Below are positions 1 through 47,915 of a stretch of 47,915 nucleotides of DNA, in pieces. The DNA lies in NCBI GenBank assembly GCA_021299385.1, contig JAJTGZ010000027.1, positions 1-47,915 on the forward strand, read 5' to 3'. How positions within the stretch are numbered: the stretch's first letter is position 1; each line of letters opens with the position of its first letter. The DNA is from Phycisphaeraceae bacterium. Its GTDB lineage: Bacteria; Planctomycetota; Phycisphaerae; Phycisphaerales; UBA1924. Under the pieces are notes generated by a model. It was not told the DNA's origin. It saw nothing but the letters and a program-made list of their open reading frames with translations, and did no database searches. The translations under genes and the position numbers were made by a program.

Positions 1-951
1 CAGCAGCACTTTGCCGTGTCGATCGCCGGGTTTGATCCGCACACGGCACCGCGGATCAAGGCGTTCGAGGAGCTGACCGTGATTGATCCCCGGCCACGGT
101 TGACGCTGGAATACCGCGGGTGTGCGGACTCTTGCCGGTTGATTGATCTGTTTTGTCCGATTGGGCGCGGGCAGCGGGCGTTGATTGTCTCGCCGCCGAA
201 GGCCGGGAAGACGACGCTGCTCAAAGACATTTCCTCGGCGATCGTGCACAATCACCCGGATGTAACGGTCATTGCGCTTTTGATCGACGAACGGCCGGAG
301 GAGGTTACGGACTTTCGGCGGACGTTTGCGGCCTTCGGCACGCACCCCGACGGGTCGCCGCGTGCGCACGCGGTGGCTTCGAGCAATGACAACAACGTTG
401 ACAAGCACACCTCGCTGGCGATCGGCACAATGGAGTTGACCAAGCGGATGGTCGAGGCCGGCCGGCATGTTGTGGTGGTGCTGGATTCGATCACGCGGCT
501 GGCGCGGGCGTTCAACAACTCGAGGCGGTTTGCAAGTTCTGGCCGAACGATGTCCGGCGGGATCGACGCCAAGGCCCTGGAAGTCCCCCGCCAAATCTTC
601 GGCTCGGCGCGGAACACCGAAGAGGCCGGGAGTCTGACGATCATCGCCACGTGCCTGATCGACACCGGCAGCGCGATGGACCAGGTGATCTTCGAGGAGT
701 TTAAGGGGTCGGGGAACATGGAGTTGATCCTGGACCGCAAGATCGCCGAGCGGCGGCTCTTCCCAGCGATCAACCTCGCCGCCAGCGGGACGCGGAAGGA
801 AGACCTAATGCTCGATGCGCAGACGCTCAAGACAGTGACGGCGCTGCGTCGCAGGCTGATCAGCATGCCGCCACACGTGCAGGCGGAGCAGCTGATCGCG
901 GCGATGAAACGGTTTGCCGATAACGCGACGCTGGTGGGGACGGCGGGGTGA
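1..951 (+). CDS. rho: Transcription termination factor Rho, 5'-truncated
   Basis: RNA-dependent hexameric ATPase/translocase that ends transcription. The reading frame is open from base 1, so the N-terminal and most RNA-binding (cold-shock-like) sequence lies outside the window; what remains is the RecA-like ATPase core. Visible motifs: IGRGQR then Walker A PPKAGKTTLL (about nt 193-222), LLIDERPEEVT, Walker B VVVLDSITRLARA, Q-loop/secondary-channel segment SGGIDAKAL, SLTIIATCLIDTGS, EEFKGSGNMEL and SGTRKE. All are family hallmarks in the right order. Compared with E. coli there is a 15-20 residue insertion (about nt 333-372) between the ERPEEV segment and the following strand; such inserts occur in Rho of several phyla. 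The C-terminus ends shortly after the last helices. Identification is secure; only completeness is limited by the window edge. Confidence 0.97.
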   Translation, partial: QQHFAVSIAGFDPHTAPRIKAFEELTVIDPRPRLTLEYRGCADSCRLIDLFCPIGRGQRALIVSPPKAGKTTLLKDISSAIVHNHPDVTVIALLIDERPEEVTDFRRTFAAFGTHPDGSPRAHAVASSNDNNVDKHTSLAIGTMELTKRMVEAGRHVVVVLDSITRLARAFNNSRRFASSGRTMSGGIDAKALEVPRQIFGSARNTEEAGSLTIIATCLIDTGSAMDQVIFEEFKGSGNMELILDRKIAERRLFPAINLAASGTRKEDLMLDAQTLKTVTALRRRLISMPPHVQAEQLIAAMKRFADNATLVGTAG

Positions 952-974
952 TTGGTCGAGATCGGTGAATTCTG

Positions 975-1012
975 GAACCCCTCCCCCGAGGGGAGGTGCA
1001 GGGGTGGGGTTG
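975..1012 (-). repeat. GC hairpin interspersed repeat, copy 1 (CCCCTCCCC...GGGGAGG family)
   Basis: Copy of a short interspersed element whose core in the other orientation reads CCCCACCCCTGCCCCTCCCC followed by a G-rich complement. The C-tract/G-tract pair makes a strong stem. Further copies lie at 2014-2051, 8668-8717, 28003-28040, 41306-41343 and 44615-44664. It lies just after rho and before a gene on the same strand, so it may serve as a terminator. Confidence 0.8.
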
Positions 1013-1103
1013 GCCTAGGTTTGTCTTGGTACCACTTCCTTCTAGAGCATCACCGCTTACTAGTCACGCCCGGGAAGGCTCGTGGAACCAATGAGTTTGT
1101 CCC

Positions 1104-1961
1104 ATGTCGAGCAATCCCCTCTTCAAGTTTGAGCTGTGGCCCATCACAGAAGTAGCGACGTGGGAGCGAGATGAAGGGAAGTGCCTCCACTGGTTTGGGC
1201 TGACCGATGGTTGGTACACCATTGACTGTGGCGGCACAGAGTTGCTGCGTTATAGCCAGAGGTTGATCGATGCGACTCCGGACTGGAAATGGCGGACGCC
1301 CTACTTCGATTATCAAGTCGCCCGCCTGTATGAAGACGTGCTCGAAGTGCTCACCAAGGCGATCGATCCGATCCCGTCTGATATCCTCGATTTCGTTCGC
1401 ACCCAGGAGAGCGAGCAGGCGTTTTTAGAACGGTCCTTCCGGTGGTCTGACCAGTACTTCACAGAAGCGAGAGATTCTTCGCCCGAGGAGCGTGAGCGAT
1501 TCCGCCAGAGGGCAACTTTCTGGAGCCACGCGGCCGGGTGGTGGATCGATTATCGAGCGCTGTCGAGCGGTCATGTGGCCGGGCAACCAAATATCGTGTT
1601 CTGGTGCGAGAACGAGACGGTGACTATTCGCTGGGTCAACGATTGCAAAGTCGAAGAGACCACAGGCCTCCCTTGGAATGATGTGCACAGTAGCCAGCAC
1701 GCCATGCCAGTCACGGAGTTTCTGGAGGAGGTTTCAAGTTTTCACGACCGGTTGATTAGCGCGATGCAAGAGCGTGTGAACATTGCGCGGAATTCCTGGC
1801 CGCGGCCGGATGTGGCGATTGATGCTCAGCGGTTGCTGCAAGAGCATCAAGAGCGAATCGGCTCGCTGGAGCGGACACTCAAGCATGCGGCGGATACTCG
1901 TCAGGATTGGGATGCCGTCCGAGAGGCGGTTTGGGAGGTTGTCCGTCTGGTTGGGGCTTGA
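1104..1961 (+). CDS. DUF5984-like protein of unknown function
   Basis: 285 aa soluble protein, no signal peptide or membrane segment. The N-terminal pattern (FxFELWP, then LHWFGLTDGWYTID, then ELLRYSQ) matches what I remember of DUF5984, a family without known function; this recognition is from memory and unverified. The middle is rich in Trp and acidic residues. The C-terminal 60 residues look helical (LLQEHQERIGSLERTL). Base composition is visibly lower in GC and codon choice more mixed than in rho or mnmG on either side, and no Shine-Dalgarno precedes the ATG. Flanked on both sides by copies of the same GC hairpin repeat (975-1012 and 2014-2051). Composition and flanking repeats suggest horizontal acquisition, but this is inference. 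Confidence 0.75.
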   Translation: MSSNPLFKFELWPITEVATWERDEGKCLHWFGLTDGWYTIDCGGTELLRYSQRLIDATPDWKWRTPYFDYQVARLYEDVLEVLTKAIDPIPSDILDFVRTQESEQAFLERSFRWSDQYFTEARDSSPEERERFRQRATFWSHAAGWWIDYRALSSGHVAGQPNIVFWCENETVTIRWVNDCKVEETTGLPWNDVHSSQHAMPVTEFLEEVSSFHDRLISAMQERVNIARNSWPRPDVAIDAQRLLQEHQERIGSLERTLKHAADTRQDWDAVREAVWEVVRLVGA

Positions 1962-2013
1962 GTTTCAACAGAAGCCGCAGGCTCACTGCTGAATTTCGTG
2001 CGTTCGAAGTGGT

Positions 2014-2051
2014 CAACCCCACCCCTGCCCCTCCCCTCGGGGGAGGGGTTC
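2014..2051 (+). repeat. GC hairpin interspersed repeat, copy 2
   Basis: Same family as 975-1012 but in opposite orientation. It lies in the 116-bp gap between the convergent DUF5984-like gene and mnmG, with a G-rich run pairing to a C-rich run as a stem. A bidirectional terminator role is plausible from position, though no U-tract is present. Confidence 0.8.
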
Positions 2052-2077
2052 CGTACGACGAATCTCAGCGATTCGTG

Positions 2078-4015
2078 TTACTTGCTCTCCGCCCGGTGTT
2101 TCTTAATCAGCACGCTCAGCAGGATCACGTCGGCGGGTGTGAGGCCTTCGAGGCGGGAGGCCTGGCCGATGCGGGCCTCGGTGCGGATCGAGGTGATGGC
2201 GCGGTAGTCGAAGTTGGGCGGGATGCGTTTGCGGTCGAGTTCGGACTGTCGGCGGACCTCGGCGTGGGCGCGCTGGGCGAAGGGGTGGTAGAAGTGGTCG
2301 GTCTGCACGGCCAGCAGTGTCCGGTCGTCGGTGTCCGCGGGAAGGTTGGCGAGCATCGCGCGGACCTCGCCCAGCGGGATGCCCGGCCGGCGGAGGATTT
2401 CGCTTGCGGGCCGGCCGTCGATGCTCGTGGCGTTGATGGCGTTGTTGACGGCGTCGACGCGCGCTCGGCGATGGGCGAAGCGCTCCTGCCGGGCGCGCCC
2501 CAGCGCGGTGCCGTCGAGCAGGCCCCACTCGACGGCGCGGGGTGTCAGCCGGTCCGGCGCGTTGTCGGCACGCAACAGCACGCGGTGCTCGGCCCGGCTG
2601 GTGAACATGCGGTACGGCTCGATGGGGGTTTTGGTCGCCAGGTCGTCCAGCAGCACGCCGATGTAGGCCTCGCCGCGGGTGAGCACGACAAGCTCGGCGC
2701 CGATGGCCGATCGTGCGGCATTGGTGCCGGCGATCAGGCCCTGGGCGGCGGCCTCTTCGTAGCCGCTGGTGCCGTTGATCTGACCGGCCAGGAACAGGCC
2801 GGGGACGGGTTTGCTCTGGCAGGTGGCACTGAGTTGGTGGGGGCGGACCATGTCGTATTCGACGGCGTACCCGAAGCGGAGGATCTCGGCGTGCGCGCAG
2901 CCGGGCATGGCGCGGACGATGAACTCCTGCACGTCGGGCGGGAGGCTGGTGCTGATGCCGTTGCAATAGACCCAGTCATCGCGGAGGCTTTCGGGTTCGA
3001 GATAAACGTGGTGCGAGGCGCGGTCGGCAAAGCGGACGACTTTGTCTTCGATGCTCGGGCAGTAGCGTGGGCCGGTGCTGGCGATCTGGCCTGTGAACAT
3101 GGGTGCGCGGTGGAGGTTCTTGCGGATGTGCTCGTGGACGGGCTCGCTGGTAGCCGTGATGCGGCACTCGACTTGTCGCAGGGCGGGGAAGTTTTGCAAC
3201 CAGGGTGCGACGCCCGGCGGTGTGGGGCCGTGGGCGTTGAGTTCGGAGAACGGCTCGGGGCGTGCGTCGCCGAACTGTGGTGGGAGGCTTTCCCAGTCGA
3301 TGGTCCCCCGGCGGAGCCTGGGCGGGGTGCCGGTCTTGAGCCGGCCGAGCTCGAAGCCGAGGTCGCGGAGGTTGGCCGAGATGCCGACGGCTGGCGCCTC
3401 GCCGAAGCGGCCCCCTGGGGTCTGCGTTTCGCCCGTGTGCATCAGGCCACGCATGAAGGTACCGGTGGTGAGGACGACGGCGTGGGCGTGCAGGTCGATG
3501 GGGCCGGCGGGTGTGTGCAGCCTGATGCCCGCGACCTTGCCGGCGTTGAGGAGGATTTGCTCAACGCTTGCTTGTACAACGGCGATCTCTGGGCGTGATG
3601 CGATGATTTGTTGGACGGCGAGTGCGTAGGCGTGCTTGTCGCACTGTGCGCGTGGGCCGTGCACGGCCGCGCCTTTGCTGGTGTTGAGGACGCGGAACTG
3701 GATGCCCGCGGCATCGGTGGCCAAGCCCATGATGCCGTTGAGGGCGTCGATCTCACGGACGATCTGGCCCTTGGCCAGCCCGCCGATGGCGGGGTTGCAG
3801 GACATGACGCCGATTTTGGTTGGGTCGAGTGTTACGAGCGCGACGCGTGGCTGGGAGGTGGGTTGCGCGCGGTGGGCGTTTGCGAGGATATTGGCCGCGC
3901 TCCACGCGGCTTCTACGCCCGCGTGCCCGCCGCCGACGACGATGACGTCATAGACCTGTTGCACCGGGTGGATTGTTCGCACGCCGGGGTGGGTGAGAGT
4001 GCAGAGCAAAGCCAC
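2078..4015 (-). CDS. mnmG: tRNA uridine-5-carboxymethylaminomethyl modification enzyme MnmG
   Basis: FAD protein that with MnmE installs the carboxymethylaminomethyl group on wobble U34 of certain tRNAs. 645 aa as written, close to the usual ~630. N-terminal dinucleotide fold VIVVGGGHAGVEAA (about residues 25-37); the GidA signature MSCNPAIGGLAKGQIVREID; GPRAQCDKHAY; the segment GRLKTGTPPRL; GLFLAGQINGTSGYEEAAAQG; and the C-terminal YRMFTSRAEHRVLLRADNAPDRLT segment typical of the tRNA-binding part. The start is uncertain: the first codon used here is GTG at 4015, with another in-frame GTG at 3982 much nearer the FAD motif; neither has a good Shine-Dalgarno. It converges on the DUF5984-like gene, and no mnmE is nearby. 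Confidence 0.96.
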   Translation of the reverse strand: MALLCTLTHPGVRTIHPVQQVYDVIVVGGGHAGVEAAWSAANILANAHRAQPTSQPRVALVTLDPTKIGVMSCNPAIGGLAKGQIVREIDALNGIMGLATDAAGIQFRVLNTSKGAAVHGPRAQCDKHAYALAVQQIIASRPEIAVVQASVEQILLNAGKVAGIRLHTPAGPIDLHAHAVVLTTGTFMRGLMHTGETQTPGGRFGEAPAVGISANLRDLGFELGRLKTGTPPRLRRGTIDWESLPPQFGDARPEPFSELNAHGPTPPGVAPWLQNFPALRQVECRITATSEPVHEHIRKNLHRAPMFTGQIASTGPRYCPSIEDKVVRFADRASHHVYLEPESLRDDWVYCNGISTSLPPDVQEFIVRAMPGCAHAEILRFGYAVEYDMVRPHQLSATCQSKPVPGLFLAGQINGTSGYEEAAAQGLIAGTNAARSAIGAELVVLTRGEAYIGVLLDDLATKTPIEPYRMFTSRAEHRVLLRADNAPDRLTPRAVEWGLLDGTALGRARQERFAHRRARVDAVNNAINATSIDGRPASEILRRPGIPLGEVRAMLANLPADTDDRTLLAVQTDHFYHPFAQRAHAEVRRQSELDRKRIPPNFDYRAITSIRTEARIGQASRLEGLTPADVILLSVLIKKHRAESK

Positions 4016-4111
4016 CTATTGCCCGACAGGAACCCGGCAGGGGCCCGGCAGGGGGTGCGTTCAGGGGGTTGTGGCATCGAGGCCTAGCAGGGCCCGGCAG
4101 AGGCGTAGGTG

Positions 4112-4432
4112 CTAGGCGGCGCAGGGTGGTGGGCGGTTGTCCCCTTGCTCGGGCTGAGCGGGGAACTTGTAGTTGTCCACCTCTTGGCGGAGTTTGTTGA
4201 CAAGCCGCTGGGCGCGGTCAAGGTGGGTGCCGATGTGCGCTTCAAGGTCGGCTAGGGTCGAATCGTGTGGTTCCACTTGCGTCGTCAGGCGGGCGATGCG
4301 CTGGCGGTTGAGTTTCTGGACCGCCTCGGCGGGGAAGGGGAGTGAGTCGGGGGCGTCGGTGGCCCGGTGGTTGTGCTTGACGGGGGGGTTGGGCTGGGTG
4401 TCCGAGTCCTTGACGAGCTTGAGGGGGTTCAT
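4112..4432 (-). CDS. Small hypothetical protein downstream of cheV
   Basis: 106 aa. The start at 4432 is chosen because AGGAG lies 7-8 nt upstream of this ATG; a further in-frame ATG at 4453 lacks one. The product is hydrophilic, with a Pro/Asn-rich first third and a helical second half (QKLNRQRIARLT, then LADLEAHIGTHLDRAQRLVNKL) that could form a short coiled coil. I do not recognise a family. It follows cheV on the same strand after a 192-bp gap, so it may be chemotaxis- or motility-linked, but only position suggests this. Confidence 0.55.
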   Translation of the reverse strand: MNPLKLVKDSDTQPNPPVKHNHRATDAPDSLPFPAEAVQKLNRQRIARLTTQVEPHDSTLADLEAHIGTHLDRAQRLVNKLRQEVDNYKFPAQPEQGDNRPPPCAA

Positions 4433-4515
4433 ATGTATTGCTCCTGTCGGCATCGGTATAGAGAAGGTCGGACATACAAGAGGCCGGGTCCAGTTGTGGA
4501 TGACTGATTCCTTTC

Positions 4516-4532
4516 AGTGCAAGCCCTGCACT
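4516..4532. other. Small perfect inverted repeat between cheV and the next gene
   Basis: AGTGCA-AGCCC-TGCACT, 6-bp arms with a 5-nt spacer, in the 192-bp gap between cheV and the small gene at 4112-4432. No T-tract follows on either strand. It could be a weak hairpin or a binding site; nothing else in the gap is recognisable. Confidence 0.3.
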
Positions 4533-4624
4533 TGATAAAGGAGTGTGCCTTGGTGTACGTGGGCGGCCCAGTTTGCCAGTTGCGGTGGCGATAACTTGCA
4601 GCCGGGGTGTGGGGCTTGGTCCGT

Positions 4625-5629
4625 TTACGCGGCGTGGCGGGCGGGAGCCGGGGTTGTGGGGGTGGTGGTCTGTGTGAGGGTGCCGGTGGTGGCGCGGTCG
4701 ACGAGCTGGACCATCTCGGCGAGTTCGGGTTTGGGGATTTGCATATCGGCGCCGACTTGTTGGCCTTTGTTGCGGTTGTCGTCGCTGATGAGTGAGCTGA
4801 AGAGGATGACGGGGATGTGCTTGAGGGCGGGGTTGTCCTTGATGCGTTTGCACAGGTGCAGGCCGTCGATGCGGGGCATCTCGATGTCCGAGACGACGGC
4901 GTCGGGCTGGGGTTCTGCTTGGATGGCCTCCCAAGCGCTTTCGCCGTTGTCGTAGACCTCGGCCCTGGCGTAGCCGTTGGCGCGGAAGACGCGTTCGATG
5001 ACCGAGCGCATGAACGGGGAGTCCTCGGCGATGATGACGCGTTTGTTTGCGCGGTCGGCGTTGGCGAGGTTGGGGACGTCGTGGACCTTGAGTTTGTCCT
5101 GCATGAGGATGGCGTCGGCGACGGACTCGAAGTCGACCATAAGGATGAGCCGGTCTTTGATCTCGACGATGCCCGTGGTGCTCGAGACGGCGTGGGCGTT
5201 GGCGTGGGTTGTGTGTGCGGCCAGGCCCTGCAGGCCCGGGGCGGGTCGGACGCGGCTCCAACTCAGGCGGTGGATCTGCTCGACGGCATCGACAACGAAC
5301 CCGGCGCGGAGGCCGTTGAACTCGGTGATGATGACGCGTTTGTCGGCGGATATGGCGGTCGTGGGATTCGTGTCGGTGTTGTTCACGTTGAGGTGCTTGG
5401 CCAGGTCGATGACGGGGATGACGTTGCCGCGGATATTGAACATCCCGATGACGGAGGGGTGCTGCGCGGGGGAGGCGGTTGTGGGCTGGCTGCGGATGAC
5501 CTCGCGCACCTTGGCGACGTTGACGCCAAACCACCCCGAGGCGAGCTGAAAGACAAGGACCTCCAGCTCGTTGGTCCCTGCTTCCAGGAGGATGTCGCCG
5601 GTGAGGTTGGGGGGTGTGCCGGTGGCCAT
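4625..5629 (-). CDS. cheV: CheV-type chemotaxis coupling protein (CheW + receiver)
   Basis: Couples chemoreceptors to the CheA kinase and adapts through phosphorylation. 334 aa from the chosen start. Residues about 18-180 are a CheW domain (EVLVFQLASGWFGVNVAKVREV, GMFNIRGNVIPVIDL). Residues about 196-310 are a receiver domain with the acidic pair E202/D203, the phospho-acceptor D248 (VVSDIEMPRIDG) and the conserved lysine K300 (IPKPE). The tail is Thr/Pro/Ala-rich. Start: the ATG at 5629 has GGAG 6 nt upstream; upstream in-frame ATGs (5641, 5668) are less well supported. The receiver Asp and Lys are intact, so it should be phosphorylatable. No other che or flagellar genes are in view. The gene is divergent from the methyltransferase at 5731. 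Confidence 0.92.
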   Translation of the reverse strand: MATGTPPNLTGDILLEAGTNELEVLVFQLASGWFGVNVAKVREVIRSQPTTASPAQHPSVIGMFNIRGNVIPVIDLAKHLNVNNTDTNPTTAISADKRVIITEFNGLRAGFVVDAVEQIHRLSWSRVRPAPGLQGLAAHTTHANAHAVSSTTGIVEIKDRLILMVDFESVADAILMQDKLKVHDVPNLANADRANKRVIIAEDSPFMRSVIERVFRANGYARAEVYDNGESAWEAIQAEPQPDAVVSDIEMPRIDGLHLCKRIKDNPALKHIPVILFSSLISDDNRNKGQQVGADMQIPKPELAEMVQLVDRATTGTLTQTTTPTTPAPARHAA

Positions 5630-5717
5630 GGTCTGCTCCATTGGTGCTGGAGGTAACCAGATCGGCATGGCAGGGGCGCGGGCGCAGGTCCGGGTGGGAT
5701 TATCGCGCGGGGGGATC

Positions 5718-5723
5718 TATCCT
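5718..5723 (+). promoter_or_regulatory. Putative -10 element of a leaderless transcript (methyltransferase)
   Basis: TATCCT ends 7 nt before the ATG at 5731, so transcription would start at or next to the start codon. There is no Shine-Dalgarno between them. It belongs to a recurring arrangement in this window. Confidence 0.5.
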
Positions 5724-5730
5724 CGGCCCT

Positions 5731-6561
5731 ATGGCCAAGCCAAAAGCGCGGGTTGCGGGTGCGTTGACGGCTCGGCGTGCGGACCGGCACGCGCTCTACC
5801 AGATGAGCGTCCAGGAGCCGGGGGTGGACCTGGACGTGGTGGACATGGTCTACAAGCGTGCCAACGGCAGATTGCCGGTGCGGCTGCGGGAGGACTTCTG
5901 CGGCACGGCGCTCACGGCCTCGTGCTTTGTGCGCCGGCGCGCTGGGAACATCGCGGTGGGGGTGGACCTGGACCCTGAGCCAATCGCCTGGGGGCGTGCG
6001 CATATTGTGCCGGCCTTGACGCCTGAGCAGGCCAAGAGGCTGACGGTGCTGCGCGGGGACGTGCGTGGCGAGCGGGCACGCAAGGCCGGGCCGTTTGATG
6101 TGGTGCTGGCGTTTAACTTCTCCTACTGGATCTTCCGCCAGCGGTCAGTGCTGCGTGGGTACTTCGAGCAGGTGCGTGCGGCACTGGGTAAGGGGGGCGT
6201 GTTCTTCCTGGACTGCATGGCCGGGAGCGATGTGATGGTCGAGCAGCAGGAGCGGACGCGCAAGAAAGGCTTTGTGTATGTGTGGGACCAGAGGCGGTAC
6301 GACCCGCTGACAGGGTCGCTGACGTGCGCGATCTCGTTTGAGTTTGCCGATGGGTCGAGGATCAAGGACGCGTTTGTCTATCAGTGGAGGTTGTGGACCG
6401 TCTCGGAGCTGCGGGATGTTTTGGCCGACGCTGGGTTTGCGACGGTCGAGGCGTATGTCGAGAAGGAAGACAAGAAGGGCAACGGCACGGGGGAGTATGC
6501 CAAGCGCGAGTCGGCGCCGGCGGACCGGTGCTTGTTGACGTATCTCGTTGCGCGCGGGTGA
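5731..6561 (+). CDS. Class I SAM-dependent methyltransferase
   Basis: 276 aa cytosolic protein. SAM-binding motif I region REDFCGTALTA (about residues 53-63), acidic end of strand 2 at GVDLDPEPI (77-85), motif with GDVRG near 110, and the strand 4 segment FDVVLAFNFSYW. The later VRAALGKGGVFFLDCMAG is the usual post-motif III strand-turn. The substrate cannot be told from sequence. The family resembles uncharacterised methyltransferases with an EDFCGTA motif. An upstream extension in the same frame is open but has no start support, and TATCCT 7 nt before this ATG supports a leaderless start here. Divergent from cheV and followed by a large interspersed repeat. Confidence 0.85.
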   Translation: MAKPKARVAGALTARRADRHALYQMSVQEPGVDLDVVDMVYKRANGRLPVRLREDFCGTALTASCFVRRRAGNIAVGVDLDPEPIAWGRAHIVPALTPEQAKRLTVLRGDVRGERARKAGPFDVVLAFNFSYWIFRQRSVLRGYFEQVRAALGKGGVFFLDCMAGSDVMVEQQERTRKKGFVYVWDQRRYDPLTGSLTCAISFEFADGSRIKDAFVYQWRLWTVSELRDVLADAGFATVEAYVEKEDKKGNGTGEYAKRESAPADRCLLTYLVARG

Positions 6562-6570
6562 GAGAAGAAG

Positions 6571-6899
6571 TTTTTACTCCAGAGGTCCCTCAGGGCCCGG
6601 AGGGGAATCTACTCAGAGGACAGTGGGCAGAGGTTTTCAGAGTGGTTTTGGGGGTTCGAGTTGGGGATGCCCTCGGCCCCAGCGGGGCCACGGGGTGTAG
6701 CCACGGGTGGAGCCCGAGCTTCGCGGGCGCAACCCGTGGGTCCCCGGCACACGATGTGGACCGCCCCGGCAGGGGCGGGGGAGTCCGCCGCCCCTGCCGG
6801 GGCGGTTGATTCAGGCCTCGCACCTTTCCACGGGTTTCGGCGGGGAAGCCCCGCCTCCACCCGTAGCTACAACCCGCAACCCCTTCGGGGTTGAAGACG
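6571..6899 (+). repeat. Composite hairpin repeat, copy A
   Basis: About 330 bp of stacked inverted repeats. It starts TTTACTCCAGAGGTC, runs through a GGCCCCAGCGGGGCC hairpin, the sequence GTGTAGCCACGGGTG pairing with CAACCCGTG, a long CCGCCCC...GGGGCGG palindrome (about 6767-6809), a second CACGGGTT/CACCCG stem, and ends with AACCCCTTCGGGGTT. Copies B (8249-8717) and C (28003-28516, inverted) share the same order of modules with divergence in between. It has no coding capacity of its own. It separates the methyltransferase from the amidohydrolase on the same strand. Confidence 0.85.
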
Positions 6900-6977
6900 G
6901 TGGGACACACAGCCGACGACCGGTTGGGGAGGGGTTCAGGAAGAGAGGAAGAGTGCCCGACGGCTCTAGGCTTGGGG

Positions 6978-8240
6978 ATGCCGACGATGTTGATGCGGGA
7001 GGCGCACTGTCATATTGGTTTGCTCGGCGCGGCGATGGCTCTGCCCACCGTTACGCGGTGTGCGTCGGTGGGCGAGGTGCTTGCGATGGTCGGGCAGCTC
7101 GCGCGCAAGGCCAAGCCTGGGCAGTGGGTGCGTGTGCTCGGTGCTCGGCACCAGGGGTGGCGCGAGCGGCGGTGGCCGACGGTCGGGGAGATGGACGCGG
7201 CGACCGCGGGCGTGCCGACGGTTGTCATGTCAATGGACTGGCACGAGTGCGTGGCCAATACCCCGGCGATGACGCTCGCGGGGCTTGCGCCCGGTGCCCG
7301 CGTCGGGGCCAACGGGGTCGTGCACGTCGACGCCAATGGGTTGGCCACGGGGCTGCTCATCGAGCACGCGGCGTACGCGGCGTGGGAGTCGGCCCCGGCT
7401 GCGCCGGCGGGCGCGCTGCCGGGGTTCGTGCGGGCGGGGCTGGCGCGGTATCAAGAGTTGGGCTTCGCCGAGGTGCACGATCTGCGGACAGAGCCGGCGT
7501 TAGCAAAGGCCCTGCTCGAAATGGACGCGAGCGGCGAACTGGCGCGGTTGGGCGTGCGCGTGGCGATGTTCCCGCTGGTGCGGGATTTGCCGGAGGTTTT
7601 TGAGATGGTTGCCCAAGCTGGTGGCTGCGGGCGTCTGCGGGTCGGTGGGGGGAAGATTTTTATCGACGGGACGCTCAACGCGCGCACCGCGGCAACGCTG
7701 CAGCCGTGCGCTGAGCCGATCGCGGGTTGCACACTCGGCAAGATGATGGTGGAGCCTGAAGAGATCGACGCGCAGATGCGCGCGTGCGATGCCTTCGGCC
7801 TACCAATGGCCGCGCACGCGATCGGGGACCGGGCCGTGCGTGCGGTGCTCGATTCGGTTGCGCGCGTCCGGCCCGCCACGCCGGGCACGCGTATCGAGCA
7901 TTGCGAGTTGATCGACCCGGCGGACGTGCCGAGGTTTGCCGAGTTGGGTGTCACGGCAAGCGTGCAGCCTTGTCATCTGCTGGTGGACATGCCGGTGCTG
8001 ACGCGGGTGTATGGGCACGCCCTACACAAGGTGCTCCCGTTGCGGTCGCTGCTGGCCTCGGGGCTGCGCGCGGGATCGCTGGTGGGGGGGTTGGTCTTTG
8101 GGTCTGATGCGCCGATCGTCGGGCCAGAGCCTGCCGACTCTGTGCTGGCGGCAATGACCCTCGGCGACGGCTTCGCGTCGCTGAACCCCGGCGAGGCGAT
8201 CGACGACGCAACGGCGTGGAAGTGCTTTGCAGTTGGGTGA
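6978..8240 (+). CDS. YtcJ-type amidohydrolase, minimal form
   Basis: 420 aa metal-dependent hydrolase of the amidohydrolase superfamily, substrate unknown. The metal-binding HxH is at residues 10-12 (REAHCHIG); later ligands are in MAAHAIGDRAV (His), RIEHCELID (His) and the terminal VFGSDAPIVGPEP (Asp); GGGKIFIDGTLNART is typical of the YtcJ branch. The usual ~60-residue N-terminal beta-sandwich half before the HxH is absent, and the protein stops soon after the last barrel strand (DDATAWKCFAVG), so the C-terminal half of that small domain is missing as well. The start at 6978 is the first ATG before the barrel; TAGGCT lies 5 nt upstream. The gene sits between direct copies A and B of the composite repeat. 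Confidence 0.85.
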   Translation: MPTMLMREAHCHIGLLGAAMALPTVTRCASVGEVLAMVGQLARKAKPGQWVRVLGARHQGWRERRWPTVGEMDAATAGVPTVVMSMDWHECVANTPAMTLAGLAPGARVGANGVVHVDANGLATGLLIEHAAYAAWESAPAAPAGALPGFVRAGLARYQELGFAEVHDLRTEPALAKALLEMDASGELARLGVRVAMFPLVRDLPEVFEMVAQAGGCGRLRVGGGKIFIDGTLNARTAATLQPCAEPIAGCTLGKMMVEPEEIDAQMRACDAFGLPMAAHAIGDRAVRAVLDSVARVRPATPGTRIEHCELIDPADVPRFAELGVTASVQPCHLLVDMPVLTRVYGHALHKVLPLRSLLASGLRAGSLVGGLVFGSDAPIVGPEPADSVLAAMTLGDGFASLNPGEAIDDATAWKCFAVG

Positions 8241-8248
8241 GGGGGATG

Positions 8249-8717
8249 TTTACTCCAGAGGTCGCAGAGGGCCCGGAGGGATTTACTCAGAGGACGGAGG
8301 TACAGAGGTCTTCAGAGTGGTTTTTTGGGGTTTGGGTTGGGGATCACTTCGGCCCCAGCGGGGCCGCGGGGTGTAGCCACGGGTGCAGCCCGCGCTTCGC
8401 GGGGGCAACCCGTGGATGATGGGGCTTCTTGCGCCCCGCCCCAGCAAGGGCGGGTTATTCAGATCGCGCATCTCTCCACGGGTTCCGGCGGGGAAGCCCC
8501 GCCTTCACCCGTGGCTACATCCCGCAACCCCTTTGAGGTTGAAGACGATGCAAGACGCAACCCCTTCGGGGTGAATGTGCTCAAAGCCACACCCTGTATG
8601 TACTCCGCGTTCCTCTCTATGCCTCCGCGATCTTCGCGAACCTCTTCTATGAGGATTGTGGCGTGTGCGAACCCCACCCCTGCCCCTCCCCGCCGGAACG
8701 TTCTGGGGGAGGGGTTC
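8249..8717 (+). repeat. Composite hairpin repeat, copy B, including GC hairpin repeat copy 3
   Basis: Same module order as copy A (TTTACTCCAGAGGTC start, GGCCCCAGCGGGGCC, CACGGGTGCAGCCCG paired with CAACCCGTGG, second CACGGGTT/CACCCGTG stem, CCCCTTCGGGG). It then extends through a GTATGTACTCCGCG segment, a TCCGCGATCTTCGCGAACC segment and finally the GC hairpin repeat at 8668-8717, which here carries an extra GGAACGTTCTGG palindrome. The region between the amidohydrolase and rlmN (convergent) holds only this and a heptamer repeat. Confidence 0.85.
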
Positions 8718-8751
8718 AGAAAGCGTCGGCGATCTCTCTTGCCCTCACCTC

Positions 8752-8795
8752 TCGTCGCTCATCGCTCATCGCTCATCACTCATCACTCATCACTA
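8752..8795. repeat. Heptanucleotide tandem repeat (CTCATCR)n
   Basis: About six near-perfect 7-bp units (CTCATCG then CTCATCA variants). The far end includes the rlmN stop codon; read in the rlmN direction the repeat gives TGATGAG units with stops in every frame. Other copies: 12685-12715, 24406-24444 and 25702-25734. Confidence 0.85.
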
Positions 8796-10034
8796 CGCCT
8801 GTGCCTTCTTGCGCCGGTATTCCAGGTTCCCGAGTTGCCCGCACGCGGCCATCTGATCTCGCCCTTTGGTCCGTCGGCGTTTGACGTAGACGCCTGTGCT
8901 GGCCAGTGTGGTGATGAAGCGTTCGACGGTTTCCTCGTCGGGCGCGGGCCAGGGTGAGTCTTGCCGGGGGTTGTAGGGGATGACGTTGACGCAGCAGCGC
9001 AGGGGTGCGTCTGCGTCGCCCTGGATCCACTTGGCAAGCTCTCGGGCGTGCTCGTCGAGGTCGTTGACGCCGGGGATGAGGACGTACTCGAGCATGATGT
9101 GCCCGCTGCCATGGCGGGGCCAATCGGCGATCGCGTCGCGGAGTTTGTGCATGGGCATCGGGCGGTTGATCGGCATGATGCCCGAGCGGATGTCGTCGCT
9201 CGGCGCGTTGACAGACACGGCCAGGCCCAGGCGGTGGTAGCCCGGGGTCAGGATCAGCCCGCGAAGCTTGGCCAGCCCGTCGATCCGCCCGACGGTGCTG
9301 ATGGTGATCCGCGAGGAGGCGATGTTCGGCCCACGCCGGTCTGTCAGCACGTAGATCGCCTGTGCCACGGCATCAAAGTTGTCCAGCGGCTCGCCCATGC
9401 CCATAAAGACGATGTTGCGGATCGGAGCGCCCGCGTCCGGGCGCGTCAGCAAATGCTCGGCGGCGAACCACTGCTGGACGATCTCTTGTGCCGTCAGCGA
9501 GCGCACCAGCCCCATCTGTGCCGTCTGGCAGAACGCACACCCCATCGCGCAGCCGACCTGCGACGAGAGGCAGAGCGTGTACGAGCGGGTGTTGCTCTTA
9601 CCCATCATCGGGATCAGGACCGACTCGGTCTCGAGTGTGGTGGTTGTCGCAGGTGTGGTTGCTGTTGGTGCCTGCCCGGCGATGGTGAGGTTGATGGTCT
9701 TTGCCGTTGGCGTCCCGGCAAGGTCTTTGGGGACGCGCTGTGTGAACTTGATGACTGTCCCCTCGGGGCTTTCGCTGGCCAGCACCTGGTCAATCGGGGC
9801 GACGTGCGGGGCGGGTGCGGGCAGGGACCACTGGCCTGTGCGGAAAAACGCCGAGTATCCGCGGAGGGCACCAGTAGTGCCGTCGTGCACGGCACGGCGG
9901 GCGGCATGGGCGAACTCTTGGCTCGTCAGGGCAAGGATGTTGGCGAAGGCCTGCACGCTGATGATATTGGGGGGAAGACAAATAGCCAAATGGTCAAATG
10001 GCCAAATGCTCAAATGCTTCGATGATGGGTGCAT
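8793..10034 (-). CDS. rlmN: RlmN/Cfr-type 23S rRNA (adenine-C2) methyltransferase, radical SAM
   Basis: Radical SAM enzyme that methylates C2 of A2503 in 23S rRNA and A37 of some tRNAs. The family core is intact: the CX3CX2C cluster CAMGCAFC with the preceding mechanistic Cys seven residues before (TLCLSSQVGC), FMGMGEPLDNFD, ISTVGRIDGL, LAVSVNAPSD, EYVLIPGVNDLD, NVIPYNP and the C-terminal second active-site Cys in DQMAACGQL. The N-terminal domain is poorly conserved and Ala/Thr-rich. The first ~22 residues from the ATG at 10034 are encoded by an octanucleotide repeat, and the conserved-length protein would begin near the in-frame GTG at 9956, so the true start is doubtful. Its stop codon lies inside a heptamer repeat. 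Downstream it converges on the amidohydrolase. Confidence 0.93.
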   Translation of the reverse strand: MHPSSKHLSIWPFDHLAICLPPNIISVQAFANILALTSQEFAHAARRAVHDGTTGALRGYSAFFRTGQWSLPAPAPHVAPIDQVLASESPEGTVIKFTQRVPKDLAGTPTAKTINLTIAGQAPTATTPATTTTLETESVLIPMMGKSNTRSYTLCLSSQVGCAMGCAFCQTAQMGLVRSLTAQEIVQQWFAAEHLLTRPDAGAPIRNIVFMGMGEPLDNFDAVAQAIYVLTDRRGPNIASSRITISTVGRIDGLAKLRGLILTPGYHRLGLAVSVNAPSDDIRSGIMPINRPMPMHKLRDAIADWPRHGSGHIMLEYVLIPGVNDLDEHARELAKWIQGDADAPLRCCVNVIPYNPRQDSPWPAPDEETVERFITTLASTGVYVKRRRTKGRDQMAACGQLGNLEYRRKKAQA

Positions 10035-10086
10035 CAGTTATTTATCCATTTGGCCATTTGGCAATTTGACCATTTGACCATTTTCA
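9978..10086. repeat. Octanucleotide repeat arranged as an inverted pair (AAATGGCC family)
   Basis: Left arm of about five 8-bp units (AAATAGCC, AAATGGTC, AAATGGCC, AAATGCTC, AAATGCTT). A short unique centre follows, then a right arm of the complementary units (CATTTGGC, CATTTGGC, AATTTGAC, CATTTGAC). The arms pair into a long imperfect hairpin. It is AT-rich in a GC-rich genome. It overlaps the annotated 5' end of rlmN. Related copies: 19822-19847, 20258-20346 and a GC-richer variant at 16237-16266. Confidence 0.85.
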
Positions 10087-10296
10087 TCCCCCGCCCGACG
10101 CCGGCAAACCCGGGTGGGCCTCTTGCCCGTCCCCGCCTGTTTGCCGGCGTTGGCCCGCCAGTGCGTTTGGTTGCCCTTGCTGGCGTGCCGATGGTGCGCT
10201 CAGGTCTGCACGGCACGGATGCACCGCCACAAACCCGACCCCGCCCGATCAGCCACGCTCGCAAGGGCCAAGACGCGCGGACCGCCAAAGTTGAAA

Positions 10297-10785
10297 CTAC
10301 CAAGTAGTAGCAAGGTTCGTCGGAGCGTGTTGCGCCATGGCGTGCTCACGCGCGCCCGGCATGGGGTAGAACTTCTCGAGCGCATCGAGCAGCAGGTGCT
10401 CATCGCAAAGCACTAGCGCGCAGTCCTCAGCGATAGACCGGTTGACATAACGCAACGCCCTGGGCAAGTGCCGCTGCGCGGTTGCCAGCAGCACACCCTC
10501 AGGCCCCCGGCGCAGCGGCAACACCTTGAACTGCCAAGCCTGCCGGCGGTTGACCAGGGCCTGCACCGTCGTGTCCACGGCCTCGGCCGTCGGGTTCACA
10601 CGCGGCGCGTAGTACGCAAGCTGCGCCGCCCAGGCCCGGTCAAGGCTCTCGGGCGCAAGCCCAAAGAGCTCCTCGGCCAGCACGCCGAAGGGGCGGGCCT
10701 TGGTCTGCTGGTGCGCAACGATCTCCTCGCGCTGATCAGCCGTAAGCATCCCTTGTTGAACGAGCAGGTCGCCGATGCGGAGCAT
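10297..10785 (-). CDS. MshEN/GspE N-terminal-like domain protein
   Basis: 162 aa. The opening residues MLRIGDLLVQQGMLTADQ and the pattern up to about residue 60 match the N-terminal domain of type II secretion/type IV pilus ATPases (GspE/PilB/MshE), here without any ATPase domain. Such free-standing domains can bind c-di-GMP in MshE, but the second half (LPLRRGPEGVLLATA, LRYVNRSIAEDCALVLCDEHLLLDAL) has the GspE-N fold pattern rather than a clear MshEN nucleotide motif. A strong Shine-Dalgarno AAGGAGG sits 5-6 nt before the ATG and fixes the start. It lies upstream of rlmN on the same strand, 262 bp away, and divergently from rarA. A role in secretion or pilus control is inference. Confidence 0.75.
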   Translation of the reverse strand: MLRIGDLLVQQGMLTADQREEIVAHQQTKARPFGVLAEELFGLAPESLDRAWAAQLAYYAPRVNPTAEAVDTTVQALVNRRQAWQFKVLPLRRGPEGVLLATAQRHLPRALRYVNRSIAEDCALVLCDEHLLLDALEKFYPMPGAREHAMAQHAPTNLATTW

Positions 10786-11202
10786 GTTCGCCTCCTTCTG
10801 TCAACGCCCCGTGGCGGTGACACAACATGGATCGACCCCCGGGCCGCCCCGCTCAACGACCCACGTCAATGCACCCGCACGCGCGCGGCGTGGGGAAGTT
10901 GTGCCGAGCGGGCGCACCGTGCCGGGCACGCAAGCCGAGGCGGGTCGCGCATGCAAAAACTCTTCCGGCTGCCCTTGACACCGCGCACTTTGTATTGCAT
11001 GCGGGTGGGGCTGCGTAACAGCAGCGGGGTCTATTCTCGGGCGCGTGCAGGCGGGTGTGCACGCTGGTGCGTGGGTGTGCCAAAAAGCCTAGAAATCCGG
11101 ACGTTCAGGCCGTGTTCTCAGACCCCCCGGCTCGGATATGGGGCGGGCCTGGCGCGTCGGCGTGCGGGCTTTTACACGCGCGTGGACCTCTACGATCGTG
11201 CC
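10786..11202 (+). other. 417-bp divergent intergenic region upstream of rarA
   Basis: Contains a consensus TTGACA at 10975-10980 without a convincing -10 at 17 bp. Also contains TATTCT at 11032-11037, which precedes a GTG at 11045 by 7 nt. That GTG opens a 15-codon reading frame (ending TAG at 11092) that could be a leader peptide or chance. No repeat family or RNA gene is recognised in the rest of the region. Confidence 0.4.
11191..11196 (+). promoter_or_regulatory. Putative -10 element of a leaderless transcript (rarA)
   Basis: TACGAT ends 6 nt before the rarA ATG at 11203; a TTTACA lies at 11171-11176 (spacer only 14). No Shine-Dalgarno is present before the start, supporting a leaderless or near-leaderless mRNA. 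Confidence 0.45.
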
Positions 11203-12615
11203 ATGGCCGACCTTTGGTCCAAGCAGCGTCGGCTCGCCGTGGCAGCCGTCGAGCCGCTGGCGGTGCGGATGCGCCCACGCACGCTCGACGAGTTCGCCGG
11301 GCAGGGGCACATCCTCGGGCCGGGCAAGTTGCTCCGCCGCATGCTGCAGGCCGATGCGCTCAGTTCGTTGATCCTCTTCGGCCCACCGGGCGTCGGCAAG
11401 ACGACGCTCGCAGAGGTCATCGCCGCGACGCTGAGCCGACACTACGAGCGTGAGAACGCCTCGGCCGTGGGCGTGGCACGCATCCGCGAGATCATCGCCA
11501 GCGCCGAGCGCCGGCTGCAAGACAACGGGCAACGCACGATCCTGTTCCTTGACGAGATACACCGCTTCAGCAAAGCGCAGCAGGACGTGCTGCTCGGCGA
11601 CGTCGAGCGTGGCGTCATCACGCTCATCGGCGCAACGACGGAGAACCCACTCTTTGCCGTCAACAGCGCGCTGGTCAGCCGGAGCACGCTGCTGCGCTTT
11701 GAGCCGCTCAGCGAGCAGGAGATCATCACGCTCCTCCGCCGGGCGATAGCCGACAAAGAGCGTGGCTACGGCACGATGGACCTCGCCGTCGCCGACGATG
11801 CCCTCGCCCTCTGGGCACGCCTGAGCGACGGCGACGCCCGGCGAGCGCTGACGGCGCTGGAGGTGGCCGTGCGATCGTCGGAGGGTGCGCCTTTGGGTAA
11901 CCCGCCTTTGGGTACCCAAACCCACGCCCACGGCACCCAGACGATCACCATCGATCTCGCCACGGCTGAAGAATCGATCCAGCAAAAAGCAGCCGTCTAC
12001 GACGGCACCGGCGACGAGCATTACGATGCCATCAGCGCGATGATCAAGTCGATCCGTGGCTGCGACCCAGACGCCGCCGTCTACTGGCTCGCACGCATGC
12101 TCGAAGCCGGCGAGGACCCACGCTTCATCGCCCGAAGGCTCGCGGTCATCGCCAGCGAGGACGTCGGCAACGCCGACCCGCGCGCCATCACGCTCGCCGA
12201 CAGCGCCTGGCAACTGACCGAACGCCTCGGCATGCCCGAGTGCCGCATTACGCTGAGCCAGTGCGCCATCTACCTGGCACTGACAAGCAAAAGCAACGCC
12301 TCGATCCTGGCAATCGACGAAGCACTCGAAGATGTCCGCGCAGGACGCACCCTCCCCGTCCCCGCGCACGTCAAAGACACCAACGTCCGCAAGGCCGCGT
12401 CCAAAGGTGGCATCAAGGGTGGCCAGCGCTACGACTACAACCACGAGGTAACCACCACCGGCCCAGCCGGCGAAATCGGCGGCATCACCGCGCAGGACTA
12501 CCTGGGCACCAGCAAGACCTACTACCGCCCAAGCGAGCGCGGGGCCGAGAAGATACTCAAGGAACGCCTGGAGGCGATCCGAGCCGAACGCAGACGGCTG
12601 CAAGGGCCGGGGTGA
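11203..12615 (+). CDS. rarA: Replication-associated recombination protein A (RarA/MgsA)
   Basis: AAA+ clamp-loader-like ATPase that acts at stalled replication forks. 470 aa. Starts MADLWSKQRR, then the RarA signature RMRPRTLDEFAGQGHILGPG; Walker A FGPPGVGKTTL (about residues 59-68); Walker B ILFLDEIHRFSKAQQD (about 112-127); sensor 1 LIGATTENPLFAVNSAL, which is diagnostic for RarA; and arginine-finger region VSRSTLLRFEPLS. The C-terminal half carries the oligomerisation region YDGTGDEHYDAISAMIKSIRGCDPDAAVYWLARM and AAIxLA-type helices. A Gly/Thr/Pro insertion around GNPPLGTQTHAHGTQT near residue 232 contains a short direct repeat (PLGNPPLGT). The start is the ATG at 11203, far downstream of the longest open frame, because the family begins here. 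Confidence 0.95.
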   Translation: MADLWSKQRRLAVAAVEPLAVRMRPRTLDEFAGQGHILGPGKLLRRMLQADALSSLILFGPPGVGKTTLAEVIAATLSRHYERENASAVGVARIREIIASAERRLQDNGQRTILFLDEIHRFSKAQQDVLLGDVERGVITLIGATTENPLFAVNSALVSRSTLLRFEPLSEQEIITLLRRAIADKERGYGTMDLAVADDALALWARLSDGDARRALTALEVAVRSSEGAPLGNPPLGTQTHAHGTQTITIDLATAEESIQQKAAVYDGTGDEHYDAISAMIKSIRGCDPDAAVYWLARMLEAGEDPRFIARRLAVIASEDVGNADPRAITLADSAWQLTERLGMPECRITLSQCAIYLALTSKSNASILAIDEALEDVRAGRTLPVPAHVKDTNVRKAASKGGIKGGQRYDYNHEVTTTGPAGEIGGITAQDYLGTSKTYYRPSERGAEKILKERLEAIRAERRRLQGPG

Positions 12616-12684
12616 TTGAGATAAACGCTGGGACCGGTCGCGGGATCAAATCTCACCACTGCACATCGCTGTGCGCCAATCCCC

Positions 12685-12715
12685 ACTCATCGCTCATCGC
12701 TCATCACTCGTCGCT
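12685..12715. repeat. Heptanucleotide tandem repeat (CTCATCR)n
   Basis: About four 7-bp units in the 107-bp gap between convergent rarA and the receiver/GAF gene. Same family as 8752-8795. Nothing else is recognisable in the gap. Confidence 0.8.
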
Positions 12716-12722
12716 ACCGCAC

Positions 12723-13838
12723 CTACGCCGCCAGATCATCCTCATCGGCCGCGTCCAGCCCGTCGCCGACGCGCCCCCACTTGTCGCGTGGCAGGTGCCT
12801 GTGGTGGATGCGGATGACCTTGGCCAGTTGCAACGCAAACTCATCGCGGATCATCGCCAGCGTCTCGGGCGTCTGTGCCGGGAAGGGCTGGGCCTGGTCG
12901 CGGAAGATCATGAAAACCGCGAGTGTTTCGTTCTCCTGCCGGCAGGCGAAGGCCATCGCCCGCTGCCCGCGCACCCACTCGACCCCTTCGCCGATCGCCC
13001 CCTGGATCGCCGACGCGTCGTGCAATTCCAGCACCCCGATCGTCTTCTCCAGCCTCGGCGCGGCGATATTGGCCAGGTGGTCCAGCATCACCTCGGCCGT
13101 CTCCTTCGGGCACGAATAGTTCACGTATGCGCCGAGCTGATACTCACCCGTCGAGCCGGGCAGAAAGACCGCGGCGTTGGTCGGGCCCAGCCTCGCCAGC
13201 ACAAACTCCAGCGCGTGCCGCAGCAGCGCCTCGACGTCCAGCTCGGCGCTGATGAGTTTCTTGAAGTCCACACGCAGCGCAACGGCCTTCTGCTCGGCGC
13301 TCGCCTGCTGGCCCGGCAAGGACGCCTCGCCCTTGGGGATCGGCTTGGCGAGCACGCGTGGCGGTGCCGTCGGCGACGCCTTGCACGCTGCCCGCACCCG
13401 CCGGCTCAGTTCGCGCGGCTTGATGTCCGCGCTGACGATGTCCGCCGCACCCGCACGCATGACCGCCACGGCCTCGTCGAACGTAACACTCGGGCACAGG
13501 ATCACCGCGGCAATCTGCCGCGCGCCCAACTCACGCACCAGTTTCAGCGTCGCGGGCGTGCACGCCTCGGCGTCGATGACGGCTGCGGCATAGATCTCCT
13601 GCGCAGGCTTCTTGCTCTTCTGGCACCGCGCCAGCAGCGAGATCGCGCTCGCCGCCGAGTCCGTCAACTCGCAGCGCAGGTGGTCCTGCTGTAACGCCTT
13701 GTCAAGCCCCGCCCGGCGCGAAGCATCCGCAGCGACAACGAGCACGCGCGGGGTGGCGTGTGGGCCGATCCGCGCGTGGGGCTCACCCTCGCCACGCCCT
13801 GCACCGCTGCCGTCGGTTGTCCGGTCGAACAGGCCCAT
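12723..13838 (-). CDS. Receiver-like plus GAF-like domain protein
   Basis: 371 aa, soluble. Residues about 31-160 look like a response-regulator fold (VLVVAADASRRAGLDKAL, AAVIDAEACTPATLKLVREL, VILCPSVTFDEAVAVMRAGAADIVSADIKPREL), including the alpha4/beta5 pattern. However, the usual phospho-acceptor Asp region reads VIDAEA and the first acidic pair is AAD, so it may be a degenerate or pseudo-receiver. Residues about 195-355 resemble a GAF sensor domain (LLRHALEFVLARLGPTNAAVFLPGS ... LAVFMIFRDQAQPF). The start at 13838 is chosen for GGAGG 5 nt upstream; a longer form to 13919 lacks support. No output domain is evident. It lies 77 bp downstream of the S24 repressor gene on the same strand, so the two may be co-transcribed. 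Confidence 0.7.
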   Translation of the reverse strand: MGLFDRTTDGSGAGRGEGEPHARIGPHATPRVLVVAADASRRAGLDKALQQDHLRCELTDSAASAISLLARCQKSKKPAQEIYAAAVIDAEACTPATLKLVRELGARQIAAVILCPSVTFDEAVAVMRAGAADIVSADIKPRELSRRVRAACKASPTAPPRVLAKPIPKGEASLPGQQASAEQKAVALRVDFKKLISAELDVEALLRHALEFVLARLGPTNAAVFLPGSTGEYQLGAYVNYSCPKETAEVMLDHLANIAAPRLEKTIGVLELHDASAIQGAIGEGVEWVRGQRAMAFACRQENETLAVFMIFRDQAQPFPAQTPETLAMIRDEFALQLAKVIRIHHRHLPRDKWGRVGDGLDAADEDDLAA

Positions 13839-13915
13839 ATCGCCTCCATGTGCTCGCTGCCAGCCCGGCCTCCGGTGCCGATGCCGTTGATTGGCCTTGA
13901 GGCTTTCGGCACTTT

Positions 13916-14821
13916 TCACACCCGGGTTGAGCCCGGCGGGGGCGAAATCCCCCCGCGCACGGCCCGCACGACTGAAACCGCCGGGAACAGGCCCGCGACT
14001 TCCTCCCGAGCTACTACGCGGGTCGGAAAACTCGGGTTCAACGATTGCAAAACCAGGTGCGTATGCGTCCCAGGCTCGCGCGCCCGCGGCCCCGCGCCCG
14101 GCCCGTCAAGACCCCACGAAAACCACACACGCTTGAACGCCACCTCCGCAGCACGCTCCAAACGCACAAAGCAGTCGCTCCCATCAGGCACCTCCTTGCC
14201 CGGCGAGAAGACCACCACGTCCCCAGCGCGATACTCCGGCAGCATGCTCTCGCCAACAACCGTGCACGCGAAAGCGTCCGCATCGTGTACGTCAGCAACG
14301 CGCACATGCCGGTCAGACGTGCCGGCCGGGTAACCCAGGTCCGTAAACTCCTGCGCCTGCCCCGCCTGCACCGCGTTGATCAACGGCACCTCGGCCCACG
14401 CCGGCTGCACATGCCCAAGCTCCCCGCCCGGCGCGCCCCCCTGCACCCCGGCGTCCAGCGCACGCACCAGCGAGGCCAACTTCCCGCTCCGGTACAGATC
14501 GTCGAGCGAACTGCTGCGCATCGCCTGCCCAAGCTCCGCCGCGGCCACCCGGCTGCGGTGCAACTGCGACAGCTCATCGCGCGTCGCAGGCTCCGCACGC
14601 GCCCACCGCGCCGCGCGAAGCAGTTCCCCAACGCCCAGCCGCAACGCACCCTCAAGGCGACCGATCAGTTCATCGCTGGGCACCCCGGCGTTCTTGCCGT
14701 TCTCGATCTGCGAGAGGTAACTACGCCCGCACCCGACCCATTGCGAAAGCTCCTCAAGAGTCATCCCACGCGCGCGGCGGGCCGTACGCACACGCTCACC
14801 TAAGGGCGTTGTTAGGTGCAT
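13916..14821 (-). CDS. Phage-type repressor: XRE helix-turn-helix + S24 LexA-like peptidase
   Basis: 301 aa. Residues 6-66 form a Cro/CI-type HTH (LGERVRTARRARGMTLEELSQWVGCGRSYLSQIENGK). A helical Ala-rich linker follows, then an S24 domain with the catalytic serine S192 in GESMLPEYRAGD and the general-base lysine K230 in VAFKRVWF; the surrounding DVVVFSP and FVRLE strands fit LexA/CI. The Ser/Lys pair is intact, so autocleavage on RecA activation is possible, although the exact cleavage site is not clear. GGGGAG about 8 nt upstream supports the start. A consensus minus-strand promoter at 14948-14976 drives it with a leader of about 120 nt. It is divergent from the HTH-ABC-GNAT-terminase operon, the classic place for a regulator of that module. 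Confidence 0.9.
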   Translation of the reverse strand: MHLTTPLGERVRTARRARGMTLEELSQWVGCGRSYLSQIENGKNAGVPSDELIGRLEGALRLGVGELLRAARWARAEPATRDELSQLHRSRVAAAELGQAMRSSSLDDLYRSGKLASLVRALDAGVQGGAPGGELGHVQPAWAEVPLINAVQAGQAQEFTDLGYPAGTSDRHVRVADVHDADAFACTVVGESMLPEYRAGDVVVFSPGKEVPDGSDCFVRLERAAEVAFKRVWFSWGLDGPGAGPRAREPGTHTHLVLQSLNPSFPTRVVAREEVAGLFPAVSVVRAVRGGISPPPGSTRV

Positions 14822-14947
14822 GGGCTCGCTCCCCTTGCGCTTGTTCCCCTACCCACGCCTCTTAACCCACCCATTAGGGTGATAGGAAGACCCCATTTCT
14901 TCATCATCATCCCCGACCTGTTGCGCAATCTTGTGGACATACCAAAC

Positions 14948-14976
14948 AGGGTACTTGCAAATAGGTTCACTGTCAA
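14948..14976 (-). promoter_or_regulatory. Sigma-70-type promoter for the S24 repressor
   Basis: Read on the minus strand: TTGACA (complement of 14971-14976), a 17-bp spacer, then TACCCT (complement of 14948-14953). The -35 is perfect and the -10 matches the TACCCT form seen upstream of exbB. The predicted start is near 14941. Confidence 0.65.
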
Positions 14977-14979
14977 GTA
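14952..14979. promoter_or_regulatory. Candidate operator dyad in the repressor/HTH divergent region
   Basis: TACTTG (14952-14957) and CAAGTA (14974-14979) are perfect inverted half-sites with centres 22 bp apart, about two helical turns. They bracket the -35/-10 elements of the repressor promoter, where an autorepressor would bind. The surrounding 14880-15000 stretch is clearly AT-richer than the genes. Confidence 0.4.
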
Positions 14980-15030
14980 AACATACCCATAAGTTTCGGT
15001 CCCAAGCACCCCAAACCGCAAGAGAGACCC

Positions 15031-15573
15031 ATGTTGACACAGATAACCCCAACCTTCCCCAGCACGACGATGATCCCAACCCCATCGCCCGTTCCTCCCC
15101 CCACCCGCCCGCTGACGTGTACACCCACCCGCCCGCTGACCCGACCCCTAACACGTGGGGAGCTCCGGCGTGCGATGGACCTGCGTGTCCGCACCGGGGC
15201 CGCCGCCGCCGAGGCCATCTGTGCCCGTGCCGAGTACCTTCCGCCGAGCGACCGCGAACTCGTCCGGGCGGTCTATCAGCGTGGGCAGTCCCTGGCCGCG
15301 CTGGGCACGGCCGTGGGTGTGCCCCAAAAGCACCTCTCACGAAGGCTCCGCAAGATCGTTGCCCGGATCAATGCCCCGGCCTTTGCACTCGTGGTGGTGC
15401 GGGGCGATTCCTGGGAGGGACGCCTCGCCGCCGTCGGCAGGGCGGTCTTCGTCGAGGGGTGCAACCTTCGGCAGGCGTCCAAGCACTTGAACCTGACGTA
15501 CCACCAGGTCCGTGCCGCTCGCGATGTCATCGAGGGGATCGTCGCAACGCTCACAAGCAAGGAGGCAGCATGA
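15031..15573 (+). CDS. Dual helix-turn-helix protein at the head of the terminase module
   Basis: 180 aa. The first ~42 residues are Pro/Thr-rich, including a repeated PTRPLT unit from 12-bp direct repeats. Residues 70-110 resemble a sigma-70 region 4 HTH (LPPSDRELVRAVYQRGQSLAALGTAVGVPQKHLSRRLRKI). Residues 135-170 form a second HTH-like unit (CNLRQASKHLNLTYHQVRAARDVI). Such a DNA-binding protein directly upstream of a terminase could be a small-terminase-like recognition subunit or a module-specific regulator; I do not recognise the family. The start is uncertain: ATGs at 15031, 15070 and 15174 are all possible, and the last would remove the Pro-rich leader. The stop overlaps the next start as ATGA, implying translational coupling. 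Confidence 0.65.
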   Translation: MLTQITPTFPSTTMIPTPSPVPPPTRPLTCTPTRPLTRPLTRGELRRAMDLRVRTGAAAAEAICARAEYLPPSDRELVRAVYQRGQSLAALGTAVGVPQKHLSRRLRKIVARINAPAFALVVVRGDSWEGRLAAVGRAVFVEGCNLRQASKHLNLTYHQVRAARDVIEGIVATLTSKEAA

Positions 15574-16286
15574 AGGTTCCGTCAACACCCAAACCATCAC
15601 CCGCGCGCAAACGCACACTCCAGGCCGCCAGCGCCTTCGGCCTCGATGCCGACGCACCACGCCGGGCGCACCAACGCCGGGCCGCACGCCTGGGCCCCGT
15701 CGCCGAAGCCGCCCTCTCGGCCGTGGCAGGCGGCGGGGTTGTCCTCATCACCGGGCCCTCCGGCGCTGGCAAGAGCACGCTGCTGGAACTCATCGCCGCC
15801 AAGCTCCCCTCACCCAGACGGATCGACCCGCAGGCCCAGCTCCGAGACATCCGCTCGCCGATCTGCACCCTCTCAGGCCAGCCACTTGACCAGTGGCTGG
15901 CACACCTGGCACGCTTTGGCCTGGCCGAGGCGATGCTCTGGCTGCAACGCCCGGGCGAACTCTCTGCCGGTCAACGATGGCGCCTTGCCTTTGCCCTGCG
16001 GTTTGTCGGCGTGCGACCGACGCTCATCTGCGACGAGGCGTGCGCGATGCTCGACCGCATGACGGCCGTGTGCATCTGCATGAACCTCCGGCGTGAAGCC
16101 ACACGCTCGCCCGGCGCAAAGCTCATCCTGGCAACCAGCCACGACGACCTGCTCGTGGCCCTCAACCCCGACGTACACGTACGGCTGGACCTGGGCGGGC
16201 ACGCCAGGGTCGAAAGGCTGCGGCCGCCCGTTGGAGCCACCTGCCAAGTAGCCAAGTGCCAGGTGGGCAGGTCCCGCGCTGCATGA
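15570..16286 (+). CDS. Compact soluble ABC-type ATPase (COG2401-like ATPase half)
   Basis: 238 aa with no membrane segment. Walker A GPSGAGKS at residues 62-69, signature LSAGQ at 131-135, Walker B plus catalytic Glu LICDEACAMLDR with E156, D-loop MLDR and switch His H191 in ATSHDD, so the ATPase site is complete. The Walker A to signature distance is only about 65 residues, shorter than in transporter ATPases, which points to an SMC/UvrA-like or specialised soluble ABC protein. The DEACAMLDR...ATSHDDL...PDVHV pattern fits my recollection of COG2401, ABC ATPase fused to an acetyltransferase. Here the acetyltransferase is the next gene, joined by an ATGA overlap. The last ~12 residues are encoded by a repeat. 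Confidence 0.85.
   Translation: MKVPSTPKPSPARKRTLQAASAFGLDADAPRRAHQRRAARLGPVAEAALSAVAGGGVVLITGPSGAGKSTLLELIAAKLPSPRRIDPQAQLRDIRSPICTLSGQPLDQWLAHLARFGLAEAMLWLQRPGELSAGQRWRLAFALRFVGVRPTLICDEACAMLDRMTAVCICMNLRREATRSPGAKLILATSHDDLLVALNPDVHVRLDLGGHARVERLRPPVGATCQVAKCQVGRSRAA
16237..16266. repeat. Octanucleotide-type palindromic repeat inside the ABC gene 3' end
   Basis: CCACCTG...CAGGTGG arms of 7 bp enclose GCCAAGTA/GCCAAGTG octamers. These resemble the AAATAGCC/AAATGGTC units at 9978 and 20258 with G/C substitutions. The repeat encodes the tail TCQVAKCQVGR of the ABC ATPase and ends 17 bp before the GNAT start. Confidence 0.55.
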
Positions 16287-16999
16287 GCCATCGTGGGGTG
16301 TGCATCTCGGTCGTGCCCGGCACGCTGGTGGACTATGCCCACCTGGCGTGCTGGCATTACGTCGGCAAATCCCCACGCGCGCCCGTGCTGGTGCTGACGG
16401 CACGCGCGCAAGGCCTGGCCACGCCCGCGGGGGTGCTGGTCGTCACCAGGCCCACACTCAACGGGGCGTGGCGCGCGTCGGCGTGGCCCGGGTGGCTCAC
16501 AGGCCTGGGCAAACGCGACAGCGCCCAACGGATCAACGCCGAGCTGCGGTGCATCGCACGGGTCGTTGTTGACCCGCGCGTGCGCGGGTTGGGCGTAGCC
16601 GGGGCATTGATACGGCACTACCTGGCGGCCCCGTTGACCGCTAAGACCGAGGCCGTGGCACGCATGGGCGTCGTCGTGCCGATGTTTGTCAGCAGCGGTA
16701 TGCGGCGTGTCGATGGGCTTGATCCAAGCCCACAACTCTCGCGCCTGCGCTCGGACCTGGCCGCCGCGGGTGTGCGCACCTGGGAACTGGCCGACGCGCG
16801 CGTGCGCCGGCGTGTGGAGCGTGATGCGGGCTTGATGCGCCGCTGGCGCGTCTGGGCGCAGTCGGCCCCCGGCGCAAGGGGGGCGATTGCCACTGCGGGG
16901 CTTGTCGAGGGGACCTGGCCGGCGGTCGCTTGCGATGCGTCGGCGTTTGTGCATGAGAACAACCAACCGGGAGGGAAAGATGCCGAGGGTGTCGGGTAA
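16283..16999 (+). CDS. GNAT-family N-acetyltransferase coupled to ABC ATPase and terminase
   Basis: 238 aa. The acetyl-CoA pyrophosphate loop is R-x-x-G-x-A form: RVVVDPRVRGLGVAGALIRHYL with R101-A106. The preceding beta-strand pair (APVLVLTA, GVLVVTRP) and the later VARMGVVVPMFVSSGMRRVDG segment fit a GNAT fold of the COG2401 acetyltransferase type. The C-terminal third is helical and basic (ARVRRRVERDAGLMRRWRVW). The acceptor is unknown; candidates are a partner protein or a DNA-bound ligand. The start ATG overlaps the ABC stop as ATGA, and the 3' end overlaps the terminase start by 20 bp, so the three products are made together. It has no signal or membrane segment. Confidence 0.82.
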   Translation: MSHRGVCISVVPGTLVDYAHLACWHYVGKSPRAPVLVLTARAQGLATPAGVLVVTRPTLNGAWRASAWPGWLTGLGKRDSAQRINAELRCIARVVVDPRVRGLGVAGALIRHYLAAPLTAKTEAVARMGVVVPMFVSSGMRRVDGLDPSPQLSRLRSDLAAAGVRTWELADARVRRRVERDAGLMRRWRVWAQSAPGARGAIATAGLVEGTWPAVACDASAFVHENNQPGGKDAEGVG

Positions 17000-18737
17000 A
17001 AAACAGGTCAAGGGGCAAGTCGAGTTGTCAACAGACGGGCTTGCCGGGGGGCTCGCCCAGGAGATAGTTGCTGTGGCGCCGGCACCGAAGCCAAGGGCGA
17101 GGCGCGCTCGCCGGGCCGGTCTGCCGGCGCGTTGGCCAGCGGCGTTGGTGCACCCGCCGAGGTCGGTTGAGGAGCTCGTCGTCGCCGTGCGCGAGGTCTT
17201 TGGCGTGCGCGTTCCCCGGCGTGCGGTTCGCAGCGGCAGCGATGCGCCCCTGGCCTACCTCGTCCACTCGTTCTTTGAGGGCCGGCTGGGTGTGGACGGG
17301 CAGGGCAAAGAGGTTGATCTCAAAGACGCGCCCCTGCCGCCTGATTGTGTCGTCTGGGCCGCGCGCGGCGGCGGCAAGACGTTTTTGGGCGCGCTGGCGA
17401 CCGCGCTGGACCTGATCTACAAGCCCGGCATCGAGGTGCGCATCCTCGGCGGGAGCCTCGAGCAGAGCAAGCGCATGCACGCGCACCTGGTAGACCTGCT
17501 CACCCGAGAGGGCGTCTCAGCGGTGCTCAAGGGCAAGCCGACGGCGCGGGGCGTCAAACTCAAGAACGGCTCGTGCGCCGAGGTGCTCGCACAGAGCGAG
17601 TCGAGCGTGCGTGGCACGCGCGTGCAGAAGCTGCGGTGCGATGAGGTGGACCTCTTTGACCGCCAGGTCTGGGACGCGGCACAACTAACAACGCGCTCGC
17701 TGAACTACCCGGGGCCGTGGGGGGAGAAAGTCGCCGGGGCGATCCACAGCAGCAGCACGATGCACGTGCCGATGGGCCTGATGTGGGAACTCGTCGAGCA
17801 GGCGAGGCCGCCGGTGGGGCGTGGCGGGAGCGCTCAAGAGAGCAAGGCCGAGCGCGTCGCGTTCCGTTGGGGGGTTGTCGATGCCCTCGAAGCGTGCGCC
17901 CAGAGCGAGGACTGCACCTCGTGTGCGCTCTGGAACGACTGCGCCGGCGAGGCGAAGAAGCGCAGCGCCGACGAGGCCGGGCACGTTGGTATTGACGACG
18001 CCCGGCGGATGAAAGGCCGCGTGAGCCTGGTGGTGTGGGAAAGTGAGATGCTCTGCCTGCGCCCACGCGTTACCGGGAGCGTCTTCCCGGAGTTTGATTG
18101 GACCGCGCACGTGCTCGGGCAGGGGCGTGTCGAGGAGATTCTGAGCAACCAGCCCAGGGTGGTGCGCAAAGGTGATGGTCAAGAAGATCGCTGTGCACTG
18201 GCGTGGCCCATCGGCGGCCTTCGGCTGGTGGCGGGGATGGACTTTGGCCTGCGTGCGCCGACGGTGATCCTCTGGGGCGTTGTCGATTCACTGGGCGTTT
18301 TGACGATCATCGATGAGTATGTGCACACCGGGCGGACGATCGCCGAGCACGTCGGGCACATCAAGGCGTCGCCCCTCGGCCTGCCCGAGGCGGTCTGGTG
18401 CGACCCAGCCGGGCACGCGCGCAACGACCAGACGGGCGTGAGCGCCATCGGGGTGATGGTCGCCGCGGGTGTGAACGCCAAGGGTCGCGGCACAGGGATC
18501 GCCGAGGGCATCGAGGCGCTGCGCGCACGCCTGGCCCCGGCGGCGGGGGGGCCGACGCTGCGGATCAGCGCATCGTGCACGCACCTGCTCAAGAGCCTGC
18601 TGCGCTACCGCTACAACGAGCGCGACCCGAGCGACGAGGTGCCAATGAAAGACGGCAGCGACCACGCCGTCGATGCGCTGCGGTATCTGGTGATGGGCCT
18701 GGAGGGCGGCCGGGCCGGGGAGAGGCGGTACGCGTAG
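16980..18737 (+). CDS. terL: Terminase large subunit (TerL): packaging ATPase + RNase H-like nuclease
   Basis: 585 aa. ATPase domain: Walker A AARGGGKT (about 127-134), Walker B plus catalytic Glu LRCDEVDLFD (about 217-226). Nuclease domain with the three acidic clusters expected of the RNase H/RuvC fold: GMDFG (D421), WCDPAGHARND (D475), and DHAVDALRY (D561, D565). Between the domains is a cysteine cluster C306-x5-C312-x2-C315-x5-C321 that could bind Zn or Fe-S. All catalytic residues look intact and length is normal, so this is not a decayed relic. GGGAGG just before the ATG fixes the start, overlapping the GNAT gene. No portal, capsid, protease or tail gene follows; the next gene is an unrelated VanZ-like protein on the other strand. 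Confidence 0.93.
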   Translation: MPRVSGKKQVKGQVELSTDGLAGGLAQEIVAVAPAPKPRARRARRAGLPARWPAALVHPPRSVEELVVAVREVFGVRVPRRAVRSGSDAPLAYLVHSFFEGRLGVDGQGKEVDLKDAPLPPDCVVWAARGGGKTFLGALATALDLIYKPGIEVRILGGSLEQSKRMHAHLVDLLTREGVSAVLKGKPTARGVKLKNGSCAEVLAQSESSVRGTRVQKLRCDEVDLFDRQVWDAAQLTTRSLNYPGPWGEKVAGAIHSSSTMHVPMGLMWELVEQARPPVGRGGSAQESKAERVAFRWGVVDALEACAQSEDCTSCALWNDCAGEAKKRSADEAGHVGIDDARRMKGRVSLVVWESEMLCLRPRVTGSVFPEFDWTAHVLGQGRVEEILSNQPRVVRKGDGQEDRCALAWPIGGLRLVAGMDFGLRAPTVILWGVVDSLGVLTIIDEYVHTGRTIAEHVGHIKASPLGLPEAVWCDPAGHARNDQTGVSAIGVMVAAGVNAKGRGTGIAEGIEALRARLAPAAGGPTLRISASCTHLLKSLLRYRYNERDPSDEVPMKDGSDHAVDALRYLVMGLEGGRAGERRYA

Positions 18738-18874
18738 CGGCGTGCAGGCCGGGCGGATTTTTACTCAGAGGATGGAGGGACGGAGAAATACAGGAGGATT
18801 GGATTTTTCAATCCTGCCCAACCCTGTCTTTATTTTCTCTGTGCCTCGGCGCCTCTGGGGTGAACTGCATGGTG
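18738..18874. repeat. Degenerate interspersed repeat in the terL/VanZ convergent gap
   Basis: 137 bp. It begins TTTTTACTCAGAGGATGGAG, like the TTTACTC...AGAGGACGGAG segments of composite copies A and B. It ends CTCTGTGCCTCGGCGCCTC, like the GTGCCTCGGTGGTGGAA segments at 22311 and 41250. A partly symmetrical GGATTGGATTTTTCAATCC hairpin followed by pyrimidines lies at about 18797-18815 and could terminate transcripts. Confidence 0.55.
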
Positions 18875-19261
18875 TCAGCGTTTGCGCACGGCTGTGGCGA
18901 TGGCCGGGGGTATCAGGCCGAGGGCTGTGCCGAGGGTGTTGAAGAGCCAGTCGTCCAGGCCGAAGGTGCGGTGGAGGATGGGGATGAGTTGGAGGAGTTC
19001 GGTGGCAAGGCCAAAGAGCAAGCCGAAGATGAGGATGCGCGCGATGGTCGCCCAGGAATTGTGGGGGCCAAAGAGGGTGCTGAGCCAGGCGAGGAAGGAG
19101 AAGAGAGAGAAGACGGTCAGGTGGACGGCAAGGTCCGAGCGTGGGATCGGGCCTTGTATCCGCGCGTTCGGCCACAGCAGCGCGATGAGCAGGAGCGTCA
19201 AATAGGCATAGAACATCCCCCGGCGGATGTGCGGCGGGATGGCCAGCAGCGTGGCAAGCAT
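18875..19261 (-). CDS. VanZ-like membrane protein
   Basis: 128 aa with four hydrophobic segments (about 14-30, 45-63, 70-90, 105-122). The family pattern is present: an Asp followed by a conserved His at the start of TM2 (SDLAVHLTVFSLFSFLAWL), a GLLFGLATELLQ segment and the terminal DDWLFNTLGTALG. VanZ proteins are small polytopic proteins, a few of which affect glycopeptide resistance, but most are of unknown function. TACACT lies 5 nt before the ATG. Same strand as the small membrane protein upstream with a 22-bp gap, so an operon is also possible. Converges on terL. Confidence 0.82.
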   Translation of the reverse strand: MLATLLAIPPHIRRGMFYAYLTLLLIALLWPNARIQGPIPRSDLAVHLTVFSLFSFLAWLSTLFGPHNSWATIARILIFGLLFGLATELLQLIPILHRTFGLDDWLFNTLGTALGLIPPAIATAVRKR

Positions 19262-19283
19262 CCGTGAGTGTATGTGTGCCTGC

Positions 19284-19778
19284 TCAGCGATCAGGCACTA
19301 TCTGCTGCGAGTCAGGGTCGGCAAACATCATCAGCTTCCCCTCGGCCGGGAGCAGCTGCAGGTCCTTGACCGAGGCCTCGGGCAGCTGCTCGTAAAGCTC
19401 GTCGGCAGTAAGCTCGAAAGCGAGGACCCTGCCGGCGCGGTCGGCGACGGTGTAGACCGGGCCTGTGCCCCCGGCATATACCCAGATGTAGTACGGCGAG
19501 CCGGTGAGCGTGCCCAGCAGCGGGCGGTTGGTCTTGATTTTAACGCGGATGCGCTCGGCCTCGGCGATGGTGCCGGCAGAGTCGACGCCCTGGCCGGGGT
19601 CGCGTTGGGTGCGTTTGGCGAGGGTTGCCCGTTCGGACTCTTCGCGGGCCTGGGCGAGGGACTTGTCCGGGTTCAGAATGGCCGAGGTGCCGAGGAAAAT
19701 GGCAAAGGCCAGAACGGCATACAGCAGGTGGCGGATCGGCCCCGGGAGCGCGCGGAGTGGTCGTGAGGCGGTGCTCAT
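19284..19778 (-). CDS. Single-pass membrane protein of unknown function
   Basis: 164 aa. One transmembrane segment (IRHLLYAVLAFAIFLGTSAIL, about residues 16-36), then a charged helical stretch (SLAQAREESERATLAKRT) and a soluble domain with beta-type sequence (ERIRVKIKTNRPLLGTLTGSPYYIWVY ... TVADRAGRVLAFELT). No family recognised. The start at 19778 is the ATG before the membrane segment; GATACT lies 6 nt upstream, consistent with a leaderless mRNA. Upstream in VanZ's direction, 22 bp apart. Confidence 0.6.
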   Translation of the reverse strand: MSTASRPLRALPGPIRHLLYAVLAFAIFLGTSAILNPDKSLAQAREESERATLAKRTQRDPGQGVDSAGTIAEAERIRVKIKTNRPLLGTLTGSPYYIWVYAGGTGPVYTVADRAGRVLAFELTADELYEQLPEASVKDLQLLPAEGKLMMFADPDSQQIVPDR

Positions 19779-19821
19779 GGAAGTAGTATCGGATCGGGCG
19801 GGGCGTGGCTTTGGTCCGGAA

Positions 19822-19847
19822 AACAAATGGCCAAATGGTCAAATGTG
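19822..19847. repeat. Octanucleotide repeat (AAATGGCC family), short copy
   Basis: Three 8-bp units, AAATGGCC AAATGGTC AAATG, in the divergent gap upstream of the AhpD-like gene. See 9978-10086 and 20258-20346. Confidence 0.8.
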
Positions 19848-19882
19848 CGTTGGTGGGGGTTTGGGGGGTGTTTGTGGGGTGG

Positions 19883-19888
19883 TATGCT
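19883..19888 (+). promoter_or_regulatory. Putative -10 element of a leaderless transcript (AhpD-like gene)
   Basis: TATGCT ends 5 nt before the ATG at 19894, and no Shine-Dalgarno intervenes. Confidence 0.35.
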
Positions 19889-19893
19889 CTGGT

Positions 19894-20271
19894 ATGGGCA
19901 CACCTTCGCGGTACGAGCAGTTTCAGGCCTTCCGCACACGCCTCAACGAGCGGATACTGGCCGACGTGCCCGGGCGTGTCGGCGGCACGCTGAACACCAA
20001 GCGGTTTTTTACACTCGACGGCGCGTGCTACAAGCCCGGCACCCTCGACGGCAAGACCAAGGAACTCCTCGGCCTCGTTGCCAGCATGGTCCTGCGGTGC
20101 GATGACTGCATCAGTTATCACATCGACGCGTGCGTGCATGCCGGGTGCAGCGATGAGGAACTGTGGGAGGCGTTCGACATCGCCCTGATCGTCGGCGGGT
20201 CCATCATCATCCCACACCTGCGGCGAGGGGTGGAGTTTTTGGACCAGGCGAGGAGCGAAATGGCCAAATAG
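19894..20271 (+). CDS. AhpD-like carboxymuconolactone decarboxylase family protein
   Basis: 125 aa. The AhpD-type redox motif is complete: C69-D-D-C72 followed by H76 in RCDDCISYHIDACVHAG, with KTKELLGLVASMVLRC before it and the helical SDEELWEAFDIALIVGGS after it. Proteins of this type form oligomers and act as peroxidase-linked thiol reductases; others are lactone decarboxylases. CxxC plus His favours the redox role. The N-terminus (RYEQFQAFRTRLNERIL) is helical. The gene is bracketed by octanucleotide repeats on both sides, and its last codons run into one (EMAK end). Confidence 0.9.
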   Translation: MGTPSRYEQFQAFRTRLNERILADVPGRVGGTLNTKRFFTLDGACYKPGTLDGKTKELLGLVASMVLRCDDCISYHIDACVHAGCSDEELWEAFDIALIVGGSIIIPHLRRGVEFLDQARSEMAK

Positions 20272-20346
20272 ACAAATGGCCAAATGCGCGTGTGCAACAC
20301 ATTTGGCGATTTGGCAATTTGACCATTTGGCAATTTGGCCATTTCC
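20258..20346. repeat. Octanucleotide repeat arranged as an inverted pair (AAATGGCC family)
   Basis: Left arm of AAATGGCC-like units (20258-20286), a GC-rich centre (GCGTGTGCAACA), and a right arm of CATTTGGC/AATTTGAC units up to 20346. It can fold into a long hairpin. It includes the stop codon of the AhpD-like gene and ends 30 bp before exbB. Confidence 0.85.
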
Positions 20347-20364
20347 CCCACGGGCGCAAGCTGA

Positions 20365-20370
20365 TACCCT
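20365..20370 (+). promoter_or_regulatory. Putative -10 element of a leaderless transcript (exbB)
   Basis: TACCCT (within GATACCCT) ends 6 nt before the ATG at 20377; the intervening CCCGCC is not a Shine-Dalgarno. Confidence 0.45.
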
Positions 20371-20376
20371 CCCGCC

Positions 20377-21138
20377 ATGCAGATGATGTTCACCATTGCG
20401 GCGGCCGAGCAAGGGGCCAGGACGGCTTCGACGGGGATCGCGGACCTGTTCGTCAAAAGCTTTGACATCTTCACGGTGCTGCTCATGCTCGCCTCGCTGG
20501 CGGCGGGGACGGTGATCGTGCGGTGCCTCATCGAGATTCGGTCGTCGCGCCTCATGCCCGAGGAGTCCGAACGGCAGATCCGCCGATTGCTGCGCGAGGG
20601 GAACCTTGATGGCCTAGAAAGCTACCTCCAGCGCGACGAGAGTTTCATTGGTCAGGTGCTCAGGGCCGGGATCATCGTGCCGGGGGCGGACCGCTCGGCG
20701 GTCCGCAACGCGTGCGAACTGGCAGCCGGGGAGCAGTGCGCCAGATGGTTCCGCAAGATCGAGCCGTTGAGCGTGATCGGGAACCTTGGGCCGCTGCTCG
20801 GCCTGGCCGGCACGGTCTGGGGGATGGTCATCGCCTTCGGGGTGCTGAGCACCTCCGGCGGTCAGGCCAACCCCGCAGACCTCTCCGGCGGCATCGCCAA
20901 GGCCCTCTTCCACACCCTGCTGGGCCTGCTGGTGGCCATCCCATCGCTGTTGGTCTTTGGCCTCTACCGCTCGGTGGTGGACAAACTCTGCACACGCGCG
21001 ATGGGCATCTGTGGCGAGCTGGTCGAAGCCTTGTGCGATGTGAAGGGGGGCGTGGTGCACACGAGTAGTAACGGTGGTGGTGCGGTTTCCGCTGGCGCGT
21101 TCAACGGCGTTGGGCGTGGGGCGGGGCAGCCTGTGTGA
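20377..21138 (+). CDS. exbB: MotA/TolQ/ExbB-family proton channel protein
   Basis: 253 aa inner-membrane protein that forms the proton-driven motor with ExbD. Three hydrophobic segments: about 30-50 (FTVLLMLASLAAGTVIV), 133-155 (LSVIGNLGPLLGLAGTVWGMVIAF) and 172-195 (LFHTLLGLLVAIPSLLVFGLY). The segment GNLGPLLGLAGTVWGM is the family's signature. The cytoplasmic loop between TM1 and TM2 is of normal size. The gene is followed by two exbD genes with 19-bp spacing then overlap, a layout common for energising outer-membrane uptake or envelope functions. No tonB is in the window. Confidence 0.93.
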   Translation: MQMMFTIAAAEQGARTASTGIADLFVKSFDIFTVLLMLASLAAGTVIVRCLIEIRSSRLMPEESERQIRRLLREGNLDGLESYLQRDESFIGQVLRAGIIVPGADRSAVRNACELAAGEQCARWFRKIEPLSVIGNLGPLLGLAGTVWGMVIAFGVLSTSGGQANPADLSGGIAKALFHTLLGLLVAIPSLLVFGLYRSVVDKLCTRAMGICGELVEALCDVKGGVVHTSSNGGGAVSAGAFNGVGRGAGQPV

Positions 21139-21157
21139 TGTCTGTGAGAGGGCCTTT

Positions 21158-21652
21158 GTGCGCAGATCAGCTCTTCAACGCGGGCAGGGGATGGGCGGGC
21201 AGGGTGTTGAGCCTGTCAACGTAACGCCGTTGATCGATGTGGTCATGTGCATGATCATCTTCTTCCTGATCGTCGGGAAGTTGGCGGCGGAGGATTCGGG
21301 TCGCGTCAAGTTGCCCCCCAGCGCGGTCGGGCGCGGGGAGAAGGACCCCGCAACGGTTGTGGTAACCGTCGGCCCAGACCCCGGCGGGCCGGTGCTGTGG
21401 GGCGGCGTGCCGGCGCGGGTCTCCGTCAGTGGTGAGCGTGCGGCTGACAGCAAGGACATCGAACGCCTGATCGTCGAGCACGGGCGGGCGGGCCTGGCGC
21501 TGGCAGGGGTCGATGGTGGTGACATGACGCGCGTGCCGGTGGTGATCCGCGCGGATCGGCGCTTGCCATTCTCGGCCGTGGAGCCTGCGCTGGCGGCGTG
21601 TGCGGCACTGGGCATCAGCAAGGTGCAGTACGGGACGGAGCGTGTGCCGTGA
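21158..21652 (+). CDS. exbD: ExbD/TolR-family biopolymer transport protein 1
   Basis: 164 aa. N-terminal cytoplasmic tail, then NVTPLIDVVMCMIIFFLIVGKL (about residues 18-39), which holds the conserved transmembrane Asp that takes the proton, and a periplasmic domain ending in ALAACAALGISKVQYGT, as in ExbD. The start is a GTG at 21158 preceded by GAGAGGG at good spacing; an alternative ATG at 21191 would leave only nine residues before the NVTP motif. The stop overlaps the start of the next gene as GTGA, so both ExbD proteins are co-translated. Confidence 0.88.
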   Translation: MRRSALQRGQGMGGQGVEPVNVTPLIDVVMCMIIFFLIVGKLAAEDSGRVKLPPSAVGRGEKDPATVVVTVGPDPGGPVLWGGVPARVSVSGERAADSKDIERLIVEHGRAGLALAGVDGGDMTRVPVVIRADRRLPFSAVEPALAACAALGISKVQYGTERVP

Positions 21653-22161
21653 GCGGTGCCGGTGGCTTCAGGCCGTTGCGGAGGCGGAGCGCCCGCGAGG
21701 CAGCCGGGCAGCACCACGGCCCGAACATGACGCCGATGGTCGATGTGGTCATGGTGATCCTGGTCTTCTTCATGGTCTCGGCGGCGTTCCTCGGGCCGGA
21801 ATGGCTGCTGCAGGGCGTGGTGCCAAGGCCAGCGGCCGCCGGTGAGCAGAGCACCCCCAGGCCGGGGCAGGGGCCAAAGCCCGACGCGAGCGACCCGCTG
21901 GCGACGGGGATGGTCCGGTTTGTTGTTGAGCTCCGCAAGTCCCCCGGCGAGGGCGTGCTTGCCACGGGCGCGGGCGTGCGCGACGGGACTGTCGACAGTG
22001 TGATGGACGCGCTGGGCGAGAAGATCACCGGCGCGGCGGATCAGGTCGAGGTGCTCATCCGCCCGGAGCCCGGCGTGCCGTGGGAGAGCGTCGTGCGGGT
22101 TACAGAACTGGCCCAGCGCCTCGGGATCACGCGCGTTGGCCCCGAGGCGGCCAGGCGGTAG
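21649..22161 (+). CDS. exbD: ExbD/TolR-family biopolymer transport protein 2
   Basis: 170 aa. A basic N-tail (RPLRRRSAREAAG), then NMTPMVDVVMVILVFFMVSAAFL with the proton-carrying Asp, then a periplasmic domain ending VTELAQRLGITRVG. The GTG start at 21649 overlaps the stop of the first exbD. A Pro/Gly-rich linker (AAAGEQSTPRPGQGPKPDAS) follows the membrane helix, longer than usual. Two unequal ExbD subunits beside one ExbB suggest a heteromeric motor. Confidence 0.88.
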   Translation: MSGAGGFRPLRRRSAREAAGQHHGPNMTPMVDVVMVILVFFMVSAAFLGPEWLLQGVVPRPAAAGEQSTPRPGQGPKPDASDPLATGMVRFVVELRKSPGEGVLATGAGVRDGTVDSVMDALGEKITGAADQVEVLIRPEPGVPWESVVRVTELAQRLGITRVGPEAARR

Positions 22162-22182
22162 AGGGCCGTTGCACCCTCTTTG
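22160..22182 (+). terminator. Weak hairpin after exbD2
   Basis: AGAGGG and CCCTCT pair across an 8-nt loop directly at the stop codon, followed by TTT. The stem is short and the T-run is brief, so termination strength is uncertain. Confidence 0.35.
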
Positions 22183-22370
22183 CACGCAGACAAACAACCC
22201 ACAGCGCACGGCAGTTGACGACCCCAAAACGCACCGAGGCACAGAGCAGTGAGACGCACGAAGGCCTCGGCGACGAACGCCTCGACCATCCGCTCATCTC
22301 ACCACGCTGTGCCTCGGTGGTGGAACCTAGCAGTCGTGCAGATCAGAACCCTGCACCACGCATGATGCGA
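22183..22370. repeat. Repeat-derived convergent gap between exbD2 and the redoxin gene
   Basis: Contains CACCGAGGCACAGAG and the near-complement CTGTGCCTCGGTGGTGGAA (22310-22328), which together form an inverted pair about 80 bp apart. The GTGCCTCGGTGGTGGAA segment recurs at about 41252-41269 and in degenerate form at 18840. No gene is seen here. Confidence 0.6.
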
Positions 22371-23075
22371 TTACTTGTACTTGACGCTGCACCCATACGG
22401 GCGTGTGTCGGCCTCGCTGACGGCCTTGCCCTCTTTGATCTCGCCGAGGGCCTGGATGACGTAGTTCTTCTCACCCTTGGTCTTGGCCGAGCTGTTGTTG
22501 TCGATGGCCCCGGCGTAGACGACCTTCCCATCCTTGACGATGAACATGTGTGGCGTGGTGCGCGCGCCGTACGCCTTGCCCGCCGTGCCCGCCTCGTCGA
22601 GCAGGATCGGGTTTTCGATCTTCCAGTCAGTCTTGGCCTTGGCGTTGACCTCTTTGCCCGCGCCTTGCTTGCCCGGCGCGCCGGAGTTGACGGCGATCCA
22701 GAGCACGCCGTTGGCCTTGGCCACGGCCTTGGTGTCGGCCATCACGGTTGTGCCCGCGTACTGCTTGACCACGTACGGGCACTCGGGGTTGAACCACTCG
22801 ATGACGACGGTCTTGCCCTTGCTGAAGTCGGCGAAGTTGAGTTCCTTGCCATCGGTGTCGTTGAGGACAAACGTGGGGGCGTCGTCGCCGGGCTTGACCC
22901 CCTGGCTCTTTTGGGTTTTTCCGTCTTTGCTGCCGTCTTTGGCCCCGTCGGCGTAGGCGGCTGTCGTGGTGCCCAGGAAAGCGGCAGCACCCCCTACGAC
23001 GGCGGCGCAGAGTGCCGCGACGGTAACGATTTTGACCACACCACTACCAACACACGCCTTGCTCAATAGACACAT
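22371..23075 (-). CDS. Secreted thioredoxin-fold redoxin (peroxiredoxin-like)
   Basis: 234 aa. A long hydrophobic signal region (residues about 12-42, ending near AYA) exports it. The mature part starts with a Lys/Gly-rich linker, then GDDAPTFVLNDTDGKELNFADF, KTVVIEWFNPECPYVVKQY with a single Cys C99 where thioredoxins have CxxC, and the cis-Pro region ARTTPHMFIVKDGKVVYAG. This pattern (ECPYV, TTPH) is common in planctomycete redoxins of the AhpC/TSA superfamily. A second Cys near the C-terminus (RPYGCSVKYK, C230) could be the resolving residue. AAGGAG 6-7 nt upstream fixes the start. The DsbD-N-like gene lies 50 bp upstream on the same strand, so both may work in envelope thiol chemistry. 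Confidence 0.9.
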   Translation of the reverse strand: MCLLSKACVGSGVVKIVTVAALCAAVVGGAAAFLGTTTAAYADGAKDGSKDGKTQKSQGVKPGDDAPTFVLNDTDGKELNFADFSKGKTVVIEWFNPECPYVVKQYAGTTVMADTKAVAKANGVLWIAVNSGAPGKQGAGKEVNAKAKTDWKIENPILLDEAGTAGKAYGARTTPHMFIVKDGKVVYAGAIDNNSSAKTKGEKNYVIQALGEIKEGKAVSEADTRPYGCSVKYK

Positions 23076-23125
23076 AGGAAACTCCTTGTAAATGAACCGA
23101 TGAGAAGAACGCCGAACACATCGGG

Positions 23126-24151
23126 CTAATGCCCTGAATCCTTAGGCCCCTTGGCAGGTGAAGTGGTGGCGGGCAACGGGAACTCCACCTGATAGCCGAT
23201 CCTCTTCTGGCCGCTGCCGAGGATCACCACGCCACGCACCGGGCCAGCAGTACCTGTGCCGATCTTCAACCGCATCGACAACTTCCCATCAACGCCCTGG
23301 GCATCTGTCAGCGCGTCGAGCAACTCCGGGCCGCCGGCAAAGGGTGCGAATTCGATGGTATTGCGACCATCTTCTTCTGCCCCACGAAAAGCCACCTCGA
23401 TCTCCAGCCGGCGCACTGGACCGGCACCGGACCACCGGTGCGATACCACCCTGTCGCGCTCCGCCGACGAGGCCACCACGGGCAACCCGGACCAGATCTC
23501 CTTGATCTCCTTGGCCCGAGCATCCGCACCTGCTACCGGCGTTGCCGGGCTTGGCTTGACGTCTTCTTGCCCCTTGCCAGGCACGACGACGCCGATCTTG
23601 GTCCGCAGCGACGCCTCCCCCGGCACGCACGACTCCTTGCAGACCAGATACTCGACATCGACGCCGATCTCGTGCAGCACTGGCTCACCAAGCGGCCCCC
23701 CAGCCACCGACGCATCCACCTCCACCGGCACCACCACGACGAACTTCCCCTCCAGCACATAGTCGAGCAGGTCCCCACCCCCAACGTGCCGGGTCGGCAA
23801 CGGATAGATCGGCGCACCAACCTTCAACCCCGGCGGGAGTTTCCACGTCATGCTCACCGGCGCGCCCGTGGCGTTCTGGCCCGGCCAGTACGTGTGCCAA
23901 CCGGGCAGCACCGAAAACTCCAGAACCACCCACCCACGCCCCCCCGCAACAATCGGCACCCCCGGCTGCAAGGGCATAAACGCAACCGTCGCCAGTTGCT
24001 GGTCACTCTCTTGCCCCCCCGGCTTCTGGCCCCCCGGCGCCACCGCCGGCTCAGGCTGAGTTCTCCCCCTTTGCACCCCATCGGGCCGGTGCGCAATCAC
24101 CGCCGAGGCTGTCGCCAGCATCAGCGCACCGATAACCCCGGGTGCAAGCAT
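23126..24151 (-). CDS. Periplasmic DsbD N-terminal-domain-like protein
   Basis: 341 aa. A signal-like N-terminus (VIGALMLATASAVIA) is followed by a Gln/Pro/Gly-rich stretch. The core has the pattern of the DsbD alpha domain family: WHTYWPGQNATGAPVSMTW, LPPGLKVGAPIYPLP, the beta segments GKFVVVVPVEV and VDVEYLVCKESCVPGEA. The Cys pair CKESC resembles the redox pair of DsbD-alpha/DsbC-like domains. There is no transmembrane electron-conducting domain and no thioredoxin domain, so it is a free-standing version. The gene lies upstream of the redoxin gene in the same direction, 50 bp apart, and a joint role in extracytoplasmic thiol redox is likely but inferred. Confidence 0.82.
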   Translation of the reverse strand: MLAPGVIGALMLATASAVIAHRPDGVQRGRTQPEPAVAPGGQKPGGQESDQQLATVAFMPLQPGVPIVAGGRGWVVLEFSVLPGWHTYWPGQNATGAPVSMTWKLPPGLKVGAPIYPLPTRHVGGGDLLDYVLEGKFVVVVPVEVDASVAGGPLGEPVLHEIGVDVEYLVCKESCVPGEASLRTKIGVVVPGKGQEDVKPSPATPVAGADARAKEIKEIWSGLPVVASSAERDRVVSHRWSGAGPVRRLEIEVAFRGAEEDGRNTIEFAPFAGGPELLDALTDAQGVDGKLSMRLKIGTGTAGPVRGVVILGSGQKRIGYQVEFPLPATTSPAKGPKDSGH

Positions 24152-24180
24152 CCCACGACTACGAAGGGGCGCAAGGGTTT

Positions 24181-24405
24181 GTTCACCCCTGGCGGGGAAA
24201 TTTGCCTCCCACCCTGCAATTACCCTTCCCTGACGGACCCGCGCGTCGGCAACGAAACGTTCCCCTTTGACCGCCCGCAGCTCTGGAGTGAGCAGACGGC
24301 CACGCGCCCGACAAGCGTCGGCGGATCGCTCGTCGTGCCTGGTGCGGGCGTGCCGACGACATCATCCTCGACCTCAACCGGTTCTTCAGCAGGTGCTGAG
24401 GAAGT
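24181..24405 (+). other. Possible coding remnant upstream of the tandem array
   Basis: The + strand frame through this stretch reads as protein-like sequence (SLTDPRVGNETFPFDRPQLW, then a Ser/Thr-rich tail ending AGAEEVV) that runs into a heptamer repeat. There is no start codon with support. It may be the 3' end of a broken gene or chance. Confidence 0.25.
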
Positions 24406-24444
24406 GGTGAGCGATGAGCGATGGGTGGTGAGTGATGAGTGGTG
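24406..24444. repeat. Heptanucleotide tandem repeat (GTGAGCG/ATGAGTG)n
   Basis: Five or six 7-bp units (GTGAGCG ATGAGCG ATGGGTG GTGAGTG ATGAGTG), same family as 8752-8795 in reverse orientation. It directly abuts the 110-bp tandem array. Confidence 0.8.
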
Positions 24445-24450
24445 AAGATC

Positions 24451-24850
24451 CTCACCACGCGGAGCGTGGTGGTACCCAGTACCCGTACCCGGGTACCACC
24501 ACGCTCCGCGTGGTGCCGCGTGCCGGGCGTGCACGCTTGCAACCAGTGCCTTGCCGAAGACTCACCACGCGGAGCGTGGTGGTACCCAATACCTGTACCC
24601 GGGTACCACCACGCTCGGCGTGGTGCCGCGTGCCGGGCGTGCACGCTTGCAACCAGTGCCTTGCCGAAGACTCACCACGCGGAGCGTGGTGGTACCCAGT
24701 ACCTGTACCCGGGTACCACCACGCTCGGCGTGGTGCCGCGTGCCGGGCGTGCACGCTTGCAACCAGTGCCCCGCCGAAGGCTCACCACGCTGAGCGTGGT
24801 GGTACCCAGTACCCGTACCCGGGTACCACCACGCTCGGCGTGGTGCTGTG
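24451..24850. repeat. Tandem array of 110-bp units, each with a nested perfect palindrome
   Basis: Units begin at 24451, 24561, 24671 and 24781 with exactly 110-bp period; the fourth is cut off after the palindrome. Each unit contains CACCACGCGGAGCGTGGTGG-TACCC and its reverse complement separated by a 13-nt loop (25-bp perfect arms in the first unit, one or two mismatches later). Each arm holds a smaller CACCACGC/GCGTGGTG hairpin. A conserved ~45-bp spacer (CCGCGTGCCGGGCGTGCACG...) joins the units. The array lies in the divergent region between the DsbD-N-like gene and ileS, ending about 70 bp before the ileS start. A GGTGGTACC in each unit recalls the T-box core but the following GCG is missing. 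Confidence 0.95.
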
Positions 24851-24920
24851 CGCAAACATACACTCTGCCGCCCAATCCCCACCGGCCCACCGGGCCCCCG
24901 GCTACGGGCGAGGACCACCC

Positions 24921-27900
24921 ATGTCGACCCCACCAACGACCAACCAACCCCCCCCGCACGCGGCACCACCACCCCCCGCCGAGAAAAAGGGCAACCCCTT
25001 CAAGGAGACGCTCAACCTCCCGCAGACCACCTTCGCCATGAAGGCCGACCTGGTCATCAACGAGCCAGCCTCGCTGGCACGCTGGGAAGCCATGAACCTC
25101 TACCAAGAGCTCCGCAAGCAGGGCCAGGGCAAGCCCCGCTTCGTCTTCCACGACGGCCCACCCTACGCCAACGGCAGCATCCACCTCGGGCACCTGATGA
25201 ACAAGTGCCTCAAGGACTTTGTCGTCCGCAGCAAGACCATGATGGGCTTTGACGCCCCGTATGTGCCAGGCTGGGACTGCCACGGCCTGCCCATCGAGCA
25301 CAAGGTCATGACCGAGTTGTCCGAAAAAAAACAACTCCAGCCCCTCCTCGCCCTGCCCGAGGGGCAGCGCAAGATGTCCATCCGCAACTCCTGCCAGCAG
25401 TATGCCAGCAAGTTCGTGGACCTGCACAAGTCGCAGATGGCCCGCCTGCTGACGCTGGCCGACTACCAGCACCCCTATTTGACGATGGCCCCGGCCTTCG
25501 AGGGCGCAACGCTCGATGTGCTTGCCGACCTGCTCGAACAGGGGCTGGTCTACCGCGCCCTCAAGCCAGTGCACTGGAGCATCGCCAACGAGACCGCCCT
25601 GGCCGAGGCGGAACTGGAATACGAAGACCGGCAGGACACCAGCGTGTACGTCGATTTCGAGGCCCGCGACGCCGGCGCGGTGTATCGCGCCTTCGGCTTG
25701 GAGAGCGATGAGCCACGAGCGATGAGCGATGAGCAAGAGGGTGTAGAGGATGAGGGGGATGACGCCGAGGGCGGTCAGTCGGCCAAGCCCATTCCCGGCC
25801 AACTCCTCGACCAGCGCCCAACCTTCATGATCTGGACGACAACGCCCTGGACGCTCCCGGCCAATGTCGCCATCGCCGTCAACCCGAAACTGACATACGC
25901 CCTCGTCTGGATCGACGGCAATGCCACCGTCATCGCCTCGGCACTCGTCGAAAAGGTCTGCCAACTCGCCCGTGCCGAGGAGGTGGTTGTCCTGGCGCAG
26001 ACGACCGGGGACAAACTCCTCGGGTTGTTTTACAACCACCCCTTCATCGACGCCAACAAGCACGGCCACAACGCCTTCCTCACCGTACCCGCCGACTACG
26101 TAACCACCGAAGACGGCACCGGACTGGTCCACACCGCCCCAGGCCACGGCACCGAGGACCACCAGACCGGCCTGGCACACAACCTGCCCGTCTACTGCCC
26201 CGTCAATGGCAACGGGCAGTACGACCAGACCACCCCCGATTGGCTGGCCGGCAAAAACATCTGGAAGGCCAACGCCGAGATCGTCGAGCACCTCCGCGCC
26301 AGCGGGCACCTCTTCTTTGACCACACCTTCACGCACAGCTACCCGCACGACTGGCGGAGCAAAACGCCCGTCATCTTCCGCTGCACCGAGCAGTGGTTCG
26401 TCGGCGTTGACCGCAAGATGAACACGCCGACGAAGACCGACGCGGGCACACTCCGCCGGGGCGCACTCGACGCCGTGGACCCGGCCAGGCCAGGCTCGGT
26501 CAACTTCATCCCCGAGTGGGGGCGCAACCGCATGCGTGGCATGCTCGAATCGCGCCCCGACTGGTGCATCAGCCGGCAACGCGCCTGGGGATTACCCATC
26601 CCCGCCTTCACCTACACCAACGCAGCCGGCGACGAAGCAACGTTCATGACCGCCGCCAGCACGCGCGCCGTCGCGGGCTATGTCCGCGCGCACGGCTCGG
26701 ACGCCTGGTTCACACGCACACCCGCCGAGCTGCTCAACGACTACAAACCCGAACTAGACCACGACATCCCCACCGAGCTCAAGTACAACTATCACTCCCT
26801 CCTCGGCACGCTCAAAAAAGGACCCGACATCCTCGACGTCTGGTTCGAGAGTGGCAGCTCGTGGAACGCCTGCATGCGCCAGCGCAACCTCGGCTACCCC
26901 GCCGACCTCTACCTAGAAGGCTCCGACCAGCACCGCGGGTGGTTCCAACTCTCACTGCTCACCGCCCTGGGCGCGACGGGTCAGCCCCCGTTCAAGGCCC
27001 TGCTCACCCACGGCTTCATGGTCGATAAAGACGGCAAAAAACTCAGCAAAAGCCGGGGCGACACCGTCGAGGGCCTCATGCACAAGCACGGCGCAGACGT
27101 CCTGCGCTGGTGGGTCAGCAGCCTGGCGTATGACAACGACGTGAAGGTCGATGACGCCTACTTCGCCACCGCCGGCGAGAGCTACCGCAAGGTCCGCAAC
27201 ACGCTGCGATTCATGCTCAGCAACCTCTACGACTACACACCGGCCACGCACGCAGCACCACCCCCGGCGACGCTGGACGCGTGGGTGCTCGCCCAACTCG
27301 CCGAGTTATCCAAGAGCGTCGTCGCCGCGTACGACCGGTACGACTTCCGTGCCGTGCATCTGGCGGTCTACGACTTTTGCAACAACACCCTCAGCGCCAC
27401 CTACTGCGCGGCCATCAAAGACCGCCTCTACTGCGACGCACCATCCTCGCCACGCCGGCGTGCCAGCCAGGGCGTGCTCTATGAGATCACCGGCACGATG
27501 GCGCGCCTGCTCGCGCCGATCCTCTGCCACACGGCTGACGAAACCTACCGCGCCCTGCTCAACGTGCCGGGGACCGACACCAAAACGTGCGTCCACCTGC
27601 TGCACTTCGCACACCCCAAGCACATCGACGCCGACCCGGCGTGGGAGCACCTCTTCGCCATCCGCCAGCAGGCCATGACGGCCGTCGAGAACGCCAAAAA
27701 AACCCTCGGCGTCGACAACCCCCTAGACATGGCCCTGACCCTGCCCAACCCCGACGGCACGCTCGACAGGTTCGACACCAACGAACTGGCCGACCTTTTT
27801 GGCGTTTCCCGCCTGCACACCGACAAGGCCGCAGGGCACGTCGCCGTCGCCGACCTGCGCGACCAGCCGATCTGCCAGCGCAGCCGAAAACGGGATGCGA

Positions 27901-27968
27901 CGGTCAAACAGCGTTCCAACGGCACCACCCTCAGCGACCGCGATGCGCAGGCCCTTGGCCTGTCATAA
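24921..27968 (+). CDS. ileS: Isoleucyl-tRNA synthetase
   Basis: Charges tRNA-Ile. 1015 aa from the ATG at 24921, which has GAGG 8 nt upstream; the longer open frame upstream is only the tandem repeat. Class I motifs: GPPYANGSIHLGHLMNK (HIGH, about residues 78-94) and DGKKLSKSRGD (KMSKS form KLSKS, about 703-713). The CP1 editing domain has TWTTTPWTLPANVA-type sequence (IWTTTPWTLPAN) and GTGLVHTAPGHGTEDH. The N-terminal NPFKETLNLPQTTFAMKA and LYLEGSDQHRGWFQ are IleRS-specific. Unusual: an acidic low-complexity insert in the editing domain (about residues 262-285) that starts in a heptamer repeat, and a C-terminus where the usual zinc-binding cysteines are reduced to one (QPICQRSRKRD), so the zinc finger is lost. 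Confidence 0.97.
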   Translation: MSTPPTTNQPPPHAAPPPPAEKKGNPFKETLNLPQTTFAMKADLVINEPASLARWEAMNLYQELRKQGQGKPRFVFHDGPPYANGSIHLGHLMNKCLKDFVVRSKTMMGFDAPYVPGWDCHGLPIEHKVMTELSEKKQLQPLLALPEGQRKMSIRNSCQQYASKFVDLHKSQMARLLTLADYQHPYLTMAPAFEGATLDVLADLLEQGLVYRALKPVHWSIANETALAEAELEYEDRQDTSVYVDFEARDAGAVYRAFGLESDEPRAMSDEQEGVEDEGDDAEGGQSAKPIPGQLLDQRPTFMIWTTTPWTLPANVAIAVNPKLTYALVWIDGNATVIASALVEKVCQLARAEEVVVLAQTTGDKLLGLFYNHPFIDANKHGHNAFLTVPADYVTTEDGTGLVHTAPGHGTEDHQTGLAHNLPVYCPVNGNGQYDQTTPDWLAGKNIWKANAEIVEHLRASGHLFFDHTFTHSYPHDWRSKTPVIFRCTEQWFVGVDRKMNTPTKTDAGTLRRGALDAVDPARPGSVNFIPEWGRNRMRGMLESRPDWCISRQRAWGLPIPAFTYTNAAGDEATFMTAASTRAVAGYVRAHGSDAWFTRTPAELLNDYKPELDHDIPTELKYNYHSLLGTLKKGPDILDVWFESGSSWNACMRQRNLGYPADLYLEGSDQHRGWFQLSLLTALGATGQPPFKALLTHGFMVDKDGKKLSKSRGDTVEGLMHKHGADVLRWWVSSLAYDNDVKVDDAYFATAGESYRKVRNTLRFMLSNLYDYTPATHAAPPPATLDAWVLAQLAELSKSVVAAYDRYDFRAVHLAVYDFCNNTLSATYCAAIKDRLYCDAPSSPRRRASQGVLYEITGTMARLLAPILCHTADETYRALLNVPGTDTKTCVHLLHFAHPKHIDADPAWEHLFAIRQQAMTAVENAKKTLGVDNPLDMALTLPNPDGTLDRFDTNELADLFGVSRLHTDKAAGHVAVADLRDQPICQRSRKRDATVKQRSNGTTLSDRDAQALGLS
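25702..25734. repeat. Heptamer repeat inside the ileS coding sequence
   Basis: Four units of the (AGCGATG) heptamer family read in frame as ESDEPRAMSDEQ. The unit variants present avoid an in-frame TGA. It is followed by further acidic codons (GVEDEGDDAEGG) up to about 25770. Confidence 0.8.
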
Positions 27969-28002
27969 ACCCGTTTCCCTAGGGGAGCCTTGGCTTATTC
28001 CT

Positions 28003-28516
28003 AACCCCTCCCCCGAGGGGAGGGGCAGGGGTGGGGTTCGCACACGCAACAATACTAAGCAACAATACTAATAGAAGAGGTTCGCGGAGGTCGCGAAGGC
28101 TGGCGGTGGGACGCGGAGTACATGCACGGTGTGGTTTGCAGCGCGTTCAACCCAGCAGGGGTTGCCTGTCGCAGTGTTTCAACCCCGAAGGGGTTGCGGG
28201 CTGTAGCCACGGGTAAAGGCGGGGCTTCCCCGCCGGAACCCGTGGAGATGTGCGCGATCTCATTCAACCGCCCCGGCAGGGGCGGGGGAGTCCGCCGCCC
28301 CTGCCGGGGCGGACTACATCGGGTGCTGGCTCCCACGGGTTGCGCCCGCCAAAGCGCGGGCTTCACCCGTGGCTACACCCCCCGGCCCCGATGGGGCCGA
28401 AATCATCCCAAACCCACCCCCAAAGGAAACTCTCTGATGATCTCGACACCTCCGTCCGCTGAGTGATTGCCCCTCCAGGCCCTCCCTCCGGGCCCTCAGG
28501 GACCTCTGGAGTGAAA
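28003..28516 (-). repeat. Composite hairpin repeat, copy C (inverted), with GC hairpin repeat copy 4
   Basis: Fills the convergent gap between ileS and the OPT gene. Read on the minus strand it shows the module order of copy B: TTTCACTCCAGAGGTCCC start, GGCCCCATCGGGGCC hairpin, GTGTAGCCACGGGTG stem, the CCGCCCC/GGGGCGG palindrome of copy A, CCCCTTCGGGG, GTACTCCGCGTCC, GACCTCCGCGAACCTCTTCT and the GC hairpin repeat at 28003-28040. Conserved order over 500 bp shows a unit of common descent rather than chance hairpins. Confidence 0.85.
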
Positions 28517-28533
28517 CGCACCCGCCGCCACCA

Positions 28534-30633
28534 TCACGGCGTGCCCCCGCTCACAATCCCGATCGCCGTCGCCGCCATCGAGAGGACGGCCTTCATCAGA
28601 CTCTCCCCCGCGATCAATCCCGAAGCAATCGCAATCGCGTACAGCGCGCTGCTCTTGGGCGACGCCTTTTCCCACACCCACCCGATCACCGCCCCGAGCA
28701 GGAAGCTGAACGCGTTGCCGAACGGGATCACCCACGAGAGCCCAAGGCCCATCGCGCTGGGGAGGTAGCCGCGCCATTTCTGTGGCAGCAACTTGTCGAT
28801 GACCACCAGCGCGATCCCCACCAGTGCGCCGATGACGATTGCGTACTTAGCACTGTCGGGCAGTTTGTGCAGTCCCTCGGTCAAGACGCGTGCGACGGCC
28901 TCCCACTGGCGTGTGGCCGGGAGGGCATACTTCTCCAGCGCGGCCTTGTGCGGGATCATCAAGAACCACGCCGGGACGATCGCGAGCGTCCCGAAGAAGA
29001 CCCCGAAGAACTGGGCCAAGAACTGCTTGCGTGCGCTCGCCCCGAGCAGGTACCCGCTCTTGAGGTCTGTGAGCAGGTCCGCCGACGCGCTTGCCGCGTT
29101 CGCCGCGACGCCCGCGCTGGCCAGGTTGGGCATCACGGCCTTGGGCTGGATGACCGCGAAGGTCAGCTGCATCACCTTGCCCATCGCCCCGATCGGTGTC
29201 GTGTCCGTCTCACCCGTCGCCCGGCAGGCGACCAGGCTGAGCACAAAGCTCATCGCAATCGCGATCAACCCCGCCCACCAGTGGATGTCAAAGGCCACGA
29301 TCTGCACCACCGCCAGCAGGATCGTGATGGGGATCAGCCCGATGACCATCCACTTCATCGGCACCTCGACGCGTGCGAGCGGGTCGGGCCCGCTGCTCTT
29401 GTCGCCGAAGGTCCCGAAAGCGCGGACGATGGTCCGCCAGTTCAGCGCCAGCGCGGCCAGCGAGGCCGAGACCATGATGGCCGTGCCTCCCCAGAGCGAC
29501 CAGCGTGTAAACGCCAGCACGGTCCCCCCGCCGAGCACATCGATGTTCATCACCACGTCGGCCGAGGCGTTGGCCTTGTCGTACTGCCAAAGCCCTGCCG
29601 AGTCCTTCGCCCAACCCGACGCCGCGTTGGCCTGGTCCAGGCTCACCATCCACGGCCCGATCCAGAAGTAGAGCAGCACCGATCCTGCAAACATGCTCAG
29701 GCTCACACGCATCCGCGTGATCAGCCCCGCGGCGATCAGCAGCAGGCTCGTCTCAAAGCTATACCCCCCGGCCACTTTGCCGTACCAGAGGTTGTTCTTG
29801 ACCCACTGCGTGCCCGGAAAATCAAAGCTCTCCGGCAGCCGGATCGGCACGGCCGCGAAGAACCTGTCCAAAAAGCCCAGCGCACCCTCGCTGGTGTTGA
29901 GCACACCCAGCAGCAGCCCCGCGCCCAGCCCCACAAGCAGCGCATACGCACGCTTGAGCGCCTCGACGCTCTCGCTGTACAGGCTCCGCAACGTCTCGGC
30001 CGCGGCCACGCCCGACGGGAAACGCAGCCCCTCGTGGTTGATCATCTGCCGCTTCATCGGCACGGCCAGGAAGACGCCCAGGCACGCCGTGCCAAAGGTG
30101 AACGACGCAACGATCCACCACGGGCTTACGGACATGCTCGACACGTCCGCGGCGGTCTTGCCCGCGGGCACCGGCTCGAGCAGCAGCAGCGCGCCGAACA
30201 TCGTGGCGATGGTCGCGCCGGTGCTGCTGCCCGCAGCCGCGGCGGTGCTCTGCATGCAGTTGTTCTCCAGGATCGACATCTTCGACAGCCCGCCCCCCGT
30301 CAGCGCACGCAGGGCGTTCCAGATCACAAAGCTCATCACGCAGCTGGTGATCGCCACGCCGAAGCCCCAACCGATCGTCAGCGTCGTATAGAGGTTCGAC
30401 GCGGACATGAGCATCCCGAGCACGCCACCCATGACCACGGCACGCAGCGTCAGCTGCTTCATGCTGTCGCCCTGGTAGACGTGCTTGAACCAGTAGGCGT
30501 CCTTCTGCTGGTTCGAGGCGGTCATCGGCAGCGGGGGCAGCCCCGGCGTGCCGAACTGGGCCGAGAAGTCAGACGAGGGGTCGATCCGCTGTGCTGTGCC
30601 TTGCTCGGTCCCGCTCATGCGATGGTCTTTCAT
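28534..30633 (-). CDS. OPT-family oligopeptide transporter
   Basis: 699 aa polytopic inner-membrane protein with 14 or more hydrophobic segments. Family features: TLRAVVMGGVLGMLMSASNLYTTLTIGWGFG near the N-terminus, NNCMQSTAAAAG with STGATIATMFGALLL, FPSGVAAAETLRSLY, and a C-terminal half with repeated helix pairs. This is the prokaryotic OPT branch that imports peptides or metal chelates; the substrate is not predictable. The ATG at 30633 has no Shine-Dalgarno; an alternative at 30618 (MSGTEQG) is equally plausible. Three 12-bp direct repeats lie just upstream. It converges on ileS and diverges from the small gene at 30767. Confidence 0.92.
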   Translation of the reverse strand: MKDHRMSGTEQGTAQRIDPSSDFSAQFGTPGLPPLPMTASNQQKDAYWFKHVYQGDSMKQLTLRAVVMGGVLGMLMSASNLYTTLTIGWGFGVAITSCVMSFVIWNALRALTGGGLSKMSILENNCMQSTAAAAGSSTGATIATMFGALLLLEPVPAGKTAADVSSMSVSPWWIVASFTFGTACLGVFLAVPMKRQMINHEGLRFPSGVAAAETLRSLYSESVEALKRAYALLVGLGAGLLLGVLNTSEGALGFLDRFFAAVPIRLPESFDFPGTQWVKNNLWYGKVAGGYSFETSLLLIAAGLITRMRVSLSMFAGSVLLYFWIGPWMVSLDQANAASGWAKDSAGLWQYDKANASADVVMNIDVLGGGTVLAFTRWSLWGGTAIMVSASLAALALNWRTIVRAFGTFGDKSSGPDPLARVEVPMKWMVIGLIPITILLAVVQIVAFDIHWWAGLIAIAMSFVLSLVACRATGETDTTPIGAMGKVMQLTFAVIQPKAVMPNLASAGVAANAASASADLLTDLKSGYLLGASARKQFLAQFFGVFFGTLAIVPAWFLMIPHKAALEKYALPATRQWEAVARVLTEGLHKLPDSAKYAIVIGALVGIALVVIDKLLPQKWRGYLPSAMGLGLSWVIPFGNAFSFLLGAVIGWVWEKASPKSSALYAIAIASGLIAGESLMKAVLSMAATAIGIVSGGTP

Positions 30634-30650
30634 GGAAGGAGAGTCGGCAG

Positions 30651-30684
30651 GCGTGCCCAGTGGCGTGCCCAGTGGCGTGCCCGT
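30651..30684. repeat. Three 12-bp direct repeats upstream of the OPT gene
   Basis: GCGTGCCCAGTG repeated nearly three times, 17 bp beyond the OPT start codon in the divergent gap. It could be a regulator site array or slipped-strand expansion. Confidence 0.7.
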
Positions 30685-30754
30685 AGGGGAACCATATCCG
30701 CGTGAGCTGGGTTTTTTTGAGCCTCGCCGGGCATCCCGGCTTGGGCGGGGGGTC

Positions 30755-30760
30755 TATCTT
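30755..30760 (+). promoter_or_regulatory. Putative -10 element of a leaderless transcript (small gene)
   Basis: TATCTT ends 6 nt before the ATG at 30767, with CTTTTC in between and no Shine-Dalgarno. Same arrangement as before the methyltransferase. Confidence 0.5.
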
Positions 30761-30766
30761 CTTTTC

Positions 30767-31033
30767 ATGCGACGTGGTCAAGTAGTCAGGTACAGCGGGC
30801 CGGGGTTTACTAAGGCCCAACTTATGGAGTCGGGTGGTATCTCGGCGGGGATATTTGACGCCATCCGCAAGGCCTCACGCGTCAAGGGACCTGGGCATGG
30901 CGGGCTGGACTGGCTGTTTCCCACGCCGGATGTCCGAAGGCTCATCGTCCAATGCCGAAAGGGGACGCACACCGAGCGCGGCGGCGAGCAGATCGCCCAG
31001 GCGTGGGAGGCACTCCTGGCCGGGGGGACATGA
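30767..31033 (+). CDS. Small basic hypothetical protein
   Basis: 88 aa, basic, no signal peptide. The sequence RYSGPGFTKAQLMESGGISAGIFDAIRKASRVKGPG reads like a helix-turn-helix or a DNA/RNA-contacting helical unit, followed by GLDWLFPTPDVRRLIVQC and a helical C-terminus (GGEQIAQAWEALL). No family recognised. The start is set by the TATCTT element 6 nt upstream; longer in-frame starts would overlap the OPT start region antisense. A perfect hairpin follows the stop by 7 bp, so it appears to be a complete monocistronic unit. Confidence 0.6.
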   Translation: MRRGQVVRYSGPGFTKAQLMESGGISAGIFDAIRKASRVKGPGHGGLDWLFPTPDVRRLIVQCRKGTHTERGGEQIAQAWEALLAGGT

Positions 31034-31040
31034 CAGTTGT

Positions 31041-31065
31041 GGCGTGTTTGCATGCCAAACACGCC
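31041..31065 (+). terminator. Perfect 10-bp hairpin after the small gene
   Basis: GGCGTGTTTG-CATGC-CAAACACGCC, 10 paired bases with a 5-nt loop, 7 bp after the stop at 31033. No T-tract follows, so it may be a non-canonical terminator, a 3' stabiliser or a binding site. The remaining ~200 bp before tpsB shows no other feature. Confidence 0.55.
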
Positions 31066-31270
31066 CCTGCGCAATATCCGCCTTGTTGCGCCGATGCCCA
31101 CGGCGGTGCCTAGGAGGCTCTCTGCCGGGCGCTTGCCGGGGAGGGTCCAATGGTCCACCCGACCCCGCCGAGCGGCTCTGGAGCGATGCTGGTGCATCTC
31201 CACTTTTGATCCCGCCAGGTGTTCGTGCGTTGTGGGCGTGTGTGGGTGGGGCTGATACGGAAGGGACAGC

Positions 31271-33352
31271 ATGGGACCGATGCCGATTGTTCTGAGAACC
31301 TCATCGCTGACGTGCGTGGCGTTGTTGCTGCTGGCCGGCAGTGGCCAAGCTTTGGCGCAAGGGCCAGGCGCAGGCGTGGCGCGCGTGCCGGAGGTCCCGC
31401 CGTCGATGACCAACCCACCTGCGCCGCCTCGGCCGGCGGAGGAGCGTGCGCCCGAGGCGAGCAGGACGGGGGAGCTGCAAGGGCCCCGGCGGTTGTTGCC
31501 GATTACGAGCTTTGAGGTGCGGTATGCGGAGGCGAGCCGGCAGATACCGAGGCTGCCCGGCGTGCCGGAGTTGCTGGCCGGGGCGGTTGTGAAGCTCGGC
31601 AGGCTGCCCGATGGGACGTTTGTGGCGCGTAAAGATGGGGGCGAACCGATCGACTTGCGGGTCGGTGAGTTCGCCTCCCCGACGCCAATCATGTTTGACG
31701 GCGGCCCCGAGGCGGACCTCAACGACGGCGGGGCGATCGCGGCGGTAACGACGGCCATCACGGCGGAGCTGCGAAGGCGCGGGGTCGTAGGGGTATTCGT
31801 TACCCCGATCGTCGCGGGTGTCGATGCAGCTGGCAGGACCATCGACGGCGAGGTGGACGAGTCGCTGGCCGACGTGCGTAAGCCGGCCGGGCGCACGTCG
31901 TTCCGGCTGGAGATCTTTGTCGCGCCCGTCGGCGAGGTGCGGACGCTGGCCATCGGCGACCGCGTGCCGGTGGAGGAACGGCTGAACAGCCCGGTGCACG
32001 CGCTGATTCGCAAGCGGTCGCCGGTGCAGGTGGGGGACACGATCGACAGGAACCTGGTTGACGATTACACGCTGCGGCTCGGCCGGCATCCGAACCGGCG
32101 TGTGGACGTGGGGGTCTCGCCCAACTCTGACAAGGGGGACTTGTCGCTGGATTATCTGGTGAGCGAGGCCAAGCCGTGGCAGGTGATTTTGCAGTTGTCT
32201 AATACCGGCTCGTACCAGACGAGCCAGCTGCGTCAGCGGATCGGGTTCCAGAACACGCAGCTGACGGGCAACGACGACGTGCTGAGGCTGGACTATCTGA
32301 CGTCGAACTTTGACTCGGCCAACGCGTTGTTGGGCAGTTACGAGATGCCCTTCCTGGCCGAGCGGCTGCGGCTGCGCGGGTATGGCAGTTACAGCGAGTA
32401 CTCCGCCAGCGAGGTTGGCTCGTCGCAGGACTTCAACGGGGAGAGTTGGCTCGTCGGCGCGGAGCTGAACTGGAACTTCTACCAGCAGCGGGAGTGGTTC
32501 ATCGATGCGGTCTTCGGCGCTCGGTACGAGAACATCCGCACGCAGAACAACACGCTGTCAGAGACAGGGCAGTCGGGGTTCTTTATCCCGAGCGTCGGGG
32601 TGGTGCTGTCGCGGAACAACGAGAAGTGGAGCACCAACGCGGGGGTCTCGCTGGAGTTCAACGTCGCAGGGTGGGGGGGGACGGGGACGAGCCAGGAGCT
32701 GCTGCCGTTGGGTCGGTTTGCGGCGGACCAGGACTTTCAGATCGTGCGTGGGAATGTTGAGCAGAGTTTCTTTTTAGAGCCGCTCTTGGCGCCGGATTCG
32801 TTTGCGGGCAAGGGGCTTGGGCCTGGGCAGGTCTGGCAGCCTGGGATGACGCTGGCGCATGAGATTTATGTTGGTGGGAAGTTTTTCACATCGGTCGACC
32901 AGCGGCTGGTGTCGAACTTCCAGGACGTGCAGGGTGGGTTGTTCACGGTGCGTGGGTACCCGGAGAACTTCGTGGCCGGGGACAAGACGGTGTCGCTGAC
33001 GGGTGAATACCGGCTGCACATCGACCGGCTGCTGGGTGTTGACCCGAACAACTACGGGACGTTTTTGGGCCAGCCCTTCCGTGGCAAGGCGCAGGAGCCA
33101 TTCGGGCCGACGGACTGGGGTGTGATCGTGCGTGCGTTCTGCGACTCGGCGGTGGTGTATCAGTCGGACAAGTTGCCGTTTGAGAACAACAGCACGCTGA
33201 TGAGCGTGGGCGTGGGCACGGAGGTGCAGCTGTGGCGGAACTTCAACGGGAGGGTCGATTGGGGCTTCCCGGTGCGGGATGAGACGTCCAACGGAAGGAC
33301 TGTCGAGGCGTGGGATGGGCGGGTGTCGTTTATTGTTACGGTGATTTTCTGA
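31271..33352 (+). CDS. TpsB/ShlB-type outer-membrane two-partner secretion transporter
   Basis: 693 aa. Signal peptide with cleavage near ALA-QG (residue 29), then a Pro-rich linker and a periplasmic part (about 70-270) with POTRA-like sequence (ITSFEVRYAEAS, RRRGVVGVFVTPI, DDYTLRLGRHPNRRVDVGVSP). The remainder is a beta-barrel: alternating strands such as WQVILQLSNTGSYQTSQLRQRIGF, DVLRLDYLTSNFD, and FTVRGYPENFVAGDK containing the VRGY/F signature of the Omp85/TpsB loop. The protein ends in aromatic Phe (IVTVIF), the barrel-assembly signal. The gene stands directly before the giant TpsA-like gene, so it is its dedicated exporter. AAGGGA precedes the ATG. Confidence 0.9.
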   Translation: MGPMPIVLRTSSLTCVALLLLAGSGQALAQGPGAGVARVPEVPPSMTNPPAPPRPAEERAPEASRTGELQGPRRLLPITSFEVRYAEASRQIPRLPGVPELLAGAVVKLGRLPDGTFVARKDGGEPIDLRVGEFASPTPIMFDGGPEADLNDGGAIAAVTTAITAELRRRGVVGVFVTPIVAGVDAAGRTIDGEVDESLADVRKPAGRTSFRLEIFVAPVGEVRTLAIGDRVPVEERLNSPVHALIRKRSPVQVGDTIDRNLVDDYTLRLGRHPNRRVDVGVSPNSDKGDLSLDYLVSEAKPWQVILQLSNTGSYQTSQLRQRIGFQNTQLTGNDDVLRLDYLTSNFDSANALLGSYEMPFLAERLRLRGYGSYSEYSASEVGSSQDFNGESWLVGAELNWNFYQQREWFIDAVFGARYENIRTQNNTLSETGQSGFFIPSVGVVLSRNNEKWSTNAGVSLEFNVAGWGGTGTSQELLPLGRFAADQDFQIVRGNVEQSFFLEPLLAPDSFAGKGLGPGQVWQPGMTLAHEIYVGGKFFTSVDQRLVSNFQDVQGGLFTVRGYPENFVAGDKTVSLTGEYRLHIDRLLGVDPNNYGTFLGQPFRGKAQEPFGPTDWGVIVRAFCDSAVVYQSDKLPFENNSTLMSVGVGTEVQLWRNFNGRVDWGFPVRDETSNGRTVEAWDGRVSFIVTVIF

Positions 33353-33365
33353 AGGTTGGTCGGTG

Positions 33366-33393
33366 AAGCCCCGGCGATTTGATGCCGGGGTTT
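33366..33393 (+). terminator. Intra-operon hairpin between tpsB and tpsA
   Basis: AAGCCCCGGC and GCCGGGGTTT pair across GATTTGAT with one weak pair. It lies between the transporter stop and the TpsA start. It may reduce read-through or stabilise the upstream message rather than fully terminate. Confidence 0.45.
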
Positions 33394-33463
33394 GTGGAAG
33401 TGATAGATCGTGGCGGATGCACGGCGGCCACGGGGCCTGGGCTTGAGTTTGCGAAGGATTTCC

Positions 33464-36400
33464 ATGAAAACGATTGCTGCAACGTTTGCTGCCGGTTTGA
33501 CGGGTGGTTCTTTGGCTGCCGGCAGGGGCGGGCCGGGGGCGTTGCTGCTGGCATTGCTGGCCGGGACGGTGTGCAGCAGCGCGCTGGGCCAGCAGGCAGC
33601 GACGGGGCCGGTGGACCCGCGTGTGGTGGCCGGGTCGGCGGCGTTTGCCCGGCATGGGAACGACTTTACGATCACGACCAGCCGGGTTGCGATCATCAAC
33701 TATTCGAGTTTCAATGTTGGCGCGCAGGACTCGGTGCGGTTTGTGCAGCCCGATGCGCAGAGCCGGGTGCTCAACCGGATCACCAACATGATGCCCACGA
33801 CTATCCAGGGGCGCGTGTCGGCCAACGGGCAGGTGTATTGGATCAACCCGGCGGGTGTAACCTTCACGCCGACGGCGACGATCAATGTTGGGCAGTTTTT
33901 CGCGGCGGCGGGGGCGTTGTCGGACAAGGACTTCCTGGCCGGGGTGAACAACTTTACGGGCCTGAAGGGGAAGGTTGAGAACTACGGGAGCATCACGGCC
34001 GGGTCTGTGAACCTGGTCGGAGCGGCAGTGGCGAACTATGGGACGATCCACGGCCTGGAGAACGCGGTGGTGCTCGCCTCGGGCGATGAGGTGCTGGTGC
34101 AGCAGCGCAGCGGCGGGGGGGGCGAGGGGAACCTGTTGGTGCGCGTGGCTGGCGGGGCGGGGGTTGGTGGTGTGGTGAATAAAGGTGAGGTGGTGGCGCG
34201 TAAGCGTGTGGCGTTTGCGTCCGGCGACATTGCGTCGCTGGCCATTGACAGCCGGGGGTTGGTGCGGGCGCCGGTGGTTACGATGGATGCGCCGCGTGGG
34301 AACGTGCTTGTGGGCGGGCGTATTGATGCGAGCAACGCGCGCGGGGCAGGCGGGACGGTGCAGATCACGGGGGATCGGATTGCTCTTGACGGGGCGCAGA
34401 TCGATGCCAGCGGGAGCCACGGCGGGGGTCGGATCAACATCGGTGGCAACGAGCGCGGGGAGCCCGGGCCGCTGGGGAGCAGCCAGAGCGTGTACGTCTC
34501 GGGTGGGTCTTCGCTGCGTGCCGACGCGACGGTGTCGGGCGACGGCGGGCGGGTGATCGTTTGGAGTGAGGTGGCGACGAACTTCCAAGGCTCGGCCAGC
34601 GCGAGTGGTGCGGGGGCGAGCGGGTCGGGTGGGTTGATCGAGACGAGTTCGCGTGGGTCGCTGAGCGTGGCCAGTGAGGGGATCACGGCGGCGGCGAGCG
34701 GGACCGGGCAGGCTGGGCTTTGGTTGCTGGACCCGTCGGACATAACGATCCAGGCGGGCGGGGCGACGGCCGGGCCGCCGGTGGATTTGTTTAACCCGGT
34801 GGGGGCTTCGGGCGTTGTTACGACGACGGACATTCTCAATGCGTTGGCGACGACGAACGTAGAGATCTCGACGGCGGCGGGGACGGGTGGTGCCGGGACG
34901 ATCACGGTGGCGGGGAGCACGAACCTGGTTTATGCCGGGGCCGCGGCACGGACGCTGACGCTGACGGCCAATTCGTCGATCACGATGAACGCCGGGGCGG
35001 TGCTCTCGAGCAGCAACGGCGCGCTGAGCGTGGTGCTCAATGCCGGGGGGGTGGTGGATGTCAACGGTGCGGTTACGACCAACGGCGGGGCGTTTACGGT
35101 CGCCAGCACGGCGACGGGGTTTACCCTTGGCACGACCGGGAGTGTGAACACCTCGCTTGCGGGTGGTGATGGAGGGGTGATCTCGATCCGCCCGACGGGC
35201 GCGGTGGTTGTGAGTGGGCCGATCAGCACGAACGGGAATATTTCTGGTGCCGGGCTTGCGACGGCCGAGTCGGCCTTGCCGATTGTGCAGATTTCGGGGA
35301 CGGAATTGACGGTCAACAGCACCGGGAGCATTGTGGGCGCGACGGGTGCGCGTGGTGGTTCGATCTCGGCGGTGATCGGCGGTGGCAACATCACGCTGGC
35401 CGGGCCGGTTACGACGACGACGGTGGGGCCGCAGGGTTCGTTCGTGCGGCTGTCAGCCGGGGGCGTGGTGAGCCAGAGTGGCGCGGGCGTGATCACCGGC
35501 GGTGCGCTGGCGGTGCGTGCCGGTGGGCAGATCACCCTTGATCTTGCGAACCAGTTGCGGGCCAACACGGATGCGACGGCGACGTTTGGCGCGGCGTCGA
35601 TGACGAGCACGCTGGGTGGGATCACCTTCCGCAACGGCTTTGGGATCAACATCACCCCGATCGGGGCGTTGGCGTTTGTGGGGGATGCGGGCACGGGCGT
35701 TGCGCAGACGGCGGGGCTGACGGCAACGTCGGCGGGGTCGAACATTGTCCTTACCTCGACGGGCGGGGGGATTCAGTTGGTGGGTGCGGCGGTTGCAGCA
35801 CCTGTTACGACGGGGACGGGGACGGTAACACTCAATGCGCTGGGCACCTCTGGCATCGCCTTTGAACAGAACGCCAACGCGCCGATCACGACGACAAACC
35901 TCACGCTGGGGTATGTCCCCGGCGGCAGCGGCGCTGCGCTGCTGGACCGTGCAAACAACAACATCGGCCGGCTGGATGCGAACCTGACGGGCGGGGGCAC
36001 CAACGCGTTTATCCGCTTGCGGAACGACGCGAGCCTGGTGGTGGGCGACGTGGTGCTGCCGTCGCCTGCGCACAGCGCTGGCAGCGATGTGGCGGGTAAC
36101 TTTTTGTTGCTACGGTCGAACGGGAGCGTAACGCAGGGGGCGGGCACGAGCATCGTCGGGCGTGGTTTGGCGCTGCTTGGGTCGGGCGACTATGTGCTGG
36201 CGAACACTGGCAACAACGTGAGTGTGCTGGCCACGAGCGGGCCGGGGAATGTCAGTTACCGCGACGCGGCGGGGGGGCTTGAGATCGGGTCGATCGACGC
36301 GACGACGCCGTTGAGCTTTGGCACGCGGGGGAACGTTGTGGGAGTGAGCGTGGGGGCTGCGCCCGACGGGACGGTGGGCAACGGGGGCCGCTTTGACCTG

Positions 36401-39400
36401 CGTGTGGACGGCGGGGTGATCTCGCAGACTAGCGCGGGGAGGGTTTTGGTCGACACCTTGAGTGTAACGAGCGTTGGGGCGGTGAACCTGCTGGCGAGCG
36501 CGACGAACAACGCCGACGCGGTGGAGGGGTTGGTAACGGGGACGAACTCGCGGTTCCGCTTCCGGGACGTTGACGGCGTGGCGGTTGGTGCGGCCGGGGG
36601 GCTGACGGGTATCACGACCAACGACAGCGATGTGGACCTGATCACTGGGGGCACGCTGGTGATCGGCGAGGCGATCAACGCCGACGGCACGCCGGGGGGT
36701 GCGCTGGGTGGTGTGTCGCTGACGAGCGACAACGGTGCGACGCAGAGTGCCAGCATCACGGCCAACCGGCTGCTGCTGACTGGTAGTGGGAACTTTGCGC
36801 TCGATGGTGTGAACAACAGCGTGGTGATCTTGAACGCATCGGTGCTGTCGGGCGGGTCGGCAACGTCGATCCGCCTGCGGAGCGACACGGCGTTGACGAC
36901 GGTGGAGGCGGTCGGCAACTCCGTGGGTGAGGGCCGGCCGGGGCTGCTGGCACTCACGAGCAACAACAGCGTTGTGCAGGCCGTGGGGACGACGACGGAC
37001 GTGCAGAACATCGTGCTGCGTGGGAACGGTAGTTACACGCTGCGCGCCGGGCCGGTCTTTACGACGGTGCCGACGGGGACAACGACGCTGGCGGCGAACC
37101 TGGGTGGTGCGACGAGTTTCATCAACATCACCAATATCGGCGCGTTGGTGGTGGGGACGGTCGATGGGACCGGCGGGATCACGCTGCCGACGGCGGGTGT
37201 GAACATTGTGCGGTTTGCCAACGCGACGGGGACGCAGGTAACGCCCTCGACGGTTACGCAGGGTGCGGGGGCCGGTGAGGGGATCACGGCGGGCGGGTTG
37301 ATCGTGGCCGGGAGCGGGAGCGTTACGCTGGGCAACGCGCTCAACAACGTCGGCGTGCTGGCCGGTGCGATGGACACGGGCACGTCGGTTTATTTGGCCA
37401 ACACCGGGGCGTTGTCCATCGGCGTGGTGGCCAACGACACGGGCCTGCCTGTGGCGCAGCGGGTTTCGGCGACGGGCTTTACGGGCACGACGCTGACGGT
37501 TGTGAACGTTGGGAGTATGGGCTTTGACCAGCCGACGAACCTTGGGGCGACGGTTGGGACGCTGCGGTTCACGGCGGGGGCTGTTACGCAGGGGGCCGGT
37601 GGTGCAATCACGGCCAACGCGCTGGGCGGGGTCTCGACGGCGGGCATCGTGCTCGATGGGGCCAACGACGTGAACACTGTTGCGCTGACGACGCTGCCGG
37701 GGACGGGGGATATTACGTTCAACGGCAACAGCGGGTATACAGTCGGCACGGTCTCGGGCGTGGCCGGGTGGAACGGCGGGGTGAACCTTGTTGGCGTGCT
37801 TGCAACGCGTGGCGCCGGGGCGACGCCCGGGGATGGGGCGGTCGTTACGCTCTCTGGCAACGGGCTGATCGGGCAGTCGGCGGATGTTGCGGGCGTGGCA
37901 ACGGGGAATGTGGAGGGGGATGTTGTGCGCCTCACCGGCAGCGGGTCGGCAGACCTTGGCACGTCGCTGTTCAACGACGCCGACGCGCTGGAGGGTGCGT
38001 TGACGACGGCGGGTTCGGCGCTGGTGTATGCCGACCGGAACAACCTGCGTATCGGGCACACCGGTGGGCTGGCGGGTGTCTTGACGAACAACGGGAACAT
38101 CACGATCCGCACGGGTGTGTTTGATACGCCCAGGACCAACCCGCCGGTGGTGGTCGGGGCGTTGACGGTGGGCGAGGAGGTCTCGGCGGGGACGGGGCTG
38201 GTGGTCATCGACAGCACCGGCGGGGCGACGCAGACGGGCACGGGGCGGATCCTTGCCGGTGGGTTGAGCCTGCTGGGACAGGGTGCGTTCATCCTCGATA
38301 CGCTGAACAACGATGTGGACACGCTGGCGGGGCTGGTTACGGGCGCGACCTCTGGCCTGGCGTTCCAGGACGACGACGGGTTTGATATCGGCACGGTGGG
38401 GACAACGCTGGGCGTGAACGTTGGCACCGCGGCGGGCAACGCGCTGGTGCTGCGGTCGTCGGGCCTGGTCACGCAGAGCCAGGGGCTTGTAACCGGAGGG
38501 CTTGGGCTGCGGGGTGTGGGGCCGACGTATGTGCTCACCAACTCGGGCAACAGCTTTGCGGTGCTGGCCGCGAGCACGAGCGGGGCGGGTGGGATCACCG
38601 CGCGGACGGGCGTGGCGGCGCAGATCGGGACGGTTACTTCGCCGGATGCGAGCACGATCAGCGGGGTGAACACGGGGGCGACGACGGGCGTGGTGGCATT
38701 GCAGAGCACGGCGGCGTTCACGCAGGCGGCCGGTGCGTCGGGTGTGATCACGACGGATCAGTTGGTGCTCATGGGTGCCGGGCCATTTACGCTGACGAAC
38801 ACGGGCAACGACATCAACCGCTTGGCAGCCGGGCCGTCGAACAGTGCGGACACGCCCGCAGGGGATCGGCTGACGAGCGGGCCGACGTCGATCTCGTTCG
38901 TCAACGCCGACGGGTTTGCGGTTGACACGATCGACCCTGCGGGTGTGAACATCGGTGTGGTGTCGGGGCTGAACACTGCGGGGGGCATTGGCCTGTCCGC
39001 CTCCAACGGGGACCCGATCACACTTCGGCAGAACGTCGTGAGCACCGGCGGCGGTGCGGTGGTCTTCTCCAACGCGGTGCTGCTCGATGCGCCGGGTCCC
39101 TCGCGGACCGTTACGGTCAACGGCGGCAACGGGATCGTGCGGTTCTATGGGCCGATCGATGGGGCGGTTGGGACGACGAACCAGCAGCGCCTGGTGGTGC
39201 GCTCGGCCGCGGTGCCGAGTGTTGATTTGCCGCCGATTGGGCTGTCGGGGAACATTGGCAGCACGCGTGCGTTGCTGTCGGCGGACATTGGCGGGAACCT
39301 CGGGTCGGTCCCGGCGTCGTCGACGGTGGTCTTTGCGAGCAACTGGTTGCAGGCCGTGGGGCCGAACCAGCACCGCATCTCGGTTACGCCCGGCAGCGGC

Positions 39401-41131
39401 CCGTTTGTGGTTACGGCACAGGAGAGCGTGCGGTTTGGGGACCAGCAGAAGGTGCTGAGTTTCGGGAACATGACGATCAACAGCACGGGCGCCAACGGGA
39501 CCGCCAACGGCGGGGACACGGGCGCAAACCGGGGCGTGGCGCGGTTTGGTGATGTGTCGGCGGTGGGGGACTTGACGGTCAACGCCGACCGCATCGAGTT
39601 TGTGCTGCGCCCGATCGCGGGTGCGGGTTCGCCGTCGCGGCCGTTCGGGCCGAACTTTGTTGGGAGCGTGCGTGAGCAGTTTGCCGAGAACGGCGTCGGG
39701 CCGGACGGTGGCTTCCACCCGGCCAGCGACACCAACGGGGCGGACGTTGTGGTCAACACGCTGAACATGTCGGTGGAGCCGACGTTGTACCTCTTCGGGC
39801 TGGCGGTCTCGCGTGGTGCGGCGAGTGTGGCGGGTGTGGTTACCAACTCGCTCTTTAGCATCTCGAACCCCGGGGGGACGAGCGTGCCCGGGTATGGCGG
39901 GGCGTTTGACCTGCGGATTCGGCCCAACCCGGTTACGCTGGCGGCAAACTTTTTGCCGTCGAGCGGCCCGCTGCCGGCGAGCATGCCGGGGTTGGATTTG
40001 ATCGCAACGGGCACGCAGGGTGCAGTTGAGATACGCAACCCGATTTTGGTGCCCAACTTGCCGGAGGTTGATGCGGGTGTTCGGCTGGACCGAGCTAACC
40101 GCGAGTTCCTGTCGCGGTTGCAGGTGCGTCTGCTGACTGATGATGATCCTGCCGCAGCGTTGGACCGGCTGGTGGGCATCTCCTTCTATAACAACGCGAC
40201 GGGTCGCACGGCCGAGCCATCGCGCGATGGGCCAGCGTTTGTCCAGCGGCTTCGCGAGGACCACGGCGTGAGCGTCGGGCGTATGAACAACACGGCGACG
40301 ACGCAGGTTCGGCTGGCGTACGAGAACCTGTTTGGCCTGCAGCCTGATGGGACATCCTCGTCGGCGCGGCTGCGGGATCAGTTTGCCCGGTCGTACGCGG
40401 CTTGGGCGCAGGCCGTGCAGGGTGAGGCGGGCACGCCGAGGGAGTGGGGGGCGTTTATCAAGGATGAAGGTGGGGATGCGTACCAGAGCCTGCTGCGGGT
40501 GCGTGAGTTCTTTGCGAGCATCGAGACGCTCGGATTGTCCAGAGGTGAGAACGCGATCCCCAAGGATGTTCTCATCGAGGAGGTGCGCCCCGGCGCGGTG
40601 CCGCCGGCGGAGTTCCGCGCGTTGATTTTGGGCACGGCCAGCGCGGTGCCGGCGTCGTTGCAGTCGGGGGCTGGGGCTGGGGCGGGGTCTGGTGAGGGTG
40701 TTGGGGCCGGGGCGGGTGCTGCTGTGCCCGCGGTTGATCGTCAGCAGGCGTTGGCGATCGAGCAGCGTTTCAACGATTTGTTCCTGCTTCAGGTGCCGGT
40801 GGTAGATGGCAAGGGCGTGCCTGTTGCCGGGGGCGCGACGCAGGCGCGGTTCAACGCGATGAAGGGGAGCTTTGGGAGCGCGTTGGGCGGTTATGCGGCG
40901 GCGCGGGGTGGTGCCGGGGACGCGGCGTCGTTCGATGCGTATCTGCGTGCAAGCGACCCGGTCGCGGCGGGGTACCTGGCGGAGGTGCGTGGGTTCCTGG
41001 CCGACCTGAAGCGTTTGGGGATGACACCCGCGGCGTTGCAGGAATCGCAGGGCAAGACGCTGGAGATGGTGCGGCCGAACAACATCTCGCCGGAGGCGTT
41101 TGCGCAGTTGGTTCTGGGCGTGGGGTTCTGA
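33464..41131 (+). CDS. Giant TpsA-like filamentous haemagglutinin/adhesin (beta-helix)
   Basis: 2555 aa secreted protein. AAGGA 6 nt upstream of the ATG at 33464 fixes the start. Signal peptide (LLLALLAGTVCSSALG). Residues about 45-230 are the TPS secretion domain: INYSSFNVGAQDSVRFVQP, INPAGVTFTPTATINVGQFFAAAG and YGSI/YGTIHG repeats as in FhaB/HpuA-type domains. From about 250 to 2150 it is a Gly/Ala/Thr/Asn-rich beta-helix; at least ten repeats share TQ-x-AG-x-(I)T-x2-L-x-L-x-G-x-G followed by L-x-N-x-N-x-V-x-x-LA, about 70-130 residues apart. The last ~330 residues are a different, helical region (REDHGVSVGRMNNTATTQV ... FVKDEGGDAYQSLLRVREFFASIETLGLS) with a Gly/Ala linker. It has only one Cys, in the signal region. 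Adhesion or biofilm role is inferred from the family. Confidence 0.9.
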   Translation: MKTIAATFAAGLTGGSLAAGRGGPGALLLALLAGTVCSSALGQQAATGPVDPRVVAGSAAFARHGNDFTITTSRVAIINYSSFNVGAQDSVRFVQPDAQSRVLNRITNMMPTTIQGRVSANGQVYWINPAGVTFTPTATINVGQFFAAAGALSDKDFLAGVNNFTGLKGKVENYGSITAGSVNLVGAAVANYGTIHGLENAVVLASGDEVLVQQRSGGGGEGNLLVRVAGGAGVGGVVNKGEVVARKRVAFASGDIASLAIDSRGLVRAPVVTMDAPRGNVLVGGRIDASNARGAGGTVQITGDRIALDGAQIDASGSHGGGRINIGGNERGEPGPLGSSQSVYVSGGSSLRADATVSGDGGRVIVWSEVATNFQGSASASGAGASGSGGLIETSSRGSLSVASEGITAAASGTGQAGLWLLDPSDITIQAGGATAGPPVDLFNPVGASGVVTTTDILNALATTNVEISTAAGTGGAGTITVAGSTNLVYAGAAARTLTLTANSSITMNAGAVLSSSNGALSVVLNAGGVVDVNGAVTTNGGAFTVASTATGFTLGTTGSVNTSLAGGDGGVISIRPTGAVVVSGPISTNGNISGAGLATAESALPIVQISGTELTVNSTGSIVGATGARGGSISAVIGGGNITLAGPVTTTTVGPQGSFVRLSAGGVVSQSGAGVITGGALAVRAGGQITLDLANQLRANTDATATFGAASMTSTLGGITFRNGFGINITPIGALAFVGDAGTGVAQTAGLTATSAGSNIVLTSTGGGIQLVGAAVAAPVTTGTGTVTLNALGTSGIAFEQNANAPITTTNLTLGYVPGGSGAALLDRANNNIGRLDANLTGGGTNAFIRLRNDASLVVGDVVLPSPAHSAGSDVAGNFLLLRSNGSVTQGAGTSIVGRGLALLGSGDYVLANTGNNVSVLATSGPGNVSYRDAAGGLEIGSIDATTPLSFGTRGNVVGVSVGAAPDGTVGNGGRFDLRVDGGVISQTSAGRVLVDTLSVTSVGAVNLLASATNNADAVEGLVTGTNSRFRFRDVDGVAVGAAGGLTGITTNDSDVDLITGGTLVIGEAINADGTPGGALGGVSLTSDNGATQSASITANRLLLTGSGNFALDGVNNSVVILNASVLSGGSATSIRLRSDTALTTVEAVGNSVGEGRPGLLALTSNNSVVQAVGTTTDVQNIVLRGNGSYTLRAGPVFTTVPTGTTTLAANLGGATSFINITNIGALVVGTVDGTGGITLPTAGVNIVRFANATGTQVTPSTVTQGAGAGEGITAGGLIVAGSGSVTLGNALNNVGVLAGAMDTGTSVYLANTGALSIGVVANDTGLPVAQRVSATGFTGTTLTVVNVGSMGFDQPTNLGATVGTLRFTAGAVTQGAGGAITANALGGVSTAGIVLDGANDVNTVALTTLPGTGDITFNGNSGYTVGTVSGVAGWNGGVNLVGVLATRGAGATPGDGAVVTLSGNGLIGQSADVAGVATGNVEGDVVRLTGSGSADLGTSLFNDADALEGALTTAGSALVYADRNNLRIGHTGGLAGVLTNNGNITIRTGVFDTPRTNPPVVVGALTVGEEVSAGTGLVVIDSTGGATQTGTGRILAGGLSLLGQGAFILDTLNNDVDTLAGLVTGATSGLAFQDDDGFDIGTVGTTLGVNVGTAAGNALVLRSSGLVTQSQGLVTGGLGLRGVGPTYVLTNSGNSFAVLAASTSGAGGITARTGVAAQIGTVTSPDASTISGVNTGATTGVVALQSTAAFTQAAGASGVITTDQLVLMGAGPFTLTNTGNDINRLAAGPSNSADTPAGDRLTSGPTSISFVNADGFAVDTIDPAGVNIGVVSGLNTAGGIGLSASNGDPITLRQNVVSTGGGAVVFSNAVLLDAPGPSRTVTVNGGNGIVRFYGPIDGAVGTTNQQRLVVRSAAVPSVDLPPIGLSGNIGSTRALLSADIGGNLGSVPASSTVVFASNWLQAVGPNQHRISVTPGSGPFVVTAQESVRFGDQQKVLSFGNMTINSTGANGTANGGDTGANRGVARFGDVSAVGDLTVNADRIEFVLRPIAGAGSPSRPFGPNFVGSVREQFAENGVGPDGGFHPASDTNGADVVVNTLNMSVEPTLYLFGLAVSRGAASVAGVVTNSLFSISNPGGTSVPGYGGAFDLRIRPNPVTLAANFLPSSGPLPASMPGLDLIATGTQGAVEIRNPILVPNLPEVDAGVRLDRANREFLSRLQVRLLTDDDPAAALDRLVGISFYNNATGRTAEPSRDGPAFVQRLREDHGVSVGRMNNTATTQVRLAYENLFGLQPDGTSSSARLRDQFARSYAAWAQAVQGEAGTPREWGAFIKDEGGDAYQSLLRVREFFASIETLGLSRGENAIPKDVLIEEVRPGAVPPAEFRALILGTASAVPASLQSGAGAGAGSGEGVGAGAGAAVPAVDRQQALAIEQRFNDLFLLQVPVVDGKGVPVAGGATQARFNAMKGSFGSALGGYAAARGGAGDAASFDAYLRASDPVAAGYLAEVRGFLADLKRLGMTPAALQESQGKTLEMVRPNNISPEAFAQLVLGVGF

Positions 41132-41170
41132 TTCGGATCGTCGCTGTAAGTTGGGCGTGCGAAGTGGATA

Positions 41171-41219
41171 ACCGCGCCCCTGCCCCTCTTTGCCAGAACG
41201 TTCTGGGAGTGGCCTTCAT
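41171..41219 (+). repeat. Degenerate GC hairpin repeat with AACGTTCTGG palindrome
   Basis: GCCCCTGCCCCTCTTTGCCAGAACGTTCTGGG resembles the 8668-8717 copy, including the same inserted CCxGAACGTTCTGG palindrome. It lies in the convergent tpsA/glnS gap. Confidence 0.65.
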
Positions 41220-41231
41220 ACAAAGTTCTTG

Positions 41232-41343
41232 CTGCATTTCTCGGTGCGTCTGTGCCTCGGTGGTGGAATCTGTTTGCTGTGCAGGTTGGAAGCCTGAACT
41301 AACGGGAACCCCACCCCTGCCCCTCCCCTCGGGGGAGGGCTTC
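41232..41343 (+). repeat. GTGCCTCGGTGG segment plus GC hairpin repeat copy 5
   Basis: TGTGCCTCGGTGGTGGAATC (about 41250-41269) matches the segment at 22310-22328. It is followed by the GC hairpin repeat at 41306-41343, whose C-tract/G-tract pair forms a strong stem. All of the convergent tpsA/glnS gap is repeat-derived. Confidence 0.75.
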
Positions 41344-41384
41344 AAGAAAAGGAACAACTGCGATCTGTGTGAGGCCCGGTGCCT

Positions 41385-43409
41385 CTAGCCCTTTGCCGGC
41401 GGGTTGGCCTTGAGCCACTGGCGCAGGGCGCGGACTTCGTCGAGGGTCAGGTGGTGGGGGTTGCGCTCGGCAAAGCCAGCCGGGCCTGCGGCGTCTATGA
41501 GGGCGGGGAGTTTGTCCTGTTTGATCTTCAGTTCGTGCGCGGCCTCGGCGGGTGTGTAGGTTCGCACGGCGGCCTTGGGCTTTTCGGGGGTGCTCTCTTT
41601 GAGGGTGATGGTGCGGTTGAGCAGGAGCGCGCCGGGGCGTGAGTCGGGGTCGATGGTGAAGTAGCCCAGACGCTCGAACTGGAACGCCTGGCCGACGGGG
41701 GCGTCGGCGAGGATCGGGTCGAGTTTGCAGCCGGTGCAGACCTTGATGGAATCGGGCGTGAGGTCATCGGCCCAGTTGCCGGTGCGTTCGCCCGGGGCCT
41801 CGGCGTTGAAGAGTCGGTCGAAGAGGCGGACGTGGCCGGTGATGGTGTGGTGGGCGCTGATCCAGTGGAGTGTGCCCTTGACTTTTTTGTTTGTGAGCGC
41901 GTCGGCACCCGGGGGGGCGTTGCCGCCACGTGTGGCGGGGTCGTAGGTGCAGCGGACGAGGTTGACCTTCCCGTCGGGGCCTGTCTCGAATCCTGTGCAG
42001 GTGATGAAGTAGGCCCAGCGCAGGCGGACCTGTGCGCCGGGGGCGAGGCGGTGGAACCCTTTGCTCGGCTCGGGCATGAAGTCTTCGCGTTCGATGAAGA
42101 GCTCGCCGGTGAATGGGAGTGTGCGCTTGCCGCTGGAGGGGTCCTCGGGGTTGATGACAAACTCGACATCTTCGACGCGCCCGGCGGGCCAGTTGTCGAT
42201 GACAACGCGGAGCGGGTCAAGGACGCACATGGCGCGCGGGGCGGACTTGTTGAGCACAGTGCGTGTGGCGTTCTCGAAGCGTGCGATGTCGATGACGCTG
42301 TCGAACTTGGTTACGCCGACGTCTTCGCAGAGCAGGTGGATGGCCTCCGGCGGGACGCCGCGCCTGCGGATGCCGCAGAGGGTGGGCATGCGTGGGTCGT
42401 CCCACCCGGCGACGGCGCCGGTCTGGACCATCTTCAGGAGGTTGCGTTTACTCAGGACGGTGTAGGTGAGTTGGAGTTTGGCGAACTCGACCTGCCGGCT
42501 GTGCCAGATCGTTGTGCCCCAGGGGCCTGAGCCGTCGGGTGTTCGGCCTTCGTTGATGGCGTCGATGAACCAGTCGTAGAGGGGGCGGTGGTTTTCGAAC
42601 TCGAGGGTGCAGATGGAGTGTGTGATCTGTTCGAGGCTGTCCTCGATGCCGTGGGCCCAGTCGTACATGGGGTAGATGCACCATTTGTCGGCGGTGCTGT
42701 GGTGGTGTGCGTGCAGGACGCGGTACATGACCGGGTCGCGGAGGTTGAAGTTGGGGCTGGCCAGGTCGATGCGTGCGCGGAGGGTGAGGCTCCCGTCGGG
42801 GTGCTTGCCGGCCTTCATCTCGCGGAAGAGGCGCATGCTCTCTTCGGGCGGGCGGTCGCGGTAGGGGCTGGTGGCGGGGACTGCGGGGGTGCCCCGGCGT
42901 GCGGCGACCTCGTCGGCGGTGAGCTGGCAGGCGTAGGCCTTGCCCTTCTTGATGAGCTCCTTGGCGAACTCTTCCATCTGCTCGAAGTAGGAGCTGGCCA
43001 GGAAGAGGCCCCCGGCGTGGGGGCCGTGCGCGAAGCCACCGCCGAGGGGTTCGGTCAGCCAGGAGACGTCGGCCTTGATGCCGTCGACGTAGCGCTGCTC
43101 TTCTTTGCTCGGGTTGGTGTCATCGAAGCGGAGGTTGAAGCGGCCGTGGTATTTTTTGGCCAGGGAGTAGTTGAGGCAGATGGACTTGGCGTGCCCGATG
43201 TGCAGGTAGCCGTTGGGCTCGGGTGGGAAGCGCGTGTGGACGCCGCGTGGGGTGCCCAGGCCGGTTGTGCCGGTGAGGCCCCATCGTGCGTGTGCGATGT
43301 CCTGCTCGATGATCTGCTCGATGAAGTTGAGGGGGCGTGCGGCTGGACCGGGGGTGGGCGTGGGGCCGGGGGTGTCGCTTGCCGGGTGTTCGTGCGGAGG
43401 CTCGGCCAT
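41385..43409 (-). CDS. glnS: Glutaminyl-tRNA synthetase
   Basis: Class I synthetase that charges tRNA-Gln directly. 674 aa against about 555 in E. coli. Motifs: FPPEPNGYLHIGHAKS (residues 61-76), RFDDTNPSKEEQRYVDGIK, YDWAHGIEDSLEQITHSICTLEF, and the KMSKS equivalent VLSKRNLL (about 316-323). The two beta-barrel anticodon domains follow (LFIEREDFMPEPSKGFHRL, LRWAYFITC). A C-terminal extension of about 70 residues (YTPAEAAHELKIKQDKLPALIDAAG ... LTLDEVRALRQWLKANP) is helical and resembles a small HTH-like appendage not found in E. coli. The N-terminus is Pro-rich. TACCAT lies 8 nt before the ATG without a Shine-Dalgarno. Divergent from rpmA. Confidence 0.96.
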   Translation of the reverse strand: MAEPPHEHPASDTPGPTPTPGPAARPLNFIEQIIEQDIAHARWGLTGTTGLGTPRGVHTRFPPEPNGYLHIGHAKSICLNYSLAKKYHGRFNLRFDDTNPSKEEQRYVDGIKADVSWLTEPLGGGFAHGPHAGGLFLASSYFEQMEEFAKELIKKGKAYACQLTADEVAARRGTPAVPATSPYRDRPPEESMRLFREMKAGKHPDGSLTLRARIDLASPNFNLRDPVMYRVLHAHHHSTADKWCIYPMYDWAHGIEDSLEQITHSICTLEFENHRPLYDWFIDAINEGRTPDGSGPWGTTIWHSRQVEFAKLQLTYTVLSKRNLLKMVQTGAVAGWDDPRMPTLCGIRRRGVPPEAIHLLCEDVGVTKFDSVIDIARFENATRTVLNKSAPRAMCVLDPLRVVIDNWPAGRVEDVEFVINPEDPSSGKRTLPFTGELFIEREDFMPEPSKGFHRLAPGAQVRLRWAYFITCTGFETGPDGKVNLVRCTYDPATRGGNAPPGADALTNKKVKGTLHWISAHHTITGHVRLFDRLFNAEAPGERTGNWADDLTPDSIKVCTGCKLDPILADAPVGQAFQFERLGYFTIDPDSRPGALLLNRTITLKESTPEKPKAAVRTYTPAEAAHELKIKQDKLPALIDAAGPAGFAERNPHHLTLDEVRALRQWLKANPPAKG

Positions 43410-43417
43410 GGGGTGGG

Positions 43418-43423
43418 ATGGTA
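43418..43423 (-). promoter_or_regulatory. Putative -10 element of a leaderless transcript (glnS)
   Basis: On the minus strand TACCAT ends 8 nt before the glnS ATG at 43409; CCCACCCC between them is not a Shine-Dalgarno. Confidence 0.4.
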
Positions 43424-43631
43424 GATAGAAGGTTGGGGGCCGGTGGGGTGCGGGTGGGGGATCGGTGCCGGTTTACATTCTGTTCGCAACCCGTGGGGGT
43501 ATATGTGGGCGTTGTGGCGGCCCTTCCCTCAACTGCCCCTGTGGCCTATCATCTCGACCCATCTACGAGCGTGGCTGGGGTGTTGGCGATTTTCTTGGGC
43601 TGCTTGGCACGCGACTATTCGGAGAACTGCA

Positions 43632-43907
43632 ATGGCACACAAAAAAGGGCAAGGCTCGACGAAGAACGGGCGCGACAGCAACCCGCAGTTCCGGGGTGTG
43701 AAGCTCTACGCCGGGGAGACGGCTAAGCCCGGGTCGATCATCGTGCGGCAGGTTGGCACGCCGATCCACGCGGGGTTCAACGTCCGCCGGGGGAAGGACG
43801 ACACGCTCTTTTCGGTGGCCGATGGGACGGTGGTGTATCAGGGCCGGAAGGTGCACGTCGCGCCGGCGGACCCGAAGACGCCCCGGCCGTTTTATCTGGG
43901 CAAGTAA
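43632..43907 (+). CDS. rpmA: 50S ribosomal protein L27
   Basis: 91 aa. The family N-terminus [19 protein letters not shown], then [48 protein letters not shown] and a short basic tail. The start is in the mature bacterial form without the cleavable N-terminal extension of Firmicutes. GGAG about 8 nt upstream supports the ATG at 43632. Normally rpmA follows rplU (L21); here the upstream neighbour is divergent glnS, so the usual L21-L27 pair is separated. A tandem duplication covers the last codons. Confidence 0.96.
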
Positions 43908-43937
43908 ACCATCCTGGGCAAGTAAACCACCTGGGCA
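43896..43937 (+). repeat. Tandem duplication over the rpmA stop codon
   Basis: CTGGGCAAGTAAACCA occurs twice in a row (43896-43911 and 43914-43929) and begins a third time (CTGGGCA). The first copy encodes the final Leu-Gly-Lys-stop of L27, so the stop codon itself is duplicated downstream. Confidence 0.85.
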
Positions 43938-43976
43938 GTCGCTGGCCGAGGGGCCGGCTTGCGTTGGCCGTGCGTC

Positions 43977-44594
43977 ATGGCAAGCAGCAACAACCCCGTA
44001 GATGCGAACCTCTCGGCACACTTGGCGCTGCAAGCGCCGTGGCGGCTGGGTTATTTGCAGCGCATCGCCGAGGGTGAGAGCGGTGTTGATGGGGATCGAC
44101 AGGCCGGGGCGGGGGCATCTTGTTTTCTGGATGAGTATTGGTCCTCGCCGCAGCGCGACGTGGCCAACCATGTGATCGTGCGTACGCGGTGGGGGATGAT
44201 TTTGCTCAACGCATTCCCGTACGCCAACGGGCATTTGCTTGTGGCGCTCGGGCAAGGCCGGCCGAGGTTGTTGGATTACACGCCTGTCGAGCGAGCCCGG
44301 CTGTGGGCGCTGGTTGACGCGGCGGCGGACCTTGCGGAGGTGGCTTTGCAGCCGCAGGGGTTGAATATTGGCATGAATCAGGGGCGTGCGGGGGGCGCGG
44401 GCGTGCCGGGGCACTTGCATGTGCATGTGATCCCGCGGTGGGGTGGTGATACGAATTTTATTACGACGGTGGCGCGTGTGCGTGTGATCCCGGCGAGCCT
44501 GGAGGCGATGGCCGAGCGGTTTGCGCGGGCGTGGGAGAAGATCGGGCCTGGGTGGTCGGGTGTGCTCGGGGCGAGTGAGATGGATCGCCACTGA
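43977..44594 (+). CDS. HIT-family nucleotide hydrolase/phosphorylase
   Basis: 205 aa. The histidine triad H146-x-H148-x-H150 is in PGHLHVHVIPRWGGDTNF, with the upstream MILLNAFPYANGHLLVALGQGRP strand typical of Ap4A phosphorylase-like HIT proteins (Rv2613c type). The N-terminal ~60 residues include APWRLGYLQRIAE, also seen in that branch, then a variable insert (GVDGDRQAGAGASCFLDE). Likely cleaves dinucleoside polyphosphates or AMP conjugates. The start at 43977 is chosen over 43959 because the family begins near here. Downstream of rpmA by 69 bp on the same strand. Confidence 0.9.
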   Translation: MASSNNPVDANLSAHLALQAPWRLGYLQRIAEGESGVDGDRQAGAGASCFLDEYWSSPQRDVANHVIVRTRWGMILLNAFPYANGHLLVALGQGRPRLLDYTPVERARLWALVDAAADLAEVALQPQGLNIGMNQGRAGGAGVPGHLHVHVIPRWGGDTNFITTVARVRVIPASLEAMAERFARAWEKIGPGWSGVLGASEMDRH

Positions 44595-44614
44595 TTTTTG
44601 CGGGTCCGAAGTGG

Positions 44615-44664
44615 CCAACCTCACGCCTGCCCCTGCCCTGCCCCTGCCCTCGGGGGAGGAGTTT
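44615..44664 (+). repeat. GC hairpin interspersed repeat, copy 6 (degenerate)
   Basis: CCAACCTCACGCCTGCCCC plus an internal duplication CTGCCCCTGCCCTG, then the G-rich complement. It lies in the convergent gap between the HIT gene and the small membrane protein. The preceding GGTCCGAAGTGG matches the flank of copy 2. Confidence 0.7.
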
Positions 44665-44751
44665 GATACGAGGAACATCGGCAATCTGTATGAGTGCGTG
44701 TGCCCGTCTGTGGCGGTATGCTGGCACGACCTTGGCACGCACGCGGTAGGG

Positions 44752-44994
44752 TTAGGCGTTCATCCAGCTCTTGACGAAGACCTCTGCCAGCAGCCAGAGG
44801 GCCGCGGCCAGGGCGGCCATGCCCAGCAGAGTCTGGATGGTCATCACCAGGACTTCGCGCCAGTAGTGGTCGAGTTTTTTGCTGCGTACGGCTTTGTACG
44901 CGACGGCGATAAAAAAAGCCATCGGGACGATCCAGATGTACCACGTGCCGTGCATGCTCAGAGCGTCGATGAAGGGGCGGTAGGAAAAGTGCAT
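44752..44994 (-). CDS. Small two-helix membrane protein
   Basis: 80 aa. Two hydrophobic segments: WYIWIVPMAFFIAVAYKAV (about 18-36) and VLVMTIQTLLGMAALAAALWLLAEVFV (about 48-74), with a short basic loop (RSKKLDHYWRE) between. No family recognised. AGGAAG 5-7 nt upstream supports the ATG. The upstream gene on the same strand ends 18 bp away, so they form a likely two-gene operon. Confidence 0.75.
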   Translation of the reverse strand: MHFSYRPFIDALSMHGTWYIWIVPMAFFIAVAYKAVRSKKLDHYWREVLVMTIQTLLGMAALAAALWLLAEVFVKSWMNA

Positions 44995-45012
44995 GGGCTT
45001 CCTGCTGATATG

Positions 45013-45780
45013 CTATCGGCGGCGTGCGTCCGGGTCGGTGCTGCGCTTGCGGCCCCACGCGGCATCGACCATCGCGATGAGGTTGAGCATCCCGGCCAGG
45101 CAGGTGAATAGCCCGCCGATCTCGCGCATACGGCCTAAAGAGGGCACGTTGGGTGGGCGGTCGGCGAGGGTTGAGAGGCGCTTGGTGCCCGTCGCAGGGT
45201 CCTTGAACTCGATGGGATTGTCGGTGATCGGCTCGCGCACGGCGATGGCCAGGCCGGTGGCGGGGTCGCGGATCTCAAAGGGCTTGGCGTTGCGGCGGAT
45301 GAGCACCGGACGCCCGCCGAGGTAACTCTCGGCGAGCACCTTGAAGCGACGCTGGTGCAACTGGTCGACGGCGATGGCAACGGGGCCGACAAAGAGTGTG
45401 CCGATGATGCCGACCATCTCGCGGTCAACGGGCGTGATGATCGGGGGTGAGGTGGTCGATGCGGGCATGTAGAACTGCCCGGAGTCCACGGCGTCGATCC
45501 CGGCCGTCAGCAGCCCGCAGGCGAAGAGGCCCAGCACGCCGAGGGCGATGAGCCTTGCCCGCCGGCGGAGGCCGAGGTACCAGTGCCCAAGGCCTGGGAG
45601 GAAGAACGCCAGCAGGAGCGCGACGGGCTGGAAGCGCTCGGGGAAGAGGTCTTCAGCGGCGTTCTGGTCGAGTGTGGTCATTGTGGGCGGGGTGGGCGGG
45701 GTGGGGCGGTGGGTGGGGCTGGCTGTGGGGGTGGTCAAGAAGGTGGTGGCGGGGTGGTTGACTGTGGGCGTGGGGGTCAT
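45013..45780 (-). CDS. DUF6677-like membrane protein
   Basis: 255 aa as the longest frame; an internal start at 45681 (MTTLDQNAAEDLFPER) would give a 222-residue protein without the Thr/Pro-rich leader and is likelier on family grounds. The hydrophobic segment FQPVALLLAFFLPGLGHWYLGLRRRARLIALGVLGLFACGLLTAGID holds two helices with the PGLGHWYLG turn typical of this planctomycete family, as I recall. A third segment is MVGIIGTLFVGPVAIAVD and a fourth is near IGGLFTCLAGMLNLIAMVDAAWG. The loop between carries a PIxFKDPATG segment. Function unknown. It precedes the small membrane protein. Confidence 0.72.
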   Translation of the reverse strand: MTPTPTVNHPATTFLTTPTASPTHRPTPPTPPTMTTLDQNAAEDLFPERFQPVALLLAFFLPGLGHWYLGLRRRARLIALGVLGLFACGLLTAGIDAVDSGQFYMPASTTSPPIITPVDREMVGIIGTLFVGPVAIAVDQLHQRRFKVLAESYLGGRPVLIRRNAKPFEIRDPATGLAIAVREPITDNPIEFKDPATGTKRLSTLADRPPNVPSLGRMREIGGLFTCLAGMLNLIAMVDAAWGRKRSTDPDARRR

Positions 45781-45871
45781 AGCCTAGGGGCGCATCAGCC
45801 GGGCGATGGGCGCTTGGGTGATTGGTCTGGTGGCGGGCGTTCTGCCTGCCGAGCTTTGCACGAGGTTGTCT

Positions 45872-46327
45872 ATGTCGAGCAAGAAGATTCAAGGGGCCGG
45901 TTCTGTGCCAGCGGGGACGTTGCTTGCGGGCGCGGGCGTTGATGGGGGTGCGCTCGTTGATGACGCGCTGCTGGCGGCGGTCGTGGGCGCCGAGGTGCTC
46001 GGGGCCAAGAGGCCGGGCAAGGAGCCCGACGGGGACGTGCCGGGCAAGGGCAAGGAGGAGGAAGAGGACCTCGACGACGACCTTGAGGACCTTGAGGACG
46101 ATGACGACGATGACGGCGACGATGAGGATGAGGACGTCGATGAGGATGAGGATGAGGATGAGGACGTCTTTGAGGATGATGAGGAAGAGGAGGAAGAGGA
46201 CGAGGAAGAGGACGAGCTTGACGACGAGACGGAGTTTGACGACGACGACGACCTGGATTACGACGACGACGACGACGAAACGCAGGAGTTTGGTGCCGGG
46301 GCGGACGATGAAGACAACGGCGTTTGA
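45872..46327 (+). CDS. Poly-acidic (Asp/Glu-run) protein
   Basis: 151 aa. Residues about 1-50 are Ala/Gly-rich (GTLLAGAGVDGGALVDDALLAAVVGAEVLG). From about 63 to 140 the sequence is almost only Asp and Glu with scattered Val, Phe, Tyr and Leu (patterns such as EEEEDLDDDLED, DEDEDVDEDED). GAGG 6-7 nt before the ATG at 45872 supports expression. The acidic tract is encoded mostly by GAC/GAT/GAG in period-3 runs, so repeat expansion may have shaped it. Such tails usually bind basic proteins. The next gene on the same strand, 38 bp away, encodes an arginine-rich protein. Confidence 0.7.
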   Translation: MSSKKIQGAGSVPAGTLLAGAGVDGGALVDDALLAAVVGAEVLGAKRPGKEPDGDVPGKGKEEEEDLDDDLEDLEDDDDDDGDDEDEDVDEDEDEDEDVFEDDEEEEEEDEEEDELDDETEFDDDDDLDYDDDDDETQEFGAGADDEDNGV

Positions 46328-46365
46328 CCACCCGAGGGTGGGTGGGCACCGCTGGAGTGCTTGCT

Positions 46366-46914
46366 ATGTCATCGCTTGATCCTGCAAATGTTGGTCAGAA
46401 CGCACCCCAGGGCCAGAACATTCCCGAGCGTGGGCGCAGGGCGAGCGATAGGGCCAGCGAGCGGGCTGGCAATGGGGATCGGCGTGCCGCCGGTGTGTCT
46501 GACCGGCGTGTGCCAGGCTCGGACCGCCGGGCCCCTGGTAGTGCGGGGCAGGGTGGGCAGCGGTCGGGCCTGGAGCGTCGGCGTGGTGCGGGCCGCCGGC
46601 TGAGCGACTTCGGTCGCCGGGCCGAGGAGGGGGACTTGACGCCCGAGCAGTTTTTATTCGTGATGGCGATCGAAGAGTTCAAGCATGGCAACGAGATCAC
46701 GCACCCTGCGTGGACGGACGTGCTGGAGGTGATCCGGCTGCTGGGCTACCGGAAGGTGGCGCCCAGCGAGATCACACTGCGCAACGCCGAGGACTGGCGT
46801 GAGCCAGCCACTGCCCCGAGCAACGTCCGCCCGCAGGGGTGGGAGAGGCGCTTCCGCCTCCCGAACGCCGAGGGTGCCCAGGCGAGCAACCCGACAAACA
46901 AGCGTGCGGCGTAG
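46366..46914 (+). CDS. Arginine-rich N-terminus plus conserved C-terminal domain protein
   Basis: 182 aa. The first ~85 residues are Arg/Gly/Ala/Asp-rich with repeated DRRxxGS units (SDRRVPGSDRRAPGS) and a strongly basic RRRGAGRRLSDFGRR end. The last ~90 residues form a compact domain: LTPEQFLFVMAIEEFKHGNEITHPAWTDVLEVIRLLGYRKVAPSEITL, which looks like a conserved helical planctomycete domain of unknown function. GGAG 8 nt upstream supports the start. It lies directly downstream of the poly-acidic gene. A charge-based partnership is suggestive only. Confidence 0.7.
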   Translation: MSSLDPANVGQNAPQGQNIPERGRRASDRASERAGNGDRRAAGVSDRRVPGSDRRAPGSAGQGGQRSGLERRRGAGRRLSDFGRRAEEGDLTPEQFLFVMAIEEFKHGNEITHPAWTDVLEVIRLLGYRKVAPSEITLRNAEDWREPATAPSNVRPQGWERRFRLPNAEGAQASNPTNKRAA

Positions 46915-47066
46915 AGATCCAAGCCCGTCTCGGGGCCAGGCCCGTGGTGATACAGGCCAAAAAGCCTTGGTGCAGTGGGGCGTGTTCTTTGTCCAGGGGC
47001 CATGCAATACACCTCGGGTGTGGTTCGTTGTGCTGCTGTAAAGACGCACAACCAACGGAGATACCC

Positions 47067-47363
47067 ATGAGCCCGACGACCGCATCGCCCCTGACCATCA
47101 CACACAAACTCGCCAAGATCACCCTCGCGCTGGCCCTGCTGGCCGGGGGCACGGCGGCCCTTGCCCAGCCCGCGGCCAACCCGGGCGATGCGCTTAAGGG
47201 GCCGCAGGTGCCTGAGCGCAACACGCCGGGTGGGTCGGGGAGCTTTGGTGAACAACGAGGGGAGCTTGCCCGTCGCACGGAGGTCTCACTCCCGTTCCCG
47301 GCGTTTATGCGGATGGTGCGCGAAACCCTAAGAACACCCAGAGGCAGGGAGGATGCTGCGTGA
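47067..47363 (+). CDS. Small secreted protein
   Basis: 98 aa. GGAG 7 nt before the ATG. The signal peptide is ITLALALLAGGTAALAQ, cleaved near LAQ. The mature part is short and hydrophilic (RNTPGGSGSFGEQRGELARR, then FPAFMRMVRETLRTPRGRED). The last dozen codons include rare ones for this window (CTA, AGA, AGA), and the next frame opens at 47353, so a frameshift joining the two is possible. No family recognised. Confidence 0.6.
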   Translation: MSPTTASPLTITHKLAKITLALALLAGGTAALAQPAANPGDALKGPQVPERNTPGGSGSFGEQRGELARRTEVSLPFPAFMRMVRETLRTPRGREDAA

Positions 47364-47915
47364 GTTTGGTGGTCCCGGTGGGCCCGGTCGTGGTCGTGGT
47401 GAGGGTCGTGGTGAGGGTCGTGGCAGAGGGCCTGGTGGCCCGCCGGTGGGGGACCCCATGCAGGATGGTGCGCCGCCGGCGGCGATGAGTGAAAAGGACC
47501 GTGCGGCAGTGTTGGCCAAGGTGCAGGAGCTCCGTGCTCAGGCCCCCAAGGCCGAGGACGCGCAGACGGCGGTGTGGGGCGCGCTGACAGAGCCGCAGCA
47601 GAAGGCCGTACAAGTGAAGGTCGATGACTTCAAGGCCAAAGAGACGGCTCGGCGCGACGAGCGGTACAAAGAGCAGCAGAAGAAGCGCTTCGAGGAAGGA
47701 AGAGGGCAGGACAAGAAGCCCGGCGGGGGCAAGGCCCCGGCGAAGCTCGACGAGGCCAAGCGTGCCGAGGTGCTCGCATCACTGCCACAGCAAGCACAAG
47801 ATCGGCTGGGCAAACTCCCCGCCGAGCAGCAGGACCGCTTGCTGGCGCGTCTGGCTGAGTTGCCTGCGGACCGCCGGGCGGAGGCCCTCAAGCGGATGGC
47901 CGAGCGCGGGCGCGG
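47353..47915 (+). CDS. RG-rich, helical protein, 3'-truncated at the window end
   Basis: The ATG at 47353 opens a frame that continues beyond the window (187 codons here, no stop). It begins with a Gly/Arg/Pro-rich stretch (repeated GRGEGRG units). It then has long charged helices (ATVLAKVQELRAQAP-type, then VDDFKAKETARRDERYKEQQKKRFEEG) and a Gln/Leu/Arg-rich segment near the edge with repeated LPxxxQDRL units (SLPQQAQDRLGKLPAEQQDR). Overlaps the preceding gene by 11 bp. It may be the continuation of the secreted protein through a frameshift: together they would give a signal peptide followed by this helical body. No catalytic motif is visible. Confidence 0.6.
   Translation, partial: MLREFGGPGGPGRGRGEGRGEGRGRGPGGPPVGDPMQDGAPPAAMSEKDRAAVLAKVQELRAQAPKAEDAQTAVWGALTEPQQKAVQVKVDDFKAKETARRDERYKEQQKKRFEEGRGQDKKPGGGKAPAKLDEAKRAEVLASLPQQAQDRLGKLPAEQQDRLLARLAELPADRRAEALKRMAERGR

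Follow-up and report, generated by a model that had tools for sequence, protein, structure and literature searches.

A phage-type large terminase module without linked virion genes, inherited vertically under selection in the Phycisphaerae

Bacteria are known to retain phage parts in the form of complete machines, namely gene transfer agents (GTAs), tailocins and injection systems. GTAs such as RcGTA of Rhodobacter capsulatus consist of phage-derived genes, among them a terminase, that are inherited vertically under selection, and in RcGTA the terminase, portal, capsid and tail genes lie in one cluster. As DNA motors, terminases rank with the most powerful known. To our knowledge, no terminase has been described that an entire bacterial class retains and inherits by itself, with neither portal nor capsid.

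We analyzed a 47,915-nucleotide stretch of DNA from a Phycisphaeraceae bacterium (the window), which carries a five-gene module at positions 13916-18737. As summarized in Table 1, an S24 repressor faces away from an operon encoding an HTH protein, an ABC ATPase, a GNAT protein and a large terminase (TerL). All five open reading frames were found where a preliminary description of this DNA had placed them, as were the overlaps that join the operon: ATGA at 15570-15573 (HTH/ABC) and at 16283-16286 (ABC/GNAT), and 20 bp at 16980-16999 (GNAT/TerL). In contrast to RcGTA, the module has no linked virion gene, and the portal, capsid and tail genes that mark a prophage are absent from it. Likewise, none of 40 further open reading frames matched an annotated phage family, and the flanking genes (radical SAM/RlmN-like, MgsA/RarA, VanZ, MotA/ExbB, two ExbD, redoxin and DsbD_N) agree with the earlier view that the surroundings are ordinary chromosome free of virion genes. 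Since the same gene order, again without capsid genes, recurs in scores of other planctomycete genomes, with unrelated flanks in some and a partly conserved flank in others, the arrangement is far beyond chance.

Table 1. Features of the terminase module and its control region (window coordinates).
Feature	Position	Strand	Basis
XRE/S24 repressor, CI/LexA-like, autocleavage predicted	13916..14821	-	Peptidase_S24, HTH_31
Conserved upstream element TTGCGCAATCTTG...ATACCAAACA	14920..14948		common to relatives
Predicted operon promoter, sigma-70-like	14955..14983	+	-35/-10 match, conserved in relatives
Candidate repressor operator GGTTCACTGTCAAGTAAACA	14964..14983		near-palindrome, conserved in relatives
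HTH protein, sigma-70 region-4-like, operon gene 1	15031..15573	+	Sigma70_r4; position conserved
ABC ATPase without membrane domain	15570..16286	+	ABC_tran; model of fused relative
GNAT-fold acyltransferase	16283..16999	+	weak Acetyltransf_7; fused to ABC ATPase in many relatives
TerL, ATPase and RNase H-like nuclease, Cys4 motif	16980..18737	+	phrog_2, AlphaFold2 model

In the wider family the order is fuller, with the repressor diverging from HTH-ABC-GNAT-ParB-TerS-TerL and with ABC and GNAT often fused. The closest phage counterparts are the head-gene operons of Pseudomonas phage nickie and Rhizobium phage RHph_Y2_11, in which ABC, GNAT, a DNA-binding protein at the TerS position and TerL follow in order, with ParB genes beside them; phage SSU5 has a related ParB-ParB-ABC-GNAT set. 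These operons differ from the module in that they continue directly into portal and capsid genes, their TerL lacks the Cys4 motif, no adjoining S24 repressor is annotated, and ParB precedes ABC instead of lying between GNAT and TerS. A Phycisphaerae prophage (L349) has the order ABC-GNAT-ParB-TerS-TerL and a same-family TerL (306 bits), but there genes for portal (phrog_145), scaffold (phrog_206) and capsid (phrog_1357) come after TerL. The TerL proteins of these phages and of L349 fall outside the main chromosomal TerL clade. Because phages and one prophage have a similar order that runs on into portal and capsid, it is well supported that the module represents the leading, DNA-packaging part of a tailed-phage head operon, truncated ahead of the portal and domesticated.

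TerL had been described as full-length with intact ATPase and nuclease residues, and both its catalytic residues and its fold agree. No Pfam family was matched by the protein, while PHROG assigned it to phrog_2 (E 2.8e-17). Its AlphaFold2 model (pLDDT 86, pTM 0.82) resembles the TerL structures of D6E, T4, Sf6 and HK97, with a Walker A/B ATPase and an RNase H-like nuclease bearing the Asp residues. The Cys4 motif comprises C306, C312, C315 and C321, and the string of catalytic and Cys4 residues was identical in 112 of the 125 TerL sequences compared.

Relatives of TerL were found in 114/150 related genomes, mostly as a single copy. Of 198 genomes sampled from the Phycisphaerae (Planctomycetota), the class to which strong full-length matches were limited, about half had chromosomal-type copies. 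In trees of TerL and of the housekeeping gene for RarA from 28 genomes, each multi-genome GTDB family tested formed one clade in both, and the deepest split was the same. Values of dN/dS for TerL were mostly 0.10-0.37. Thus, far from being confined to one genome and under relaxed selection, the gene order is widespread and dN/dS is low; the spread, the matching trees and the low dN/dS together support the earlier proposal of a domesticated terminase module without a capsid. An ordinary decaying prophage remnant or satellite, retained by chance, would explain the phage-type gene content, but we rejected a remnant on the grounds of tree agreement, dN/dS and catalytic residues that are intact across the class; as the operator is also conserved, and the chromosomal position partly so, we consider this explanation very improbable. 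Phage satellites of the PICI type are patchy, with trees that conflict with those of their hosts, whereas here the trees are concordant and most copies single. Since selection has kept the module intact during its descent through the whole class, it probably does some DNA job for the host bacteria.

Across 160 module loci (2.7 Mb), virion-gene profiles matched in two separate prophages only. No portal or capsid family among those searched (PF04860, PF05065, PF05136, phrog_145 and phrog_1357) tracked the distribution of TerL: the counts were 12/81 for PF04860, 8/81 for PF05065 and 29/71 for PF05136, while phrog_145 and phrog_1357 gave 0/121 in searches that had no positive control genome. These findings bear on the main rival to capsid-free action of TerL, which is that the module is the packaging part of a GTA or transducing system, with heads and portals supplied in trans by unrecognised chromosomal genes or resident prophages and filled with host DNA by damage-induced TerL. 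As in known GTAs, the motor and nuclease are intact and the genes descend vertically under purifying selection; TerS and ParB are retained in several families, and lambda-type prophages are common in relatives, a single genome having as many as 14 portal copies. However, those prophages bring their own GpA terminase, TerL occurs in genomes (G016 and G038, for example) that lack all of PF04860, PF05065 and PF05136, TerS is missing in many lineages including that of the window, and the operator search described below gave no second locus. We therefore regard packaging in trans as unlikely, albeit a good deal less so than the other alternatives. The gene-transfer or satellite packaging put forward in the preliminary description likewise found no capsid or portal gene in its support, and a satellite is unlikely because inheritance is vertical. 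A portal/capsid prophage elsewhere in the same genome had been named as an observation that would count against the proposal. One does exist, on contig C83, but it appears to be distinct from the module and to have a terminase of its own: besides a TerS-like gene, portal and capsid, it carries an open reading frame where GpA-TerL would be expected. We rejected the module as a part of it on these grounds.

An antiviral or anti-element device was also considered, in which host TerL, after repressor cleavage, would block the packaging of incoming phages or cut their concatemers. The phage origin, repressor control, nuclease and compact operon are compatible with such a role, as is the presence of related phages in the class. 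In contrast, PADLOC defence models gave generic ABC and HTH matches only, and whereas genes for defence tend to be mobile and patchy in distribution, the module is vertical and mostly single-copy, so that we judge this role improbable. Among the literature matches listed, no paper described the module and none dealt with COG2401; those for Phycisphaera with terminase were seemingly incidental mentions only, and those for Planctomycetes with gene transfer agent appeared incidental.

The repressor shares with LexA and lambda CI an HTH and an S24 domain (Peptidase_S24, E 8e-12, plus HTH_31/HTH_3), a cleavage site and a Ser/Lys dyad. Ser192 and Lys230, reported as intact, are indeed in place, as is the Ala153-Gly154 cleavage motif, each being kept in about 90% of 66 relatives. 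It differs from LexA in belonging to the module, and its identity with the LexA of the genome was rejected since a canonical LexA is encoded separately (G000:C42). A homologue (L040) scored 30.5 bits against TIGR00498 (LexA), short of the cut-off of 110.95 bits, and weak second matches in relatives scored 21-37 bits, several of them at the module. The predicted promoter comprises a -35 TTGCAA (14955-14960), a 17-bp spacer and a -10 TAAACA (14978-14983); in this region, CCTTGCAA was present in 21/66 relatives versus 0.5 expected. Upstream, relatives share TGTGCGC...ATACCATACA, and ACCATACA was found in 20/66 regions, again with 0.5 expected. The candidate operator GGTTCACTGTCAAGTAAACA, which has 2 mismatches to the palindrome TGTTCRCTNNNNAGYGAACA and overlaps both promoter spacer and -10, recurred with at most 3 mismatches in 36/64 regions, compared to about 0.2 expected from shuffles. 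With 2 mismatches allowed, matches elsewhere were about equal in number to those of a reversed control, and several better ones lay at the module itself; a genome-wide operator regulon was rejected accordingly. Judged from sequence, the repressor anatomy and an operator at its own promoter fit damage-inducible control.

Our overall account, to which we give a probability of roughly 0.55, is that a captured phage packaging end, vertically inherited, serves as a capsid-less, damage-inducible DNA motor or nuclease. As to origin, it is well supported that an ancestor of the class Phycisphaerae took the repressor and the divergent HTH-ABC-GNAT-ParB-TerS-TerL operon without portal and capsid, with vertical descent since, and that the lineage to which the window belongs later lost ParB and TerS while ABC and GNAT stayed separate but coupled. 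The dedicated CI/LexA-type repressor would occupy the palindrome over the -10 region until DNA damage, by way of the RecA filament, led to its self-cleavage at Ala153-Gly154 and turned the operon on. TerL would then load on DNA, pump it by its ATPase and cut it by its nuclease, the substrate being cellular or invading DNA and no capsid of its own being filled. Capsid-free action as a damage-inducible motor or nuclease is the function that we favour for TerL, and it would make TerL a new cellular DNA translocase/nuclease; were TerL instead to fill heads in trans, it would represent a class-wide gene-transfer route in Planctomycetota. Both outcomes are directly testable, and the repressor and operator offer a ready readout.

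The HTH protein (Sigma70_r4, E 9e-6) is best read as the gene that opens the TerL operon. COG2401 is an ABC ATPase fused to an acetyltransferase, and a split but still coupled pair of this type had been suggested here. By domain composition this link is supported: the ABC ATPase matched ABC_tran (E 8e-11), ABC and GNAT form one fused open reading frame in 23 relatives, and the GNAT domain, weak alone (Acetyltransf_7, E 0.01), is clear in the fused proteins, whereas in the window the two are separate genes coupled to TerL and the repressor. A structure model of a fused relative matched ABC nucleotide-binding domains (Z 19), the matches being taken up by these domains and uninformative for the GNAT part. 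The ABC-GNAT unit may be an accessory, dropped by some lineages while TerL remains, and a role in DNA modification or licensing would be a guess. An HY...P motif of the GNAT product, which we took to be suggestive, had prompted the idea of Mom-type DNA modification; this was rejected, as no Mom family was matched and a literature search came back empty.

TerL-only loci occur in several families, twice adjoining dnaA, and a TerL-only pair gave a dN/dS of 0.15. Since the repressor is unlinked in these lineages, damage control is not general. We tentatively suggest, at somewhat less than even odds, that in this class of bacteria a viral genome-packaging terminase has become a core cellular DNA motor/nuclease independent of capsids, which most lineages keep together with a damage-responsive repressor dedicated to it, whereas others have the gene by itself, sometimes next to dnaA. 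Most genomes of the order-level family f2 are without a TerL gene, which is therefore dispensable there. Finally, the TerL of one locus (L351, family f98) adjoins the phage group in the tree, so that a second capture is possible.

The preliminary description had claimed five ORFs, and all of them were confirmed at their positions, with neighbouring genes overlapping by ATGA at two junctions and by 20 bp at a third; as it had also stated, the flanking genes belong to ordinary families. The source genome measures 2.63 Mb in 111 contigs, of which C26, in full, is the window. The predicted TerL model (pLDDT 86, pTM 0.82) resembles, in structure comparison, the solved large terminases of D6E, T4, Sf6 and HK97 as well as predicted phage terminases. 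Four cysteines of TerL (C306, C312, C315 and C321) form a motif, Cys4, between the ATPase and nuclease domains, where metal or Fe-S binding is possible. Cys4 also occurs in some viral terminases; the nickie-type TerL lacks it.

Positions of the module genes, candidate operator and comparison loci
Feature	Sequence	Position	Strand	Details
HTH-S24 repressor	window		-	divergent from operon; family search: Peptidase_S24
HTH protein	window	15031-15573	+	family search: Sigma70_r4
ABC ATPase	window	15570-16286	+	family search: ABC_tran
GNAT	window	16283-16999	+	family search: weak acetyltransferase match; also phrog_886
TerL	window	16980-18737	+	family search: PHROG terminase families
Candidate operator palindrome	window	14964-14983		overlaps spacer and -10 of promoter TTGCAA-17-TAAACA
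Lambda-type prophage L272	own genome, contig C83	5474-13622		TerS-like gene, 764-aa ORF, PF05136 portal, S49-protease/capsid fusion (PF25209), collagen-like protein
Apparently split terminase, example	L062	7598-8104 and 9881-10828

Of the related genomes, 114 of 150, spread over 90 of 115 genera, have a TerL match, usually one full-length copy, and nearly all TerL-bearing relatives with named records are Phycisphaerales/Phycisphaerae, Planctomycetota. A phylum-wide profile search (246 genomes) gave strong full-length matches within the class only, those outside it being weak, as ordinary phage terminases would give. In a class sample of 198 genomes, ~103 had strong matches (E below 1e-60, counted from the result table), or ~95 once a more distant phage-like group was removed. 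The repressor and divergent HTH-ABC-GNAT-TerL order recurred in 20 genomes (20 kb each), across which the genes farther from the module mostly belong to differing families. Among 80 further loci, about half carry the same small chromosomal genes after TerL, some including a ferredoxin-like gene, and 23 encode ABC and GNAT as a single fused ORF. In several families two more genes stand between GNAT and TerL: one encodes a ParB-domain protein, the other a product called TerS-like from its position, since it matched no database family. One contig filed as viral (IMGVR_UViG_3300034175_000195) carries GNAT and a TerL 45% identical to that of the window's family; it may be a miscalled piece of Phycisphaerae chromosome.

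Each multi-genome GTDB family formed one clade in both the TerL and the RarA (housekeeping) trees, with 28 genomes in each, and both trees split the window's order from the family group f7,(f8,f9). Agreement is strong, albeit incomplete, because some families inside the order branch differently; in another TerL tree, of 38 proteins, one f9 genome clusters with f103/f104/f106. These sequence comparisons indicate vertical inheritance of the module. Nor did a unique gene order with relaxed selection, which the preliminary description had named as counting against it, emerge: the order recurs, and within-genus TerL dN/dS was mostly 0.10-0.37 (0.55 in one divergent pair), with the other module genes similar or slightly above. 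Among 125 TerL sequences, 112 share every residue of the ATPase (GGGKT, CDE), motif ST, the nuclease (D421/D475/D561/D565) and Cys4. Together, these results show a module under selection with its active sites intact.

Phages nickie (Pseudomonas) and RHph_Y2_11 (Rhizobium) share the order ParB-ParB-ABC-GNAT-(DNA-binding protein)-TerL-portal-capsid, which the module resembles as far as TerL. The nickie gene in the GNAT position belongs to phrog_886, matched by the window's GNAT too. Phage SSU5 has ParB-ParB-ABC and one more gene in that position. In prophage L349, whose Phycisphaerae host belongs to a different family, ABC-GNAT-ParB-TerS-TerL precedes portal, scaffold and capsid, the portal sharing a PHROG with that of nickie. 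Metagenomic viral contigs L053 and L065 likewise carry a Cys4-bearing TerL with a portal gene directly after. The module's gene order is thus phage-type, and the bacterial module stops at the very point from which the phage operon continues into the portal. In the 38-protein tree, phage and prophage TerLs fall outside the main chromosomal clade (support 100/96), grouped with chromosomal L351 and with L360. On metagenomic viral contigs from IMG/VR (L054-L091) the terminase is apparently split into separate nuclease (~170 aa) and ATPase (~310 aa) genes 1-3 kb apart, often near a ParB-like gene.

The virion families searched yielded no capsid partner for the module. HK97-type portal and capsid profiles matched 12 and 8 of 81 genomes, respectively, and neither matched the window's own. 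The lambda-type portal (PF05136) occurred in 29 of 71 genomes, with up to 14 copies in one relative (G114); in relatives these elements are prophages with their own GpA-type terminase. The own genome carries one on C83, where the 764-aa ORF between TerS-like gene and portal occupies the GpA position, its family being assigned from position alone. Portal or capsid genes elsewhere in the genome, which the preliminary description had set against its proposal, are thus present, but their prophage looks like an element separate from the module. The families to which the cognate prophage's portal and capsid belong matched 0 of 121 genomes, and no control genome gave a match either; they do recognise L349 (the portal family also locus L364). 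Profiles built from these virion genes and run on 160 module loci matched only L349 and L364, both also used in building them; linked virion genes of the families searched are thus absent from the other loci, as the preliminary description had stated for the window's module.

At six loci in several families of other orders (L253, L254, L255, L357, L358 and L359), neither ABC, GNAT nor repressor was found near TerL, whose catalytic residues are intact in L253-L255; at L251, a stretch of ~4 kb containing other genes separates HTH-ABC-GNAT from TerL. The loss of TerS, followed in some lineages by loss of all linked partners, leads us to prefer, short of proof, retention of TerL's own motor and nuclease over classical packaging into a cognate head. 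We infer what TerL acts on. Solitary TerL adjoins a divergent dnaA in L253 (9565-11085 with 11501-12931) and L254 (9771-11276 with 7954-9369), possibly near the replication origin.

The divergent region holds the palindrome TGTTCACTNNNNAGTGAACA, and 36 of 64 relatives carry a site within three mismatches of TGTTCRCTNNNNAGYGAACA (~0.2 expected), indicating a conserved candidate operator; an operator search in 101 genomes found no wider regulon. The repressor retains its Ala-Gly site and Ser/Lys pair, and the genome encodes a separate LexA. Because of the repressor's family, DNA damage would be expected to turn the operon on.

Elsewhere in the window, a 2574-aa ORF (33410-41131, +) follows an outer-membrane-barrel-like protein (31271-33352, +); by eye, the two resemble a TamA/TamB-type pair.

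Follow-up and report, generated by a model that had tools for sequence, protein, structure and literature searches.

Tandem array upstream of ileS

The window, i.e., the whole stretch of 47,915 nt analysed here, belongs to a Phycisphaeraceae draft genome of 2.63 Mb in 111 contigs (G000). The 769-bp gap between ileS and a divergent gene with a DsbD N-terminal domain contains a tandem array of palindromes, with the following features:

23126..24151, minus strand: divergent neighbour gene, DsbD N-terminal domain
24451..24846, no strand: tandem array of four inverted REP pairs (eight REPs, strictly alternating) with three 47-nt spacers
24453..24515, no strand: REP pair 1; left, hairpin CACCACGC-GGA-GCGTGGTG and tag GTACCC, then a 13-nt linker; right (within the same coordinates), tag GGGTAC and hairpin CACCACGC-TCC-GCGTGGTG
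24516..24562, no strand: 47-nt long spacer, repeated at 24626-24672 and 24736-24782, found in the genome only at the array
24563..24625, no strand: REP pair 2, right loop TCG
24673..24735, no strand: REP pair 3, right loop TCG
24783..24845, no strand: REP pair 4, left loop TGA, right loop TCG
24921..27968, plus strand: ileS, isoleucyl-tRNA synthetase, start codon kept in the congeners G002 and G003

Tandem Repeats Finder placed the array at 24451-24846 with a period of 110, 3.6 copies, 96% matches, and no indels. The four unit starts reported in the first-pass annotation were recovered by a repeat search exactly 110 bp apart (24451, 24561, 24671, and 24781), although the fourth unit is incomplete and ends at 24846. 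In each unit there is a 63-nt palindrome with arms of 25 nt, followed in units 1–3 by the 47-nt spacer. The arms, described earlier as perfect or near-perfect, are 100% complementary in unit 1 (24453-24477 and 24491-24515) and 96% in units 2–4. The smaller hairpins noted within them are also real, each arm being an 8-bp hairpin with a 3-nt loop, so that the palindrome consists of two small inverted hairpins whose six-base tags point toward one another, with the 13-nt linker between them. Contrary to the first-pass annotation, the left arm varies, since unit 4 has TGA in place of GGA; the right arm does differ by one base between units, but the odd one is unit 1 (TCC), with TCG in units 2–4. 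The 25-bp stem is far above chance expectation: the longest stem elsewhere in the window has 19 bp, and five first-order Markov simulations gave 10–12 bp.

Tandem expansion with drift, as first proposed, is supported by the 110-bp period and by seven variable columns among the units, all of which fall within loops, linker, or spacer. No variable column was found among the 44 of stem and tag, against seven among the other 66 (one-sided Fisher p 0.024), which is only suggestive of constancy because the units are few and non-independent. We also considered the array as an N-terminal extension of IleS, as the frame is open from 24432, and rejected it because the period of 110 is not divisible by three, which shifts the reading frame from one unit to the next, and because the ATG at 24921 is conserved in the congeners.

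A dispersed family of inverted REPs

The array unit is a pair of inverted REP elements and no ileS-specific element. Each REP comprises the tag GGGTAC and a hairpin with a stem of 8 bp and a TCC loop. In G000 the core pattern gave 120 matches compared to 5 for the reversed control, and core plus tag gave 80 compared to none. Among the matches listed for the G000 stretches examined, at least 70 REPs with exact cores (a lower bound that counts only these) occur in 31 clusters, 12 of them single, 11 double, and 8 larger, the largest being the array at ileS with its eight REPs; a further core match without tag on contig C1 was dropped as chance. A genome-wide search for the 110-bp unit, as envisaged in the first-pass annotation, returned 124 matches, in which the long spacer occurs only at the array and elsewhere only the hairpin part is present.

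The tags of the 70 REPs are GGGTAC (62), GGGTAG (7), and GCGTAC (1), such that all have a tetranucleotide directly 5′ of the 8-bp stem with 3-nt loop, GTAC in 63 and GTAG in 7; GTAC is a variant of the canonical GTAG tag. A pyrimidine immediately precedes the tag in every REP, and another stands one base further 5′ in 64/70. Of 39 neighbouring REPs no more than 400 bp apart, 30 are inverted. The stem also covaries. Sixteen distinct variants were aligned (13 occurring among the 70 REPs, one further from G000, and two from G002); 97.7% of cells are paired, three pairs have changed on both sides, and the covariation score is 0.202, compared to 0.050 for shuffled and at most 0.023 for slid alignments. 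All four Watson-Crick forms of the second stem pair are present among the REPs. The family has the tag-hairpin layout, the dispersed high copy number, and the inverted pairs by which REPs and REPINs are recognized. In BIMEs the REPs alternate, as do the short and long linkers between them, and linkers of 13 and 47 nt alternate in this manner in the array.

REPs of the family lie both outside and inside genes. Frames with homology on both sides contain at least 14 of the 70 REPs and 7 of the 31 clusters, as found in ten frames spanning a REP or RAYT that were scanned with Pfam (nine of them again with NCBIfam), with three REPs each in leuS and mmeI and two each in dnaE, valS, prpB, and a carboxyltransferase gene. 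Those close to thiC and to a terminase gene are situated ahead of the recognized domain, and one frame on contig C21 matched no family in the profile scan. Such in-gene REPs have been described before, also in dnaE and tRNA synthetase genes (PMC3733652).

That the assembler collapsed or expanded the number of units is the least probable explanation that we weighed. The assembly is a draft and the 396-bp array is longer than typical short reads, which leaves the exact copy number uncertain, but the units differ at seven columns and similar clusters exist elsewhere, e.g., three units of 192 bp on contig C1.

Evidence for and against a role in ileS expression

The first-pass annotation had placed the array just before ileS (74 nt separate its end from the ATG) and proposed that it acts there as a cruciform, a protein-binding array, or a transcript structure. 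Control of ileS or of the divergent gene in cis, through protein binding, supercoiling, or 5′ leader structure, would suit this proximity and the strong hairpin potential, which was confirmed by folding (−36.3 kcal/mol and z −10.6 for the DNA of one REP pair; z −6.5 for the RNA of one unit), and REPs elsewhere have been reported to bind proteins and affect transcripts (PMC3733652, PMC2817692). A role tied to ileS is at odds, however, with the genome-wide dispersal of the element and with its occurrence both within and outside genes, and no core match was found within 1 kb upstream of ileS at any of 80 named loci (75 of which have at least 500 nt there), nor in G002 and G003. No Rfam family reached its gathering score on the array, and a scan for promoters and terminators detected no promoter-like or terminator-like site and no ileS promoter. 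We consider such control unlikely; if the array influences ileS or DNA topology at all, it would do so secondarily, and cruciform formation or protein binding at the array is possible as a side effect, by analogy with REPs elsewhere.

The best sub-threshold RNA match, Scr1601, scored 29.5 bits compared to a gathering score of 100 and was judged chance. By eye, a −10-like TACACT stands about 20 nt past the array, which we do not claim as a promoter.

A RAYT within leucyl-tRNA synthetase

Three Y1 transposase matches were found in G000: a stand-alone IS200-like gene on contig C62 and two domains that lie in frame in ValS (C87) and LeuS (C88) and match the REP-associated tyrosine transposase (RAYT) family. 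Against NF047646 (NCBIfam; cut-off 80), the genome scan scored 83.8 bits and a partial LeuS frame 79.5, and the LeuS insert matched TnpArep in PDB 4er8 with E 2e-6. The HVH form of the HUH motif is present in all 16 embedded domains examined, and the downstream tyrosine of the RAYT was read by eye in the translation. The LeuS frame runs uninterrupted through 1,221 codons with intact HIGH-type, KMSKS, and editing motifs, the RAYT being located between GAEIEF and LTVFTTRPDTLFGATY. No second LeuS frame was found in G000; ValS is also single there, split across two contigs. A mobile-element gene inside a tRNA synthetase is an unusual location.

The LeuS insert of G000 is bounded by TTTGGGTACCCCCACGCTCCGCGTGGGG and its inverse, and the RAYT is flanked by REPs of the array's family with their tags outward; the insert of the congener G001 ends in GGGGTACCCCGGACCTCCGGGCCGGGCGAA and its inverse. 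We examined eleven LeuS-type elements, ten in LeuS and one in miaA. On at least one side, nine of these have a tag (GGTAC, GGGTAG, or GGGTGG), a 7–9-bp stem, and a TCC loop, whereas the elements of G001 and G032 lack this arrangement by the test applied and have inverted ends of 30 and 29 nt. Tag and TCC loop are kept between elements, and the stem differs. Judged by sequence, the array's REPs are of the LeuS-RAYT type, because the tag and the TCC loop are common to the ends of LeuS-type elements.

The hairpins at embedded RAYTs are repeated in their own genomes. That of the G001 LeuS RAYT has 27 matches in G001, 36 in G000, and none in ten others, and that of G028 has 9 exact matches in G028 and 0–5 inexact ones in eight others. 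The hairpin bounding the G000 ValS RAYT has 93 matches in G000 and 5, 1, and 0 in its congeners.

That the repeat is MITE-like or derived from an IS, without relation to any RAYT, is very improbable. Dispersed palindromes may have other sources and the IS200-like gene on C62 could be one, but the tag-plus-hairpin layout and the array-family REPs at both ends of the LeuS RAYT speak against it, and the 3.3-kb locus around the C62 gene has only one weak core match, judged chance.

Contigs C83 and C103 of G000 (loci L023, L140, and L141) are very dense in a third REP family; since C83 encodes a GpA-type terminase, it is possibly a REP-rich prophage or phage contig.

Distribution among relatives

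Core plus tag was surveyed in 61 genomes (G000 and 60 relatives) and matched in nine: 80 matches in G000, 16 in G002, 11 in G003 (mostly degenerate), and one or two in six others. The congener G001, which is 55% complete, had none. Neither G002 (L034) nor G003 (L115), the two congeners whose ileS was found, has the array upstream of that gene. A record titled Cyanobacteria bacterium CYA (L053) has an ileS 72% identical to that of the source and is probably mislabelled.

RAYT/Y1 domains embedded in synthetases were found in 14 of 37 genomes surveyed, including G000; G002 has them in both LeuS and ValS. From the same survey, 14 of 16 long frames of relatives with RAYT/Y1 were LeuS or ValS, and two (G018 and G040) matched no family. 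The ValS insert is of a different Y1 type in G005, G044, and G047. ValS inserts of this type at loci L155, L164, and L165 have ACGAGCCGCG-type inverted repeats at their ends (in tandem in G047), and the type resembles class 3 as described in PMC6006769.

Scanning the order with the LeuS-embedded domain gave 66 matches in 54 of 301 genomes. Twenty further loci were picked from the 66, and 17 of these have synthetase motifs on both sides (5 LeuS and 12 ValS; four were checked by profile and the others by motif only). The other three comprise miaA, an RdgB-like gene, and one locus without identification; the RAYT shares an open frame with miaA in L185 (G005, contig C5) and with the RdgB-like gene in L184 (G020, contig C13). 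Two of the ValS cases occur in single-contig genomes (G099 and G093), which argues against assembly error.

In a tree of 27 domains, five LeuS-embedded RAYTs from five genomes form one group (99/99) and stand-alone RAYTs another (89/67), while RAYTs in ValS need two changes, because three ValS domains are of another type. This domain phylogeny shows the LeuS-embedded RAYTs as a specialised lineage and would fit either vertical descent or repeated insertion at the same site.

Proposed origin of the array

We interpret the array as tandem inverted REP pairs of the REPIN/BIME type with GTAC or GTAG tags that were spread by the LeuS RAYT and then grew in tandem, and give this reading a probability of roughly 85%. 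The LeuS RAYT would recognize the GGGTAC tag and the 8-bp TCC-loop hairpin on single-stranded DNA and would have inserted REPs between ileS and the divergent gene by single-strand transposition, which is proposed by analogy with TnpAREP, for which single-strand recognition of tag and hairpin and cleavage beside the REP have been described (PMC8266576). Copies of the 110-bp unit of REP pair and 47-nt local spacer may then have been added through slippage, or through unequal recombination involving adjacent REP pairs. Such events fit the spacer being local to the array, and tandem growth is supported by units that differ only in loops, linker, and spacer.

Several observations speak against an origin from the LeuS RAYT. 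First, the tags of close pairs face inward in the array, on C1, on C95, and in one C46 cluster, in contrast to the outward tags at the RAYT. Second, G002 has a LeuS with RAYT yet a modest number of REPs (16). Third, G003 has no RAYT match in LeuS and still has 11 matches. The second RAYT of G000, in ValS, could act on REPs of the array's family, and the 36 copies in G000 of the G001 LeuS-RAYT REP suggest that a single RAYT may act on more than one stem, or that REPs and RAYTs may be less strictly matched than we propose.

Comparison with known REP systems and implications

The family resembles the REPINs of Pseudomonas fluorescens SBW25, i.e., inverted REP pairs that are dispersed and also form tandem clusters with flanks, and in SBW25, as here at the LeuS RAYT, a distinct REP cluster lies beside each RAYT; the RAYT is a separate gene there, whereas here it is in frame inside LeuS, and the tag here is mostly GTAC, unlike that of SBW25 REPINs (PMC3116915). 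Tandem clusters with flanks were described as the most frequent higher-order arrangement in SBW25, where a second mechanism was suggested for clusters (PMC3116915). The array itself is ordinary, because tandem REPIN/BIME clusters are a known kind.

GTAG-REPs and REPtrons likewise have a tag beside a 5–13-bp stem and form dimers of inverted REPs, and GTAG-REPs occur in the PVC group, some inside genes; REPs within genes are thus on record, whereas here the transposase itself lies within a tRNA synthetase (PMC3733652). The layout is shared with the REPtron Sm of S. maltophilia (group 3 TnpAREP), with a 16-nt perfect palindrome, a 3-nt loop, and a tetranucleotide directly 5′; its tag is GTAG and its loop GCT, whereas the system described here, known from sequence, has GTAC (GTAG in 7/70) and mostly TCC (PMC8266576). 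Rickettsia palindromic elements are also short palindromes in frame within protein genes; the part of the account that we drew on mentions no transposase at their ends, whereas the inserts described here can carry a full RAYT domain (PMC3733652).

The likely source of the array, apparently a REPtron that lies in frame within an essential tRNA synthetase and recurs across the order, is a setting for which we found no description; in the open-access literature, no paper was found on a RAYT inside a tRNA synthetase, which is weak evidence of absence. A broader interpretation, which we favour with some reserve, is that in Phycisphaerales RAYTs reside in frame in the sole LeuS, with sisters in ValS, are bounded by their own inverted REPs, and seed REP populations. 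If so, translation within an essential enzyme would secure expression of the RAYT and guard it against loss, as inexact loss would break the enzyme, and the fusion enzymes would still seed REPs such as those at ileS. RAYTs have been described as single-copy, vertically inherited, and domesticated, with their long persistence an open question (PMC8049555), and residence in frame within LeuS or ValS would be a concrete, testable answer to it. Embedded RAYTs would escape REP surveys that consider only stand-alone transposase genes; unexpectedly long members were reported to have been discarded as fusions or annotation errors (PMC6006769). The apparent ileS element would be one site of a genome-wide mobile family.

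Other repeats in the window

Heptamer repeats of the GATGAGC/GAGCGAT type occur at 8744-8791, at about 24400-24445, and at 25703-25734, the last inside ileS, where it encodes part of an acidic insert. Near-identical palindromes at 6760-6806 and 28268-28312 (ACCGCCCCGGCAGGGGCGG...) represent another dispersed repeat. Inverted clusters of ATTTGGC/GCCAAAT octamer repeats are present at 9971-10092 and 20257-20345, and a long GATGAGGACGACG-type repeat at 46093-46276 is possibly an acidic coding stretch.
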